From NCBI GenBank assembly GCA_963924555.1, contig OZ004583.1, positions 9,066,582 through 9,130,581 of the forward strand: a stretch of DNA of 64,000 nt, written 5' to 3'. Under the pieces are notes generated by a model. It had not been told where the DNA came from. It ran no database searches and saw nothing but the letters and a program-made list of their open reading frames with translations. The first letter of the stretch is position 1. Each line of letters opens with the position of its first letter. The stretch is from Crambe crambe (lineage: Eukaryota; Porifera; Demospongiae; Poecilosclerida; Crambeidae). The translations under genes and the position numbers were made by a program. Of the stretch, positions 1-64,000 are shown one piece after another.

Positions 1-1987
1 CTTTTATAAGCTTGAATGCCATACTGGACTCGTCTCCTTCATTGAGGTCTGAGGACATGAGACGAGTGACCAAGACTCCAAAGAGGCCTTTTGGACAGTG
101 ATGGCACTTGAAGCCAATAACCAGTGGTGAAATGTCAGTTTGTAAACACTCTTCACCTGAGATAGGGACATGATCGAGAACACCTGGAATGAAATATTTT
201 TCATTGCTTATCTGAGCAACTATCCGAAGTCGAGTAAGAATTTTCAAGAAGTCTTCATGCTTAATATCCTTGCTATCAAGGACTATGTCAATGATCGATT
301 TTGTAATAATGCCTTTCTGTACATCACGTGCATCAGAGCCAGCAAATTTCTCAAAGGGATTAGGAAAAGTTTTAATGACAAGCTGAGTAAGCTTCTTGAA
401 AAGAATTTGAGGTTCTCTCACTACAATTTCCTCTAAGCCTTCAGTATTATAGTGTCTTATGACACCCATTCTGATATGGAGAAACTGTAAGAGCTTAAAC
501 AAGGCAGCATTCCCAGTGATGCCATACCTGGCTGCCATAAGTCTACATTTATCGAGATCAATAACATTATCTTTAAGTCCCTGTAGCTCAAGATAGAACA
601 GGAGATAACCCAAACGATACTTAATGCTGAACCAGTTGTAATTTTTTATCAGTTCATTGACTTTATTCCGAATAGAATCAAAATCTTTGGGATCATCAGA
701 TATATTACTAACCGTAAACATGACAGTTTCTTTCTCTGGTCTATTGTCTGCATACTGAACAAGGTCTTGAAAACCATTTACTTCAATCAATGATTTCAAA
801 TCTTTATTCAACTGGCTTATTCTCTCTTCAGCTGAGTCATGAAGACGATCTTTGTGCGTGCCAATGATGAACACGAGAGGTTGATGTGCCTGTGTTTCTA
901 CTTTACCACCAACTGTTATGTCCATAGCATATACACTGGCCAGGCACTGGAGTAAGGCTTCTTTAATGGAAATGGACGATGTATAGCAATTACTAGACTC
1001 GTTGGCATTCATTCTGTACTTGATTTCGAATTTAGAATTTATGTCTTGATCCAATTTGAGGACAAAAAAGAATATGGATGGACCATTAATTAAGAGGGGC
1101 AACATTTCTTGAAACTCCACCTGACCTCCAGTGTCCCTGAGGTACACAATACCGTCACTTTTACAATTTAGAAATTTTTCGAAGCCATATTTTTTTATGA
1201 TACCTGCAGCATCAACAGGTTTATCAAAGGCCTTAGGTTCTTTCTTCATCATTGCACGAGTATGAATATTCTCATCTACTTCCATGCTCTCAGATGGCCC
1301 ATCATCTATTTCCATACTTTCAGCAGGCAGAGGTGTTGCACTTTCAGGAGTTTCATCTTCTGATGGTGTAAACGATGCAGTTTCTTCAACCCTTGTTATT
1401 GAAGCAGATTTAGAATCAAGATGCTTACTTTTCTTTTCCCTTTTTTTCTCCTGTTTTGGTATTGTACTCACTGTCTGTACTAATTGTTGTACAGCAGATT
1501 GATCGTGTTCCCTTTTATCCCATTTTCCATAGTCTTCTTGGATCAAAGCCATGCACAATTTTCCTTGACTGAGATCAAGGTTAACATGGACTGGAATGGC
1601 ACTATCACAAATATCAGTTGAACTGCTTCTACCCGTTTCATTTTCACCCTCTGAGTTCTTCCTTGGTGGTTCACCAAGAAGACGGTCCATTAACGAGCTT
1701 TTACCGAAGCCTGGGGGACCAATAAACATAAAATGTGCCATTTTCCTCACAAACTCTTCATCGTTAGCTTTAGCTTTTTCTATTTCCTGGATAAAACTGT
1801 TTGACATAGTGTTTAATACTATTTTGGGAATAGATAATTCAAAAATTGTAGCACTCTCTGAACTTAGCCCGGACAGATTTAACTGAGGTATATTTGGACT
1901 GTTGAAATTCTCATTGAAAAATATCACTATTACATCATATTTGTGAGCATTCAATCTTTCAGTAGGATGGATACATCTCGCCAAAAC
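1..1987 (-). CDS. Roc/COR-like GTPase, partial (runs off left edge)
   Basis: One long open exon on the minus strand, starting after an AG acceptor at about 1987 and still open at base 1. It carries a P-loop (FIGPPGFGKSSL), a long charged Ser/Glu/Lys-rich insert, a DTGGQVEFQEMLPLL switch II motif, and a G4-type motif IGTHKD. A COR-like region follows (DLDKCRLMAARYGITG, then EGLEEIVVREPQILF), ending in a CHHCPKGLFGVL segment. Every block matches the exon at 8276-10432, so the two are tandem paralogues in the same orientation. Roc-COR GTPases (LRRK, DAPK, MFHAS1 families) act as dimeric signalling switches; the specific role here is unknown. The N-terminus lies upstream and was not found. The C-terminus, which may hold Death/ZU5 domains as in the paralogue, lies outside the window. 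Confidence 0.8.
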
Positions 1988-2431
1988 CTGTTAAGATAAT
2001 ATTTAATGTTTATATGGTAAGAGAGAGCTATACCATACTCATGCATTATTAGGCGTATGTGCTAATTTCCACAGGAAACAAACCACCACTTAATAGCGAG
2101 TACGCACGTAACAGCGAGATGATTTTGGGTTAGAGTATCACATGATAATGCTACAAAGAAATTTAATTCCATGCAGAAATACACTTTTTTAAGTGACTGA
2201 GGTAAGTTCGAGTTACCAAACCAGCCAGAAGAAGCAGAAATAGAGCTTATAGCAAGGAGTGCTTAAACAAAGGGTAGTTAGAGCAGCAAGGAAACCAGCG
2301 GCTAACAATGAATATGCACTTACGGTGCACAAATAGCAACAGCTCTCAGGTTCTAAATTCGTGCTTACATAAGATTTTCTATAGCCTAGTGGTCTCATTA
2401 TGACGTGCAATGATGCTTTGATGTGCTACAA

Positions 2432-2653
2432 TTAGAAATAGATTAGTATTTGATCTACCATCAGGGGAGAAACTACCAGTACAGTGCAACTCTTGGAAGT
2501 GTCAAGTTGGTTATACTGGTGTTCCATCACAAAAGGGAGGATTTCATAACATAGGCTCTTCCCAAAGCCAGTAGGAATAAGAAACACGTGATGAAATTTA
2601 CGATCACTGTGTACCAGGCTCTCTTTCTTCTCCTCCCCCTTCCGTGCGCGCAC
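2432..2653 (-). pseudogene. RecQ-like helicase fragment
   Basis: A 73-codon stretch shows helicase motif I (IPTGFGKSLCYEILPF) and a degraded motif Ia (VVSPLMVDQ), the pattern of RecQ-type DEAH helicases. The usual residues between SPL and LMVDQ are missing and a stop follows at once. No Walker B or C-terminal helicase motifs are seen nearby. It lies just upstream of the left-edge GTPase exon on the same strand. It could be an exon of a larger gene, but a dispersed decayed fragment fits better. Confidence 0.5.
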
Positions 2654-3000
2654 AAGAGCCTGGGGACGAGGCTATGATGGCTAGTAGTTTCACTGTTTTA
2701 AAAACCTCACTGTGATCAAAACTTCAAAGCATATTATGGATGCCATAGTCTAAGCATAATTTCTTTGATGTAATGAGGTCACTATAATAGCATCTGGTCA
2801 GGTATCTAATAGTGACTGGTCACTATTTTGAATGAAAATCATGAGAGTCGTAGACTTGTCACTAAAGACATTCCAGCTAATTATTAATATCCACAAAACA
2901 GATGCAGATCAGCTCACTTTGTAGTCTCACACAGCCTAAAACATCTCAGATAGAGTAGGTAATGGTCGGCAGTCTGGAGTGTACATTATATGGAGTATGC
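2654..3000. other. Noncoding stretch
   Basis: I see no coding signal. A GCCTGGGGACGAGGCTA string near 2660 resembles the end of the foldback element at 7052-7126. Confidence 0.4.
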
Positions 3001-3810
3001 TATATCAGAGGAGTGCGGTAGCACTCTCTATGTAGGCTTGATACGCAAAACGCCCACGCTCATTAATAAGATAATAATAATAATCTTCTTCTTGACAGCC
3101 ATAACTCCTGACTGCTTCATCCTATATTGGTACCATATTGAAGCTCTACACCTGATCTAAGGAATGGTTTTGTTCAAATTGAATTAAAGCTCAAGTCCTA
3201 GCCATCCGAGTGCCTTCGTGGACGCTTGACAGCCATAACTCCCGACTGCTTCATCCACATTTGCTTTTGTTTCCCTGCAATAACTGCTTACTCATGGGTC
3301 TATTTTTTACTCATGCATGTCCTGCAGGTCTCTATTTTTAAGCATGCACGAGAGGGTTACAGTAGTCAGGTGTGTGTGTGTGTGTTTACATCCACCACGC
3401 TGCCAATAGCGATCAGAATGCTTCAATTTCAGCCTTAATGATGTCTAGACGATACTCTCCAGTGTTTAAATTTAGCCGATTTTTAGATAAAGGCTTTATT
3501 TGAAAGAAGGGCAAGCTTTCCAGTAAAACTATGAGAGTAAAAACATTTCTTCTAAATGAAAGAGTGATGTAGGCTTGAGTACATGACTATAAAAAGTACG
3601 GAAACAAGGTGCTGGCTATGTACTTCATAAGCTCTACAGAATTGACAAGCCCTACAATTGACATAAACCCTACATCGCTGCTGCCATATTATCCTTTTGG
3701 CTACACCTTGAGCTGTACTTCAATTTGAACAACACCATTCCTTACCTGAGGTGTAGAGCTTCAAGATGGTACCAAGATCGTAGATATAGGAGAGATGGTT
3801 AACAAGTAAT
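3000..3810. repeat. Foldback-like repeat region
   Basis: The segment at about 3130-3195 (CTCTACACCTGATCTAAGGA and neighbours) recurs inverted at about 3707-3765. The segment at about 3088-3118 recurs directly at about 3222-3252 (TTGACAGCCATAACTCC). The left end, GCGGTAGCACTCTCTATGTA near 3016, appears inverted at about 14300, so the family is dispersed. The short open frame at 3226-3438 inside it is taken as chance. Confidence 0.5.
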
Positions 3811-4229
3811 AATACTCAGCTTAGCTGAACTCTGATTCCAGGCTAATCACCAAGGCATCTTTATCACCACTGGCCTTATTGGACTTGCCCATCACATCCA
3901 AGCGTGGGTTTAGAAGCTAGCACTGTAGAAAGATCAAGACTTTGACCTACCTGAGTCTGAGAAGCTTTTTAGTAGGTAGTTGTTATAAATCTTGGCAGTG
4001 ATCAATAGCCCAATCTTTTACTACAAGCTCAGCTAAGCTAGAACTTGTTCAAAATCTCTAGAACTGTCCATTTTTAGAAATTTTCTATGCCAGTTAGTGA
4101 CCAGTATAGACATCTACTTGGTCGGGCAGTGAATGATGCATGCAATAGGCTCGCTCCCACGCCCGCGCCGCCTCAGGTGACTATTACATCACTCACAGCC
4201 CTCCCACTTGGTTTCTAAAACCCTATACA
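3811..4229. other. Noncoding stretch
   Basis: Between two repeat elements. I see no gene or structured signal. Confidence 0.4.
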
Positions 4230-4964
4230 GTGGATTGCAGTAATCTTGCAACATGAAATGCAGAACACTACACCAAAATTTACATAGCCTCCTTTCAAAC
4301 AGGCACATAGTAACCAAGGCATGCGCTAGTACAAGTACTAATTAACCACAAACACTACCGCGCTAAAATAACAGATAGTAAACACAATAGCAGCTGCTGC
4401 TTTGGCACATGTAAAATCCATGCTAGCATGAATAATGAACAAGTCATTGCAACTCAGAAACTATGCATGGGAATGGGCCAATATTTTGCATATGGCAACT
4501 ACTTGATAAGGTCTAAAAAGTTACATTTTGCTTTAGTTTATAGCTAGTACAGAATGTGCAGGACACAAGATCCTATGTGGATAAATTGAAAAGTAGAATG
4601 TGAATTGACAAAAACTAAATGTAATTCTTATGGCAATAAGTATAAGAAGCTGTATATCAAAAATCAGCCATTGATTCCAAGTGGATATTGAGATGTAACG
4701 CAGTTTACGTTGAGAATGGAATCAGTCATAACATCAGTCATTTTGATTGGTCCTCCTTTATTTTTTGTGTATGTAGTACTATTCTGATACTTAATAACGT
4801 GATGCAAGTTAGAAATTTCTATCACGAATAGTTTTTAAGTTAATTTTCCCTAGCAACCATGCGTGGGCGGAGTGTGCCTGCACCCTTAATTGTGGCTTTA
4901 GAGTTGGGCTACTTAAAAGGAGGCTATGTAAATTTTGGTTTGGTCAGATCACTGCAATCCACTG
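4230..4964. mobile_element. Tc1/mariner-type MITE, 735 bp
   Basis: Imperfect terminal inverted repeats start CAGTGGATTGCAGT at 4230 and end ATCCACTG at 4964, with TA on both sides, the usual target duplication for this superfamily. A subterminal block AAATTTACATAGCCTCCTTT is also inverted. No transposase frame inside. Shorter relatives lie at 16026-16170 and 16941-17100. Confidence 0.75.
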
Positions 4965-5177
4965 TATTAGGTCACTACTAACCTAGACATAAAGATGATA
5001 AGAAGGATATCACTTTAAACACGATTAGTCAGAAAAATTAATAATTAAATAAATAATGTAATGTTTTCCCCTGGTAGTTCAGTGAGGCCAGCAGGACACC
5101 ATTTTCTGTAGCATAGGTATGTAGATTGACTGTGCAATTTGAACCTAGATCCTATGCTGACAAAGTTGAGAGCTTAA

Positions 5178-8100
5178 CTAAAGTAGAGAGACTTCAGTTG
5201 GCACTTCGTAGCAAGAAACTAGCTTCTCTCGGAAATAATGTTCATTTAGCTTTTTTTTCATTTTCCTACTTGATATGTGGTTGTCCTTGAAAACAAAAAG
5301 ATCAACTACCAGCTATCATAGACTGGAAGTAACCTTCAATAATTAAATCACTTACTGCAGATGGATTAAATTCCACCCCCTCTTCCGTGCTTTTGAGGTT
5401 GATTTGGTTGATTTTCTGATTTAAGATCATACTTCTCTTTTCTTTTGCTTTTGATACAACCTGGTACATTTTATGAATCACCTCATCACAGTACTATAAG
5501 ACAGAAATATCTTGGTCAGGAGCATGTAGTCAATTAAATCAAGATAGCTTATACATAGTATTATATGTTTCATTTGTTATATCATAAAGCACTTACTTTC
5601 CTATAAATAGGTTGCTCCACACAGACACAAAAAACTGCTGCACGATAAGAGTCATCACTATCTTCAATAGGATACAATCTCAGAGAATATATTTTGTCAC
5701 CTGTATAATAACGTTCCATTAACTTCTCATAGTACTATATATATCTTGAAAAGGGGTCTGAAAAGGTATAGAGAACCAACTCCCTCCTTTTAACAAATCT
5801 ATAGAACCTTCCTTTATATCATGCAATATTGTATGTACATGCATGTCATCATACCTTGAAAGTGATATGGTGCAGGTATTGAAGCTGATCTTTTATTTCT
5901 TCCTATCTGCAATATTTGCTCTGATTTTAGATAAATATCTCCTTTCTGCTCTTTCAATTTAAACCTTCCAGCTGTAATCTTCTTGAAGATATAGATAGGT
6001 TTCTTTTCATGGTATTCTGGAGTGGAGTTGGCAGATAGGAATACCATGTCTTCACAGTCCTTCTCACTCTGCAGACTTGCATAGTGTTGGATACTGATCA
6101 TCACCTCTTTCTTCAGTTGGATGAGGTAGGCTGGACTAACTGGCTCATGCCCATCGGGTATTTTGAAAGGACCGGTTAGACAGGGATGAACCATCAGAGA
6201 TACTTCTACATTATCCACAGAAGATACAGATATGCCTAAATCTGACATATCTGTAGATGAAGTGATTTCTACTGGATCTCCATGAAATGTTATGCCCTGA
6301 TAGCTCGAGGGTATACCTTCAGCATCGGATGTAGCTATATGAAAACAGCAGGTTAACACTTCATTGTATACATATGTTTGCTAAAGTTTGATCGAGCAAA
6401 CTCTGGCAAAAAAACTTCAGCAAACTCTAGCAAACTGATCAAAAGAACTGTGTGCTGGAATAATACATTATAACATGCAACTGATATCAAAGAACCCAGC
6501 ATAGTAGAAGATACTCACATTTCTTGATTTTTTCTGCTACTCTTTCGAGTTTGATTTTCTCGAGGGCATTTATCAAACTGGCCCAAGTGGGTTGACCACT
6601 GGTGGCAACAATGTTGTCAGCACCATTTAGCCATCTTTCCACCAAATCGTCACAAAGCATAGTCATCTTCTTAAGGTTCGGCCAATGCAATCCCAGAGCT
6701 GAACCAAGTTTTAGAAGCTCTTTGTTAGTCAGGTCAGATAGACACTCGGTCACTTGAAAGTGGTCTTCCATGCCTATATGGCAACAGTAAAGAGTTTGAG
6801 GTAATAGAAGTCAATACTTTACTCCTCTAGGTGATGAATATAAAGTTATTATCATGCAAGACTTAGCCTGCACAACTCAAAGTTACTGAAATTAATACGT
6901 ATGACATACAGCAGATAAGGGATACACAAATCTGGTAAAGATGTTCACCACACTGTATCTATACACTATTATTATAATTTACCCAGAGCAGTATTCAGAA
7001 CTGATGGTTGAAGTCCTTGGAAATCTGAAAGGTGAAGTCATGGCTGTAAGTTAGCCTCATTCCCAGGCCTTATTAAAATAAGGGCCTGGTATCTCCTTAT
7101 TTTAATAAGGCCTGGGAACGAGGCTAGGCTGTAAGTTAGCATCATACTTGCTACTGTGTTAGTCTCTCATACTTTGATATTTATTGGTAATTTTTTCAAA
7201 GAGTACGTAATCCATGGGTTTCACAGCCTCTGCTAGTCTCCTCCAACTTGGCTTGCCATGCCTGTCATGGTCGTAGTTCAGTTTGAGCCACTCCAATAGA
7301 GCTTGGAAGAGACACATCATGACATCCCGATGATTACTCTCAATCCTCTCCAGCACTGAATATCTGAGACCCAGCTTGGTGGCCAGATACTTCCAATTGG
7401 GGGATAAACTTTCAACAGAGTTAAGCACTTCATAATGATCATCAGCATCTACAAGGACAGATAAGTAGTTCTGCTGTCACCAAGTAAGACCCTTTACCAA
7501 ATAACACCGACCCAAGAGGAAATTTGCCAGCTAAATAGCTACCACTGTGCAGATACAATATTGGTAAAGGGGAAAGTCATCTTTTTCATGGCTAGGAAAG
7601 TATGTTGCAGAATCTGCACTATATACTGTAAAGATGATATTACAATGTTTATAACAGGAGGCATAGCTAACTCATTTGGCATTAGATATTTAGGTTATTA
7701 TCTTAAGTTCAGATTATCGTATGGCTATTGAAAACTACACATTTTTCAACTAGTAAGGGATTCACAGAATAATTGCAAGCCACACTATATTATGATCTAT
7801 TGATCAGTAGTTTACCTAGAGTAGTATTCAGAACTGATGGTCGAATTGCTGGATCTGGCTCACTGCAATCTGAAAGGTGAAACCATAGCTGTAAACTAGC
7901 ATTCTTATGATCACTTAAAAGAGACATGGGTAAGTCTATAAGGCTCACATTTAGGAAGAAGGGATAGTCCTTTATTATTAGATCCCTTACCCTGACAAAA
8001 GGATGAAAACATGCACCTTAGATCATTGAGTGAAGGCCTTTAACCTGACCACTAGCACATGGATGAAAATCTAGTTATCCATAATGTTACCTTTTAAGGA

Positions 8101-10432
8101 ATCACTTTTTCCATACAATTCTTCATTTGCTGAAAAAATAAAGAACGAAAAAAACAAACAAAAAACAAAAAACAAAAACAACTTATAAATATAAAGGAAG
8201 ATGAATCTGGGCCCAAATGATGGCTTCCAGTTTTGTACTCCTATAGCTAGCTAGCTGTCAGTAATTTGTACTCACCTTTAGGTTGGAACCAGACAAGGTT
8301 GTCTTCTGATAAAATACAGATCTCATGCTTATTGCTGCAGTACATGAAGTAGTCTCCTTGCCTCCAGCCTTGATATTGGACATGATGATTCGATGAACAC
8401 AGTTCACACTTGCAACAAAAGTAATGTTGGGTCTTGCCACTGTCGTATCGAAGATCCTTTACTGAAGAATGGATGCTCTTCTCAATAACTTCACGAATAT
8501 CGTTACATAGATAACTGATGTGAGTGTGTCTTGAACTGAGTCCAAATGGATGTAGAACTACTTTCAAATGGGAGGAGAAAAATCTCAGAGTTAATCTGTC
8601 TAAAAAGGGACCGATGCTGAAGGTTACTTGGTCCCTGAAGATGGAGTCAGGTGAAAGCTCCCACTTAAGCTTGCTATGGACTGTAAGTAAAGTGTTGATT
8701 AAAACACCAAATATCCCCTTGGGGCAATGACTGCATCTGAACTCAATGTAGAGTGTGGGGATGTTAGAAACTGGTTCAGGTCTTTGAGATGCCTGGACGT
8801 GGTTAAGGACACATGGGATGAAATATCTGTCCTCTTCATCTTCTGATGTGGTGATTTGGGATATGATGCGGAGATGCACCAGTAATCGCAAGAATGAATT
8901 TGGATCGATGCCATCTTCTGCTGTTATCACTTTCTTGAAAATCGAAGCTGAAATAATGCCCCTATGCTTAAAATCGGAAAATTCTCGTCGAAAAAGCCGA
9001 TTTGAAGAAAATGTCTCAATGATGAGGTCCGTAACTTTATTGAAAAGCACTCGAGGTTCTCGTACGATGATGTTATGCAAGCCTTTGACAGGAAAATACT
9101 TGATCCTTCCAATTCGGGTATGGAGAAATTGCAATAGATGCTTTACTTGGTCTTTACTGATGCCATACTGAGCAGCTAGACCCACACATTCATCAAAAGA
9201 AACTATGCTCTTCTTCAAATTTTCCAAATCAAGGCTGAACTGCATGTAACTGATAGGATAGTCAATGGCAAACTGATCTCCATCGATTACTATTTCACTG
9301 ATTCTTGTTCGAATGCATTCAAAGTCTTCCTCACTTGCACTGTAATTATCAACAGTGAACATCAACCTGTTGGATAGCTGATCTGCATACTGAACCAAGT
9401 GCTGGTATCCATGCCTATTGATTAAATCGTTCAACTGTCGGTCTATCTCACTGATTTTCTCTTCAGCATTGGAACCAAGCAGATCCTTGTGTGTGCCTAC
9501 GATGAAAACTAGAGGTTGGTGGGTCTTGACTTCACTTTGGGCAGTTACGTCCATGGCATCGATACTAGCAAGGCACTGCAGCAGAGCATCCTCTGTGCTG
9601 ATGGAAGATATGTACGAATTGATAACTGTTCTGTCTTTTTTCTGATACGATATTTTGAATTTGCTGCGGAGATCTTGATCGATGCGAAATAGGAAGAAAA
9701 ATATGGATGGTCCAGATATCAGGAGAGGCACCATCTCTTGAAATTCCACTTGACCACCAGTATCAGTCAAATAAATTGAATAGGAGTTCTTTAGATACTT
9801 TTGAACTCTGCTGTAGCCATATTTTCTTATTACAGACGAAATGTTCTGGATTGATGGTGAAGGTGGTGGTTGCAAGAGTTGTCTCCTGGAGAGATCTACT
9901 CCATCACTTGTTAACATTTCTGAAGTGATGGAGCCACTGGTTTGACACGGATTTTCAGGTTGTGATACATGTGGAGATGCTACTGGTTGAGGTGGAGCAA
10001 TCATAGTGGTGCTAGTCTGCACTGGTGATGCACTCTCACTAGTAGTGGATGGTGCAGGAGGAGGCACTGCTTTGGGTGTCATTGCTTTTGGTGTGATAGT
10101 TATGCTTTCCTTGTTCATTTGCCTCACAACAGACACCTCAAACTCGGCTTCGGACCACTCCCCATCCTGTAGAACTGTAACTGATGCATGTTTGGCAGAA
10201 GAATCTTCTATTCCAACATCCACTATAACGACAGGCTCACAGACACCAGTGGAGGGAGAGAAGTCCTTTAGTTCTTTGCGAACAAGGCGAGTGATTAACG
10301 AACTCTTTCCAGAACCAGGAGAGCCTAGAAAGACGGAATGGACTAATTTTCGTTTTATCACTCCAGATTTGTTGATGGCTTCTTGAACCACTTCAAGAAA
10401 TTCTTTTTCATCTACTTCATCCTCATGGTCTC
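5178..10432 (-). CDS. Roc/COR-like GTPase with two death-like domains and a ZU5-like domain
   Basis: Ten exons join in phase: 10432-8276, 8129-8091, 7869-7816, 7448-7173, 7024-6983, 6773-6519, 6334-5855, 5700-5597, 5493-5356, 5285-5178 (stop), about 1217 codons. The large exon has a P-loop (FLGSPGSGKSSLITRL), a Pro/Thr/Ser-rich insert, a DTGGQVEFQEMVPLL switch II motif and G4 motif VGTHKD. A COR-like region (RIGRIKYFPVKGL, VREPRVLFNKV) and a CSHCPKGIFGVL segment follow. Exons 7448-7173 and 6773-6519 each encode a death-fold-like helical domain (LATKLGLRYSVLERIE; LGSALGLHWPNLKKMTML). Exon 6334-5855 resembles ZU5 (SLMVHPCLTGPFKIPDGHEP). The first exon starts in phase 1, so an upstream N-terminal exon is missing. 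Roc-COR-Death occurs in DAPK and ZU5-Death in UNC5/PIDD; this order is unusual. A signalling or death-pathway role is inference. Confidence 0.8.
7040..7139. mobile_element. Intronic foldback element with about 13-bp target duplication
   Basis: Two 32-nt arms (7052-7083 and 7095-7126; TAGCCTCATTCCCAGGCC against GGCCTGGGAACGAGGCTA) flank an 11-nt loop and would form a near-perfect hairpin. GGCTGTAAGTTAG occurs on both sides and looks like a target-site duplication. It sits in the intron between exons 7173-7448 and 6983-7024 of the Roc/Death gene. Confidence 0.7.
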
Positions 10433-12792
10433 CTATAGTAAGAAACAATTACAAAATGTTTTTCTGAATTGATAACATACTGATGTGGCAACTGGTAAAA
10501 TACTACTTAAACAATTAGTATACTTTACATTACATTTGACAGCAAGCAAGAGAGCAAATATTCCTATAGCTTTTAGAGCTGATAGGCTCTAATTCATTTG
10601 TACTGAAAGACTGGAGCACTATTTTCTTGCATGTGAATGACGTGGATGATACTGGTCTTCTTTCTGCATGTGCAAGCTGATCAGTAGTCTTATAGAGGCA
10701 CCTGCTAAACTGAATGTGACAAGCTATCAAGCTAGTCAAGGAGCACTATGAACCCAAGCCATCAGCGATAGTGAAGCAATTCCAGTTTTACACTTGCATG
10801 GGTCCGAGAGCCCAGAGGAACCATAGCAGCTAGCATCCCAGTGGCCATTATTGATATGGACAAAGTCATAATTTAAGTGACAGTTAACTTTCAGACTTTG
10901 GATTTTCCACTGTTAGATAGCTCAAAGAATCCTAAGACTTTTGATATACTTTAGACAGCTAGTATTCCACTGACTCAGGCAGAAACAGCTAGTCTGCCAA
11001 ATGTGACTCCATGGATTTGAAATTTCTTGCAAAATGTTACAAGTTGTTAGAGCCTGTTAAAGCTACATACAGAATGCCTAACTTTCGAACCAAACCAAAT
11101 CGGCTATGAATTAGATCTCGATACCATTCTGAAATTCATAATTATTATGCTTCAATTTGTTATCCGTGTGAAATTGTACCTTTCAGGACAGTGTATTTAC
11201 AAAATCATACACCTGCTTTGAAGAAGATACCGTATACAAGTTAAATTTGGTGGTGTATTAAATTTGACAGTTTGGTGGTCTGTCTTGAAACTGCCAATAA
11301 TAATGTCCACCAATATCTATAGCTATGGGGGGCGGGCCCGGGGTAGGGCTCGAGTGTATCTCGTGCATGTAGAGAGCAATGAGCTGCGTCCGCAAGATCA
11401 AGACTACATAATTACCTAGCAAGTTCCGTTTCCAGCTGTTTTGCGATCGTGATGGCTCTTTGAAAGTTCTTGAAGGAGGTTTCCTTGACGGAAGCTCAGT
11501 TAAGAGTTGAAAGAGATAGTATTGTTCTTATAATTAGAACATAGTCTACACATATACTGTATTACGAGTTAATTTTGGTGGAGTTTTATTTGGCGTTTGT
11601 ACCAAGGAAGGCTTTTGGCAGACATAATTATTGGTGGCGGCGCACACTGCTTCCCTCTCTTTTTTTGGCTGATGTTTGCTTCTTCACTTCATGATCTTGC
11701 TTCCCAACTTTCAAAAAAGCCTGGTATCCAAGCAATAAATATTTGAAGTTGATTAGTGTGTTGGACAGCTTTGAAACATTAGTTAGTGTGTCTATTTGCT
11801 TGTCCTTTAATCTTGGTTTACACTGAAGTAAAACCTTATTTAATGTTGTTCACATTCTCTGGACCAGTTAAACTATACCAACCATACTCGTGTTAACAAC
11901 TCCCCGGACATGAGGGGAGTGTAGCTGTGGAGGGTGTACAGGATCCTGGCCATAACTAAATCACTATTGAGGCCTATGATAGCACTTTGCACCCAAAGAG
12001 GATATTATACAGAAAGACATTATAAGTGATAAGACTGAGTAAGTACAACATAATGGTGTCATAATTCTTACTGGGCTGACTGGGAGAGCAACATTCTTGT
12101 GTGCGTAGCATGATGTTTTCTTGATTTTTGACTTGTAGATTTAGAAATAAATGCTTTATTCAAGAGTTACAGTACTTTATGATTACCACAAAAGACTGCT
12201 GTGATAAATTAAGGAAGGGAACTCTGTGTGTGACTACTAATGAGGTAAGCCAGTAGACTTCTAACTGGCATGAGAGCTAAGAAGCAACTGTCTATACAGT
12301 GGCATAGAAGACGATTTAGAGACCCTCACAGGGTTTCACTTAGGATTATACCCAAGGGAGGGGGGACAAAATGAAGGTTGAGCAAAATAAGGGGGGGGAC
12401 AAGCATATCTGCACACTTGCGCACGGAAAATTGTGACATAATCACACCCATTTTTGCCTGACCACACCCTTTTGGATATACTGCACCCACTTGATATTAA
12501 CAATGTATTATTACCTACACATCATATCACCTATCAATATGTGTTATGGACTGGGAAAAGGGTCATTTTAGGTCATAGCATTAATCTGTGAAAAAATGGG
12601 TTAAACTTCATAAGTTAAATAGTTGAATTACAGAGTTAAATTCGCATAATTGCAGCGAGCGAGCTGACTCTCAGGTCATGACTCATTGAAATTTTAAATA
12701 TATATATATATATATATATGTAATAGTTAGAACACGGTAGTCTGGTGATTATGGCCAAATAAACAACCTTATCCTCGGGCGCAACTGTTATA
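10433..12792. other. Noncoding stretch
   Basis: No open frame with recognisable protein content on either strand. The missing 5' exon of the Roc/Death gene should lie here or further right, but I could not identify one with a compatible phase and start. A G/C-rich patch (GGGGGGCGGGCCCGGGG, about 11327) and a TA microsatellite at about 12699-12720 are the only marked compositional features. Confidence 0.4.
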
Positions 12793-13464
12793 TGTGACCG
12801 GCTCTGGGAAAACCCTCCGTCCGGTGAAAATTAAAAAAATTTTGTTATGGTAAAATTTATTATCTATGGCCCTTTGGCTCTTTATTGCGCAAATTTCAAA
12901 GCTATAGCTTTTATGACGCCTGAGGAACAGCTCTTAGAAAGATCGAGGTAGCGTCCATTAGCGTTATTGTTTTTTCGAGAAAAGCTGACTAAGCAACGTG
13001 AACATTATTTCCGGACATGCCCGTGGACTAGTAAATTGACGGTGGGTGGGATTTCGAACTGTAGTTAGTAAGAAGCTAGTTTCTTGCCTTTTGGCTCGAG
13101 AAAGGTCCAACCAAAGCTCCGAGAAGAGAAGCAAGGTACCGAAGGTAGTGCAGATAGCTTAGTAAGTTCATATTTCCCAGCGCATAAGCTGGAAAGCCTG
13201 CCTAAAGTTCAATGAATTTCAGCCTGACTAGAATCTCTGTGCACGAAGCTTCAATGGCTGACTAGCTAACTTTAGCGCTTCATTTGAAGCCTTTGTACTT
13301 GTAGTCTGAGCTCCAAACTTCATCAGTGCTTTGTTCAAGGATCATAGTTGTCATTTATGCTTAAAAAAATTTTTAGCCAAATTTTGGCACTGCCAACTAA
13401 ACGTGCTCATATCTGATAATTGATTTTTGCACCGGACGGAGGGTTTTCCCAGAGCCGGTCACAT
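12793..13464. mobile_element. MITE, about 670 bp, with 34-bp TIRs
   Basis: Terminal inverted repeats at 12793-12826 (TGTGACCGGCTCTGGGAAAA) and 13431-13464 are near perfect, flanked by TA-rich sequence (TATGTG / CACATA) consistent with a TA target duplication. No transposase frame. An internal segment near 13229-13320 (CTCTGTGCACGAAGCTT) recurs at about 47599-47680. Confidence 0.75.
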
Positions 13465-15099
13465 ATATCCCCAGGGCGCACGATTTCATTGGTAGGTCTG
13501 TAGCTAGAGCGTAGCTACCCCTTAGTTACGAAATAAAATGAAATTCCTGCCATGGCTTGTCCCTGTCCTGGGATGTGCCGTTGTTCAGACGCCAACTCTA
13601 CAGTACAGAGCCTCGTGCTCTCAAGCAAGACTACAAACTACGAGGCTCCTCCCATGCCCACCACACCCAGCTATTAACGAGTTCCTCCACCCACGTTTTG
13701 TGTTTGCTAGCGACAGCGAAGCTAGCGGAAGGTATGACACAAAGTTGATTCCTTGTTTCTCACCAGACACTTTCCGAGTGAGGGAGGGAGGGAGGTTATT
13801 AACCCCCCCCCCCCCCCCCGAATCTGAATTTAAATTAAATTAACATGAATAATTACTGTTCTCATAGATATTTTTATACATGAAAATTGCCAAACTACAG
13901 TACCATACAGTGATGATTTTAATCATCGGGACCCCCCCCCCCCCCCCCTAAATGAACATAATCTTATGAAGTGGGCATGGCAAATAAATTTCAACCACCA
14001 CTCAAGAATCCTGGGCAGAACCTTGTAATATAAGGGAAAAATCATTTCTTGAAATGAAAAAAGATGTAGGGATGACCACTGCTCAAAAAAGTAAGGAAAC
14101 AAGAAGGATGGAAATGGGATCAATCTTTGTTCTGTATATCCAGCCAACAATCCCTACATATACGTCGGGTAGCTTCAGATTATAGTGTAGTAGTAGGCTG
14201 GATAATCATTCACAGTAGCTTTTGTTAGGTCTAAGTGGGGGAACTAGAATTTCACTTTTGTATCAGTCTATAGGCGGCGCGCGCGGCCGTCCGAGTCATC
14301 CCTACATAGAGAGTGCTACCGCACTCTCTGATACATCAACTAGTCATCATTCAACAGGATTTCTTTGCAGATTTCGTAGTTCACATGTGTAGATATCATG
14401 AACTAGCTACATAATTACTAATTTTGTATAATATTATGAGAAGCTTAAGCAGCTAAAACAAAAGGCAAGCCTTCTAGATATTTCAGTGATAATTTTCCGC
14501 TCATTACTCCAAAGCACCTATATTCACTATGCTACTTCATTTATCATACCATTGGAGAGAGCTGAAAGCTTTCTCTTTCATGTTCCTGAATAACATAAGA
14601 TGAAGGGATGCCTAGTATGCTAGAGAAATCAAAGTTTGTCAAGAAGCTACGAACCCATTGATCAATCATATCTAGTTAGCTTGTGATCTATTTTTTTGTC
14701 ATCACCCTGCATGTCTAGAGTTTTGCGGTATAATTTCACATATCAAACCTTTCCCTCCCCCCACAAAAAAAAAAAGCTTGGGAATGAGGCCAGTAACCTT
14801 AATCATTCTTTCCTACCTGATCCACCTCATCAGTTGATTGCTTACAATATTAAAATACTTTTTGGCACATACTGTAATACTGCTTTTAATATGGCGGGAA
14901 TTTAAATAAAATGCTAATGACCTTTGAACTTTAGAAATTATAATTTTAATACTAGTTTTTCAATAGAGAAATTGGAATGTATAGGCCACTGTAAAATGGC
15001 TCCTTAACCGAGTCACAAACTGCAACAACTACATGAAGACTAGTTAGAAGGCAGTAGTACATACCATGGTTAGTAGTACATGACTGCACACCATGGTTA
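13465..15099. other. Noncoding, repeat-rich stretch
   Basis: Contains poly-C tracts (about 13804-13819 and 13931-13948). A block at about 14100-14155 (GGGATCAATCTTTGTTCTGT) recurs inverted at about 37965-37990, and the inverted copy of the 3000-3810 repeat end lies at about 14300. The frame at 13538-13843 runs through a homopolymer and has no recognisable domain. I see no supported gene. Confidence 0.45.
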
Positions 15100-15931
15100 A
15101 AGTCTATTTGCGTTCACCTCGACCTTTTTATATCCGCGATAACTTGCTCAATTCTTGACCAATTTCAAAATTTCAAACACCAGCAGCTAGCTAATTATCC
15201 GAGATTTATGATGATACTTTTTATAAAGACTCAATCCTTACCAGTAAGAAGTTAGCTGTATGTCCCATAAGCAAAGTATGGAGCTGCCATTCACCACAAG
15301 GAATGTAGTGCGCGCGCATTGCGCGCGATAGAGCAACAATAATGGCTGCCAGGTGCTACTGAATCTCGAGTAAGTTAGCTAGCTTACGCAAGTAACTGCT
15401 GGTTAAAACTAAGAAATATGAATTATAGAATAGTTCAGCTAACTAGAAAACTGAATCACAGAATCTTTTAGCTAACTAGATCGATAGAATCAATGAGAAG
15501 TCACATTTTCAAGTTTAACTACAATATTCGAATCACTGCTAATCTTCCCGGCAGTTTAGCTTATACAGAACATTCATTGCTAAACCCTCCAGGAGTTGCT
15601 GGGATCAGGAAAGGAAGGAGCAGGCTTGAGATGTCAGCTGAACCACCCTACCTCTCTGGGGATTATCCAGTAGAAGAACAAGGCAGAAGTCCAGGGAGAG
15701 TCATGGCAGGCATGAGAGAAAGTCACGCAAAAACGAGAAAAGAAACGAGAAAATAACTTGATCTAAACTGATAACACGTGGCTTGGCTCCAATTACCCGC
15801 GCATACTTCTAGCCATAACTATGTGGCTAATTGGATTAATACGCGTTCTTACGTAAGCTTACTACACCACAGCTACTTCCGGGGGGGGGGGGGGGGGGGG
15901 GGGGGGGGTCGAGGTGAACGCGAATAGACTT
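15100..15931. mobile_element. TIR element flanked by TA
   Basis: Inverted ends AAGTCTATTTGCGTTCACCT at 15100 and its complement ending at 15931, each bounded by TA. Just inside the right end is a run of about 28 G (15881-15908), a likely assembly-fragile site. The internal frame 15493-15756 is Arg/Gly-rich without recognisable motifs and is not called as a gene. Confidence 0.65.
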
Positions 15932-16025
15932 TAGTAGTACATGACTACACATCATAAGGACAGTATCACTTTCAATCAGGTAGAATCACATTTTTCAGAA
16001 GAGTCTTAACTACAAAAGTCTTATA

Positions 16026-16170
16026 CAGCAGATTGCAGTAATCTTGCAACAGGAAATCCAAAACTGCCTCCTTTCAAGTAGCCCAACTCCAGAGTCATTT
16101 GAAATGAGGCTATGTAAATTTTGGTTTTGCTGTTCTGGATTTCATATTGCAAGATCACTGCAATCTGCTG
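16026..16170. mobile_element. Tc1/mariner-type MITE, 145 bp
   Basis: TIRs CAGCAGATTGCAGTAATCTT and its inverted partner end at 16170, with TA on both sides. Same family as 4230-4964. Confidence 0.75.
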
Positions 16171-16244
16171 TATTAATCATAAGCTAGGTAATGATACCTT
16201 GAAAAATAATTAAGTGAGTGTACAATATGTTATCAACCACTTAC

Positions 16245-18754
16245 TCTGACCAGTGTCACCACTTGGAACAGAGGAGGAGGAGGAGGAGGAGGAGGCTGAT
16301 AAAATCTAAACATGGTAAAACAGCATAATCACAATTATTCTTTCTTTTTGAAACAAGAAGACTAACCATGTTTCATGCCATCATTATTATTTATTATATG
16401 ACTACTCTGCAGTGCTATATGGAGAGTAGTCATAACCTAACTAGTAGGTCATCCTCTACTTAGTGATCTTTTGTCTAAGATAGTAAGCTATAAAGGAACA
16501 CCAGCTGCCAGGTAGTAGCTATCAACTGTGGCAAATGTTCAATTGTGTCAAACCTTTACCAACTTCAATAGTAACAATCAAGTCTAGCTTGCAATGGATC
16601 CAGGGAGCTATGGTGAATGTATGCCAGGTTGATACAGTGAATTGCAAGTTGGTTGTCCAAATGTAAAGCACAAATTGACTGCAATAAAAACTTGCATCTA
16701 TTGAGGAAAAGCCACACATCTATTCAGCAAGTTTACACAGCTCTTTTAGATTTTGCATCTTACATTGGACAACCAACTTGCAATTTACTGTAAGTAGCAA
16801 TATAGGTCTTGCTCTTGTGTATAACTGTTTGTGTACATTCCATAGATAGCACCTCCACCCTTGGGACCTGTTGGCCAACACAATGTGTGGGACTTCAGAA
16901 TGTTATCTTATCTACATCTAAGCATAAGGTGGTCTGACTACAGTGGACTGCAGTGATCTTGCAACATGGAATTCGGAACACCAAATCAAATTTACATAGC
17001 CTCCTTTCAAAGACTTAATCGTGGCTTTAGAGTTGGGCTGCTTAAAAGGAGGCTATGTAAATTTTGGTTTGGTGTTCTAAATTTCATGTTGCAAGATCAC
17101 CCTATCAATCCCACATGGTCATATTGGTCAGATTGAAGTTGGTAGAGCATGAAATCAGGGCTATAGCTGCAGAGAGGACTAGTGAAGTGGTTGTAAAGGG
17201 TATTACCATGCCTTGGTCTAGTGAAAGACCATGTGGGTGTGGTTGCCATGTGATGCCTGTGGGCATAGATACTTTAACCACTGGATATGGATTGGAGACT
17301 GAAATCTAGGTATGTATGCCACCGAAAAAATCACACACTGGTCATGAGTTTCGCTACTTCAACTCCATTATGCTTTTAAGGGTCCAGATTATGCTTCAAA
17401 AGCACATGATTGGACTTTATTCTGTTAGCCACCAAATAAAGAGGTGGTGCACAACATTCGAACTACTCTAGTCAGCAAAATTATAGGAATTAGATCTGAC
17501 CAATGAGAATTAATGAAGTGTATAGACCGTGAGTAGCTAATAGGTGGGTGTGACCTACCTGAGGTGGGTGTGGTTGGTGTGAAGGATGCATGTGAGCCTT
17601 AGGAGGATATGGAGGAGGAGGAGGTTGTGATGTAGGATCGAGTATTGAAGGAAAACCAGAAGGAGTAAGAAGTCCTGGAGGAGGGTCTGGAAGGGATAAA
17701 GAGAGGTTGTCACTATGATATAATACACAATCACAATTCACGTCCCATTAATGCCTGTAATATCATCGAATTTGTTGTGGACTTTGACCTTACTACTTAC
17801 TGTATGGGGTTTCTGATGATGGGACTGGAGGGTTGTAAGGCATAATGAGAAGTCAAGGGGTGACAATATCACAATAATAATTATTCATTGAAAAATAAAC
17901 AATGGATAAGGTGGCAGTACAACTTTATTTTTGGCACAGTAATAGAACATCCGTATACTTTGTTTAACTAATTTTGGGCCAGGCAAAGTTGATTCCTTGT
18001 TTCTCACCAGACACTAATTTCAGTGAATGAGGGAGGGAGGTCATTATTCAAAAAATCTCCTCTAGTGAGGGAGGTGCTGAGAAATAAGGAATCTATTTGT
18101 TAGGTCTCACCTTCAAGCCTTAATCGTTTAGTATCACTCACATCAGTCTGATCAACCTCTATGTAAATGAAATGATAAGCTATGAAGCCCTTCTAGTCGA
18201 AGAAAGTGATTATTGATTATGATACAGCATTGTTAATAGATTTATAGTTCACTAAAATGGGGATGAAGCTATGTGATCTATCTCTCCAACTATCCTTTGT
18301 TCCATTATTCAATTTCATAGCCTATGGAGGATGCAACAGACAAGTAACTAGATTCTAGTAGTTGTATAATGCTATGTAGATGTCACAAACAACATTCTAC
18401 AACCAGCTAGCTAATACCTTTATCAGCTGCTCTCTTCATACTCTTAGTCTTTGGTCCAGGATTCAACTCCATATCCCCAGAGAGTAACAGGATGCCCAAC
18501 AGGAACCAAGCTGGTCTACCCTTTCCTCTGGAGTGGCGAGTTTCTCCCACTACTCTCCTCCATAGTCTCGTCTTCCTCAAGTGGCCGTGCAAGAGGTGCT
18601 TGACACCTAGATCATAGCTGATCTTGTTGTTGACCTGCCACTCCCCGACTCCCCACTCCCCCTTACATTCGTCACACCATTGTCGCAGCAGAGACACACA
18701 GAGACCAATCAAGACAAACCGAAAGAACAACATACTTCCAGAACACGATGACAT
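16245..18754 (-). CDS. Signal-peptide / 2A-like / proline-rich protein, 3' end unresolved
   Basis: Five exons join in phase: 18754-18418, 18158-18111, 17824-17801, 17686-17559 and 16295-16245. Exon 1 begins with a hydrophobic leader (MLFFRFVLIGLCVSLLRQW). A basic stretch follows (RKTRLWRRVVGETRHSRGKG), then a second hydrophobic segment FLLGILLLS running into GDMELNPGP, a full match to the 2A consensus D-x-E-x-N-P-G-P. Later exons are Pro-rich (PSQPHPP-type runs; SQPPPPPYPPK) and the last has eight prolines encoded by a CCT run. 2A-like motifs at leader sequences are known in echinoderm and sponge NLR-like genes and in non-LTR elements. The product is not recognised. Further exons probably lie left of 16245 but were not found. 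Confidence 0.55.
16635..16790. mobile_element. MITE related to the Tc1/IS630-like element at 21030
   Basis: 26-bp TIRs (16635-16660, 16765-16790) begin CAGTGAATTGCAAG and end GGTTGTCCAA, with one mismatch between ends and TA flanks. They have the same length as the TIRs of the 21030-23307 transposon and match one of them at about 21 of 26 positions by eye. Confidence 0.75.
16941..17100. mobile_element. Truncated Tc1/mariner-type MITE
   Basis: Left end CAGTGGACTGCAGTGATCTT and internal inverted AAATTTACATAGCCTCCTTT match the 4230-4964 family. The right terminus stops at GCAAGATCAC without the final CAGTCCACTG. Confidence 0.6.
18452..18478 (-). other. 2A-like ribosome-skipping motif
   Basis: Encodes GDMELNPGP in frame within exon 1 of the 16245-18754 gene. 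In known 2A peptides the ribosome fails to form the Gly-Pro bond, so the leader and the downstream protein would separate. The preceding hydrophobic LLGILLLS is typical of metazoan 2A-like leaders. Activity here is inferred. Confidence 0.7.
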
Positions 18755-18928
18755 GTCTAGATCTAGCTAGCACATGTCACAACTAGCTAGCTACTACGTG
18801 CTCGCTAAATTTAAGACCATTGCATGCATTACAGGTTCAGGTTGGTTGACACAAAATTTGCCGACTGTGCAGAATTAAATTCGTGCTCGCAAAATTTAAG
18901 ATCATTGCATTTATATTACAGTATATTA

Positions 18929-19052
18929 CAGGTCGGTTGTCACAAAAAAGGTCGTCAATTTGCACGCATGCGTATTGAATTCCATTGGTTTTGAATTGAG
19001 ATGAACGCGCATGCGTGGAAATTGACGACCTTTTTTTGTGACAACCGACCTG
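18929..19052. mobile_element. Hairpin MITE, about 124 bp
   Basis: Two arms of about 40 nt (CAGGTCGGTTGTCACAAAAA and its inverted partner ending GACAACCGACCTG) with GCATGCG-containing subterminal ends. No coding content. A diverged relative of the end (CAGGTTGGTTGACACAAAAT) lies at about 18838. Confidence 0.65.
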
Positions 19053-19419
19053 CAAATCGGTGTACTGCAAATTTCACTTCCGTTTGAACATTGAGTTTTG
19101 CGTATGACCTTTGACCCTCATTACCACTGTATAAAATTGCAATACAAAACATGCGCAGTAGCCCACGCAATTTTCAAACGCAAGTGAAATCTATGGTGGC
19201 CGAGAAGGGTCACCCGCGACCGCTTCGCAAATATTCACTGCCGCCCGCGGTATCAAAAATACCGCCAGCGGTACCCAAAATACCGCCAGCGGTACCCCCA
19301 CCACCATACCGCCCGCGGTTGGTTCCGGCATGCGCGCGCATAATTATATGCATGACAGATCCGAAAACCCTTTACCCAGTAACACGTGTCGCGATCGCAT
19401 CACTGTCAAGTCAGTCGTA

Positions 19420-20396
19420 AAGGCTTTGGGGTATAGTGCCCCAGAGCTGGACACCTGCCACCAGTCTCCAAAATAGACAGATGTCTATGCCTATGGTGTA
19501 GTAAGTTGATGAGGAGAGAGCTTGGCATTCACAAAATGAATACTATCCAGGTCACTTTGGAAACTTTGACTGGTGCCGAGGCTTATGATGAAACCAGAGA
19601 AGACCGCACACTGGTGAGTAGTGTGGATATCAGGTTTCCCTTGTACCTCTGCACTATATTTTTATGAAAAATAATCATGTCAACATTTTTATAATTGGGA
19701 CCCAATAGTTATAACTAATTGTAATAAGATCTCCAAGTTCAGAGGCCTTGGGTTAAAATCCTCATGCAAAGAACCAAACTTAGGAGTGTTAGGCCACTAT
19801 TTATAGAATCCTAGTTTCCTGTCCAAGAAAACATCCACAAGTGCTGCGGGCGGGCGGTTATTATAATTATTCTATTACTGCTTCGTTGTTTATCTCAAGG
19901 GTCCTGTCTTCATCATTCACTAGTCTCGCGGCCCGCGAGACTAGTCATTCACCACGGGCTTTCCCAAAAAGAGCTGCATGTGAAGCCAAATGTGCGCGCT
20001 CTACTGCGCGCATGAGCAATGGCAGGCGCTAGGCAGTAATAATATTTTTTGATGCGGTGACATTTTCAATACGCGGGCGGTGGACAGGAAACAATCATTC
20101 TATAAATAGTGGCCTTATCATTAATTATGGCCAGGAGTTCATAATCAAAAGATATTTGTAGCAAAAGTCACTTCTTTGATTATGAACCCTTTGTTGGGTC
20201 CTAGCTACATGGCCCCATAGAAAAATATTAGCTAAATGGAAAATTAATTTTGCATGTAGCCGGCTATTATTTCATAATTGTGCAGGTAGAACTATTTGAT
20301 GAAGCAGCACAGGCACCAAACACTGCAGTGGACAAGAGGGGAGTGGAGTTGACCCCTTACCTCTTCAATATATATCATGAATACAATTATGTTTGA
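19420..20396 (+). pseudogene. IRAK/TKL-like kinase C-lobe fragment
   Basis: Reading 19420-19535 gives KALGYSAPELDTCHQSPK, a stop, then TDVYAYGVV and two stops: the APE motif and the helix-F D-V-Y-x-Y-G-V of a protein kinase. A second exon segment reads VTLETLTGAEAYDETREDRT and ends at a GTGAGT donor near 19613. An AG acceptor near 20285 leads to VELFDEAAQAPNTAVDKRG and a stop near 20395. The LLTG.. DE.RE..TL pattern recalls IRAK/TKL C-lobes. The stops and frame changes make it a pseudogene. Confidence 0.55.
19913..19952. repeat. 24-bp palindrome between 8-bp direct repeats
   Basis: TCATTCAC at 19913-19920 and again at 19945-19952 flank a palindrome, TAGTCTCGCG-GCC-CGCGAGACTA plus G. The arrangement looks like a minimal terminal-repeat remnant with an 8-bp target duplication, as hAT- or P-type elements leave. 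Confidence 0.6.
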
Positions 20397-21165
20397 AGAA
20401 GCATAGCAAACGTGCAACCAGTGATAAGGTATCATCTAGCGAAATAATAATTATAATGATGTCAATATTCTGTTCTCTTTTGTGCTAGATTGTTAGTGTG
20501 TGGAACAGGACAAACTTAGTCATTTCATTTCACCAACCCTTGTGATCTCTGCTGTTCCCTTCATTTTCCTCATTGCTGTACACACATACATCCATTATAG
20601 CTAATAATAAATATACTGTAACAGAGATAATATGTAAGGTGCAATATTGCTTTAAGAACTGGGTATGGAGGATTTAGGACTTGATGCATTTCTTTCGGCG
20701 TATCTCAGTGAAAAATATAGATGCACTGATTACAATTCAGTACATCATCAATATAGATGCATTGATTACAATTCAGTACATCAATGACTGGGTAAAGGGT
20801 CTCTGGATCTACAGCTCATGCGATGCGCGTGGGACCGGGATACGTGGTACTGGGTAAAGGGTCTCCGGATCTGTCATGCATGCGCGCGGGCGGTATGGCG
20901 GGGGTACCGCTGGCGGTATATTGTGGGTACCGCGTACCGCTGGCGGTACTTTGGATACCGCGGGCGGCAGTGAATATTTGCGAAGCGGTCGCGGGTGACC
21001 CTTCTCGGCCACCATAGAAATCTGCAGTACAGTGATTTTCAGGAAGGTCGTCCAAGGTATAATTCGTGCGCGCATTCCTATCACATGACTGTCACGCACG
21101 TTGCACTAGCTAGCTGGAGCAGTACAGTGTGATCTGGGAGGCTTAGCTACAATAGTATAGCTACA

Positions 21166-22131
21166 ATGACTCAGAACTATGTCGTTATATCTTCTGAAGG
21201 AGTGAGTGTAGCACCTCATAATGCGGGGGCTGTTTCTGTTAACAACAAAGGTCAATATCCACGTGGGCATGTTACAGTCACTCCTCTTTCAGCTGTGAAC
21301 TTCAGGAAGCAGATTCAGAAGGATGTTGTTATTGCTACACCACCAAATGTCAAGAAAGTACTCCTTAAAGTAGTGAATAAAAAAAACAGTAAAGAATTCA
21401 AGCTATTCACACTCAGAAACGTTAAGGAAAGTGACATCATTTCATGTGAGAACCTGAAGAGTTTAATAAGGTCACAACTCTACGATGACATAACTAAAGG
21501 ATCTTTTGATGTTGGTGTAGTTCAGTCCAATTCATCAGTAAGTTTTAGAAGTGTAGAAGATTTGAAGGAAGTTTGGGAGCAACTGTGTGCAGGGAAAAAT
21601 GTTACCTTGTGGTGTGATGGTATGGCTTCAAATAAGAAGAAAAGATCTCGTGATTGTGATACAGAAGAGGAAGAAGAGTATGAAAAGAGGAAGTGTAAGA
21701 AGAGTAAGAAGAAAGATAGAGAAGAGGAGGTGGAAGAGCTTTTAGAGGGCTTGAAAGCTAAGCATGGCACAGTGTACACACCCATGCAGTTTAGAATTTG
21801 GGCAGAGATGATTGCTGGTGGAGTTCATATTAGTCAGGATGAACCACCATGTACAACTATGTTTAATCGATCTGGATCTGTGAATGTGAAGAAGAAGACT
21901 ACTTCTGATGTTGTAACACAGGCAGTTGATAAACTTGCCACTGTGCTTTCACCCAGATCAGCCTCAGCCTCATCTTCTGGTAATAGTCCTGCAAAAATAA
22001 TTGAAAATCGTTCGAAATGCTACAAACAACTTGCAGATTTGAAAAATCTACATGAGTTAGGGGTGTTGTCAGATGAAGAATATCATGCTGAGAAGGAATC
22101 AGTGATGTCAAGTTTGAAGGCCTTGAAATAG
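21166..22131 (+). CDS. Transposon accessory protein with SHOCT-like C-terminus
   Basis: Single-exon 321-aa frame starting ATG at 21166. The N-terminal part (about 1-150) is a mixed alpha/beta region that I do not recognise. Residues about 155-190 are a highly charged run of Glu, Lys and Arg, a probable coiled coil or nuclear signal (KKKRSRDCDTEEEEEYEKRK). The last 40 residues (YKQLADLKNLHELGVLSDEE and onward) resemble the SHOCT short helical domain, L-x2-L-x2-L-x2-G-x-L-S-x-E-E-Y-x3-K. It lies wholly inside the transposon TIRs, convergent with the transposase. A role in DNA binding, targeting or regulation of transposition is a guess; no function is assigned. Confidence 0.75.
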   Translation: MTQNYVVISSEGVSVAPHNAGAVSVNNKGQYPRGHVTVTPLSAVNFRKQIQKDVVIATPPNVKKVLLKVVNKKNSKEFKLFTLRNVKESDIISCENLKSLIRSQLYDDITKGSFDVGVVQSNSSVSFRSVEDLKEVWEQLCAGKNVTLWCDGMASNKKKRSRDCDTEEEEEYEKRKCKKSKKKDREEEVEELLEGLKAKHGTVYTPMQFRIWAEMIAGGVHISQDEPPCTTMFNRSGSVNVKKKTTSDVVTQAVDKLATVLSPRSASASSSGNSPAKIIENRSKCYKQLADLKNLHELGVLSDEEYHAEKESVMSSLKALK

Positions 22132-22138
22132 CTATATA

Positions 22139-22225
22139 TATCTTTGTTAGCTAGCTCTGTTATCAAATATATACATATATAATCAGCTAGCTCTGTTATC
22201 AAATATATACATAGCTATATAATCT
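22139..22225. repeat. Short direct repeat between the convergent transposon genes
   Basis: AGCTAGCTCTGTTATCAAAT with following TATATACAT is present twice in the 140-bp gap between the two stop codons. Confidence 0.6.
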
Positions 22226-22270
22226 TTTGTGTAATGTCAAGATTGAAGTGTTAGCTAGCTACTAGCATTG

Positions 22271-23275
22271 TTACAAATAGCCAGCATGTGATATGTGTCC
22301 AATGCAGTCTTGTTGTGAAACCATACTGAACAGCATGCTCAGTAGTGCTCTGGTGCATGATGAAACTTCAAACAGTGTGTAGTTCTCTTTCATCATACCC
22401 TTCACCTGACTAAATACACCTTCCACAGGATTGAGGTCTGGTGAGTATGGTGGTAGGAATATCAAGCGTGCACCTATTCCTTCAATCAAATCTTGGACAG
22501 CATCGACATGGTGCACACTTGCATTATCCATGATCACTACTGAATGAAGATTAATGCCATTGAAGGGATTTAGAACAGGTAGTAGACATGATTCAACAAA
22601 TTGTGTAAATCGGTTGCCATCTATTGTCCCTTCTGCAAGATACACATCGTGAATGCCTGCTGAGGAAACAACAGGTATGGCAGAGTAACGGATTCCTCTA
22701 ACAAGAAGGCGTTGGTCACACAAAGGGATTCCCCTAATGCTGTACCCATACTTCCTCACAGTGTTTCGTTTGTCACATCCACTCTCATCCAACCAAACTA
22801 GCATTGCAGGATCATATACGGAGATGTCTGCAATGAATTGGGCTCTTAGAGTATCTGATCTTTGAAGAGCTATGCGATACATGACCTGTCGTGTACAACC
22901 CATTCTCTTTAAGGCTCTACAAATGGTGCTTAGTGAGATGCTAACTCCAAAAAATCCCTCTAGCTTTTTCTGAATTTCCTTGAGATAAATCCCTGGATAA
23001 TCAAGAATTAGCTGCAGTAATTTGAGTTGCTCAAATTTATCTAGTAGTGGTGATGGTCCATGAGATGCCTGTACAGATTCCACCTCTCCTGTCTGCTCAA
23101 ACATCAAGACATACCTTTTTACTGTTCGCTCACACACACCAAAAATTTCAGCTATTTGAACAGAAGAAAGATTCTGTGAAAGATAAGCCCATATAATCCG
23201 CCATCGAAGATCTAGTGAATAAGGACGAGGCATCTCGAAATTCAAATTTCCCTGTCTTGCATTGCGCATGCTCAA
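22271..23275 (-). CDS. IS630/Tc1-type DDE transposase
   Basis: Single-exon 334-aa frame. The N-terminal helix-turn-helix (SLDLRWRIIWAYLSQNLSSV, then QIAEIFGVCERTVKRY) is followed by a second HTH-like part. The DDE core shows LDESGCDKR (first Asp), VIMDNASVHH (second Asp) and LPPYSPDLNPVEGVFSQVK (Glu), with 34 residues between second Asp and Glu, so DD34E. The length is normal for the superfamily. It lies within CAGTGA-TIRs with TA flanks, as expected. An alternative ATG inside (PRPYSLDL region) could be the true start. The open frame suggests recent activity. Confidence 0.9.
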   Translation of the reverse strand: MSMRNARQGNLNFEMPRPYSLDLRWRIIWAYLSQNLSSVQIAEIFGVCERTVKRYVLMFEQTGEVESVQASHGPSPLLDKFEQLKLLQLILDYPGIYLKEIQKKLEGFFGVSISLSTICRALKRMGCTRQVMYRIALQRSDTLRAQFIADISVYDPAMLVWLDESGCDKRNTVRKYGYSIRGIPLCDQRLLVRGIRYSAIPVVSSAGIHDVYLAEGTIDGNRFTQFVESCLLPVLNPFNGINLHSVVIMDNASVHHVDAVQDLIEGIGARLIFLPPYSPDLNPVEGVFSQVKGMMKENYTLFEVSSCTRALLSMLFSMVSQQDCIGHISHAGYL

Positions 23276-23471
23276 TGGGGGTTGGACAACCTACCGGAAA
23301 ATCACTGTATTGTGCTCGCTCAAATTTATTTTGCACATGCGCAAATTCTACTGGTCATCAACCAACCTGACGTTTGCGCATGCCCGCTACATGGTCGCCT
23401 CCTCTACATCGCGCGCTAGCTAGCTTGCTAGCTAAGAGTAGCAGAGGCTGTGAATGAGTATGGTCTGTTTG

Positions 23472-23591
23472 AGAAGATCAATTATAAGGCCCTATAATAT
23501 CACCCTCTGGAACTCCCTACCAGACCATGTCATCTCACCTCCAAACTACAAGACTTTCAAGCGCACCCTGAAAACCTATTTAGTGGTTTAG
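23472..23591 (+). pseudogene. Non-LTR retrotransposon 3' end fragment
   Basis: The frame IIRPYNITLWNSLPDHVISP continuing to NYKTFKRTLKTYLVV and a stop has the W-N-S-L-P-x2-V-x7-F-K-x2-L signature at the C-terminus of LINE reverse transcriptases. Only this tail is present; T-rich sequence follows at about 23697-23765. Confidence 0.6.
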
Positions 23592-24120
23592 TTTTGTTCT
23601 TGTCTTTATTTTGTGAACCGCACTAATTAGGCTCCGTTTAGCTAGGAAAACGCAGCCGTGTAAACGGGGCCTTAGTCTCTTAGTCTTGTGTCTTTTGTTT
23701 TTTTTTTGTTTTTTTTTTGTTTTTGTTTTTTCTTTTTTTCTTTTCTTTCTTTCTTTTTTTCATTTCTTTTCGTCCTTCTTGTCTCTCTTCTTACCTCCAT
23801 ACTCTCATTCCTACATCTACTGGGCCCTTTAAGGGGGCCTTAATAATAGCTTACTGTAGCTAGTTGGCCCACCTCATAGCTAGCTTGCAATGAAATTTAT
23901 TAGAGAAAAAAAAAACATCAGGCATTTCTCCAATGATGTTTAATTACGACCCTCCGGTACAGATCCAAATAGCACTGTCACTTATTACTGCGGATATGCA
24001 ATTCACTACCATACTACTAAGTTTATGGGTGATTTCAATCCTTAAGTAAAACTAGTTATAATAAGGTAGCTAGCTATAGTCCTTACTTCATAGGTTGTGT
24101 TCTACTGCTACCAATTTATC
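23592..24120. other. Noncoding, T-rich stretch
   Basis: Poly-T/TTTC low-complexity run at 23697-23765, then unstructured sequence. I see no gene. Confidence 0.4.
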
Positions 24121-25289
24121 ATGTCACAATTACATTAATTTTGACTACAACCAGTTGGATATTGGACCTATATGCACCACAGTAGGATGGATACATCAGA
24201 GTCACAGTTGCAGACCGCAACATTCGTAATTGAAGGTTTTGCATTGGATGACATCAGAGCCAATCAACTGGATGCACCACGACTCTCCTTTAATTCTACT
24301 TCTCCCTCACCAGCCAAATCATGGAGGAGATAATGATGTTGTGACTGATGACAATGGGATTTTGTGCAACATCGATTCCATGCATAGCAGCAAATACCTA
24401 CTACTAGTGAGTACATGCTAGGCTACAGAAGACGTCATGGGGATCATTTCCAAAATCAATGAAACAACTCTTGTACGTGTAGCTATATTGATATCATAGT
24501 GGCTATTGGTCTGGCAGCTAGGTCCGGCAGTCTAATAGTAATATAAGGCCAGCAAAGCTGCATGGCCTATGTATTATTCAAAAAAAAGTAGCAGCTAGAG
24601 CCTAGCGCCTAAGGGCTAGGGGCTAGGGCTAGACTACATAGTGGCTAGGGAACACTCACACTGGCCTGCACGAGACTAAATAGACACTACGAAAACAAAA
24701 ACACACACAAAATTAAAATTACTACACCCAGAGCACATATTTTCACCTTTGATTTCGTTGTTTCTTTCAGATGCTCATACCCCAGTGTGTCAAGCACCTG
24801 GTGGTGCAGTGTGTATCCCCATACCAGAAAATCCACGTTTTTATGACTTTATTTGGCCTAATAACTTGCGAAACTTTAATAGTTACTGCAGATGTATGCC
24901 AATTGAAGCAGGCATCATATCCTTCTCAAGTTGTGCATCAAGATGTGGTTCGGAATATTCATTAATGGTAATAAATGATCAGTATGCTTCAACAGCGTGA
25001 CTTCAGAAATGAATAATATGTCAACATATTTCATATCCCAAAGTGATTACGGTGCTCAAGGAGATTGCTTTATCACTTCAATACAGTCAGCTTTCAAAAT
25101 AACTATCCAAAGTAAGTAATACAGTAATGAATACACTCATGCATGCATTCACTAATTTTTATGATTCTGTTGTGTAGATAATTGTGCATCCATTATTCTC
25201 CAAAATTCTTCATCATCTCAATATATTATTTCTCCTAATTATCCCATCATCTACAATGAGAGTTTTTCTTCCATGCTGTACGTCAATAT

Positions 25290-27814
25290 GGGGCATGGAA
25301 AATAGAAAGGGTCCTTAGGGTTATTCTGGTGGACAACGAGATAAACACCAAAATGTATTTTTAAGTGGTTCTAAAGCTTGAAAATGGCCATTTTCCTCTG
25401 GGCTATCAGATATAAAGTGGAATTTTACTGCCTTTTCAATAATGAAGTGGAAAAATGGTGTTTTGAGAAAAAAACATTTAAAGATAGAAAATGAAGTTTG
25501 TGTATAAAAGTTTGGAAAAGTGACTTCAAAAAAATTTATGGTTCTGGACAGGTTATATCTTGATATTCCTCATTAACAAACCGGCGAATTTGCTCATACA
25601 AATATTTTTTTCGTTCTGGTGTTAGTCCGGCAGGAGGTAAAATAGAGGGAATACGAGCACGTTTGACATTTGTTAACCTTACTCCCTGTTTTAGGATATC
25701 AACCTTTGTTTCACTGGAGTTCCAGGATTTACGAACATATACAATACCTGGTTCAGCATTATGCATCCGAAAATGTTGATATTTGGTAATGCCTGGGATC
25801 TTCTTGAAATATTTTAAGAAGAAAACATCCCATTCTCGCCATCGCCAATCATATAATTGAGGAATATTATTAGCACTGGACCTTCTAACAACTTGAGCCA
25901 TTTGATCCAATGTATCAGTCTCTGACTGACGATAAATCTTCTTGATTAAACCAAAATGACCATCCACTAAACATCTAGTATGCCCAACACGCATGAAAGA
26001 GAGAGTAATTTTTTTGTGTTTCCCTTTTATTATACGCCATGCCAAATAGCCGATAACATAGTTATTTTTGTTCTGGCCTACACAGTTATCACAATGTAAG
26101 TGAGATTCTTCCTCTTTCAGAGAATGTTTAGTAAAGTAATGGTCAAGCATTGATATGACAGAATTTGGCCCATGGGTAGTACTACCATTAAATCCAATGC
26201 TGTTGTCCTCATCAATGAGATAATTGATTTGCTTTCTGTTGCTATCACAACAAATACCAAATAATTGAATTTTTCGGCATACCTTGAAGTAAATTGGCCC
26301 AACTTGACGTGAATGATGAGGAATATGAACCTGCTCAGCAAAATCAAAAGTATAGTGAGCATATTTTGGTTTCGATTGAGTGCCCAAGACCTTGGCTAAC
26401 TCTGCTTCTGATTTCTTCATTGAATCAAGGTAATAATCCCGCTCCTGTTGTGCCATTGTAATATGCAGGCTAAAGTCTGTGGTATATTTTATTTTTTCTT
26501 CTTCATTTATAGCATTTCTCAGTTTATAGCGAACGTTTTCACAGGTAGCACACACATCTGACCGGGGGGTCATAAAAAACAATATCTGGTAAACATTTCT
26601 TCCACATTTGAGTAAATGACTTATACTTCAAAAAACGTGCATGTGGATCCTTAGCTTGACATGCTTCCACATATTTGGAGTGAACAATCATATAGTTTTG
26701 TGATGCAGGGAGGTAAATTGGAGGGTTTTTTGCTCGTCCAGACCTTGCTGCTGGCTGAGGAATTCCATAAACTTCAGCATAATTACGAATAAAGCGAGCC
26801 CCTTCGCTGACAATACTATAGGGGTATGTGGTAGCAGGCATACGACCAATTAAACCATGCTCTCGAGCAATAGGGCCATTATTTCGAAGATGCTTTTGTA
26901 AATTTTTCAATTGTTTAGTACCAATGTCATGCAATAAAATAAAAGCATCCTTACACACACTACGATAGTCGAAGTGATAATCACATGTAACTCATTTACG
27001 TTTTCCAGGGTGTACTCGATTAGCATGATGCACTGAGCTCTCATTACGAGAGAGAACATGAAGTTTCCCCAAAATTAACATGTCCTTTTCAGTTTTAGTC
27101 ATTTCACGCAGTGACAGAATAAAGGAGTATACTTCAGCAACAGTAAACTGTGACAGGCAATTACTTGAACAGGAACAAGTTGAATCAATTTTGCTGGTTA
27201 GTTTAGCATGGAGTGGGTCACTATCTGGAGTGATCAGGCTAGAGTTTAAACCCTCCCCAGGAGTATCACCCTCTTCATCAGATCCTGAATCACTCTCTAG
27301 CTGTTCAGAAGCTCTTAGTATTCTAGTCTCTAACTCAATATCATCAATAATACCTTGTTCTTCAACTTCCTCCTGGTCACTTTCATACTCACTGCCTTGG
27401 TTCTCTTCTGATTCACACTGCTCACCAAAAAATTCTTCATCTTCACTCTCTAAGTGAGTTTGTTCTTCTGGAGTGAGCCCATACACAGCTTCACTGCTAG
27501 CTACACTCATACTTGTAACCTTCAGCTGCTTTGTGGTTAGTGGCTGGCCATGTGCTTTAGCTTGCGGTTCATGGTCATGTGCGCGTGCTTATGTAAACGG
27601 AGCCAAACCATATCCTAGAGATTACTACACTAGCGCGAGTGAGTAAAATTAAACTTCTAGCGCATAAATAGAGCAATTCTGCAATCTAAGGTAACCAAAG
27701 AATAAATTTCTGAAGAAAAACAATTTTTCAAAAAAATGACCTTTTGCACTATATTTGGGCATACTTTTAAACAACCTTTTTAACCCTAAGGACCCTTTCT
27801 ATTTTCCATGCCCC
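25290..27814. mobile_element. DNA transposon with perfect 34-bp TIRs inserted in a receptor exon
   Basis: The 34-bp TIRs at 25290-25323 and 27781-27814 (GGGGCATGGAAAATAGAAAG and its complement) are identical. ATAT flanks both ends, compatible with a 4-bp target duplication, though the palindrome makes the exact border ambiguous. It carries one transposase-like gene on minus. It sits inside the exon 25178-28019 of the neighbouring receptor pseudogene. Confidence 0.85.
25536..27510 (-). pseudogene. Transposase-like protein (DNCxGQNKNN family), lightly broken
   Basis: Three collinear frames seem to form one protein. 27510-26992 has an acidic N-terminus and a small Cys cluster (CSCSSNC); it ends at a TGA after HPGKRK. 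Reading continues in the same frame (VTCDYHFDYRSVCKDAFILL) to about 26570, with ARFLKYKSFTQMWKKCLPDI. A one-base shift at a TTTTTT/CCCCCC site then leads into 26582-25536, which has CxxC (CATC), HCDNCVGQNKNNYVIGY and GHTRCLVDGHFGLIKKIY. The D-N-C-x-G-Q-N-K and G-H-T...D..F-G motifs belong to an uncharacterised family of eukaryotic transposon proteins (DUF7869-like, from memory). An RNase-H-fold transposase role is inferred. The stop and frameshift suggest the copy is dead or the assembly has errors. Confidence 0.7.
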
Positions 27815-28019
27815 ATATGACATATGCTCCAGAGAGTGAGCCTCCAGGTCAGCTTATATGCATGGAGGCATAATGGAGTAGTCATCAACCAGAGGAGGAA
27901 TCCTAGAGCAACTCTCCTCAGTAATGGAAGTTTAATTGTCAACAATATTGGAACATACACTCTAGTCATTTCAAATGCTCTGGGATGTCAAAGCTTCAGA
28001 TTCAATGTTTTCCCTGAAT

Positions 28020-29032
28020 GTGAGTATCTCGTTATTATTTTTTTCAATAATAGCATCAAGTGTAGCAATAATATTGTTGAATATGATAGTGTATATAGCT
28101 AATACAGTAGGCTTATTGATCTTAATTACAGAAATGGACAGCTAAGGAATTTTAAAGCCAAATGGAATCACTACATAGCTATAGTCACACAGTATAGCTT
28201 TAACTAATAGCTTCCAAATGTACATATATAGACACAGATGTAACAAAGATTAGAGGGGTACCATTTCACACACAAGTAATGAGTCAACTAGCTAGAGACC
28301 TGTGACAATCATTGTCTGCAAAGGGAAAAAAATGTCATTCAAATCTTCTGAGTCAGGCTGTATACATCTATAAGTACCCTTTCTCCCAGCCATTTCTCAA
28401 AGCACCTTGCCCACATACTTATCACTCTTGCATGTGTTGGTTTTTCTTCAGCTTTGGTGTATTATGCTATTATGCTGATTACTTAGCTTATCCAGTCATA
28501 AAAATTAATCTTAGGTGAGTATTATTTTTACCTGCTTGAACCTACCACAACCACCTGTGTAGACCTATATATAAGTTTATGATGGGTGTAGCTAGCTAAT
28601 AATATTATGTAAATATAACTGATAGCTAATCTAGTTTTTCATAGTAGCTATAATCATCACATGGTTATGTGATGTTGTGTGCTAGAAACAAATTTGGGAG
28701 ATGTTGATAGTGAACTACTTTCATATCCGAATTAAATAAACTTCCTTACATAAATGGTCTTGTACGGTTCAAAAATTAATAATTATTATGCACACTTATT
28801 ACAAGATTCATAATACACAATGATTGCAAATTCAGTTAAAGGGTAGCTACCTAGACTCAGTCAGATTATGCTCAAATTTCAAGAATTGTTTCCATTATTT
28901 GCAAAATATTCTATGTAGCTATGTGTTTATTACTTTGTGTTTAATAGAAGAGAAAATATCTGCAAATGGGTTTGAACACTCTACAATTTGACTTAAACAA
29001 CTATTATTTTTGTATATAATATTCCAATGTAG
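28020..29032. other. Intronic/noncoding stretch
   Basis: Lies between the interrupted exon ending at 28019 and the Ig exon at 29033. I see no exon with compatible phase. Confidence 0.4.
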
Positions 29033-30017
29033 TTTTGAATATAACTGAATCATCAGTGATTGCAGTAGGTGAAGAAATCGTATTTACATGCTCAGTCGAA
29101 GGCTTCCCAAATCCTCAACTTTTATCATGGCAAGAAATGATTACTGATAATAGAGTTATGGAAAATTTATCATCAACAGTTACACAAAGAAATGATAGTG
29201 AAACGGCAGTCATTGACACACTGACTGTCATGAATAGAAGAGTTTGTGCACAAGCAGGAGGATATTTATGCATTTATTCCAGTGGCAGCAGTCTCGTCAG
29301 CCACGCTTTAATAGAATGTCCCCCAGGCAAGCAATTAGCTAGCTATACATAATTAAGTATAGCTAGTTGCTGACTTACTGGATTTTTTAGCAACACATGA
29401 CTGGTACATGTATATTCCATTTATCTTCATAGATCTGTGTCAGGCTGTGTATCTGCATGCTATAATATATACTATCTTCTCTCTGCTGTACATGATGTGC
29501 TTTATTATTACTTTAGATGATAACAACCAAAGTGTTTCTTCTTCTAGTACATCTTCATCAAATGTGGTACTTACTAAGAGTAAACCTGAAATGCAGGGTC
29601 AGTAGCTAAGCTTCCCAATAGCTAGGCAGTAACTATTAGCCTTGTGTTCTCTAAACCCTACACAGATCATATTATAATTGGGTCTGCTATTGGAGGATCA
29701 TTATTTTTTGTTCTGTTAGTGCTGATTATAGTACTAACATTCTTCATCTTAAGGAAACGGTAAGATTCAATTTTTGCTTGCATATTATAATTATTATCAG
29801 TTACAGTTTCAAGGACAAAAAGATCGCTGTACCTTCTAATGTACCTGACGTAGTATATGAAGAACCAACCACATTCAGTTACTCACAATGTTCTGTTTAT
29901 GGAATATTGGAAAGTGGAACCTTGAAAACAGAACCAGTGAACCCTAAATATGAAGAGATTAGCCTTTGGCACTCTAAGCCAGGTATGGAGCTCAAAAATA
30001 GTACACATGCAGTGTAA

Positions 30018-31059
30018 GGACGATAACTATAACTATAATGTTGACATATTAGCATATTTATATATTGTTGCTATAAAGTGTAGATTCTACTCCAAATTAT
30101 TGGTTTGTGAACTCCAATGTGCATAACTACACACTTTTCTCCTGCTTGTTGTTAAATATCATGTACTGCATGTGATAATAATGATGGCTATATTCATTAT
30201 AGCTATAGCTAGTGTTGTTTATGAAGTAGCATGACTGATGAGGTACAACTTTTAAACTCTGCTATGATCTGAAGACGTGTTGAGTGAATGATTCCTGTAC
30301 ATCCCAGACTGACCCAAATGCTGCAGAAAGTAATTTTTTCGCGATGAGAATTTACACTATAGCCTATGTAATACCTCTGAGAATTTCTGTGTTATTCCAT
30401 GGAAGGTGTATGGAGCTGTTTCTACAGTTGGTTGTAGACTCCTGCACATCAAACATTGACCATAATTATGTAGAGATATCAACTAATTTATTCCCAGGCT
30501 TTTTTAGTCTACAGCTGATACTCACCCATAAGCACTGCAAGATGTGACATACATAGGATGTTGAGTTTTGCTCATTGGTTCCTTGGTTTCTATGGTAGTC
30601 AGTCAGTCAGTCATAAATAATATACAAATAGCTAAATCTGTTTTTAAAAAGTTTACTTGGTCAGTGACAACTGTAGGCATTCTTCTGGTAAGACGTCCAT
30701 CACAGGAAAATACTGGATTTCCAGGATTTACTACTTCAACATCTGTGGACATTTATATATTATTAGCACTACTCCAAGACTCCAAGGGAGTCTAGCTACT
30801 TCGTTGTCTAGCTAGCTTGTCCTCACCGACTCTATGAGAATTGGGTTCACTTCCCTTGGTCAGTTGAGAACTCTGTTTCATAGAGAAGAAAAATAGTACA
30901 GTCTATAGCTTATTATATCTACTATTACACTCGCCTGATTCATTCTGTCTTCTCGTACTGACTGTGACCGGGCAGAGCAAGCACTATTGCTTGGAAACGT
31001 AAGTGGGTGGGGCTCCAATGTTCCAAATAAAGCGCACCTTAGAAGGTGGCAGAGTATCC
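30018..31059. other. Intergenic copy of a duplicated block
   Basis: Nearly the same sequence recurs at 49112-50232, upstream of the second amidohydrolase copy. Contains GTCAGTCAGTCAGTCA at about 30597. I see no gene. Confidence 0.5.
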
Positions 31060-33690
31060 ATGGACGATTGCACCACGGTGAAAGAAGATCTCGAGGAGGA
31101 CAAAGATGGATTCGTAGAGGTGCAGAGAACCACCGCTCCCACTAATGTCAGGTAACTAGAGCTAGATACCGAGTAGTGATTTGAATCTGAATGCTCTCTC
31201 AAGACCCGGAGATGTGAGGAGCAAGAGTTACAGTTTTGGAATCTCTCTGAAGGAACAGTGTCTGACAGAAGCCCCACCCAATTTCCGAGGGGTGAGAAGT
31301 CGATCCTTAGTGTGGGACTATCTCGGAAAGAAAGTAAGTCTTCGGCTTTCTCTGTATACATGTATGCATGTCATTATGTGGTGGACACATGCATGTATCC
31401 ATGGTGTATGTGATGCCATGCATGCTATATGTATATGCATGTATGCTATGGAAATTGGCATGTGTCAGCAGAGGTGTTGGAGGCAAGATTCGATTGGTCC
31501 CGAAATTGAATGTAATCCCACAGACCACTGAAGCTCTACAATTTGCTCTATTCGAGCATCATAAAACACTTTCTTTTGTTATAGCCACTGAATTTATCAT
31601 AATAAATTAACCTTGATTAACTTGTTTTTCCCAAAATAGTGGTCAGGCCTGGGCCACCTGTTCCACCACCTATGAGACTCAGTGTGGTGCATGCACACTG
31701 CAATGATGGGAATGACTCCACATGTGACATCCATGTGTTTGGCATGTGTTAGTGTGGTTCCTGCATGTGATATGCATATGAATATATGTTAGTCATGTGT
31801 TAGTGTGGTACATGCATGTAGCATGCGGCATGTGGATGTATACATGGTGCAACTGTTCAATAACAGACTGTGACATGATCTGTATGAATGCCTTTCTCAT
31901 GCTACATTATAATATAGTTGGGAGGGAACTTTGCTAAGGAGCCCGAAGATCTCCTGAGAGAGGAAGTGTCGACAGATGGCCCCACCCACAAGTGTGTCCT
32001 CTCTCCTGACACCCAGCAAATACTGAAGAAGTGTTTTGAAGATATTGTAAGATCAGCACATAATCAGTTCATATGAGTCAAGATAGAGGGACATGTAGTA
32101 AATTTCATGGGAAATTTTTTCACATGATGGATACTTGTCATAGTTTTGCTGTGTGTAGGATCCGAGTGAGATAGTGGACTACCATGTGCATCTGGTTGGC
32201 CATGGAGATGGAGGTTCAGGTTGCACTCTCCATCACTCTGTGAGTCTCCCTAAGCCCAATAAGTAGTCTTGGTCAAGTCCTCATCACAATGAGGCTAAAG
32301 AGAGAGGACTCAGTTGTATTGCATTGCATTATTGGTGCATAGTGACTTGAAATTCATTCATTGTTGCAGACCAAACAATGGTGGAGACCTTTCAGACGTC
32401 TCAAGACTGCTGTCTTCATGTTTGCTGCTAAAGTCCCAGACATGTAAGGGTAAGGGTAAGGGTGAGTGAAGTGAGACTAGATTCAATCAGTTACTCTTTC
32501 ATGTGTTCAATATTATAGTAACTTAAACTCCTCTTAATTGCCAGGGGTGACCTTCAGTATATCTCTCGTTTGGTGCGTCTCATCAAACACTTTGTCCCCC
32601 TCTCCATCCTGGACAAGCCCACTGCTCTCTTCCAAGACCACATCCCTTCAAGCACCCAATCCCTCCCTGCTTCCCTTTCCTCCCACCCTGGCCTCTCACA
32701 GTACAGTCATGGGAAGTACTGTCTCTTAGCATTCAATGCTTTCTACGAGAAAGATGGGAGAAGAAACGAGTCCAAGATAACAATGTACATCCCCAACGAG
32801 TACGCTGTTCGCTTGGGAGTGGAGTTACCCGAGCATTTCCACCCTGTCGGCTCGGTCAACCCATACAGACTTGATGCTGAGAGAGAATTAGAGAACTGTG
32901 CAGCTAGAGGGATTACCATCATAAAGTGGCTGGTAAGCATTTCTAGACTTGAGTAAAAATGGAACTATATACCTTCACCCTCGTCTTCCCTCATACATCC
33001 CCCTCCCTCACCTTCCCTTATATCCCCCTCCCCCAGCCCAACTCCATGGGTATCAATCCTACCGACAAGGAGTGTGACATGGTAAGTCTCTAACAACATG
33101 TAACATGGATATAAAATGCATGCAACATGCATGTATAAATATATACCAACTGTCACTATACTGAACTGTGCAGGCCTTGCTGATACACGTGGGAGAGGAA
33201 CATTCAGTCACAGCTGGATTCATCGATAACAGGCTAGGCAACCCTCTCTTCCTCCAAAGGTGAGTCAGATGGACGACACAGATGATGAATGGTGATGTTT
33301 TGTACTTCCATGTGCACATAACAACAGACCACTCGCATTTGGTGTGAAGGTCATAGCAGCACACTACGCCACTGAAGTAAGTCAGACTTTACATAACCCC
33401 CCCCCCCTGCTCCTCTTTAATGATTGTGTCATCCAATTTGATAATTTCTTCCCCATAGTCCTGTCACTACACTTGTCCTAGATCACTACACTTGTCCTGT
33501 TAACCCTCCTAGATATCACCACTTGTCCTGTTAGCCTTCCTAGATATCACTACACTTGTCCTGTTAGTCCTCCTAGATATCACTACACTTGTCCTAGATC
33601 ACTACACTTGTCCTGTTAGCCCTCCTAGATCACTATATACACTTTTCTTCTTTCAGGGAAATGCTGTAGATTTACGTATGCTATAGATTT
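31060..33690 (+). pseudogene. Amidohydrolase, truncated copy A
   Basis: Exons match copy B at 50233-53641 one for one: 31060-31151, 31204-31333, 31918-32046, 32159-32239, 32370-about 32444, 32545-32932, 33037-33081, 33174-33259, 33328-33376, then 33657 onward. The upstream start of copy B is lost; the first ATG (MDDCTTVKEDL) is internal to B. Exon 33037-33081 has a 30-bp in-frame deletion. In exon 5, a G-to-T change turns the codon after PDM into a stop but also creates a GTAAGG donor six bases upstream that keeps phase. The last exon reads GNAVDLRML then stops and dissolves into a TACA microsatellite. The region with the metal-binding Asp (GSDYP) is therefore absent. Probably nonfunctional. 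Confidence 0.8.
33475..33640. repeat. Minisatellite in amidohydrolase copy A intron
   Basis: About five degenerate repeats of CTAGATATCACTACACTTGT CCTGTTAG-type units; copy B has a much shorter version at about 52665-52730. Confidence 0.65.
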
Positions 33691-33772
33691 ATGTATGTAC
33701 ATACATACATACATACATACATACATACATACATACATACATACATACATACATACATACATACATACATAA
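33689..33772. repeat. TACA microsatellite at a rearrangement boundary
   Basis: About 20 tandem TACA units. Left of it is amidohydrolase copy A, cut mid-exon. Right of it begins TBC1D19-like sequence. Copy B has no such repeat at the matching place. Confidence 0.85.
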
Positions 33773-33842
33773 ATTGTTCACCACTACATACTGCCCAGAT
33801 AACTCATCCAACATGCCACTTCCTCACATGTACACACATAAG

Positions 33843-36335
33843 GATCTCGTGATATGCACCCTATCTACGGTCCTAAGGACTTTCTGGGTGTGATCTTACA
33901 AGTGAGAGATCCCAACTACACACCCATCATTCCTGAATCCTCCCTGGATGATGTGGGCGACGCTGGAGGCAGTTTGCATGCCAACATGAATGTCATGTCT
34001 CTTCATCGACTAGTAAGAACACTGCAGTGAGCTCCTTCTAATCCAACCCAGCAGAAGTGTCAGGGGTTGATTTATATAATTATTGGAGACTTTTTAAAGT
34101 GTCCTGAATACAGTCGTTTCAGGGGTCCCGATTAGAGGGAGTTCACTGTAGCTGCATAAACTGCTTCTCTCTGCACACATACATGCACACACACAGAGGG
34201 ATAAGTTTAGGAGTTTGCACCCACTTGAAGTCTAAGTGGAGGCACATGCACGACACATGCATTATAATAATGCATATGGTACGAACCTGTTGGTAACAAG
34301 TTTAATCCAGGTCAGCATATTTTTGAAGGTCACTGTTTATATGATTAAGGTAGCACATTCATTGTTGAATAAGAAGTCTTCTGACCACATACTGTTATGT
34401 AGGTTCTGTTGAGTACATAGAGAAGTCCAATAAAGGTTGGTGATAACATACATACATACATACATTAATGCAGGGTTCTCCCCGAAAGGGTGTTAGAAAG
34501 GTGCAACACCGCTCTGATGGGGGCCCATTTTCTTTCATGTGGTTAAAACGATGTATTTTAATAAAGAATATCAAAATCCTTTAATGTGGTATTCAAGCAC
34601 TGCTCTGATCAGTTCCACTGGGGAGAACCATGATAATGATATGACCTTATGTTTATTGGGATTGCTTAGTGCTGAAGAAGGGACTGTGGTCACTAGCGAA
34701 GGAGCTGTGCAAAACAGTCTGTCCTGTAGGTCATCGTAGAGAACTGTGGTGCAGGACACTAGCATTGGACACCACTGAACCAGAGGTGAGGTGTAATGGT
34801 TTCTATAAAGGTTAGTCTATGCATGTGTGTATGTTTTTCTTCAGCATGCTTTCCATTATGAAGATCTCAAGTCAGCAGTGTTGAAGTATGCTTTGATCTT
34901 TGAGAAAGTGATAGTCAATGTAATGTCTCACAATATATATATGCCCTGCACTTAATTCAATCACCAATACACATTATCAGGATGTGAAGAGGACAGCTGC
35001 TAATGATGACAACTACTTTGTATTTGAGGATGTCATGCACCAAACCCTCTTCTGCTTCCTCCATGATTCATTGCTGATTCAGCACTTTCAACACCTCAGT
35101 CCAACTCCACTGGGCACTCACTACCAAGGTGCACATGCTCCATAGGTTATCATGGTATCCATTGAATCAATGTTTATAGTTACAGGACAACCTGAGACAC
35201 CAGATTCCAGGACAGTCTGCAATTGTATTCATCATCATGAATGTGTTTTATGCCTTTACGTCAACAACAGGTGTAGTGCCTTTTCATGGGTTCTCTCTCT
35301 ATAGTGAGTCCATAGTTATCAATCTCTCACACTCTTTTCATCCGTCCCTTCTCCCCCTCCACCCCTTTCCCTCTCCTATCCCTCACTCCCCCCTCCCTCC
35401 AGTTGCCCCTCTCTGCTTCTTATTCAACAGACCTGACCACTTGTTTGCTCTCTTCAAGCAATTATACTTACGGTATATGCACATTAAACCACTCAATCCC
35501 CCCCTCTAAATTAACACTTTGCAACGCCTCAGGTTCTTTGTGCACCTTCATTCACTGTCTTCCCACCCCCAGGTAAGCCAATAGGATTCAGAAAGTGTTC
35601 TGATTATAGGAGAGTCGTATCGTTGGTTAAAGGTATGTTGGTCATGTGACCACTGTACCAATATGTACATGCCCCCAGGTATGGTGGTTTATTGTTGCAG
35701 AAGTGTTATTTACTTTCATTTTTCAGGGAATTCTTAGCCTGTGTTGTCAGTTTGAGAGTCTCCTTCAGTGCAGAGAACCCGAACTCTTTAGGCACCTCAA
35801 ACATATCAATGCCGAACCGTGAGTCCCTTCCCCTGCCCCCAGGAAGCTTGCCAGTTTCATCCCCCTGCAGTATTCGACTTGCTTTCTTGTGGCTAATGTC
35901 GGCCTTTTCTGGTTACCTTGACTCCCGTGAGGTGCTGTTGCTATGGGACAGGGTCATTGGTCACAATTCCCTCACCGTAATAGCAAGTTAGTCCCCTCAG
36001 CATGATTGTTATCATGTAATACTCCATGTTATCGCTATAGTGATGGCTGTGGCCATATTCGAGTTTCGTGCTGTGAACTTACTCAAGGCTACCTCTTATA
36101 GTGAAGCAGAGGTATGTTTCCCTCTACCATTTACACTTACACATTGTGGGCACCCTGGTAATTCACTTCATCCCTTTATCTCATCTAGACCCTCCTTAGG
36201 TTTTCGAGTTGAATCTTCAGACTCCTTATTATCAGATCAATCTTCATGTCATTTTCTCTCCCCAAATAGGATATTCTCACTGACCTTCGCTGTGTCAAAG
36301 CTCTCCCTCTCCTCCAGCAAACACTGTTTTTATAA
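33843..36335 (+). CDS. TBC1D19: TBC1D19-like Rab-GAP, C-terminal part
   Basis: A chain of exons encodes a TBC-domain C-terminus. It runs HPIYGPKDFLGVILQ (from about 33843), HAFHYEDLKSAVLKYALIFE (about 34845), and DVKRTAANDDNYFVFEDVMH with LHDSLLIQHF (34981). Next come GVVPFHGFSLY (about 35270), APLCFLFNRPDHLFALFKQL (35402), FFVHLHSLSSHPQ (35532) and GILSLCCQFESLL (35728). Last are FLWLMSAFSGYLDSREVLLL with WDRVIGHNSL (about 35874), FEFRAVNLLKATSY (36040) and DILTDLRCVKALPLL (36272), with TAA at 36333-36335. The order and the W-D-R / A-F-S-G-Y motifs match TBC1D19, a putative GTPase-activating protein for Rab GTPases. The N-terminal half is missing because the left end abuts the TACA repeat and a foreign truncated gene. 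The gene may be broken here, or its 5' exons may lie elsewhere. Confidence 0.75.
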
Positions 36336-36649
36336 TAATGATTTCTCTTCTCAACTAAAAAAAAATGCTCAAGCAAAGCAAGGCCTGTATGCAGCAAGAT
36401 GCTTAGCCAGAAAAAATGAACAATAACAAGCTAATGGAATTTTGTGTAACGTAATAGCACATAAGCACATTATACTACATACAATACATTATTATGAAAA
36501 AGATGAATAATAAAAAAACCTTTGTATATAAATGTTGTAGCACTTATACTAAGATTAATGAATAATAAAAAAACCTTTGTATATAAAATTAATGTTGTAG
36601 CACTTATACTAAGATTAATGAATAATAAACAAACTTAAACCCAGCAAAA
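36336..36649. repeat. Tandem repeat downstream of TBC1D19
   Basis: A unit of about 65-70 bp (ATGTTGTAGCACTTATACTA and flanks) is repeated about twice at 36500-36630. Otherwise I see nothing coding. Confidence 0.65.
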
Positions 36650-38268
36650 TTAGAAGGGCAGACTAGCTACATACAGTGAGAAGATCACGTACAGCACATG
36701 ATACACTGCTGCTGACCCTGATGATGGTGCTCGTGTTCCTGCCACCATAGATTTAAATTATTAGCTAGCTAGATATAATGTACTGTAAAGCCACTACTAT
36801 TATGGTAGCCAGTGACCTAACCAATTCACTGCCATTCCCCCCTCGTGCTAATGAGCCTTACCCCCTTAGTCTGCCATTAATGAGTGTTATCCCTCATATT
36901 AGTCTGTACAGGTTTGATTGACTAGATATAGCAAGCATACTTACCTGTATCTCTAGTTGTTGTATCTCTAGTTGTTGTATCTCTAGTGTTAACAATGATC
37001 ATTTCTATGTATAATAAATTATAGTGATATAATCAACAATGGAAAAAAAAAGTTATCATCTTTACCTGTTGAATTTACAATTATGGTTACACTTGTTCCC
37101 CTTTGATTGTATTCAATGAAACGGCATTGGTATGTTGTTCCGTTTTCACTTGTCTTCACTGGGGATATTATAAGCTCTTGATCATTGACTGTGTGCCTCT
37201 CTGGTAAACGATCTTGACGTGTGGGCGAGCCATTTATGCTCCAATGCGACAAAAGTCGAGTATGATTATTCAAGTTTTCTGTCCCATTGCAAGGACATTC
37301 GACTGTTACCCTTTGACCTTCTTGCACATATTGGATCCTATCCTGATTTGGATAGCACGTTGGTCCTGGTTGAGCTGCTACAGCTATGTATATAAAGGTA
37401 TGGAATATTATGAAACTCTCCAAAGATATGAAGGGTAAATGAACCAGGGGATGACATGTAATTCAGGTTAAAACCCTGTGACAGCACATGAGAGAGGAGC
37501 TGGCCCACAACACATTTAGACCACTATCCCTTCAAAACTGTGGAGCTGTGGAGCCCAAAGTCAAAGTTGCACAAAGGTGAACCACTATCAAGGACTTTGG
37601 AATGTTCTAGCTTCTGATAATAGTGCAGTAATGTATACATGTACATGTTGCCAAGGGTGTATCCACCACTCTGGTTGGTCCGGTTTTCACCGGACCATCC
37701 AATTTTATCTCACCTATGAAACACCATGACCCAAGCACGCCTTAAATCATTTAACTCTCATCGAGATCTCACAGACGGTTGAACATAGAAGTTATAACCA
37801 TTTTTGCAAAATTCACACTTAGTCTAGCATAGCTTTATCAAAACTCCTTATAAAAGTGGGTGTGGTGATAAAAGGTAAAGTGGGCATGGCCATCCAAAAA
37901 TTTTCCACACACAAGCACACCGAACCACTCAAAATTCTGTGGATACACCCCTGGTTGCTGGATATACAGAACAAAGATTGATCCCATTCTCATCCCTACC
38001 CTTGTTTCCTGAGTAATGGTCATCCCTACAACTTTTTCATTTCACAGAAATGTTTTTCCCCTCATATTAGCTATGTCTATGCATTAATTTTGTTGAGTAG
38101 GATGTAATTCTTTTCATACCATTTATGTAGCTACCTATCTCATTAAAATACCCGGGCCATCAACAGAAGATACAAATGCAGACCTGGGTATGAAGAGAGC
38201 TAATTAGCTATAACTACAGCTAACTACTCACCGGTGATTGTAAAAATGAGGACTAGTTTGATGTCCAT
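36650..38268 (-). CDS. Short secreted Ig-domain protein, probable GPI anchor
   Basis: Three exons join in phase: 38268-38232, 37374-37066 and 36738-36650, 144 aa. Exon 1 is a signal peptide (MDIKLVLIFTITG). Exon 2 is a single Ig domain with Cys pair (VTVECPC and TTYQCRF), a W (LLSHWSING) and several N-glycosylation sequons. Exon 3 is GTRAPSSGSAAVYHVLYVIF, then a short hydrophobic end, with no basic stop-transfer residues. Small residues followed by a hydrophobic C-terminus fit a GPI signal. The Ig domain is closely related to the first Ig of 42787-44740. The last exon resembles the final exon of the plus-strand gene 38787-40822. A surface adhesion or recognition role is inferred. Confidence 0.75.
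36945..36990. repeat. Short tandem repeat
   Basis: GTATCTCTAGTTGTT repeated three times, within the last intron of the minus-strand Ig gene. Confidence 0.7.
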
Positions 38269-38786
38269 TTCAGAAGTTGCTGCTTACGTCTGGACTATGT
38301 GATCACTATAATATAATATATGAATTTTTGTTGTTCCATCGATTCTGGATCCTAGATCCTGCATATGCAGCTCCGCCCCCCAACTGCACACGCACTATCA
38401 TAGATTGTCCTAATAGCTACAGAGATCTGCCATGTTGCTGCGACTACTGCGACTCCTGCTGCCTGGCTTAGTACTTTCCGATTTGTGTTTGTGTAGGTTG
38501 CTAAATGTAGGGATAAATGACTAGCTATAACTGTGCTTCAATTTTATTAATAGTCGTTGTTTATCAACTTTTGTTTTTTCTAGGCTAAAGTACCGTTTCT
38601 TGTAGATTCTTATGAAGTGATGGGCACTGTCACAATTATAGTTACATATAACTACCCTTATCTGACAATATAACATGATACATGGTGGCCTCACTTCCCT
38701 TGTCTGATTTTTTGCTCTGCAAAAAAAAACATGTAGCTAGCTAGCTACTGTCCAGTGATCCATGTTATGAAGGTTTTATGTTGCAG

Positions 38787-40822
38787 GTTCAAGCGTGAGG
38801 TTACACTTAAGCTATGATCAACTCTATATTGGGAAAGTTTATACAAATATCGTCATGGCATCATATGACTCAGAAAACTGTCAGAAATTGGAATTGGAAG
38901 GATTTTCTCGTAATGATCTTCGAATGAATAATTCGATGGTACCCAAAAGACAAACTAATACTACAAATCAAAATCATTCATTCGAACTTGTGACACAAGA
39001 TTGGTTAAATCTTTACTTCCGAATAATAGCAAGAGACGACTCCAATATTCTATGTTCAGACTCGCATACTGGAAGAGTTTATTACCATTTCAATGGTAAT
39101 CTATTATTAATCCAGGCCAATCCCTTCCTGCTATATAAGAGCCTTGTACATGTTAATCTATTCCACCTAGTAGCTAGCTGTCAAATGTAGTAACCAACTG
39201 GATTTCTCCCCCTTACCCCTCCCCCACCCCCTCCATAAAAGTAGAATCATAAATCCATGATTCTTCATGCAGTGGGCTAATCAATGACAGCTATTATGTC
39301 ACATATAGCTATATATATTCTATTTCTTTTTCAACATTTATAGAATCTCAACATGTCAATTACGTAATACCAAATGGTAATGTATGCTTTCCTATTCCCG
39401 AAACCAACATCTGTCATCGTCCTGTGCTAGTATGGGATCATAGTTGCTCTTGTGGACCTTATAATGATGCTTATTATTCTGAATGTGCCAATTTATGTCG
39501 AACAAACTATACTACAGAAGCAATGAATAATTCAGTTTGCTTTAATAATTTGAGTTCGGAAATGAACAACACCTTGTTTCACTTCACTTGCTCACAAGAT
39601 TTATGTGCTGCACATGATTGCCTCGTCAACTTTATAGTATCATCTTACAGGATCATTATTGAAGGTACATAATCATTCTATCTTCCATGACTTTTTTTTT
39701 TGTTTTTTGTTTTTTTGTTGTTGTTTTTATTTCAAGAGCAATCATAACTAGCTACCAAGCTGCATGCCTGATTGAAAAATTTGCTAGAAGCTAGATGGCC
39801 ACAACTGGGAGTGATGTATAGGACAATACATGCTATATCAGTTGAGTGGCTACATGTAGGTAATTCTTGTGCTTGCAGATAGTTATAATTAGCAAGTCTA
39901 TAGTAGCGATTCCGGAAGCTATACATTTCCTGAAACTTTGCCCAGCCTGTGCAGCCTGATGGTTATAGAAGCGCTTGATGTTTAGGTATTACTAGCTAGC
40001 TTATAACAACAAGGCCTACCTGCTGGTGTGGGTTAACCAAGGAACAGGTGAAGCACATAGATGTTATACAGATTTACTGTTTTCCCCATATAAATCTCCA
40101 TAGAACTAAAATCAATGGCAATATCTGTGAGCATAGCCAACTGGTTCATTTGGTGTTTGAGTAGTTAGTACATTTATTAAGCTGCTGCTAGATATTAGTT
40201 TCATGTTCATGTGTTGATTGATCTCTGAGATAGAGCTAGTTACATGTGGGCAGGTCTAGCTTCCAGAATCACTATCTATAATGAATCATCATTGCAACTG
40301 GCTTGTTTCAATCATAGTGATAAAACATTGATAGAAAAGTTAGGCCCTCAAGGATGTAGGGATCCATGATGGCAGTGAAACACAGATTGTAATTAAGGCT
40401 ATATATGGCTATATATAGGCTTTGCAGTTTCTGGTCCCACTTTCTTGGCTGGCACTACAGCACACCCTCAGCTAAGTGATGTGGGTGGGTGACCAGAACT
40501 TGCAGTTGTAAAACCACAGAATGCTAAACCTTTGTCTGCTTCTAGCATGCAGTCTGGGGAAATTTTGTGGTTGTATTACAGCCATTGTATACTGAGTATG
40601 CTCTCTGAAGCCGTTTTAGTAAATCAACTGTAGTATAGTAACTTGGTATTTATTTTTTAATGCTGACTAACAGGAACAGTAATAACAACACAAACAACCA
40701 TGAGAATGACAGAAATGGCAACATCAATGATGACAGGAGGGACAGTGGCAGTGTACTATCACACTTATAATAATGTGCTATATGTGATCTTTTTTATTGT
40801 ACAGTATCTTTTACTCTGCTAG
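38787..40822 (+). CDS. Cysteine-rich extracellular protein, probable GPI anchor, 5' end unresolved
   Basis: Three exons join in phase: 38787-39095, 39344-39664 and 40674-40822. The first is an extracellular domain that I do not recognise (LHLSYDQLYIGKVYTNIV; LEGFSRNDLRMNN) with sequons. The second is cysteine-rich (CFPIPETNICHRPVL, HSCSCGPYNDAYYSECANLC, CSQDLCAAHDC). The third is Thr/Met-rich and ends NNVLYVIFFIVQYLLLC, a GPI-type hydrophobic tail. The first two domains recur, decayed, at 24.1-25.1 kb. A signal-peptide exon was not found. The frame 38346-38470 upstream (Cys-rich CCCDYCDSCC then stop) could belong, but I could not connect it. Confidence 0.65.
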
Positions 40823-41350
40823 TTTCATACTCGATTAATTATGCTTCATGTAACCTTGTAACCTGTATAATCAGTAACCTTGTAACCTGTAACCAGTCAT
40901 ATTATTTTGTGATGTGAATTTGTTCTAAACTTCTGTCATGTGTTCTCTATCTCTACACCAAATTTCCCTCAAATCATGAGTTATGGTGAACCAAAGTTTA
41001 ATAAGTGGCAAGAATGAACTTGGGACTGTAACATAATGTATCATACACCACACGGAAACTTGATTTGCACATGACTGATTTGTAAATGAGCTGAACAAGT
41101 GATTGAGATTGAATAATCTTGAAATCAGCTAGTCCCTATTGGTTGTAGGCTTCCAATTTATGATGTCAGTAGTCAGTAGTCTGTTACTTATAGCTAAATC
41201 ATAGCTTGTAACACAAAATTTCATTCCAATTCTAGCAGATGAATTTTAACATTTTCTAATATTTATTAGCTATGCTAAGATGTTACACATTCCAATTAAT
41301 TAAAATACTTCACAAAAAACAAAAACACTGCCACAAAAAGTTCATTGGGA
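40823..41350. other. Noncoding stretch
   Basis: AT-rich, with repeated CTTGTAACCTGTA near 40850-40890. I see no gene. Confidence 0.4.
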
Positions 41351-41435
41351 GGATTTGGTTTCCCCTATATCTAGCCTGGGTGTGGCTATGTATATAGGCC
41401 CTCCTGGTTTGCCTGAATGGTACTATTGCAATGCC

Positions 41436-41495
41436 ATGGGACAGGGTCATGGTCACAATTCCCTTACCGTAATTAATAGCAGGTTAGTCTCCTCA
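41436..41495 (+). pseudogene. TBC1D19 exon remnant, plus orientation
   Basis: GGGACAGGGTCAT-GGTCACAATTCCC-TACCGTAAT matches the WDRVIGHNSLTVIA coding stretch at 35943-35985 with one base lost and a few changes, including part of the following donor region. Confidence 0.65.
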
Positions 41496-41769
41496 ACCTC
41501 TTGGAGCACTATCTCAAATCTGGGCATCTCAGGTTGTCCTTCACAGAGCCTCCAACTATACTGATGTACCGAAATTTGACCAAAGATACAGAAGAATTTC
41601 CAAAAAATACTGAAATTTAGATAAACTTATATTTTATATCACCATTAGCTACTTATAAAATGGCTGAAATTCATGGTAATACTGAAAATGGGAGCAATTT
41701 ATACTGAAATCAAAGTTCATATGTTGGAGGCACTGCCTTCAGTAGTATCATAACAACCATAATAACCTA

Positions 41770-41995
41770 AGAGGAGCATGTGCACCTTGGTAGTGAGTGT
41801 CCAGTGGAGTAGGACTGAGGGGTTGAAAGTCCTGAATCAGCGATGAATCATGGAGGAAGCAGAAGAGGGTTTGGTGCATGACACTCTCAAACACAAATTA
41901 GTTGTCATCATCATGCAGTGGTGATTTGAATTAAATCATGCAAGATCACTTTCTCAAAATGTATGTTAGTACTGCTGACTTCATTATGGAAGTAG
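41770..41995 (-). pseudogene. TBC1D19 exon remnant, inverted
   Basis: The reverse complement matches the exons at about 34850-34920 and 34981-35131 of the TBC1D19-like gene. The strings CATGCACCAAACCCTCTTCT and TCAGCACTCACTA-type neighbours are nearly unchanged, while CATTATGAAGTCAGCAGTACT has lost the GATCTCAA segment. The two exons lie closer together than in the source. Confidence 0.7.
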
Positions 41996-42786
41996 CTATA
42001 TAACTACGTATGTTGGAGTACCCCCCAACAACCCAACTTGTTTTGGAGATAAAGGTTACCCAAATTATTTAATTATTGTTATGAATAATCTTGTCCTTCA
42101 TATGAATTTTGTGTAGGATTCATTCTCAAGATGAATGCATGGAATCCTCAATCATGACACAGTGCTAGCTACCTGTGAAGATTTGGGGCCATTAACTTTT
42201 GATCTCCATAAAACAATACATACATAAAAAGCTCACGACCTTGCAAGTTGAAGTGAGAACTGAAGATGATCGGAGGCAAGTGAGGTGATTGCCTCCTCTG
42301 ATTTATTGACCTTAGTAGCTAGGTATACTAAATACAAGTCCTATTCAAGTTATTCAAGGCTTGTATACACTACCTGCATGTTTTCATAGTGTTGAGAAAT
42401 CAAACTTTTTGTACTTCTGGCTACAGCTATAGCCCTTGGACTACTTGCTAACAGTGTATGGCAATGGGATTTCACCTGCTTTAGGCCTGGTAGCTACCTC
42501 CCAAAATATCAAAGCATCAAAACATTAGTTTAATGATGATAACATAATGATACACCTGTACTTATATAGTACTGAATTTACCAATCCAAGGCCTTACAGT
42601 ACTAGATAACTTTTTTTTTCTTTCCATTTTTCAATTAAAACAAAAAACCGTTATCTACAGCTATCTTATGCACATCCTGTTATTTTTACTGAAGTAGCTA
42701 TAAGTTATATTGTTGAACTATAGTTAGCTAGCTATAGCTTTATCTCAAAAAGGACAAGTAGCTAGCTATTTGCCAGTCGAATTTTC
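41996..42786. other. Noncoding stretch upstream of receptor gene
   Basis: AT-rich, no coding signal. It would contain the promoter of the receptor starting at 42787. Confidence 0.4.
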
Positions 42787-44740
42787 ATGATTAAATTTTA
42801 TGTAACAATGATCATAAGGATCATCAGTGCCATATTATTATTGGTCACAAAGTCATGTACGTAGGTATTAGCTATAAGTTAACTAGCTGTATAATTATAC
42901 AAAAGAGAATTATAGTCTAAAATTCATTGTAGTGACTCAACCAGAGTGCTATTCAGATGGTTCTGAGTTGATGACAGTGAATGCACACATCAATAGTACT
43001 GCCATAATCCAGTGTCCCTGCGATCAGACAGAACAAGAGATACCACAGTGGAGAATAAATGATGGTCCACCTCTGATATTCACTCAATTACCTTCGAGGC
43101 ATTCAATAATTATGAGTCAGAACCTCAGGATTTTTCCAGTGGAGCAAAGTGATAATGGATCAACTTATCAATGTATTTTTCAGCCATTTAGTCATGGAAT
43201 CAAGATGAAAATAATAATAACTCCTAGAGGTAGCTATTACTATAACAGCTAGACAATTATTATAGCTATTTTTGTTTTATTTTTAGAACCAATAAGGATA
43301 ATAGAAGGGCCAGGGGATACCTCAGTGATGGAAGGAGAAACTGCTGAATTCTCTTGTTTTTTCACTGGATCTTCAAATACTCCATGCTGGATAATAAATG
43401 GCACTGTATACTCAATTGATGAGTTACCCAATGGTTATTCTTACAGGAACCACACATTGTTTGTAACTGGTGTTGATTCGTCATTGAATTCAACCACTTA
43501 TCAATGTCAAATTCTTCATGTCATGAGTTCTGTAGCTATACTCACTGTATATCCAGGTACAGCTATAATATATCAATAGATAATCTATATCCATGTTATT
43601 ACCATTAGCTATAACAGATGAAACAGAAAGAGTTACTCTAATGAGTGAGTGGTTTACCTAATAATTATTACATACTGAATAATCATCTCAACAATAATAG
43701 CTAGGACAGGATATAGCTACATATAGTAAATCTGGTGAAATGAATAGAATTTAGCTAGCTAATGCGGCAAAAGAGTTAGCAGTAGCTATGTAGCCATGCA
43801 TGCTACATATGTTTCCCTTCACTTAAAATGATGCATAATAAAATGCTGTCCATACACTCCATAGTTAATTTGTATCCAACAGTCGTGTGTGGGGAGGTAT
43901 AATTTGCTTGGCTATTAATCTCCTCTTCTCTCTGTGCTACGTATATAGGTGATAACAACCAGAGTGTTTCTTCTGCTAATACGCCTACAAAAAATAATGG
44001 GAGTAAACCTGGTTAGTAAGCTGCCCAGCTAGCAATAATAACTTATCCTGATTTTTCCTAACCCTACACAGATCCAGCAAACCATAGTCTAATATATATA
44101 ATAGGGTCTGCTATTGGAGGACCATTACTTGTTATGTTAGTACTGATTATAGTACTAATTGTAATAATTTTCTTCATCTTAAGGAAAATGAAACGGTAAG
44201 ACTTATTTTTTATTATTTTGTTGTTGTTATTGTTATTGTTAGCTAGATCAAAAATCAGCAACGCAATTGATACCTTGGGTGATTTCCTTCATGTTTAGCT
44301 AGTATGTGTGGTAGTGTGTAGTTTTGGAGATTGGCTTCTTTGGCACCATGTGTGGGTGGGACATGCCACCACCCATGTAACTCAGTTTTCAAATTTTTGT
44401 TCCTTAAGATCCCTTTTCTCAAGTAGGTATTATCGTGTCTATGCAACACTATAAATCCAGTCAAGCTCAACTGGCAACAAACTTGATTTAATTCCCACCC
44501 AAGAAGCAGTTATTATTTATGGTATCTTGGTATGTACGTAGCTGATAACTATGTAACTATTGTGCTATTTCTAGTTTAAAGACCTCAAATGTACCCATGA
44601 AAGCTGATGCAGTATATGAAGAGTTAGATCTTCCAACCACATTCAGTTACTCACAATGTCCAGTTTATGGAATGTTGGAAAGTGGAACCTTGAAAACAGA
44701 AGCAGTGAACCCTAAATATGAAGAGCCTTTGGCACTCTAA
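42787..44740 (+). CDS. Two-Ig transmembrane receptor with tyrosine-motif tail
   Basis: Six exons join in phase: 42787-42856, 42933-43229, 43287-43556, 43949-44011, 44072-44195 and 44575-44740, 329 aa. It has a signal peptide (IIRIISAILLLVTKS) and Ig1 (AIIQCPCDQTEQEIPQWRIN to STYQCIF). Ig2 follows (AEFSCFFTGSSNTPCWIING to TTYQCQI), then a Ser/Asn linker. The TM helix (IIGSAIGGPLLVMLVLIIVL) ends in a basic stop-transfer RKMKR. The tail has VYEELDL, PVYGML and KYEEP. Relative to its paralogues, a 5-bp deletion after the third tyrosine (GAAGAG then CCTTTGG) shifts frame and ends the protein at once, losing the YEEI and following residues. Type I receptor at the plasma membrane; ITIM/SH2-type signalling is inferred from motifs. 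Confidence 0.85.
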
Positions 44741-47700
44741 GCTAGGTATATGGAGCATCAAAAATAGTACATAGTGTAAGAACGATAACTATAATTATAA
44801 CTATGGACTTGAAACTCATACTTTTTTCTCCTGCTTGTTAAAATTAATTTCAAGTTACTGTCCAAGTGATAATAATAAATAGCTAGCTAGTGTTGTTTAT
44901 GAAGTAGCATATACTGGTATACCGAAGGACTTATAATGATGGCTTCCACCCTGTCCATAAACGTAGTCAAGTTATGTCCAATTATGTAGCTAAGTTACAA
45001 TTCTGCATGGCCCTGTCTATAAACACATGATTGTAGCTATATACTTTCCAAGAAATTCAAGCGGGGCTGCATGTCTACAATCACTGGACTAGACTACTGG
45101 ACTGGACTACTGGACTGACCTAAAGATAGGATTGGAGCTCAATATTCATGGTCTTGTAACTATTTTGAAGCATGCTGTGATGTTTAATTAAGTAAGCAGG
45201 TTTAGCACTCATGTCCACCACAAATTTTTTTTTGCCAAACTACGGCTAAGCTTAGCATGCCACAGTAAAACAGCCATTGGAGAATTTAGGGTGAGCTTTG
45301 CACACACCATGTACCATGCACTCCAGGAACTTTTATTTTGTTGTTGTTGTTGTTGTTGTTATTGTTGTTGTTGTTTGAGGGAGATCGATGCATGCCTGAG
45401 AGGTACAGGCAAGTCAGCAGTTGGGGACACAATGAACCTTGACTATAATGCCTATAGCACCAGTCCAGTCCACCAGTCCATTATTCTAAACTGGTTGGAC
45501 TAAATTTCAAGCCAAGGCTGCTAAGTTGTATTATAGAATCAAGAAGTGAATGTCTCTAGCAACTTGGGACTGTTAGTTAACCCCAAATCCCATGTTTTAT
45601 AATAATTTACAAAAGCAATTACATGAAGTCATAAATCATAGAGGATTGGGACTTGGACAATAACTCCTTTTGCCTCAACCATGCATAGCAATAGATGCTC
45701 ATATACAGTGAACCTCTTCCTCAAATTTCATCATTAATTTAATTATGCATGCATGCATGGCATTGCATAATTAATATTCATGCATGCAAGCATAATTAAA
45801 TTAATGATGATTCTTGTGGCTAACCCGTGTATATAGCTATAGCCAGCTATTTTCAATCGAGTTCACACGTTTTTGGTAAAGGTTTTTGAAGATATTTATG
45901 CTAAACTTCAGTGGTAATATACAAAAAAGGTGACTATAGGTTGTATTAACTAAAGCCATGCACGAAAACCACCTATTCTAGAAGTAGCTAAAACTCTAGA
46001 CAAATATGGTAGCAAGTTGCATGTATGTGTATAGGCTAGCTAAATCCATAATTTATGGTAACTTGTTGTTTCCCAAACACTATTCTTTTTCATTTCTATA
46101 AAAATAGACTCGTTTATCAAGCACCGAACCAGTTGACTCACAGCGCAGATATCATTTTCAGTTTTATTACCCCACGCCACATATGCACAGCAAGGGGTTG
46201 AGTGATCAGACATGGTGCCCATTTATAAATGCCCCCCAAAAATTTTTTCATGCTCACGAAGTAGCTAACTACTCACTCTTGTGGATCTTCTATGATGGAA
46301 AAGAATTTTTTTTTATTTCATTCATGAGGTAAATGCAGCCTAACCTCTCATGCTGTCTTATCGAAGGCTAAAATTGTACATAATACGGCATGCATTATTC
46401 AATCGATAATCTAAGAATGGTATGAAATCTCCGATTGCTCTTGTTATCTAAGCTCCATGCTCATCCAAATACCATCTGCAGCCATCATCTGCAGCAACAG
46501 AAAGAGTTTAAATAGCATATTATATAATTATAGCTACATAGCTACAAACTAGACAATGATATAATGGTAAAGTTTTATTTCGATATCAATCATGAAATTA
46601 ATAGTAATGACACCTGTGCATTAATTTTTGGTATTATCCTATAATCGGCTATACTAGCTATACATCATTTATTTTGAGGCTGAGCAGTCCAAAAGCAAAG
46701 GGTGCAGTACAGGGTAAAGTAATTGAAAGCAAGCAACTGATATCGATAACTAAACCAGGCTGGCCCACTTTTTCGCAGAGTAGGAGAAAAGTGAAAGGCC
46801 TATAGGCTAGGGCTAGGGCCAAGCCATAATATAGTACAATTGAATTTTGACAAATTAGCTCAATATTTAGTTGTCATTGTTATTGCTTTACTTTGGTTTT
46901 CACATGGTCTTAATATCAAAACATGTTATTATTTAAGAGAAATAATGTTATGAAGTTTAGTAGATAGCTATACTATTTTCATAATCAAAAATCCCCAAAT
47001 TTGAGTATAAATATCTATAGCTATATTTGCCTTACATAATAGCTGACCCTTTGTTAGTAAAGGGTTGGCTATGCCAGACTACTTGCATTAGTGGTCTTAG
47101 CTATACATTCAGTGGTGTAGCTGATTAAGATGCAGATATTGATTCTGAGTAATTAAGATACAGATGTTGATTCCGAGCAAAGTGAGGTTATGATATTGAG
47201 TCCAATTGAATTTTTCATGGCAATGATGGTGGTCGACCATGGTAGCTATGCCCTACTCAGTGTACCTTACATGCTTAGTGGCTTCTAGCTATACTGCTTC
47301 AAATGTTAGCTAAATGCTGGTGGTATTCCTGAAGGACAATGGTCAACCCTTACCTGAGCATGTTTGTGCACTTAGTGTCATCCCTACTCTGCTATTATAT
47401 ATAGGATCACGTTCGATTAAAATTATATACTGTGCACCATATCTCAGCTATACAGTGATGAATATTCAGACTTTGCCTACTAAGTGGTTTCTATACTACA
47501 CTGTGAAAACTAAAGTGTGTGCGGCACACCAAATTGTCGCAATGTAAACCCTACCTTAGTTTTTGGTGATTCACCACATGACTCCCTGCTGTTGGATTCT
47601 CTGTGCACGAAGCTTTCATGGCTGACTAGCTAGCTTTAGAATAGTAGCCTTTCTACTTTAGTCTAAGCTCTAAACTCGCTGTAGAACTATAGAACATGAT

Positions 47701-47897
47701 GTCTAATTGATACATCTAGGGGGGAAATGGCTCCTCTGGCCTCACTAAACCATCAGTGTTTGCTGAGCAATGGCTGAGAAAGAGAAGATGGCATGTAATA
47801 TTTGGCTCTTTTATGATACTAGTAAGCACTGAGATGGGAAGGAAGCTCTAGAGTAAGATTATACATTATTAAGGTATGTAATTATTTAATCATGCAG
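44741..47897. other. Noncoding stretch with hairpin and microsatellite
   Basis: About 3 kb with no supported exon. It contains a GTT/TTG run at 45338-45375, a long hairpin at 45728-45810, and a fragment of the 12793-13464 MITE at about 47599-47680. Upstream exons expected for the 47898 receptor copy were not found here. Confidence 0.5.
45728..45810. repeat. Long near-perfect hairpin
   Basis: TCATCATTAATTTAATTATG with GCATGCATGCATG on the left pairs with CATGCATGCAAGCATAATTA and AATTAATGATGA on the right. Possibly a small foldback element; no target duplication is clear. Confidence 0.65.
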
Positions 47898-49111
47898 TTT
47901 TGAATATAACTGAATCATCAGTGATTGAAGTAGGTGAAGAAATCATATTTAGATGCTCTGTCAAAGGCTTCCCAAATCCTCAACTTTTATCATGGCAAGA
48001 AATGATTACTGATAATAGAGTTATGGAAAATTTATCATCAACAGTTACACAAAGAAATGATAATGAGACGGCAGTTGTTGACACACTGACTGTTATGAAT
48101 AGAAGAGTTTGTGCACAAGCAGGAGGATATTCATGCATTTATTACAGTGGCAGCAGTCTCGTCAGCCATGCTTTAATAGAATGCCCCCCAGGCAAGCAAT
48201 TGTAGTTGTTGACCTATACAAATTTGAGTTTGACTACACAGGTTATTGCAACACATCAGGGTTCTATACTTTAATCTACTGGGGGGGGGGGGGGGGGGGA
48301 CAAGCTAACTTCTCCGCCTATGCATGGTCGTACAATCTGCTTAATGTATTTTATCTTCATTATAATGACAAACCTTTAGGTCTGCATGTTATGCTACCGA
48401 TCTCTTCTTTACTCTGTGCTATAACCCTTTCTTTTTTCTCTTTATTCTTAGATAATAGCCCAAGTGTTTCTTCTGCTAATGCATCTACAAGTCCAGTACT
48501 TATTGGTACAGTCCACTAAATGTGTTGTCTTCATTATTTTAATGCTATAATAATTATAGCTAATCAATCTCCGGTATTTTTTTTTATCTAGATGATAACC
48601 AGAGTGTTTCTTCTACTGCAACAAATGTTGCAGTAGTACATAAACCTGAAATACAGGGTCAGTAAGCTGCTCAGCTAAAATTGGCAATAACTAACTGTGT
48701 TTCCTAACCCTACTACACAGATCCAGCAAGCTATAATATATATGTAATAATTGGGTCTGCTATTGGAGGATCATTACTTGTTATGTTAGTACTGATTATA
48801 GTACTAATTGTAATAATAATATTAAGGAAAATGAAATGGTAAGATTCAATTATTGCCTGTATACATTATTATTATTGACAATGTGTTATTATAGTTTCAA
48901 GGACAGAAAGATCAATGTGCCTTCGAATGTAGCCATGAAAGCTGATGCAGTATATGAAGAACTAGATCTCCCAACCACATTCAGGTATACACAATGTTCT
49001 GTTTATGGAATGTTGGAAAGTGGAGCCTCGAGGAAGGAAGCTGTGAACCTTAATTATGAAGAGATTAGCCTTTGGCACTCTAAGCCAGGTATGGAGCATC
49101 AAAAATCATAA
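47898..49111 (+). CDS. Ig-TM receptor copy 2, 5' exons missing
   Basis: Six exons join in phase: 47898-48191 (Ig; IIFRCSVKGFPNPQLLSWQE to GGYSCIY), linkers 48452-48505 and 48592-48657, TM 48721-48838 (VIIGSAIGGSLLVMLVLIIV then RKMKW), and tail 48895-49111. The tail has all three motifs: VYEELDL, SVYGML and NYEEISL. The Ig exon must use a GC donor (CCAG|GCAAGC) to keep phase. It is a near-duplicate of the block at 29033-30017 but has one extra linker exon and no frameshifts. No signal peptide or upstream Ig was found within 3 kb. It may be a 5'-truncated duplicate or have a distant first exon. Confidence 0.7.
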
Positions 49112-50232
49112 GGACAATAACTTAATAGTATTAGCTAGTTGCTTGCTATAATATTATTATAAAGGTTGGAGAGTGTAGATTCAAAATTATCATTAATTTT
49201 ATTGGTGTGGAGTTTTAAAAAACATAATGTGCTGTAATTTTATACTTTTTGATATTAATAAAATTTTTAAATCCTGCTGGAGATAAACAATAATCTAGTG
49301 TTGTAATAGTGATGAGGTACAACTTTAGACTCTGCTGTGATCAGAAGAAGTGTTGAGTGAATGATTCCTGTACATCCCAGACTGACCCAAATGCTGCAGG
49401 AAAGGACATACATGCTATGATAATTATATGATGAGTTCAAAAATTACAACCAACACCTCTGAGAATTTCTGTGTTATTCCATGGAAAGTGTATGGAGCTG
49501 TTTCTACAGTTGGTTGTAGACTCCTGCATTATCATTAATAGTGAAGATAGAATAGCTGATAGGGTAAGGCAGGGCAATTTCGAGGGTGGGGCAATTCCGT
49601 CATTTTTGATAATCATCTTTGTTTCTCTAACTAGACTGACTGGAATATCACTATTTTGTGTTTGGAATTGCCCCACCCTTGCAATTGCCCTGCCTTACCT
49701 TACTCACCCATAAGCACTGCAAGATGTGACATACATAGGATGTTGAGTTTTGCTCATTGGTTCCTTGGTTTCTATGGTAGTCAGTCAGTCATAAATAATA
49801 TACAAATAAATCAGTGACTTAAAATGTTTACTTGGGTCAGTGATAACTGTAGGCATTCTTCTGGTAAGACGTCCATCACAGGAAAATACTGGATTCCCAG
49901 GATTTACTACTTCAACATCTGTGGACATTTATACATTATTAGCACTACTCCAAGACTCCAAGCTACTTCGTTGTCTAGCTAGCTTGTCCTCACCGACTCT
50001 ATGAGAATTGGGTTCACTTCCCTTGGTCAGTTGAGAACTCTGTTTCATAGAGAAGAAGAATAGTACAGTCTATAGCTTATTATATCTACTATTACACTCG
50101 CCTGACTCATTTTATCTTCTCGTACTGACTGTAACTGGGCAGAGCAAGCTTGTTGTTTCCCTATTGCTTGGAAACGCAAATGGGTGGGGCTCCAGTGTTC
50201 CAAATAAAGCGCACCTAAGAGTACTGCACACG
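49112..50232. other. Intergenic copy of a duplicated block
   Basis: Matches 30018-31059 apart from small indels and the MITE at 49563-49699. It would contain the promoter of amidohydrolase copy B. I see no gene. Confidence 0.5.
49563..49699. mobile_element. MITE present in only one duplicate
   Basis: Inverted ends GGTAAGGCAGGGCAATT at 49563 and AATTGCCCTGCCTTACC ending at 49699, with further inverted GGTGGGGCAATTCC. It lies where the otherwise matching block at about 30500 has different sequence. Confidence 0.75.
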
Positions 50233-53200
50233 ATGGCAGGCGTTGGAGAGTATCACGCCATGGACGATTGCACCACGGTGAAAGAAGATCTCGAGGAGGA
50301 CAAAGATGGATTCGTAGAGGTGCAGAGAACCACCGCTCCCGCTAGTGTCAGGTAACTAGAGCTAGATACCGAGTAGTGATTTGAATCTGAATGCTCTCTC
50401 AAGACCCAGAGATGTGAGGAGCAAGAGTTACAATGTTGGAATCTCTCTGAAGGAACAGTGTCTGACAGAAGCCCCACCCAATTTCCGAGGGGTGAGAAGT
50501 CGATCCTTAGTGTGGGACTATCTCGGAAAGAAAGTAAGTCTTCGGCTTTCTCTGTATACATGTATGCATGTCATTATGTGGTGGACACATGCATGTATCC
50601 ATGGTGTATGTGATGCCATGCATGCTATATGTATATGCATGTATGCTACGGAAATTGGCATTTGTCAGCAGAGGTGTTGGAGGCAAGATTCGATTGGTCC
50701 CGAAATTGAATGTAATCCCCCAGACCACTGAAGCTCTACAATTTGCTCTATTCGAGCATCATAGGACACTTTCTTTTGTTATAGCCACTGAATTTATCAT
50801 AATAAATTAACCTTGATTAACTTGTTTTTCCCAAAATAGTGGTCAGGCCTGGGCCTGACCTGTTCCACCACCTATGGGACTCAGTGTGGTGCATGCACAC
50901 TGCAATGATGGGAATGACTCCACATGTGACATCCATGTGTTTGGCATGTGTTAGTGTGGTTCCTGCATGTGACATGCATATGAATATATGTTAGTCATGT
51001 GTTAGTGTGGTACATGCATGCGGCATGTGGATGTATACATGGGTGCATTCTTGCAACTGTTTAATAACAGACTGTGACGTGATCTGTATGAATACCTTTC
51101 TCATGTAGTTGGGAGGGAACTTTGCTAAGGAGCCCGAAGATCTCCTGAGAGAGGAAGTGTCGACAGATGGCCCCACCCACAAGTGTGTCCTCTCTCCTGA
51201 CACCCAGCGAATACTGAAGAAGTGTTTCGAAGATATTGTAAGATCAGCACATACAGTTCATATGAGTCAAGATAGAGGGACATGTAGTAAATTTCATGGG
51301 AAATGTTTTCACATGATGGATACTTGTCATAGTTCTGCTGATGTGTGTAGGATCCGAGTGAGATAGTGGACTATCATGTGCATCTGGTTGGCCATGGAGA
51401 TGGAGGTTCAGGTTGCACTCTCCATCACTCTGTGAGTCTCCCTAAGCCCAATAGTCTTGGTCAAGTCCTCATCACAATGAGGCTAAAGAGAGAGGACTCA
51501 GTTGCATAATGACTTGAAATTCATTGATTGTTGCAGACCAAACAATGGTGGAGACCTTTCAGACGTCTCAAGACTGCTGTCTTCATGTTTGCTGCTCAAG
51601 TCCCAGACATGGAAGGGTAAGGGTAAGGGTGAATGAAGTGAGACTAGATTCAATCAGTTACTCTTTCATGTGGTCAATATAGTAACTTAAATTCCTCTTA
51701 ATTGCCAGGGGTGACCTTCAGTATATCTCTCGTTTGGTGCGTCTCATCAAACACTTTGTCCCTCTCTCCATCCTGGATAAGCCCACTGCTCTCTTCCAAG
51801 ACCACACCCCTTCAAGCACCCAATCCCTCCCTGCTTCCCTTTCCTCCCACCCTGGCCTCTCACACTACAGTCACGGGAAGTACTGTCTCTTAGCATTCGA
51901 TGCTTTCTACGAGAAAAACGGGAGAAGAAATGAATCCAAGACAACGATGTACATCCCCAACGAGTACACTGTTCGTTTGGGGGTGGAGTTTCCCGAGTAT
52001 TTCCACCCTGTCGGCTCAGTCAACCCATACAGACTTGATGCTGAGAGAGAATTAGAGAACTGTGCAGCCAGAGGAATCACCATCATAAAGTGGCTGGTAA
52101 GAATTTCTTGACAAAATGGAAACCTTTCTAACCTATATACCTTCACCCTTGTCTTCCCTCGTACATCCCCCTCCCTTCTCCCCCAGCCCAACTCCATGGG
52201 TATCAACCCTTCCGACAAGGAGTGTGACAAGTTCTACATAAAGATGAAAGAACTAGACATGGTAAGTCCCTAACATGTAACATGCATGTAAAATGCATGC
52301 AACATGCATGTATATAAGTATATACTAACTGTCACTATACTAAATATAAAGTGTACCCTGTGCAGGCCTTGCTGATACACGTGGGAGAGGAACATTCAGT
52401 CACAGCTGGATTCATCGATAACAGGCTAGGCAACCCTCTCTTCCTCAGAAAGTGAGTCAGCAGCAGTAGAGATGGATGACACAGATGGATGATGATTATT
52501 ATTTTTGTTTGTGCCTCAAACCATAACAGACCACTCTCATTTGGTGTGAAGGTCATAGCAGCACACTGCGCCACTGAAGTAAGTCAGACCTTACATAACC
52601 CTCCTCCTCCCCCAAATGATCATCCAGTAATTAAATTTTGATAACTTCTTTCCCATAGTCTTGTCGATCCCCTAGATCACTACACAATCCTCCTACATCT
52701 GCCCTGTCAACCCTCCTAGATCACTACACTTTTCTTCTTTCAGGGAAATGCTGTAGATTTTGAGAACAGACCGTTGAAGTCAGTGCCATGCTTTAACCTT
52801 TTGATGCGTCTGATGAATGAGGAGCAGTATGACAACACACTCTTTGCTGACATTTCAGCTATTTGTGGCTTCAAGAGATTACCCTTCCTCAAGCAGCTGC
52901 TTGCAGCAAAAGTAAGCTGTGTCATGTTAATCGTGTCAGTCAGCTCAGGACTTCTATTGTTCTCTGCTTTCAGAATATCCACCATCGTCTAGTTTACGGC
53001 TCCGATTACCCTGTACCAGCCATCAACCTTGTTGTCCACACCTCCAAACTACAAAAGTCAGTTCCCTCTGAGAAAGGTCGAAATAATAAGGCTATCAATG
53101 CCAGCAATCTCTAATTAATGCACGTTATTGGATATACAGTGGAATTAATAACAGACAAGTTGGGACTAAAGAGTTGTCCTTTATACTAGCAATCACTTAT

Positions 53201-53641
53201 GATTGGTTTTCAATAATAGGTGTCCTTTATTAAGATTGGTTCTAAATGTTATGAACATATACCCAATCGATCTATGATCACAGTTAATGTAATAATAATA
53301 CTTCATAACAGGTCCTTTGATAGATATTTTGATTCTCTTAAGTGGTATAGTATTTTGATAGTGAAAGCTATGAATAAAAGATTACCTCTAAATAAAGAGC
53401 ACCTATTGTTGAGGACGTGGTAGCTAATGCATATTCTTTCCTTCACTTTCTCATCAGACAAGGTTTGATCACAGCAACGGAATGTTCTGCTCTGAATGAG
53501 CTCTACCACTACAACCCTCTCCTCTTTGACTTTGCCAGCAAGCGCTTGCTCAAAGGCCCCAACCAGGAGACCTTCCCTGCCAGTGTCTTCAAGGAACACC
53601 CTCATCTACCCATGTACAAGGAGACTGGAACACCTGTATGA
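50233..53641 (+). CDS. Amidohydrolase-family TIM-barrel hydrolase, copy B (complete)
   Basis: Twelve exons join in phase: 50233-50351, 50404-50533, 51109-51237, 51351-51431, 51537-51616, 51709-52096, 52187-52261, 52366-52451, 52530-52578, 52744-52911, 52974-53056 and 53458-53641, 523 aa. Metal-ligand motifs of the amidohydrolase superfamily are in order: D-Y-H-V-H-L (HxH), IHVGEEHS, VIAAHCATEG and VYGSDYPVPA (final Asp). These enzymes bind one or two metal ions and hydrolyse or decarboxylate small molecules; the substrate cannot be told from sequence. It ends only 137 bp from the convergent XPC stop. It is the intact partner of the truncated copy A at 31060. Confidence 0.85.
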
Positions 53642-53778
53642 AAACTGATCCTTTATTATAAATATAAATCTGAATCTTTATATTTTTTATACCACTCCTT
53701 TGCTTTTTTGTCAACTTCATAATCCAATGCTCAATGGTAATAATGTATCATGGTGAATTGAATGAATCAATATTAATT
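53642..53778. other. Convergent 3' intergenic gap
   Basis: AT-rich spacer of 137 bp between the amidohydrolase and XPC stops, holding poly-A signals for both directions (for example ATTATAAATATAAATC). Confidence 0.4.
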
Positions 53779-56700
53779 TTAGGAATTGATACTGTCAAAC
53801 TGCCGTCTCACTCTTTCTCTGATCAGTGCTCCTTTCACGAACTTTCTCCAGCGATCCAGAACCTTCTTTTCCCTTTTCTGCAGGACATAAGGTAAGAGTG
53901 TTGCTCAATTATAGCTCTGCTTATAATAAGAGTTCACAACACTGTTGACCCTTTACCCTCTTGTAAAGGACATCCAAAACCTCTCAACAAAGGACGGTCT
54001 AAAAGTACCTTTGTATATACACTCTATACAAATAACCTTCAAAAGAGGACAACCTCTCTACACAAGGCTGGGTCCCAAATGTGTCCATTATTATTCAAAG
54101 AATTGTCATTATTATTGTTAGACACTTGACTGGCTACTTGGGCTGGGGTTCATCACTTGTAGTTTGGATGTATGATATCATATGCTCGTGGGAATGAATC
54201 GCATATTTATGTCACCTAAGAACTCACCTTAATTTCCTTCTCCATGGTGATCTGCTCCTCTGTCTCCCAAGCCTCCAATAGGATCTCTTCAAACTCTGCT
54301 GCTACCACTATCCCGTCGAACCTGCACAACACAATCACATGACACGTGACTCTTACAAGACATGCACAAACAAATTGACAAACAGAGACTCACACAGGAT
54401 GACTGAAGCCTCCATGGAAATCCCATCCCACCATGGCAGGTGCAAAGTCTATGTCCAGTTTCCAAGCTACTCTCTGCATTCCTTGGACTAACAAAAATCA
54501 ATGACCACAAGTAATTATGTATTGGATTATACACACTTTTGATGTGGGCAGCTCCCACTGGTAACATAGAGGGTTTAAACATCTCCACATTTCCATGTTT
54601 GTTCTGAGGGACCTTGCCCTGAGGGGGGATTGGGGGAGAGAGGACCAGTAGGTACTCACTCTATACATCTGTGTTGTGTGCCTTACGTCCACAACAAGAG
54701 GAGGCATGTACTCTTCAGTCTGCCAACGTCCATACACCTCAATTGTGCTATTCTGGGCTTCAAGTGAACTCTGACCCTGAGGCATGTGATTTAATAAGTG
54801 TAGGGATAAAACTAATACCACACAGAAAATTATTAAATTCTACCTACCTTTTTTGGTCTGGCCTTGACTGTTCTGTAGGCCTTCTCCCCAACCCTGACCA
54901 GTCGTCCATCTTTCAGCCATGTGTCTCGCGTGTGCAGCTGGAGAAGAAGGGGGGGAAAAATCACTTCTAGGAGCTTATCACTCTTTCCTTCTTCTTTCCA
55001 ATCCCCACCACCTGTCCCCTCACCCCCTCACCCTGTCCCCTCCTCCCCTCCCACACTCACAGTGTGGACATTAGTCCTGGAGTACACTGGCTCCCCCTTG
55101 CAGTGACCCAGCACTGGACTGTCCTCAGGGTACACAGCTGCAAGGAAAAAAATCAACAAAACATGGCCATCCCAAGAAGGTACAGTAGCTGAAGTCTCAG
55201 TATTACCTTCAAACTTCAACAAGTGTCTCTTCAACACATACAATGGATGGTTTTTATACTCTGCTATTGTTAGGGGCAATGGCTGGGAAGAAAGCTTAGC
55301 TAGAAAAGAAAAGTTTTAAATAATATATATACCATACAGGTAATAGAAGAAGCTGATCACATGACTTGTATATAGCTGGTCACATGACTTACCCTCTGGT
55401 CACATGATATGATAGTAAGGGAATATGGTAGAGGATGATTCTAGGGTCTGACTCACAGTAGATATCCTCGTTTTCTTCCATGATCTCCAAGAGGCTTGCA
55501 GGCTGAAAGGGACGTAAAGACTCCTCCCACCACTCCTGACTCACTCTCCACTTCCAAGTGTCTGTGCACCAACCAGAAGCATAGCGGGCTGTCACGTCAC
55601 TAACAACATCCGCTGAAATAAAGTGCACATTTTACTGATGAGGCATGGGTGGTGATGGATAACTTGCCTCACCATTTTCAAAGGCCACCACATAGTGAAG
55701 AGGAAGGAGAGAGTGTTTCTCACACAGCTGAGGATGCTCCATAGAACAGGACAGGAGGTGGACACACAGCCACTTCTTCCTGACAGGAGAGTAGACCTCA
55801 GCCCAACTCCCAGTCTCCTCCACCTCCACCACCTCCACATCATGACGCACATCTTCTCCAGGACATGCCTTTACATCATCCTCCCCTTCAGGATACTTCT
55901 TCACATGATCCACTCGTATGTGTTCAGAAGTTCTTATTTTAGCATGAGCAATCACTTTATCATCAAGTTCCTGTCTTCTATCTCTTTCATCTTTGATCAT
56001 AGCCACTTTTAACTTCTTGACGGACGAGGGTTTAACCAACTTGCGTTTCCTTTTCCTGGAAATCTTCAAATCATTTCCATTGTCACAATCGCCATCATCA
56101 TCATCTTGACTCCATTCAGGTGAGCTTTGTTTAGACTTTCTTGAACTCATCTTTTTGGAGTCTACTTTGGATCTCTGCTTTCTCTTATTACTCAGTGTTC
56201 CATCCACTACTCTATTATGCTGCTGCTGCTCCTTGAAGTAAGGTGACTTAACCTTCTTCTCTCCTTTACTGGGAGATTTCTGTTCAGTTAGGCTCTCACT
56301 GGCAGCAGTTTTCATCTTCTTCCTGTTGTTCTTCTGCACTTTCTTGCCTACAATGTCTGGACCAGATGCCATCTCCTTGCAAGTGGCTTCATCTGTGCCA
56401 ATGGCTGAAGTATCTCTCTCCCCACTCTCACGCTTCTCCAGGTTATAACGTAGCAACTGCTCCCCAAATCCTAGACTTTCACCACCACCTTCACTACTAC
56501 AATCACCTCCATGTGATTCAACTTTCATTTTCTCCATCTTCACCTGCACACACCCCTTCCCCTTCCTCTTGTTCCCTCCTCCTCCTCCTCTTCCTTTCCT
56601 TCGTTTAGGATTCCTGTCTTCCCCTTTTGTTCGACTCCGAACTGGAACCTTGAATGGAATGGGATCCAGCACCATCACAAGTCTCATTCTGAGACCAAAG

Positions 56701-57292
56701 CACCGAAGCAGCGACACAAAGAGTTGTGCCTTGGAGACTCTCTGAAGTCCCAACAATTCCCTCCTTGCCGCCACTTGGAGAAAATCACTCTCAGCAGAAA
56801 ACCACTTGACTATCTTGTGAAGAGATATTTTGCTTGAGTCCTTCATGCATTTAGGGATCAGTTCACACATTCCTTCAGGGACCATCGATAGGAGTAGGGC
56901 TTGGAGGGTGTGGTCATTGCACTGTCCACTGAGGAACAGACCTCGGCTCAACAGGCATAGAAGGTGGGCTTTATGGAGAGCAAGACGGTGCGCTCTCTCA
57001 AACGCTGAGAGAGCTTTTTCCAAAAGACTTTGTGCTTTGTCTTTACTATGTGGTTCAAAGAGAAATAGTAAATGGTGACTGTAAAACTTCTATTCATACA
57101 GTACTACCCACCCCTTTCCTCCCTTGCCACGCCCATCTGTAGGCACCACTATCTCGAGGGAACCCTCACCTCTACATTTTCCATCTTCTCCTTTACCTAG
57201 TGAGAAGAGATTGTGGGTTAAATCTAACTACATACTAGTAACGTACTGTTGTCAACTTCTTCCCATTCCACCTCACTCTCTGAACTCTCCAT
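53779..57292 (-). CDS. XPC: DNA damage recognition protein XPC/Rad4
   Basis: Exon 1 is 57292-57247 ([12 protein letters not shown]), exon 2 57196-57112 (LEIVVPTDG), exon 3 57045-55673. About nine further exons follow near 55612, 55303, 55141, 54939, 54782, 54640, 54489, 54322 and 53882, with stop at 53779-53781; about 750 aa. It has a Rad4 transglutaminase-like fold ([40 protein letters not shown]) split by a long Lys/Ser-rich insert. The fold resumes with [23 protein letters not shown]1 is [22 protein letters not shown]2 [15 protein letters not shown], and BHD3 [10 protein letters not shown] with [12 protein letters not shown]. The C-terminus is basic ([16 protein letters not shown]). XPC finds helix distortions and starts global nucleotide excision repair in the nucleus. 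Divergent from the kinase-Kelch gene. Confidence 0.9.
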
Positions 57293-57412
57293 GCAAATGT
57301 ACTACAATAGGTACGGGTCGACATTATGATCCGAACATCATAACTGATGACGTCATAATTACTTTTGCATCAAAAATGCAGCCGGGGGCGCGGGCGGATC
57401 CAGAGAGTAGCT
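57293..57412. promoter_or_regulatory. Bidirectional promoter with CRE, XPC / kinase-Kelch
   Basis: Only about 120 bp separate the XPC start (57292, minus) from the likely kinase start (57413, plus). A perfect palindromic CRE, TGACGTCA, sits at 57348-57355, the ATF/CREB site. No TATA box at a convincing distance. The site and its flanks (AACTGATGACGTCATAATTA) are kept in the duplicated promoter at 60724-60731. Confidence 0.6.
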
Positions 57413-59455
57413 ATGTCAGCAACACGATTCAAGAGGATCCAGTTGTACAAGAAGGACGTACTTGGAATCGGTTCTTACGGTTCTGTCTGTAAAGCAGAGT
57501 GTGATGATCTCAAATGCGCAGCTAAAATCATTCACCCGACTTTGATAACTGACAATCCAGCTGAAAAATCACCCCAGGGCAGATTCAGGGCGGAATGCGA
57601 GTTCCTGAGCACTCTGCGGCACCCAAACGTGGTGCAATACCTAGGAACATGGCAAGATCCAGCCACTAACCTTCCTGTGCTGCTGATGGAGCTGATGGAT
57701 CAGAGCCTGACCCACTTTTTGGAGAAATCCCATCGAATTCCTCTCTACACTGAAATCAGCATCTGTCACGACATTGCTCTGGCACTATCCTTCCTCCACT
57801 CCAATGGCATCATCCACAGAGATCTCTCTAGCAATAATGTCCTGATGATAGGAGATGTCCGAGCTAAAGTCACAGACTTTGGCATGGAAAAATTCAGTGA
57901 CTTGCGATCCTCAATGAATGTAAAGCATACATCCTTCACACTTTGTCCAGAAACTGATGCATACATGCCTCCAGAGGCTGTAAAAGATAATCCAAAATAT
58001 ACAGAGAAGATTGATTGCTTTTCTTATGGTGTCCTTATCATTCAGATCTTGAACCGCAAGTTCCCCAATCCTGGTGAGAGAGTGAAAACTGTGTTTGTGG
58101 GAGGGAGAGAGTTATTAGAGCTGCAGTCAGAGCTCAGCAGAAGAGAAGAGGACATCAATGCTGTGGATGCCAACCACCCATTGTTAATTGTTGCTCGTGA
58201 TTGCCTTAAAGATAAGGAGTCTGATCGTCCTTCAGCCACTGTGCTCTGTGACAGAGTCGAAAATCTGAAGGAAGCTGCTCACAAGAAAGAAACATTAGCT
58301 GGTGAGAAAGATCATGAAATAGACCTACTTAAGAAAGAATTCGAGGAGAGAATTCAATCTCTAGAAAGAGCAAAGAATGAAGTTATCAAGGATCTTCTAG
58401 AGAGATTGAGCAACATCGTTGTATCAAAAGATAAAGTTATCGAGGATCTTCTAGAGAGATTATCAATGAGCGATGTTCAGGAAATGGTCAAAGAGATCCA
58501 GATAGAAGCAAAATCTGATATTTCAGAAGAGAAACCTGTTGTAATTGATCCTTCTGAGTGCACTCTGCGTTGGAGGAAAGGTACCGATGCTCCACTTGCC
58601 ATGATCCGTTCATCAGATGCCGTAGTGTGTGGGAAGTTTGTGTACATGTATCAGGGTGTTAGAAGAGAAATATTGGCATATGATTGGCAAGCTGAATCCT
58701 GGTCAAAGCTACCTCCCTGTCCAACAAGTTACTTCACTCTGGCTAAAGTAAAGAACAGCCTAACAATAATTGGTGGTCATGATCATGATGGAGAGAAAAC
58801 CAACAAGCTCTACACCCTCACAGCTGCAAACAAGCGATACACGTGGTTTGAAACATACCCTCCCATGCCCACCAAGAGGAACAATACTGCCGCTGTTTCT
58901 TATGGAGAGCATCTGATAGTCATGGGAGGTGTAGGCAAGACCTTCTTGAATACCATTGAAGTTTTACAAGTAGAATCGAAACGATGGTTCACAGCAGCTA
59001 GTCTACCAATAACAGTAGAATTGTGCTCCGCATCTATTTGTAGTGATCACCTTTACATCCTGGGTGGGAAGAAAGAGTTCAGTCCAACAAATGAAGTTTT
59101 ATCCTGTTCTCTTGAAGCTCTAATTCATACCACTAGTGAGAAATCAGCTATGGAAGATGGAAAAGTATGGCAATTTCTTACACCCCATCCTTGCTCTTCA
59201 TCAACTTGCATCTCTTTTCAAAATCATCTTTTCAGTACTGGTGGGTGGTATGATGGCTGCCCTTCAAATGCTATCTGGATATATGACATCGACTCAAGAG
59301 TGTGGAAGAAATATGGCCAATTCAAACGGGCGAGATCTATATGCTTTGCTGCTGTACTTCCCAATTTTGATTTGATGGTTGTTGGAGGATATACTAGACT
59401 CTGGCAAAATGGAGAAACAAACTCTTCTGAAATAGCAACATTTGTTAGTACTTAG
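57413..59455 (+). CDS. Kinase-coiled-coil-Kelch protein, copy A1
   Basis: Single-exon frame, about 680 aa from the ATG at 57413 (MSATRFKRI). Kinase domain residues 12-280: G-loop GIGSYGSV (18-25), Lys38 (CAAKII), HRDLSSNN (135-142), DFG (155-157) and MPPE; the HRDLSSNN form is TKL-like. Coiled coil about 285-380 (KDHEIDLLKKEFEERIQSLE). About five Kelch-type repeats occupy 390-670 (IIGGHDHDGEKTNKLYTL, VMGGVGKTFLNTIEVL, TGGWYDGCPSNAIWIYD). Two unusual residues against copies A2 and B: DFGMEK for DFGMAK, and CPETDAYMPPE for CPGTDAYMPPE. Both lie in the activation segment and may weaken activity. An upstream ATG at 57376 is out of frame and makes a short overlapping uORF. The substrate is unknown. 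Confidence 0.9.
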   Translation: MSATRFKRIQLYKKDVLGIGSYGSVCKAECDDLKCAAKIIHPTLITDNPAEKSPQGRFRAECEFLSTLRHPNVVQYLGTWQDPATNLPVLLMELMDQSLTHFLEKSHRIPLYTEISICHDIALALSFLHSNGIIHRDLSSNNVLMIGDVRAKVTDFGMEKFSDLRSSMNVKHTSFTLCPETDAYMPPEAVKDNPKYTEKIDCFSYGVLIIQILNRKFPNPGERVKTVFVGGRELLELQSELSRREEDINAVDANHPLLIVARDCLKDKESDRPSATVLCDRVENLKEAAHKKETLAGEKDHEIDLLKKEFEERIQSLERAKNEVIKDLLERLSNIVVSKDKVIEDLLERLSMSDVQEMVKEIQIEAKSDISEEKPVVIDPSECTLRWRKGTDAPLAMIRSSDAVVCGKFVYMYQGVRREILAYDWQAESWSKLPPCPTSYFTLAKVKNSLTIIGGHDHDGEKTNKLYTLTAANKRYTWFETYPPMPTKRNNTAAVSYGEHLIVMGGVGKTFLNTIEVLQVESKRWFTAASLPITVELCSASICSDHLYILGGKKEFSPTNEVLSCSLEALIHTTSEKSAMEDGKVWQFLTPHPCSSSTCISFQNHLFSTGGWYDGCPSNAIWIYDIDSRVWKKYGQFKRARSICFAAVLPNFDLMVVGGYTRLWQNGETNSSEIATFVST

Positions 59456-59510
59456 CTAGGTGTCATGAGCTTTGATAATATATATGTACCAAATACCAAT
59501 CTCGAGTATA

Positions 59511-59617
59511 CAGTGGAACCTCCAAGTAAAGGGGTTGTCCTTTTCTTGAATACTAGTGCTATGATTGTAAAAGAGCACCCTTTATTGGGAGGTTGTCCTT
59601 TATCGGAAATTCCACTG
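59511..59617. mobile_element. Small Tc1/mariner-type MITE
   Basis: Ends CAGTGGAACCTCC and GGAAATTCCACTG, TA flanks, internal inverted GGTTGTCCTTT. A similar end, ACAGTGGAATTAATAACAGA, and the motif GTTGTCCTTTA occur at about 53137-53230. Confidence 0.6.
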
Positions 59618-59739
59618 TAGAATAGAAAGCAGTTGCTTTCCAAATATGCAAAGACTGAGGCATATTAGGGATTGGGCCGGGGGTAGTACCTACCCATTTA
59701 AGGTGCTCACATGACTTTTACAGATAGAAAGAAGAGCTA

Positions 59740-60045
59740 ATGGCTGACTCGAAACTGTCCAAAGATTTTGGTTTTAAATCTATAAAGCTCTTGAAAGAGG
59801 AGTCCCTTGGATCAGGTTCCTATGGCACTGTCTGCAAAGCAATGTGCGACAACTTGCTCTGTGCTGCTAAACTCATGAACTACATGTTCAACAAGAAAGC
59901 TGATCTCATGGCTTCATTCGAGAACGAGTGCGAGGTTTTGAGCAGTTTACGCCACCCAGCATCTAGGAACCTACCAAGATCCTTCCACGAGCCTCCCGGT
60001 GCTGCTGATGGAGCTAATGGATCAGAGTTTGACTGACTTTCTTGA
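59740..60045 (+). pseudogene. Kinase B', truncated at duplication junction
   Basis: Starts MADSKLSKDFGFKSIKLLKE with G-loop SLGSGSYGTV and Lys (CAAKLM), nearly the same as the gene at 63050. An 11-bp deletion after the HP of SSLRHP shifts frame. The sequence then stops matching kinase at about 60045, where XPC exon sequence (minus orientation) begins. No HRD or DFG motif remains. Confidence 0.85.
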
Positions 60046-60660
60046 CAACTATGAGACACAAAGAGTTGTGCCTTGGAGACTCTCCGAAGTCCCAACAATT
60101 CCCTCCTTGCCGCCACTTAGAGAAAATCACTCTCAGCAGCAAACCACCTGACCATCTTGTGGAAGATTTTGCTGGAGTCCTTCGTGCATTTAGGGATCAG
60201 TTCACACATTCCTTCAGGGACCATCGATAGGAGTAGGGCTTGGAGGGTGTGGTCATTGCACTGTCCACTGAGGAACAGACCTCGGCTCAACAGGCATAGA
60301 AGGTGGGCTTTATGGAGAGCAAGACGGTGCGCTCTCTCAAATGCTGAGAGAGCTTTTTCCAAAAGACTTTGTGCCTTGTCTTTACTGTGTGGTTTATTAA
60401 TAAAATGGTAACTGTAAAACTTACTTCTATTCACATACAGTACTACCCACCCCTTTCCTCCCTTGCCACGCCCATCTGTAGGCACCACTATCTCGAGGGA
60501 ACCCTCACCTCTACACTTTCCATCTTCTCCTTTACCTAGTGGGAAGAGATTGTGGGTTATTAGATACACACTGAACTTTGATACTCAATCTAGCTACATA
60601 CTAGTAAACGTACTGTTGTCAACTTCTTCCCATTCCACCTCACCCTCTGAACTCTCCATG
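60045..60660 (-). pseudogene. XPC 5' fragment, duplicated
   Basis: Duplicate of XPC bases from about 56716 to 57292: [14 protein letters not shown]-type first exon near 60658, then the LEIVVPTDG exon, then [20 protein letters not shown] onward. It has small changes (a shortened SSKIFHKMVRWF, a stop after AESDFL) and ends at the junction near 60045. It lacks the BHD domains, so it cannot make XPC. Confidence 0.85.
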
Positions 60661-60740
60661 CAAATGTACTGTAATAGGTACGGGTCGACATCATGAATCC
60701 CAAATAATGCACATCATAACTGATGACGTCATAATTACAA
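60661..60740. promoter_or_regulatory. Duplicated bidirectional promoter with CRE
   Basis: Copy of the XPC/kinase promoter, with TGACGTCA at 60724-60731 preserved and small indels around it. It would now drive kinase A2 and the truncated XPC copy. Confidence 0.55.
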
Positions 60741-62816
60741 ATGCAGCCGGGGGCGGATCCAGCTATGTCGGCAACACGATTCAAGAGGATCCAGTTGTAC
60801 AAGAAGGACGTACTTGGAATCGGTTCTTACGGTTCTGTCTGTAAAGCCAAGTGTGATGATCTCAAATGCGCAGCTAAAATCATTCACCTGACTTTGATAA
60901 CTGACAATCCAGCTGAAAAATCACCCCAGGGCAGATTCAGGGCGGAATGCGAGTTCCTGAGCACTCTGCGGCACCCAAACGTGGTGCAATACCTAGGAAC
61001 ATGGCAAGATCCAGCCACTAACCTTCCTGTGCTGCTGATGGAGCTGATGGATCAGAGCCTGACCCACTTTTTGGAGAAATCCCATCGAATTCCTCTCTAC
61101 ACTGAAATCAGCATCTGTCACGACATTGCTCTGGCACTATCCTTCCTCCACTCCAATGGCATCATCCACAGAGATCTCTCTAGCAATAATGTCCTGATGA
61201 TAGGAGATGTCCGAGCTAAAGTCACAGACTTTGGCATGGCAAAATTCAGTGACTTGCGATCCTCAATGAATGTAAAGCATACATCCTTCACACTTTGTCC
61301 AGGAACTGATGCATACATGCCTCCAGAGGCTGTAAAAGATAATCCAAAATATACGGAGAAGATTGATTGCTTTTCTTATGGTGTGCTGATCATTCAGATC
61401 TTGAACCGCAAGTTCCCCAATCCTGGTGAGAGAGTGAAAACTGTATTCGTGGGAGGGAGAGAGTTATTAGAACCACAGTCAGAGCTCAGCAGAAGAGAAG
61501 AGGACATCAATGCTGTGGATGCCAACCACCCATTGTTAATTGTCGCTCGTGATTGCCTTAAAGATAAGGAGTCTGATCGTCCTTCAGCCACTGTGCTCTG
61601 TGACAGAGTCAAAAATCTGAAGGAAGCTGCTCACAAGAAAGAAACATTAGCTGGTGAGAAAGATCATGAAATAGACCTACTTAAGAAAAAATTCGAGGAG
61701 AGAATTCAATCTCTAGAAAGATCAAAGAATGAAGTTATCAAGGATCTCGAAGAGAGATTGAACAACACCGTTGTATCGAAAAATAAAGTTATTGAGGATC
61801 TTCAAGAGAGATTATCAATGAGCAATGTGCAGGAAATGGTCAAAAAGATCCAGATAGAAGCAAAATCTGATATTTCAGAAGAGAAGCCTGTTGTAATTGA
61901 TCCTTCTGAGTGCACTCTGCGTTGGAGGAAAGGTACCGATGCTCCACTTGCCATGGTCCGTTCATCAGATGCCGTAGTGTGTGGGAAGTTTGTGTACATG
62001 TATCAGAGTGCTGGAAGAGAAATATTGGCATATGATTGGCAAGCTGAATCCTGGTCAAAGCTACCTCCCTGTCCAACAAGTTACTTCACTCTGGCTAAAG
62101 TAAAGAACAGCCTAACAATAATTGGTGGTTATGATCATGAAGGAGAGAAAACCAACAAGCTCTACACCCTCACAGCTGCAAGCAAGCGATACACATGGAT
62201 AGAATCATACCCTCCCATGCCCACCAAGAGGGACAGTGCTACTGCTGTTTCCTATGGAGAGCATCTGATAGTGCTAGGAGGATTGGGAAAGAGTTTCTTG
62301 AACACCGTTGAAGTGTTACATGTCAAATCAAAAGAATGGTTCACAGCAGCTAGTCTTCCATTAATGGTGGCATCATGCTCAGCATCCATATGTAATGATC
62401 ATCTCTTTATCCTTGGTGGGACAACAGGTATCACCACTTTGATAAGGAGCACCATTTCTTGTTCTCTTGGAACTCTCATTCATAAAAGAGCTACGCCAAA
62501 CCCGAATGGAAAAGTGTGGCAGTATCATGCAGCTGTCCCTTATAATCGAGCTACTTGTGTCTCTTTTCAAGGTCATCTTTTTGCTATCGGAGGTTACAAT
62601 AGCATGGATGATTCCCCCCAAAACAGCATCTGGATTTATAACATGGATTCAAACAGTTGGAAGAAATACGGCCAATGTGAACAGGCTAGATATCTTAGCT
62701 TTGCTGCTGTACTTCCCAACTGTGAGCTAATGCTAGTTGGAGGATACATAGGACCCTTTACACAAGAAGAAACAAGCTCTGTTGAAATAGCAACGTATAC
62801 ACCTAAACATTAATAC
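60741..62816 (+). CDS. Kinase-coiled-coil-Kelch protein, copy A2
   Basis: Single-exon frame, 690 aa from the ATG at 60741 (682 aa from the ATG at 60765, which aligns with the A1 start). Same layout as A1: kinase, coiled coil, Kelch. The catalytic set is normal: GIGSYGSV, CAAKII, HRDLSSNN, DFGMAK, CPGTDAYMPPE. The kinase half is almost identical to A1. The Kelch half has diverged more, especially after HLFILGGTTGITTLIRS and near AIGGYNSMDDSPQNS. Unlike A1, the upstream ATG is in frame here. This is probably the better-preserved enzyme of the pair. Confidence 0.92.
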
Positions 62817-63049
62817 ATCATGTACCAACTATGTATTTCCAATTTTTCTTTATTAGCCCTTTATCCAAATTTTCTACTTGATATTTGAAACATTATATGG
62901 AGCTAATCTTGAGTGACCCTTTCCAAATATGTGAGGAGTCTTACATATTAGGGATTGGGGTAGTGCCCACATGACTTCTACAGTGATTAGTATTTCAAAT
63001 AAGTGACTGAGCTGAAAGAGTTAGCTGTAGCTAACTATAGAGTGAAAGA
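62817..63049. other. Intergenic gap between tandem kinases
   Basis: Resembles 59456-59739 in part (AGGGATTGGG near 62951; ACATGACTT near 62971), as expected for a duplicated unit, but lacks the MITE. Confidence 0.5.
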
Positions 63050-64000
63050 ATGATGACTGAATCAAAATCCTCCAAAGAGATTGGTTTTAAATCTATAAAG
63101 CTCTTGAAAGAGGAGTCCCTTGGAGCAGGTTCCTATGGCACTGTCTGCAAAGCAATGTGCAACGACTTGCTCTGTGCTGCTAAACTCATGAACTACATGT
63201 TCCTCGACAAGAAAGCTGATCTCATGGCTTCATTCAAGAATGAGTGCGAGGTTTTGAGCAGTTTACACCACCCTAACATCATTCAGTATCTAGGAACCTA
63301 CCAAGATCCTTCCACAAGCCTCCCGGTGCTGCTGATGGAGTTAATGGATCAGAGCTTGACTGACTTTCTTGACAACTATGAGACGATTCCTCTCCACAAA
63401 CAAGTCAACATCTGTCATGATATTGCTCTGGCACTATCCTTCCTCCACTCTAATGGCATCATCCACAGAGATCTCTCCAGCAACAACGTCCTGATGATAG
63501 GAAACATCCGAGCTAAAGTCACCGACTTTGGCATGGCTAAGATTTGGGATAGGAATGTCCAGGCATCAGAAAGATCATTGACCAAACATCCAGGCTGTGA
63601 TGTGTATATGCCCCCTGAAGCAATGTTTGAAGGATCTCAATATTCAGAGAAACTGGACACCTTTTCCTTCGGTGTCATCACAATACAGATCCTAACACAA
63701 CAGTATCCACAGCCTGGGAAGCAGTTTAAAACAGTGTATGTCAGTGATCCTTGCTTTCCCAATGGGATCGAAACACGGGCCACTGAAGTGGAGAGACGAA
63801 AGGATCACATTGACCTGATCGAGCCAAATCATCTCCTGCTACCAATGGCCCTCGATTGTCTTAGAGATAAAGATACTGACCGACCGTCCTCCAAGGATCT
63901 CTGCCACAGTGTGACCACTCTCAAAGAGACTTCCCAATATATTGACAGCAAAGTCAGTGCCAACACAGATAAATTAATGGAAGACATTGAGAAACAGGTA
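63050..64000 (+). CDS. Kinase B, partial (runs off right edge)
   Basis: Open from the ATG at 63050 to the window end, 317 codons, a TKL-like kinase. G-loop SLGAGSYGTV, Lys (CAAKLM), HRDLSSNN, TDFGMAKIWD, MPPEAMFEGS, then DRPSSKDLCHSV and the beginning of a helical region (KVSANTDKLMEDIEKQ). Related to A1/A2 but clearly a separate paralogue, with a different activation loop and helix G. A Kelch domain may follow outside the window. It is the source or sister of the truncated kinase at 59740. Confidence 0.88.
   Translation, partial: MMTESKSSKEIGFKSIKLLKEESLGAGSYGTVCKAMCNDLLCAAKLMNYMFLDKKADLMASFKNECEVLSSLHHPNIIQYLGTYQDPSTSLPVLLMELMDQSLTDFLDNYETIPLHKQVNICHDIALALSFLHSNGIIHRDLSSNNVLMIGNIRAKVTDFGMAKIWDRNVQASERSLTKHPGCDVYMPPEAMFEGSQYSEKLDTFSFGVITIQILTQQYPQPGKQFKTVYVSDPCFPNGIETRATEVERRKDHIDLIEPNHLLLPMALDCLRDKDTDRPSSKDLCHSVTTLKETSQYIDSKVSANTDKLMEDIEKQV

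Follow-up and report, generated by a model that had tools for sequence, protein, structure and literature searches.

The window analysed here, a 64,000-nucleotide stretch of Crambe crambe DNA, raises the question of whether a Roc-COR GTPase, two Death-type domains (DD) and a ZU5-UPA-like part are encoded by a single transcript. Our main reading, to which we assign a probability of about 0.5, is that some or all transcripts read Roc-COR-DD-DD-ZU5-UPA and that the locus belongs to a large ROCO family tied to death-fold adaptors.

Gene model and exon joining

Ten minus-strand pieces with GT/AG sites occupy 5178..10432 and, once joined, give 1216 stop-free codons followed by TAG at 5180-5178 (Table 1). 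The exon positions of the preliminary description proved exact, with all exons on the minus strand and in compatible phases. The linker, Death-type and ZU5 exons are all of phase 1-1; the Roc-COR-DD-DD and ZU5-UPA-like blocks can therefore be spliced to each other. The further proposal that the ten exons form one closed protein is borne out for the stop-free join but was not confirmed at its two ends. Exon 1 contains no start, and exon 10 (5285-5178) has no relatives, a genome-wide search at E up to 1 returning only its match to itself. We did not adopt exon 10 as a proven gene end, nor did we adopt a chance open reading frame, against which the Roc-COR dN/dS and the ZU5 pN/pS reported below both speak.

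Table 1 Features of the locus, with positions in the window
Feature	Position	Strand	Basis or remark
Exon 1, Roc GTPase + COR, opens in phase 1	8276..10432	-	Pfam, motifs, constraint among kin
Exon 2, short linker, phase 1-1	8091..8129	-	Some C5 kin carry similar DNA
Exon 3, short linker, phase 1-1, resembles exon 5	7816..7869	-	DNA at 7900-7780 like 7055-6948
Exon 4, predicted Death domain 1 (DD1)	7173..7448	-	Pfam Death 2.2e-6, above cut-off
Exon 5, short linker, phase 1-1	6983..7024	-	
Exon 6, predicted Death-type domain 2 (DD2)	6519..6773	-	Pfam Death 0.012, below cut-off alone
Competing 3' tail exon, ends in TGA at 6419-6417	6417..6454	-	Homologous to tail of C5 kin
Exon 7, ZU5 domain	5855..6334	-	Homology to kin only
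Exon 8, UPA-like part 1, phase 1 to 0	5597..5700	-	Place and phases as in C15 copy
Exon 9, UPA-like part 2, phase 0 to 0	5356..5493	-	Place and phases as in C15 copy
Exon 10 of the preliminary description, stop TAG, doubtful	5178..5285	-	No relative in the genome
Second Roc-COR open frame, runs past the window's left edge	2..1990	-	

Exon 1, whose acceptor is aligned in seven kin, has no usable ATG and opens in phase 1; an upstream exon must therefore be missing. The gene model is thus incomplete at its 5' end, and its last exon is doubtful. We also considered whether translation might start in the conserved DNA ahead of exon 1 and set this aside, as its alignment with the seven kin is rich in indels and looks intronic. 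Comparison with Pfam of ten of the 15 minus-strand frames of at least 60 aa between 10530 and 18766 yielded no match, and one ankyrin stretch of the family copy L047 found no match in the window. The first exons of one copy on C5, the contig that also carries the window, were sought in 5 kb upstream, where none was found; a death-like frame lies 5.5 kb away.

Roc-COR and Death-type exons in an expanded family

Exon 1 encodes, in order, a Roc with a long P/S/T-rich insert, a COR and a Cys/His-rich end. The Roc contains the P-loop GSPGSGKSS, DTGGQ and THKD, which we take to be the G1, G3 and G4 motifs of a Roc GTPase. COR-A, directly after Roc, scored 37.3 bits against a Pfam cut-off of 35.3 (E 3.2e-9), and Roc itself fell below its cut-off (E 1.5e-4). 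With the three G motifs present and COR directly after Roc, exon 1 belongs to the ROCO family. Searching the PDB with this Roc-COR gave five matches (E 0.11-0.68), four of them GTPases and none a ROCO structure. Against 13 of 18 kin from an array lying about 3 Mb away on C5, dN/dS was 0.25-0.38, the comparison excluding L013, L023, L025, L026 and L033 (one with a stop, and four others); these ratios indicate purifying selection on the Roc-COR exon, along which the synonymous rate shows a gradient.

Genome-wide, at least 149 COR-A matches exceed the Pfam cut-off, a lower bound, as are all our family counts, since the searches score the best candidates only. Ankyrin, ubiquitin or PDZ parts lie upstream in family copies, which also have Death or ZU5 parts close by. 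The neighbouring domains differ from copy to copy, a pattern also known from immune receptors.

That Roc-COR is followed by Death-type exons, as described previously, is well supported: DD1 lies above the Pfam cut-off, and the same linkage occurs in kin, copies on C5, C15 and C17 and some on C3 and C14 having a Death-type exon no more than about 1 kb 3' of Roc-COR. The HMM comparison suggested as a check was less uniform for the remaining domains, DD2 falling below the cut-off and the ZU5 exon giving no Pfam ZU5 match of its own. The nearest kin of DD1 are on C5 (72-81% identical), and the three nearest kin of DD2 are 86-87% identical. Three of the 12 members of the DD2 alignment match Pfam Death at E up to 0.1, and its profile gave two weak PDB matches, LRDD (PIDD) at E 0.073 and PIDD-CC at E 0.1, over 19 positions only. 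We regard exons 4 and 6 as predicted death-fold domains.

Immediately after DD2, three close C5 kin end at a tail exon. Its homolog in the window, overlooked previously, keeps its acceptor, and splicing there would bring a stop after 12 residues. A small inverted repeat with arms at 6424-6412 and 6389-6377 marks the point where it is shortened relative to the tail exon of these three kin. AATAAA and ATTAAA are absent between the tail-exon stop and exon 7; this and the shortening favour the main reading, while the retained acceptor and the ending of the three kin speak against it.

The ZU5-UPA-like part and the second Roc-COR

The presence of a ZU5-like exon is borne out by homology. In an alignment of exon 7 with its kin, Pfam ZU5 matches seven of the eight members (E up to 0.1) but not exon 7 itself, which is 40-57% identical to the other seven; it had no PDB match by sequence or by profile. 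Across ten kin, none with a stop, pN was 0.27-0.37 and pS 0.61-0.77, values that indicate constraint, more in the past than at present. The HF(S/C) site is missing, with KSEQ in the window against RHFC in a copy on contig C15; HFS is the cleavage site in the ZU5 of self-cleaving PIDD/FIIND proteins. Exons 8 and 9 correspond in position, phases and approximate size to the pair of exons that follows ZU5 in the C15 copy, and we consider them UPA-like, a weaker assignment than that of ZU5. Neither was matched when the window was compared with kin by tblastn, including four kin loci at E 1e-5, and the exons at the UPA position in kin did not match UPA in Pfam. Kin have a third exon after ZU5; searching the window with its profile did not recover it (best E 0.76).

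The C15 copy reads Roc-COR-DD-(21 aa)-ZU5-UPA1-UPA2-UPA3-DD in the same phases as the window, with introns of 112, 83, 65, 56, 313, 81 and 423 bases, and so supports the domain order proposed earlier. That ZU5 shares a transcript with Roc-COR-DD is plausible, but among the 61 nearer Roc-COR loci (70 entries with nine fragments merged, the second Roc-COR of the window not being among the 70), ZU5 lies within 4 kb upstream in 28 and downstream in only two, the window and the C15 copy, as counted from the 42 of 150 ZU5 entries on contigs with Roc-COR loci. No ZU5 resembling exon 7 was found within 4 kb of the 18 C5-array kin. Since none was found there, and three kin end after the Death domains, the ZU5 may instead belong to a second Roc-COR.

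Such a frame, overlooked previously, lies about 4 kb further 3' on the same strand. At 31 bits for COR-A and 17.7 bits for Roc, it stays below the Pfam cut-offs, and its G motifs and key residues are common to both Roc-COR copies of the window. Beyond the left edge follows an exon with two death-like domains (G000:C5:9065478-9066125, in L062); a tblastn comparison of the interval from exon 9 to the second Roc-COR gave no Death exon. The locus could accordingly comprise two genes, one consisting of Roc-COR-DD-DD and the tail at 6454-6417, the other of a ZU5/UPA-like remnant of an N-terminal half leading on to the second Roc-COR with its two death-like domains. Consistent with this division, a ZU5 5' of Roc-COR is the commoner arrangement, the three C5 kin stop at the same tail exon, and exon 7 is closer to ZU5-first copies (52-57%) than to the C15 copy (40%). 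A tree also groups the first Roc-COR with the C5 array and places the second at the base of a clade of ZU5-first copies and copies from C15, C14, C17, C1 and L058. A start for the second gene is nevertheless not evident. The open frame ahead of exon 7 has no ATG, and ZU5 alone therefore has no start there, though an ATG inside exon 7 is possible. Only 82 bases separate the tail stop from exon 7 (184 separate exons 6 and 7), the third UPA exon is missing from the window, the stretch before the second Roc-COR included, and the C15 copy shows Roc-COR-DD-ZU5. On balance, we consider two genes possible but doubtful.

That Roc-COR-DD-DD-ZU5-UPA bypasses exon 10 and is spliced on to the second Roc-COR and the death-like domains behind it, as one long gene with two GTPase switches, appears very unlikely. 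By eye, a phase-0 acceptor just before 1987 would suit the phase-0 donor of exon 9 on the same strand, exon 10 has no relatives, and the gap holds repeat-like DNA (4889-4500, 96% to L017). However, Roc-COR exons in kin open in phase 1, for which an acceptor was seen by eye at 1820-1819, and we saw no proven double-ROCO gene in the genome. The intervening 1987-1811 was considered as the missing third UPA exon from its likeness by eye and rejected, as the third-exon profile did not match it; a genome search with it returned itself and three matches at E 0.16-0.32.

The ZU5-UPA part might, finally, be a decaying remnant between two living genes. Relative to L047, exon 7 has lost 19 residues in five in-frame gaps, one spanning IPEG; exons 8 and 9 match no kin by sequence, the third UPA exon is missing and repeat-like DNA lies downstream. 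Yet the frame of exons 7-9 is open with canonical splice sites, and the pN and pS values, more indicative of past than of present constraint, still speak against decay, making this explanation very unlikely as well.

Possible function and relation to known systems

Under the main reading, that of a Roc-COR-DD-DD block closely related to the C5 array and placed directly 5' of a ZU5-UPA-like block and presumably joined to it through exons 6 and 7, the missing N-terminus would sense something, as the ankyrin, ubiquitin or PDZ parts of other copies may. Roc-COR would serve as a GTP-controlled, dimerising switch; its switching would release the Death domains, which could then nucleate a complex and bring in adaptors or caspases. 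ZU5-UPA could act as a latch by folding back on the Death domain and, lacking the HF(S/C) site, would not cleave itself. The locus, which would be a variant of ROCO-Death proteins, perhaps a local fusion, may have a function in immunity or cell death. It would connect death-fold adaptors with a GTPase switch in what appears to be an early-branching animal.

More tentatively, the family may constitute a second NLR-like repertoire with a Roc-COR GTPase as its switch, in which more than 100 loci exchange sensors and outputs through phase-1 exons. The window would then record a recent exchange, with ZU5-UPA maybe placed behind the Death domains, or two switches in one chain. The exchange as proposed takes place around one large GTPase exon, with ankyrin, polyubiquitin and PDZ as sensors and Death and ZU5-UPA as outputs. 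Should the family serve immunity, it would represent the GTPase-based equivalent of NLRs, and the acquisition of partners by ROCO proteins (LRRK2, DAPK1) could be traced within one genome.

DAPK combines an N-terminal kinase and ankyrin repeats with Roc-COR and then a Death domain. The locus shares with DAPK1 and placozoan ROCOs a Roc-COR with a C-terminal Death domain and a link to cell death, but differs in having two Death-type domains and then ZU5, and in its far larger family; no kinase turned up among the ten upstream frames compared with Pfam. UNC5, ankyrin and PIDD have the order ZU5-UPA-DD; the window has ZU5, UPA-like and Death parts too, but its Death exons lie 5' of ZU5, Roc-COR is attached and the self-cleavage site is absent. 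Identity as DAPK, UNC5 or PIDD was considered and not adopted. The earlier view that the architecture is undescribed is not contradicted among the literature matches listed, although the order recurs in this genome, and excerpts of PMC11378527 mention up to forty domain combinations for animal ROCO proteins. They also cite at least 17 ROCO genes in Trichoplax, with LRR, TPR, CARD and death domains.

According to excerpts of PMC8195603, Amphimedon has 357 Death-TRADD-N proteins, most with one to three Death-like domains and variable partners, and a related animal TRADD-N clade is said to include fusions with ZU5-UPA. Unlike these, the window has Roc-COR as its partner domain, TRADD-N having been sought by Pfam scans only. 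Sponge and cnidarian NACHT receptors, among which an excerpt of PMC12909245 names NACHT-Zu5, likewise combine an NTPase switch, adaptor domains and a large repertoire, but their switch is a NACHT ATPase, whereas that of the window is a Roc-COR GTPase. Brown-algal ROCO candidate immune receptors are, in excerpts of PMC11378527, expanded to between 9 and 47 genes in each species, reported to outnumber those of other species, with exon shuffling and a proposed immune function. The repertoire described here points above that maximum of 47, with the reservation that our count of at least 149 concerns loci identified by COR-A and theirs annotated genes identified by Roc, so that the two are not like for like. 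In the brown-algal family, as those excerpts present it, LRR exons are shuffled within one architecture, whereas in the family of the window whole domains differ around the GTPase.

Gene model and domains at 10432–5178

Joined at canonical splice signals, the ten minus-strand stretches give 1216 codons and a stop, so the ten exons of the preliminary description do stay in phase, but they do not make a complete gene: exon 1 requires a 5′ partner exon, and exon 10 has no relative genome-wide. The first two bases of exon 1 belong to a split codon and stand behind an acceptor aligned in seven copies, with intron-like DNA 5′ of it; Pfam domains sought in 10 of the 15 upstream frames were not found. 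This exon (2157 bases) encodes a Roc GTPase and a COR domain. COR-A passes its Pfam cut-off (37.3 bits against 35.3) and Roc falls short (22.4 against 27), perhaps because a P/S/T-rich insert of about 100 residues splits the domain; the G1, G3 and G4 motifs are intact.

As to the two death-like domains proposed earlier, exon 4 (DD1) is a Death domain above the Pfam cut-off, whereas exon 6 (DD2) is death-like yet below it, with a Death match at E up to 0.1 in 3 of the 12 members of its alignment. Against solved structures, the DD2 profile weakly matched LRDD (PIDD) and PIDD-CC (E 0.073 and 0.1; 19 positions), and DD1 weakly matched RIPK1, CRADD and THO subunit 1 (seven rows, E 0.19–0.45). The ZU5-like exon holds up as ZU5 by homology: exon 7 itself has no Pfam match, but it is 40–57% identical to the seven other members of its eight-sequence alignment, all of which match Pfam ZU5. 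Exons 8 and 9 correspond in position and phase to the first two UPA-like exons of the C15 copy (L057); since they show no sequence match to kin, the UPA label is tentative. A third UPA exon, present in kin, was looked for here without success.

Features of the window and differing neighbours of related Roc-COR copies (named by locus and contig)
Feature	Positions	Strand	Observation
Exon 1	10432–8276	minus	Mean dS against 13 kin rises from ~0.10–0.12 (first 160 codons) to 0.78–0.92 (last 160), as if parts were exchanged through conversion or recombination
Roc insert	10056–9901	minus	P/S/T-rich; tandem repeats in copy L025 (units ~156 bases, 946-codon frame)
Cys/His-rich stretch	8430–8290	minus	After COR, maybe a zinc site; by eye, kin have similar stretches, CFRCDRC in L057 and CFKCENEDC after second Roc-COR
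C5-array-like DNA	~10950 to ~6430		Gaps included
Tail exon	6454–6417	minus	Acceptor retained; TGA at 6419–6417, at a short inverted repeat, part of which matches once more, on C8
Mobile-element-like DNA	4968–4222		Ahead of second Roc-COR; inverted ends (by eye); 4889–4500 96% identical to stretch L017
Helicase-like fragment	2671–2432		Same gap; by eye
Second Roc-COR	1990–2	minus	Open frame, continues beyond window edge
2A-like frames	18766–18410; L058 4512–4988		GD(M/V)ELNPGP, which we take to be a 2A-like motif; probably of mobile-element origin
Transposase-like frames	27588–22274	minus	22274–23290 and 25539–27588; by eye
Kinase-like frames	57359–64000	plus	Three consecutive, two with Kelch-like repeats; by eye
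L047 (C3)			Ankyrin repeats, ZU5, three UPA-like exons, Roc-COR; read from sequence
L057 (C15)			Roc-COR, DD, 21-residue linker, ZU5, three UPA-like exons, another DD; introns 56–423 bases; read from sequence
L064 (next C15 copy)			Roc-COR and two death-like frames
L058 (C5)	G000:C5:9222500–9232200		Two adjacent Roc-COR frames, ankyrin repeats before one, PDZ domains before the other, death-like exon after each; separate frames read from DNA, joining in RNA putative
L059 (C17)	2–4861; G000:C17:1311501–1316360		A single open frame holds Roc-COR and twelve ubiquitin repeats; a death-like exon follows and, further on, an Nse-type zinc finger frame

Coding constraint and transcript structure

Exon 1 gave dN/dS values of 0.25–0.38 against 13 of its 18 kin in the C5 array, and 0.17–0.34 in 80-codon pieces, except for 0.93 at codons 81–160, within the insert. 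Against the three nearest kin, pN and pS were 0.09–0.13 and 0.21–0.30 for exon 4, and ~0.06 and 0.22–0.24 for exon 6; against ten kin, exon 7 gave 0.27–0.37 and 0.61–0.77, with stops in none. These values indicate that exons 1, 4, 6 and 7 are coding now or were until recently. A decaying ZU5-UPA part appears very unlikely.

We put at about one half the probability that Roc-COR-DD-DD and ZU5-UPA lie on one transcript. The exon phases match, exon 7 follows exon 6 by 184 bases, the open frame ahead of exon 7 has no ATG, the tail exon is shortened with neither AATAAA nor ATTAAA between it and exon 7, and the C15 copy provides a precedent, its order itself read from sequence. Phases and precedent thus favour the single protein proposed initially, but three C5-array kin (L013, L014 and L015) terminate after the exon-6-like domain in small tail exons with a stop, and none of the 18 array kin has a ZU5 nearby among the ZU5 matches listed. 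Two genes, with Roc-COR-DD-DD separate from the ZU5 part, are accordingly a possible though doubtful reading, to which two further relationships lend weight: the window ZU5 is closer to copies with ZU5 5′ of Roc-COR than to the C15 one, and the tree places the first Roc-COR among the C5-array copies but the second at the base of a clade of ZU5-first and other copies (0.94 local support). From the extent of the array-like DNA, the simplest history would be the insertion of an array-block copy on the 5′ side of an older Roc-COR gene that had a ZU5.

The second Roc-COR is 38% identical to the first over 594 aligned positions, with Pfam scores under the cut-offs. The exon 3′ of it carries two death-like stretches (tblastn to exon 6, E 2e-10 and 2e-13); its Pfam Death match (0.0054) is below the cut-off and ranks behind two unrelated weak matches. 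A transcript that also includes this second GTPase, on the same strand, is very improbable.

A large Roc-COR family

Searching the 143 Mb genome (119 contigs) with exon 1 returned 70 matching rows, which merged into 61 loci: the window, 18 on C5 (4.6–6.3 Mb, 76–89%), 22 on C3 (48–51%) and 20 spread over C1, C5, C6, C12, C14, C15, C17 and C19. With Pfam COR-A, 149 of the 150 rows listed were above the cut-off, a lower bound for the family given that 150 of 339 candidates were scored; none had an internal stop, and 145 of the 150 lay within open frames 369 codons or longer. A brown algal survey reports 9 to 47 ROCO genes per species, said to exceed other species (PMC11378527), a figure counting annotated genes where ours counts loci.

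Exon-6-like exons lie directly 3′ of Roc-COR in most C5-array copies listed, two on C3 and one on C14, among the best 150 matches listed. Of the 61 loci, 28 have a same-strand ZU5 within 4 kb on the 5′ side of Roc-COR and 2 have one on the 3′ side, among the ZU5 matches listed; at the other 31 none was detected. Because Death follows Roc-COR across copies while the ZU5 side varies, Death seems to form the shared core, and ZU5 to be a part that can move. The L059 frame reads as a polyubiquitin-ROCO fusion; its death-like exon is 46.7% identical to exon 4 (tblastn) and has no Pfam match. Tandem arrays resembling exons 4 and 6 occur on C14, C9, C16 and C18, and arrays resembling exon 7 on C3, C6 and C16, among the best 150 matches listed per query.

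Possible mechanism and comparison with known systems

Roc-COR proteins are dimerising, GTP-driven switches, and Death domains nucleate assemblies; in UNC5-type proteins, ZU5-UPA can keep the Death domain closed, and PIDD-type ZU5 domains cut themselves at an HFS site. By analogy, Roc-COR would switch with GTP and dimerise, the Death domains would nucleate assembly and ZU5-UPA would act as a latch on them. The position of the PIDD-type cut site reads KSEQ in the window ZU5 and RHFC in the C15 copy; with KSEQ replacing HFS, the latch is predicted to work without self-cleavage.

Top-ranking matches among open-licence papers named neither a Roc-COR-DD-DD-ZU5 protein nor a sponge ROCO expansion. 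This does not contradict the description of the domain order as undescribed, but the general kind of system is already known. One paper names NACHT-Zu5 proteins of early animals, with COR appearing in an NLR figure legend (PMC12909245), and another describes 357 Amphimedon TRADD-N proteins, most of which have Death-like domains, and regards AP-GTPase-COR proteins as switches of conflict systems (PMC8195603). Given these related proteins, it is the domain order and, above all, the scale of the family that look new.
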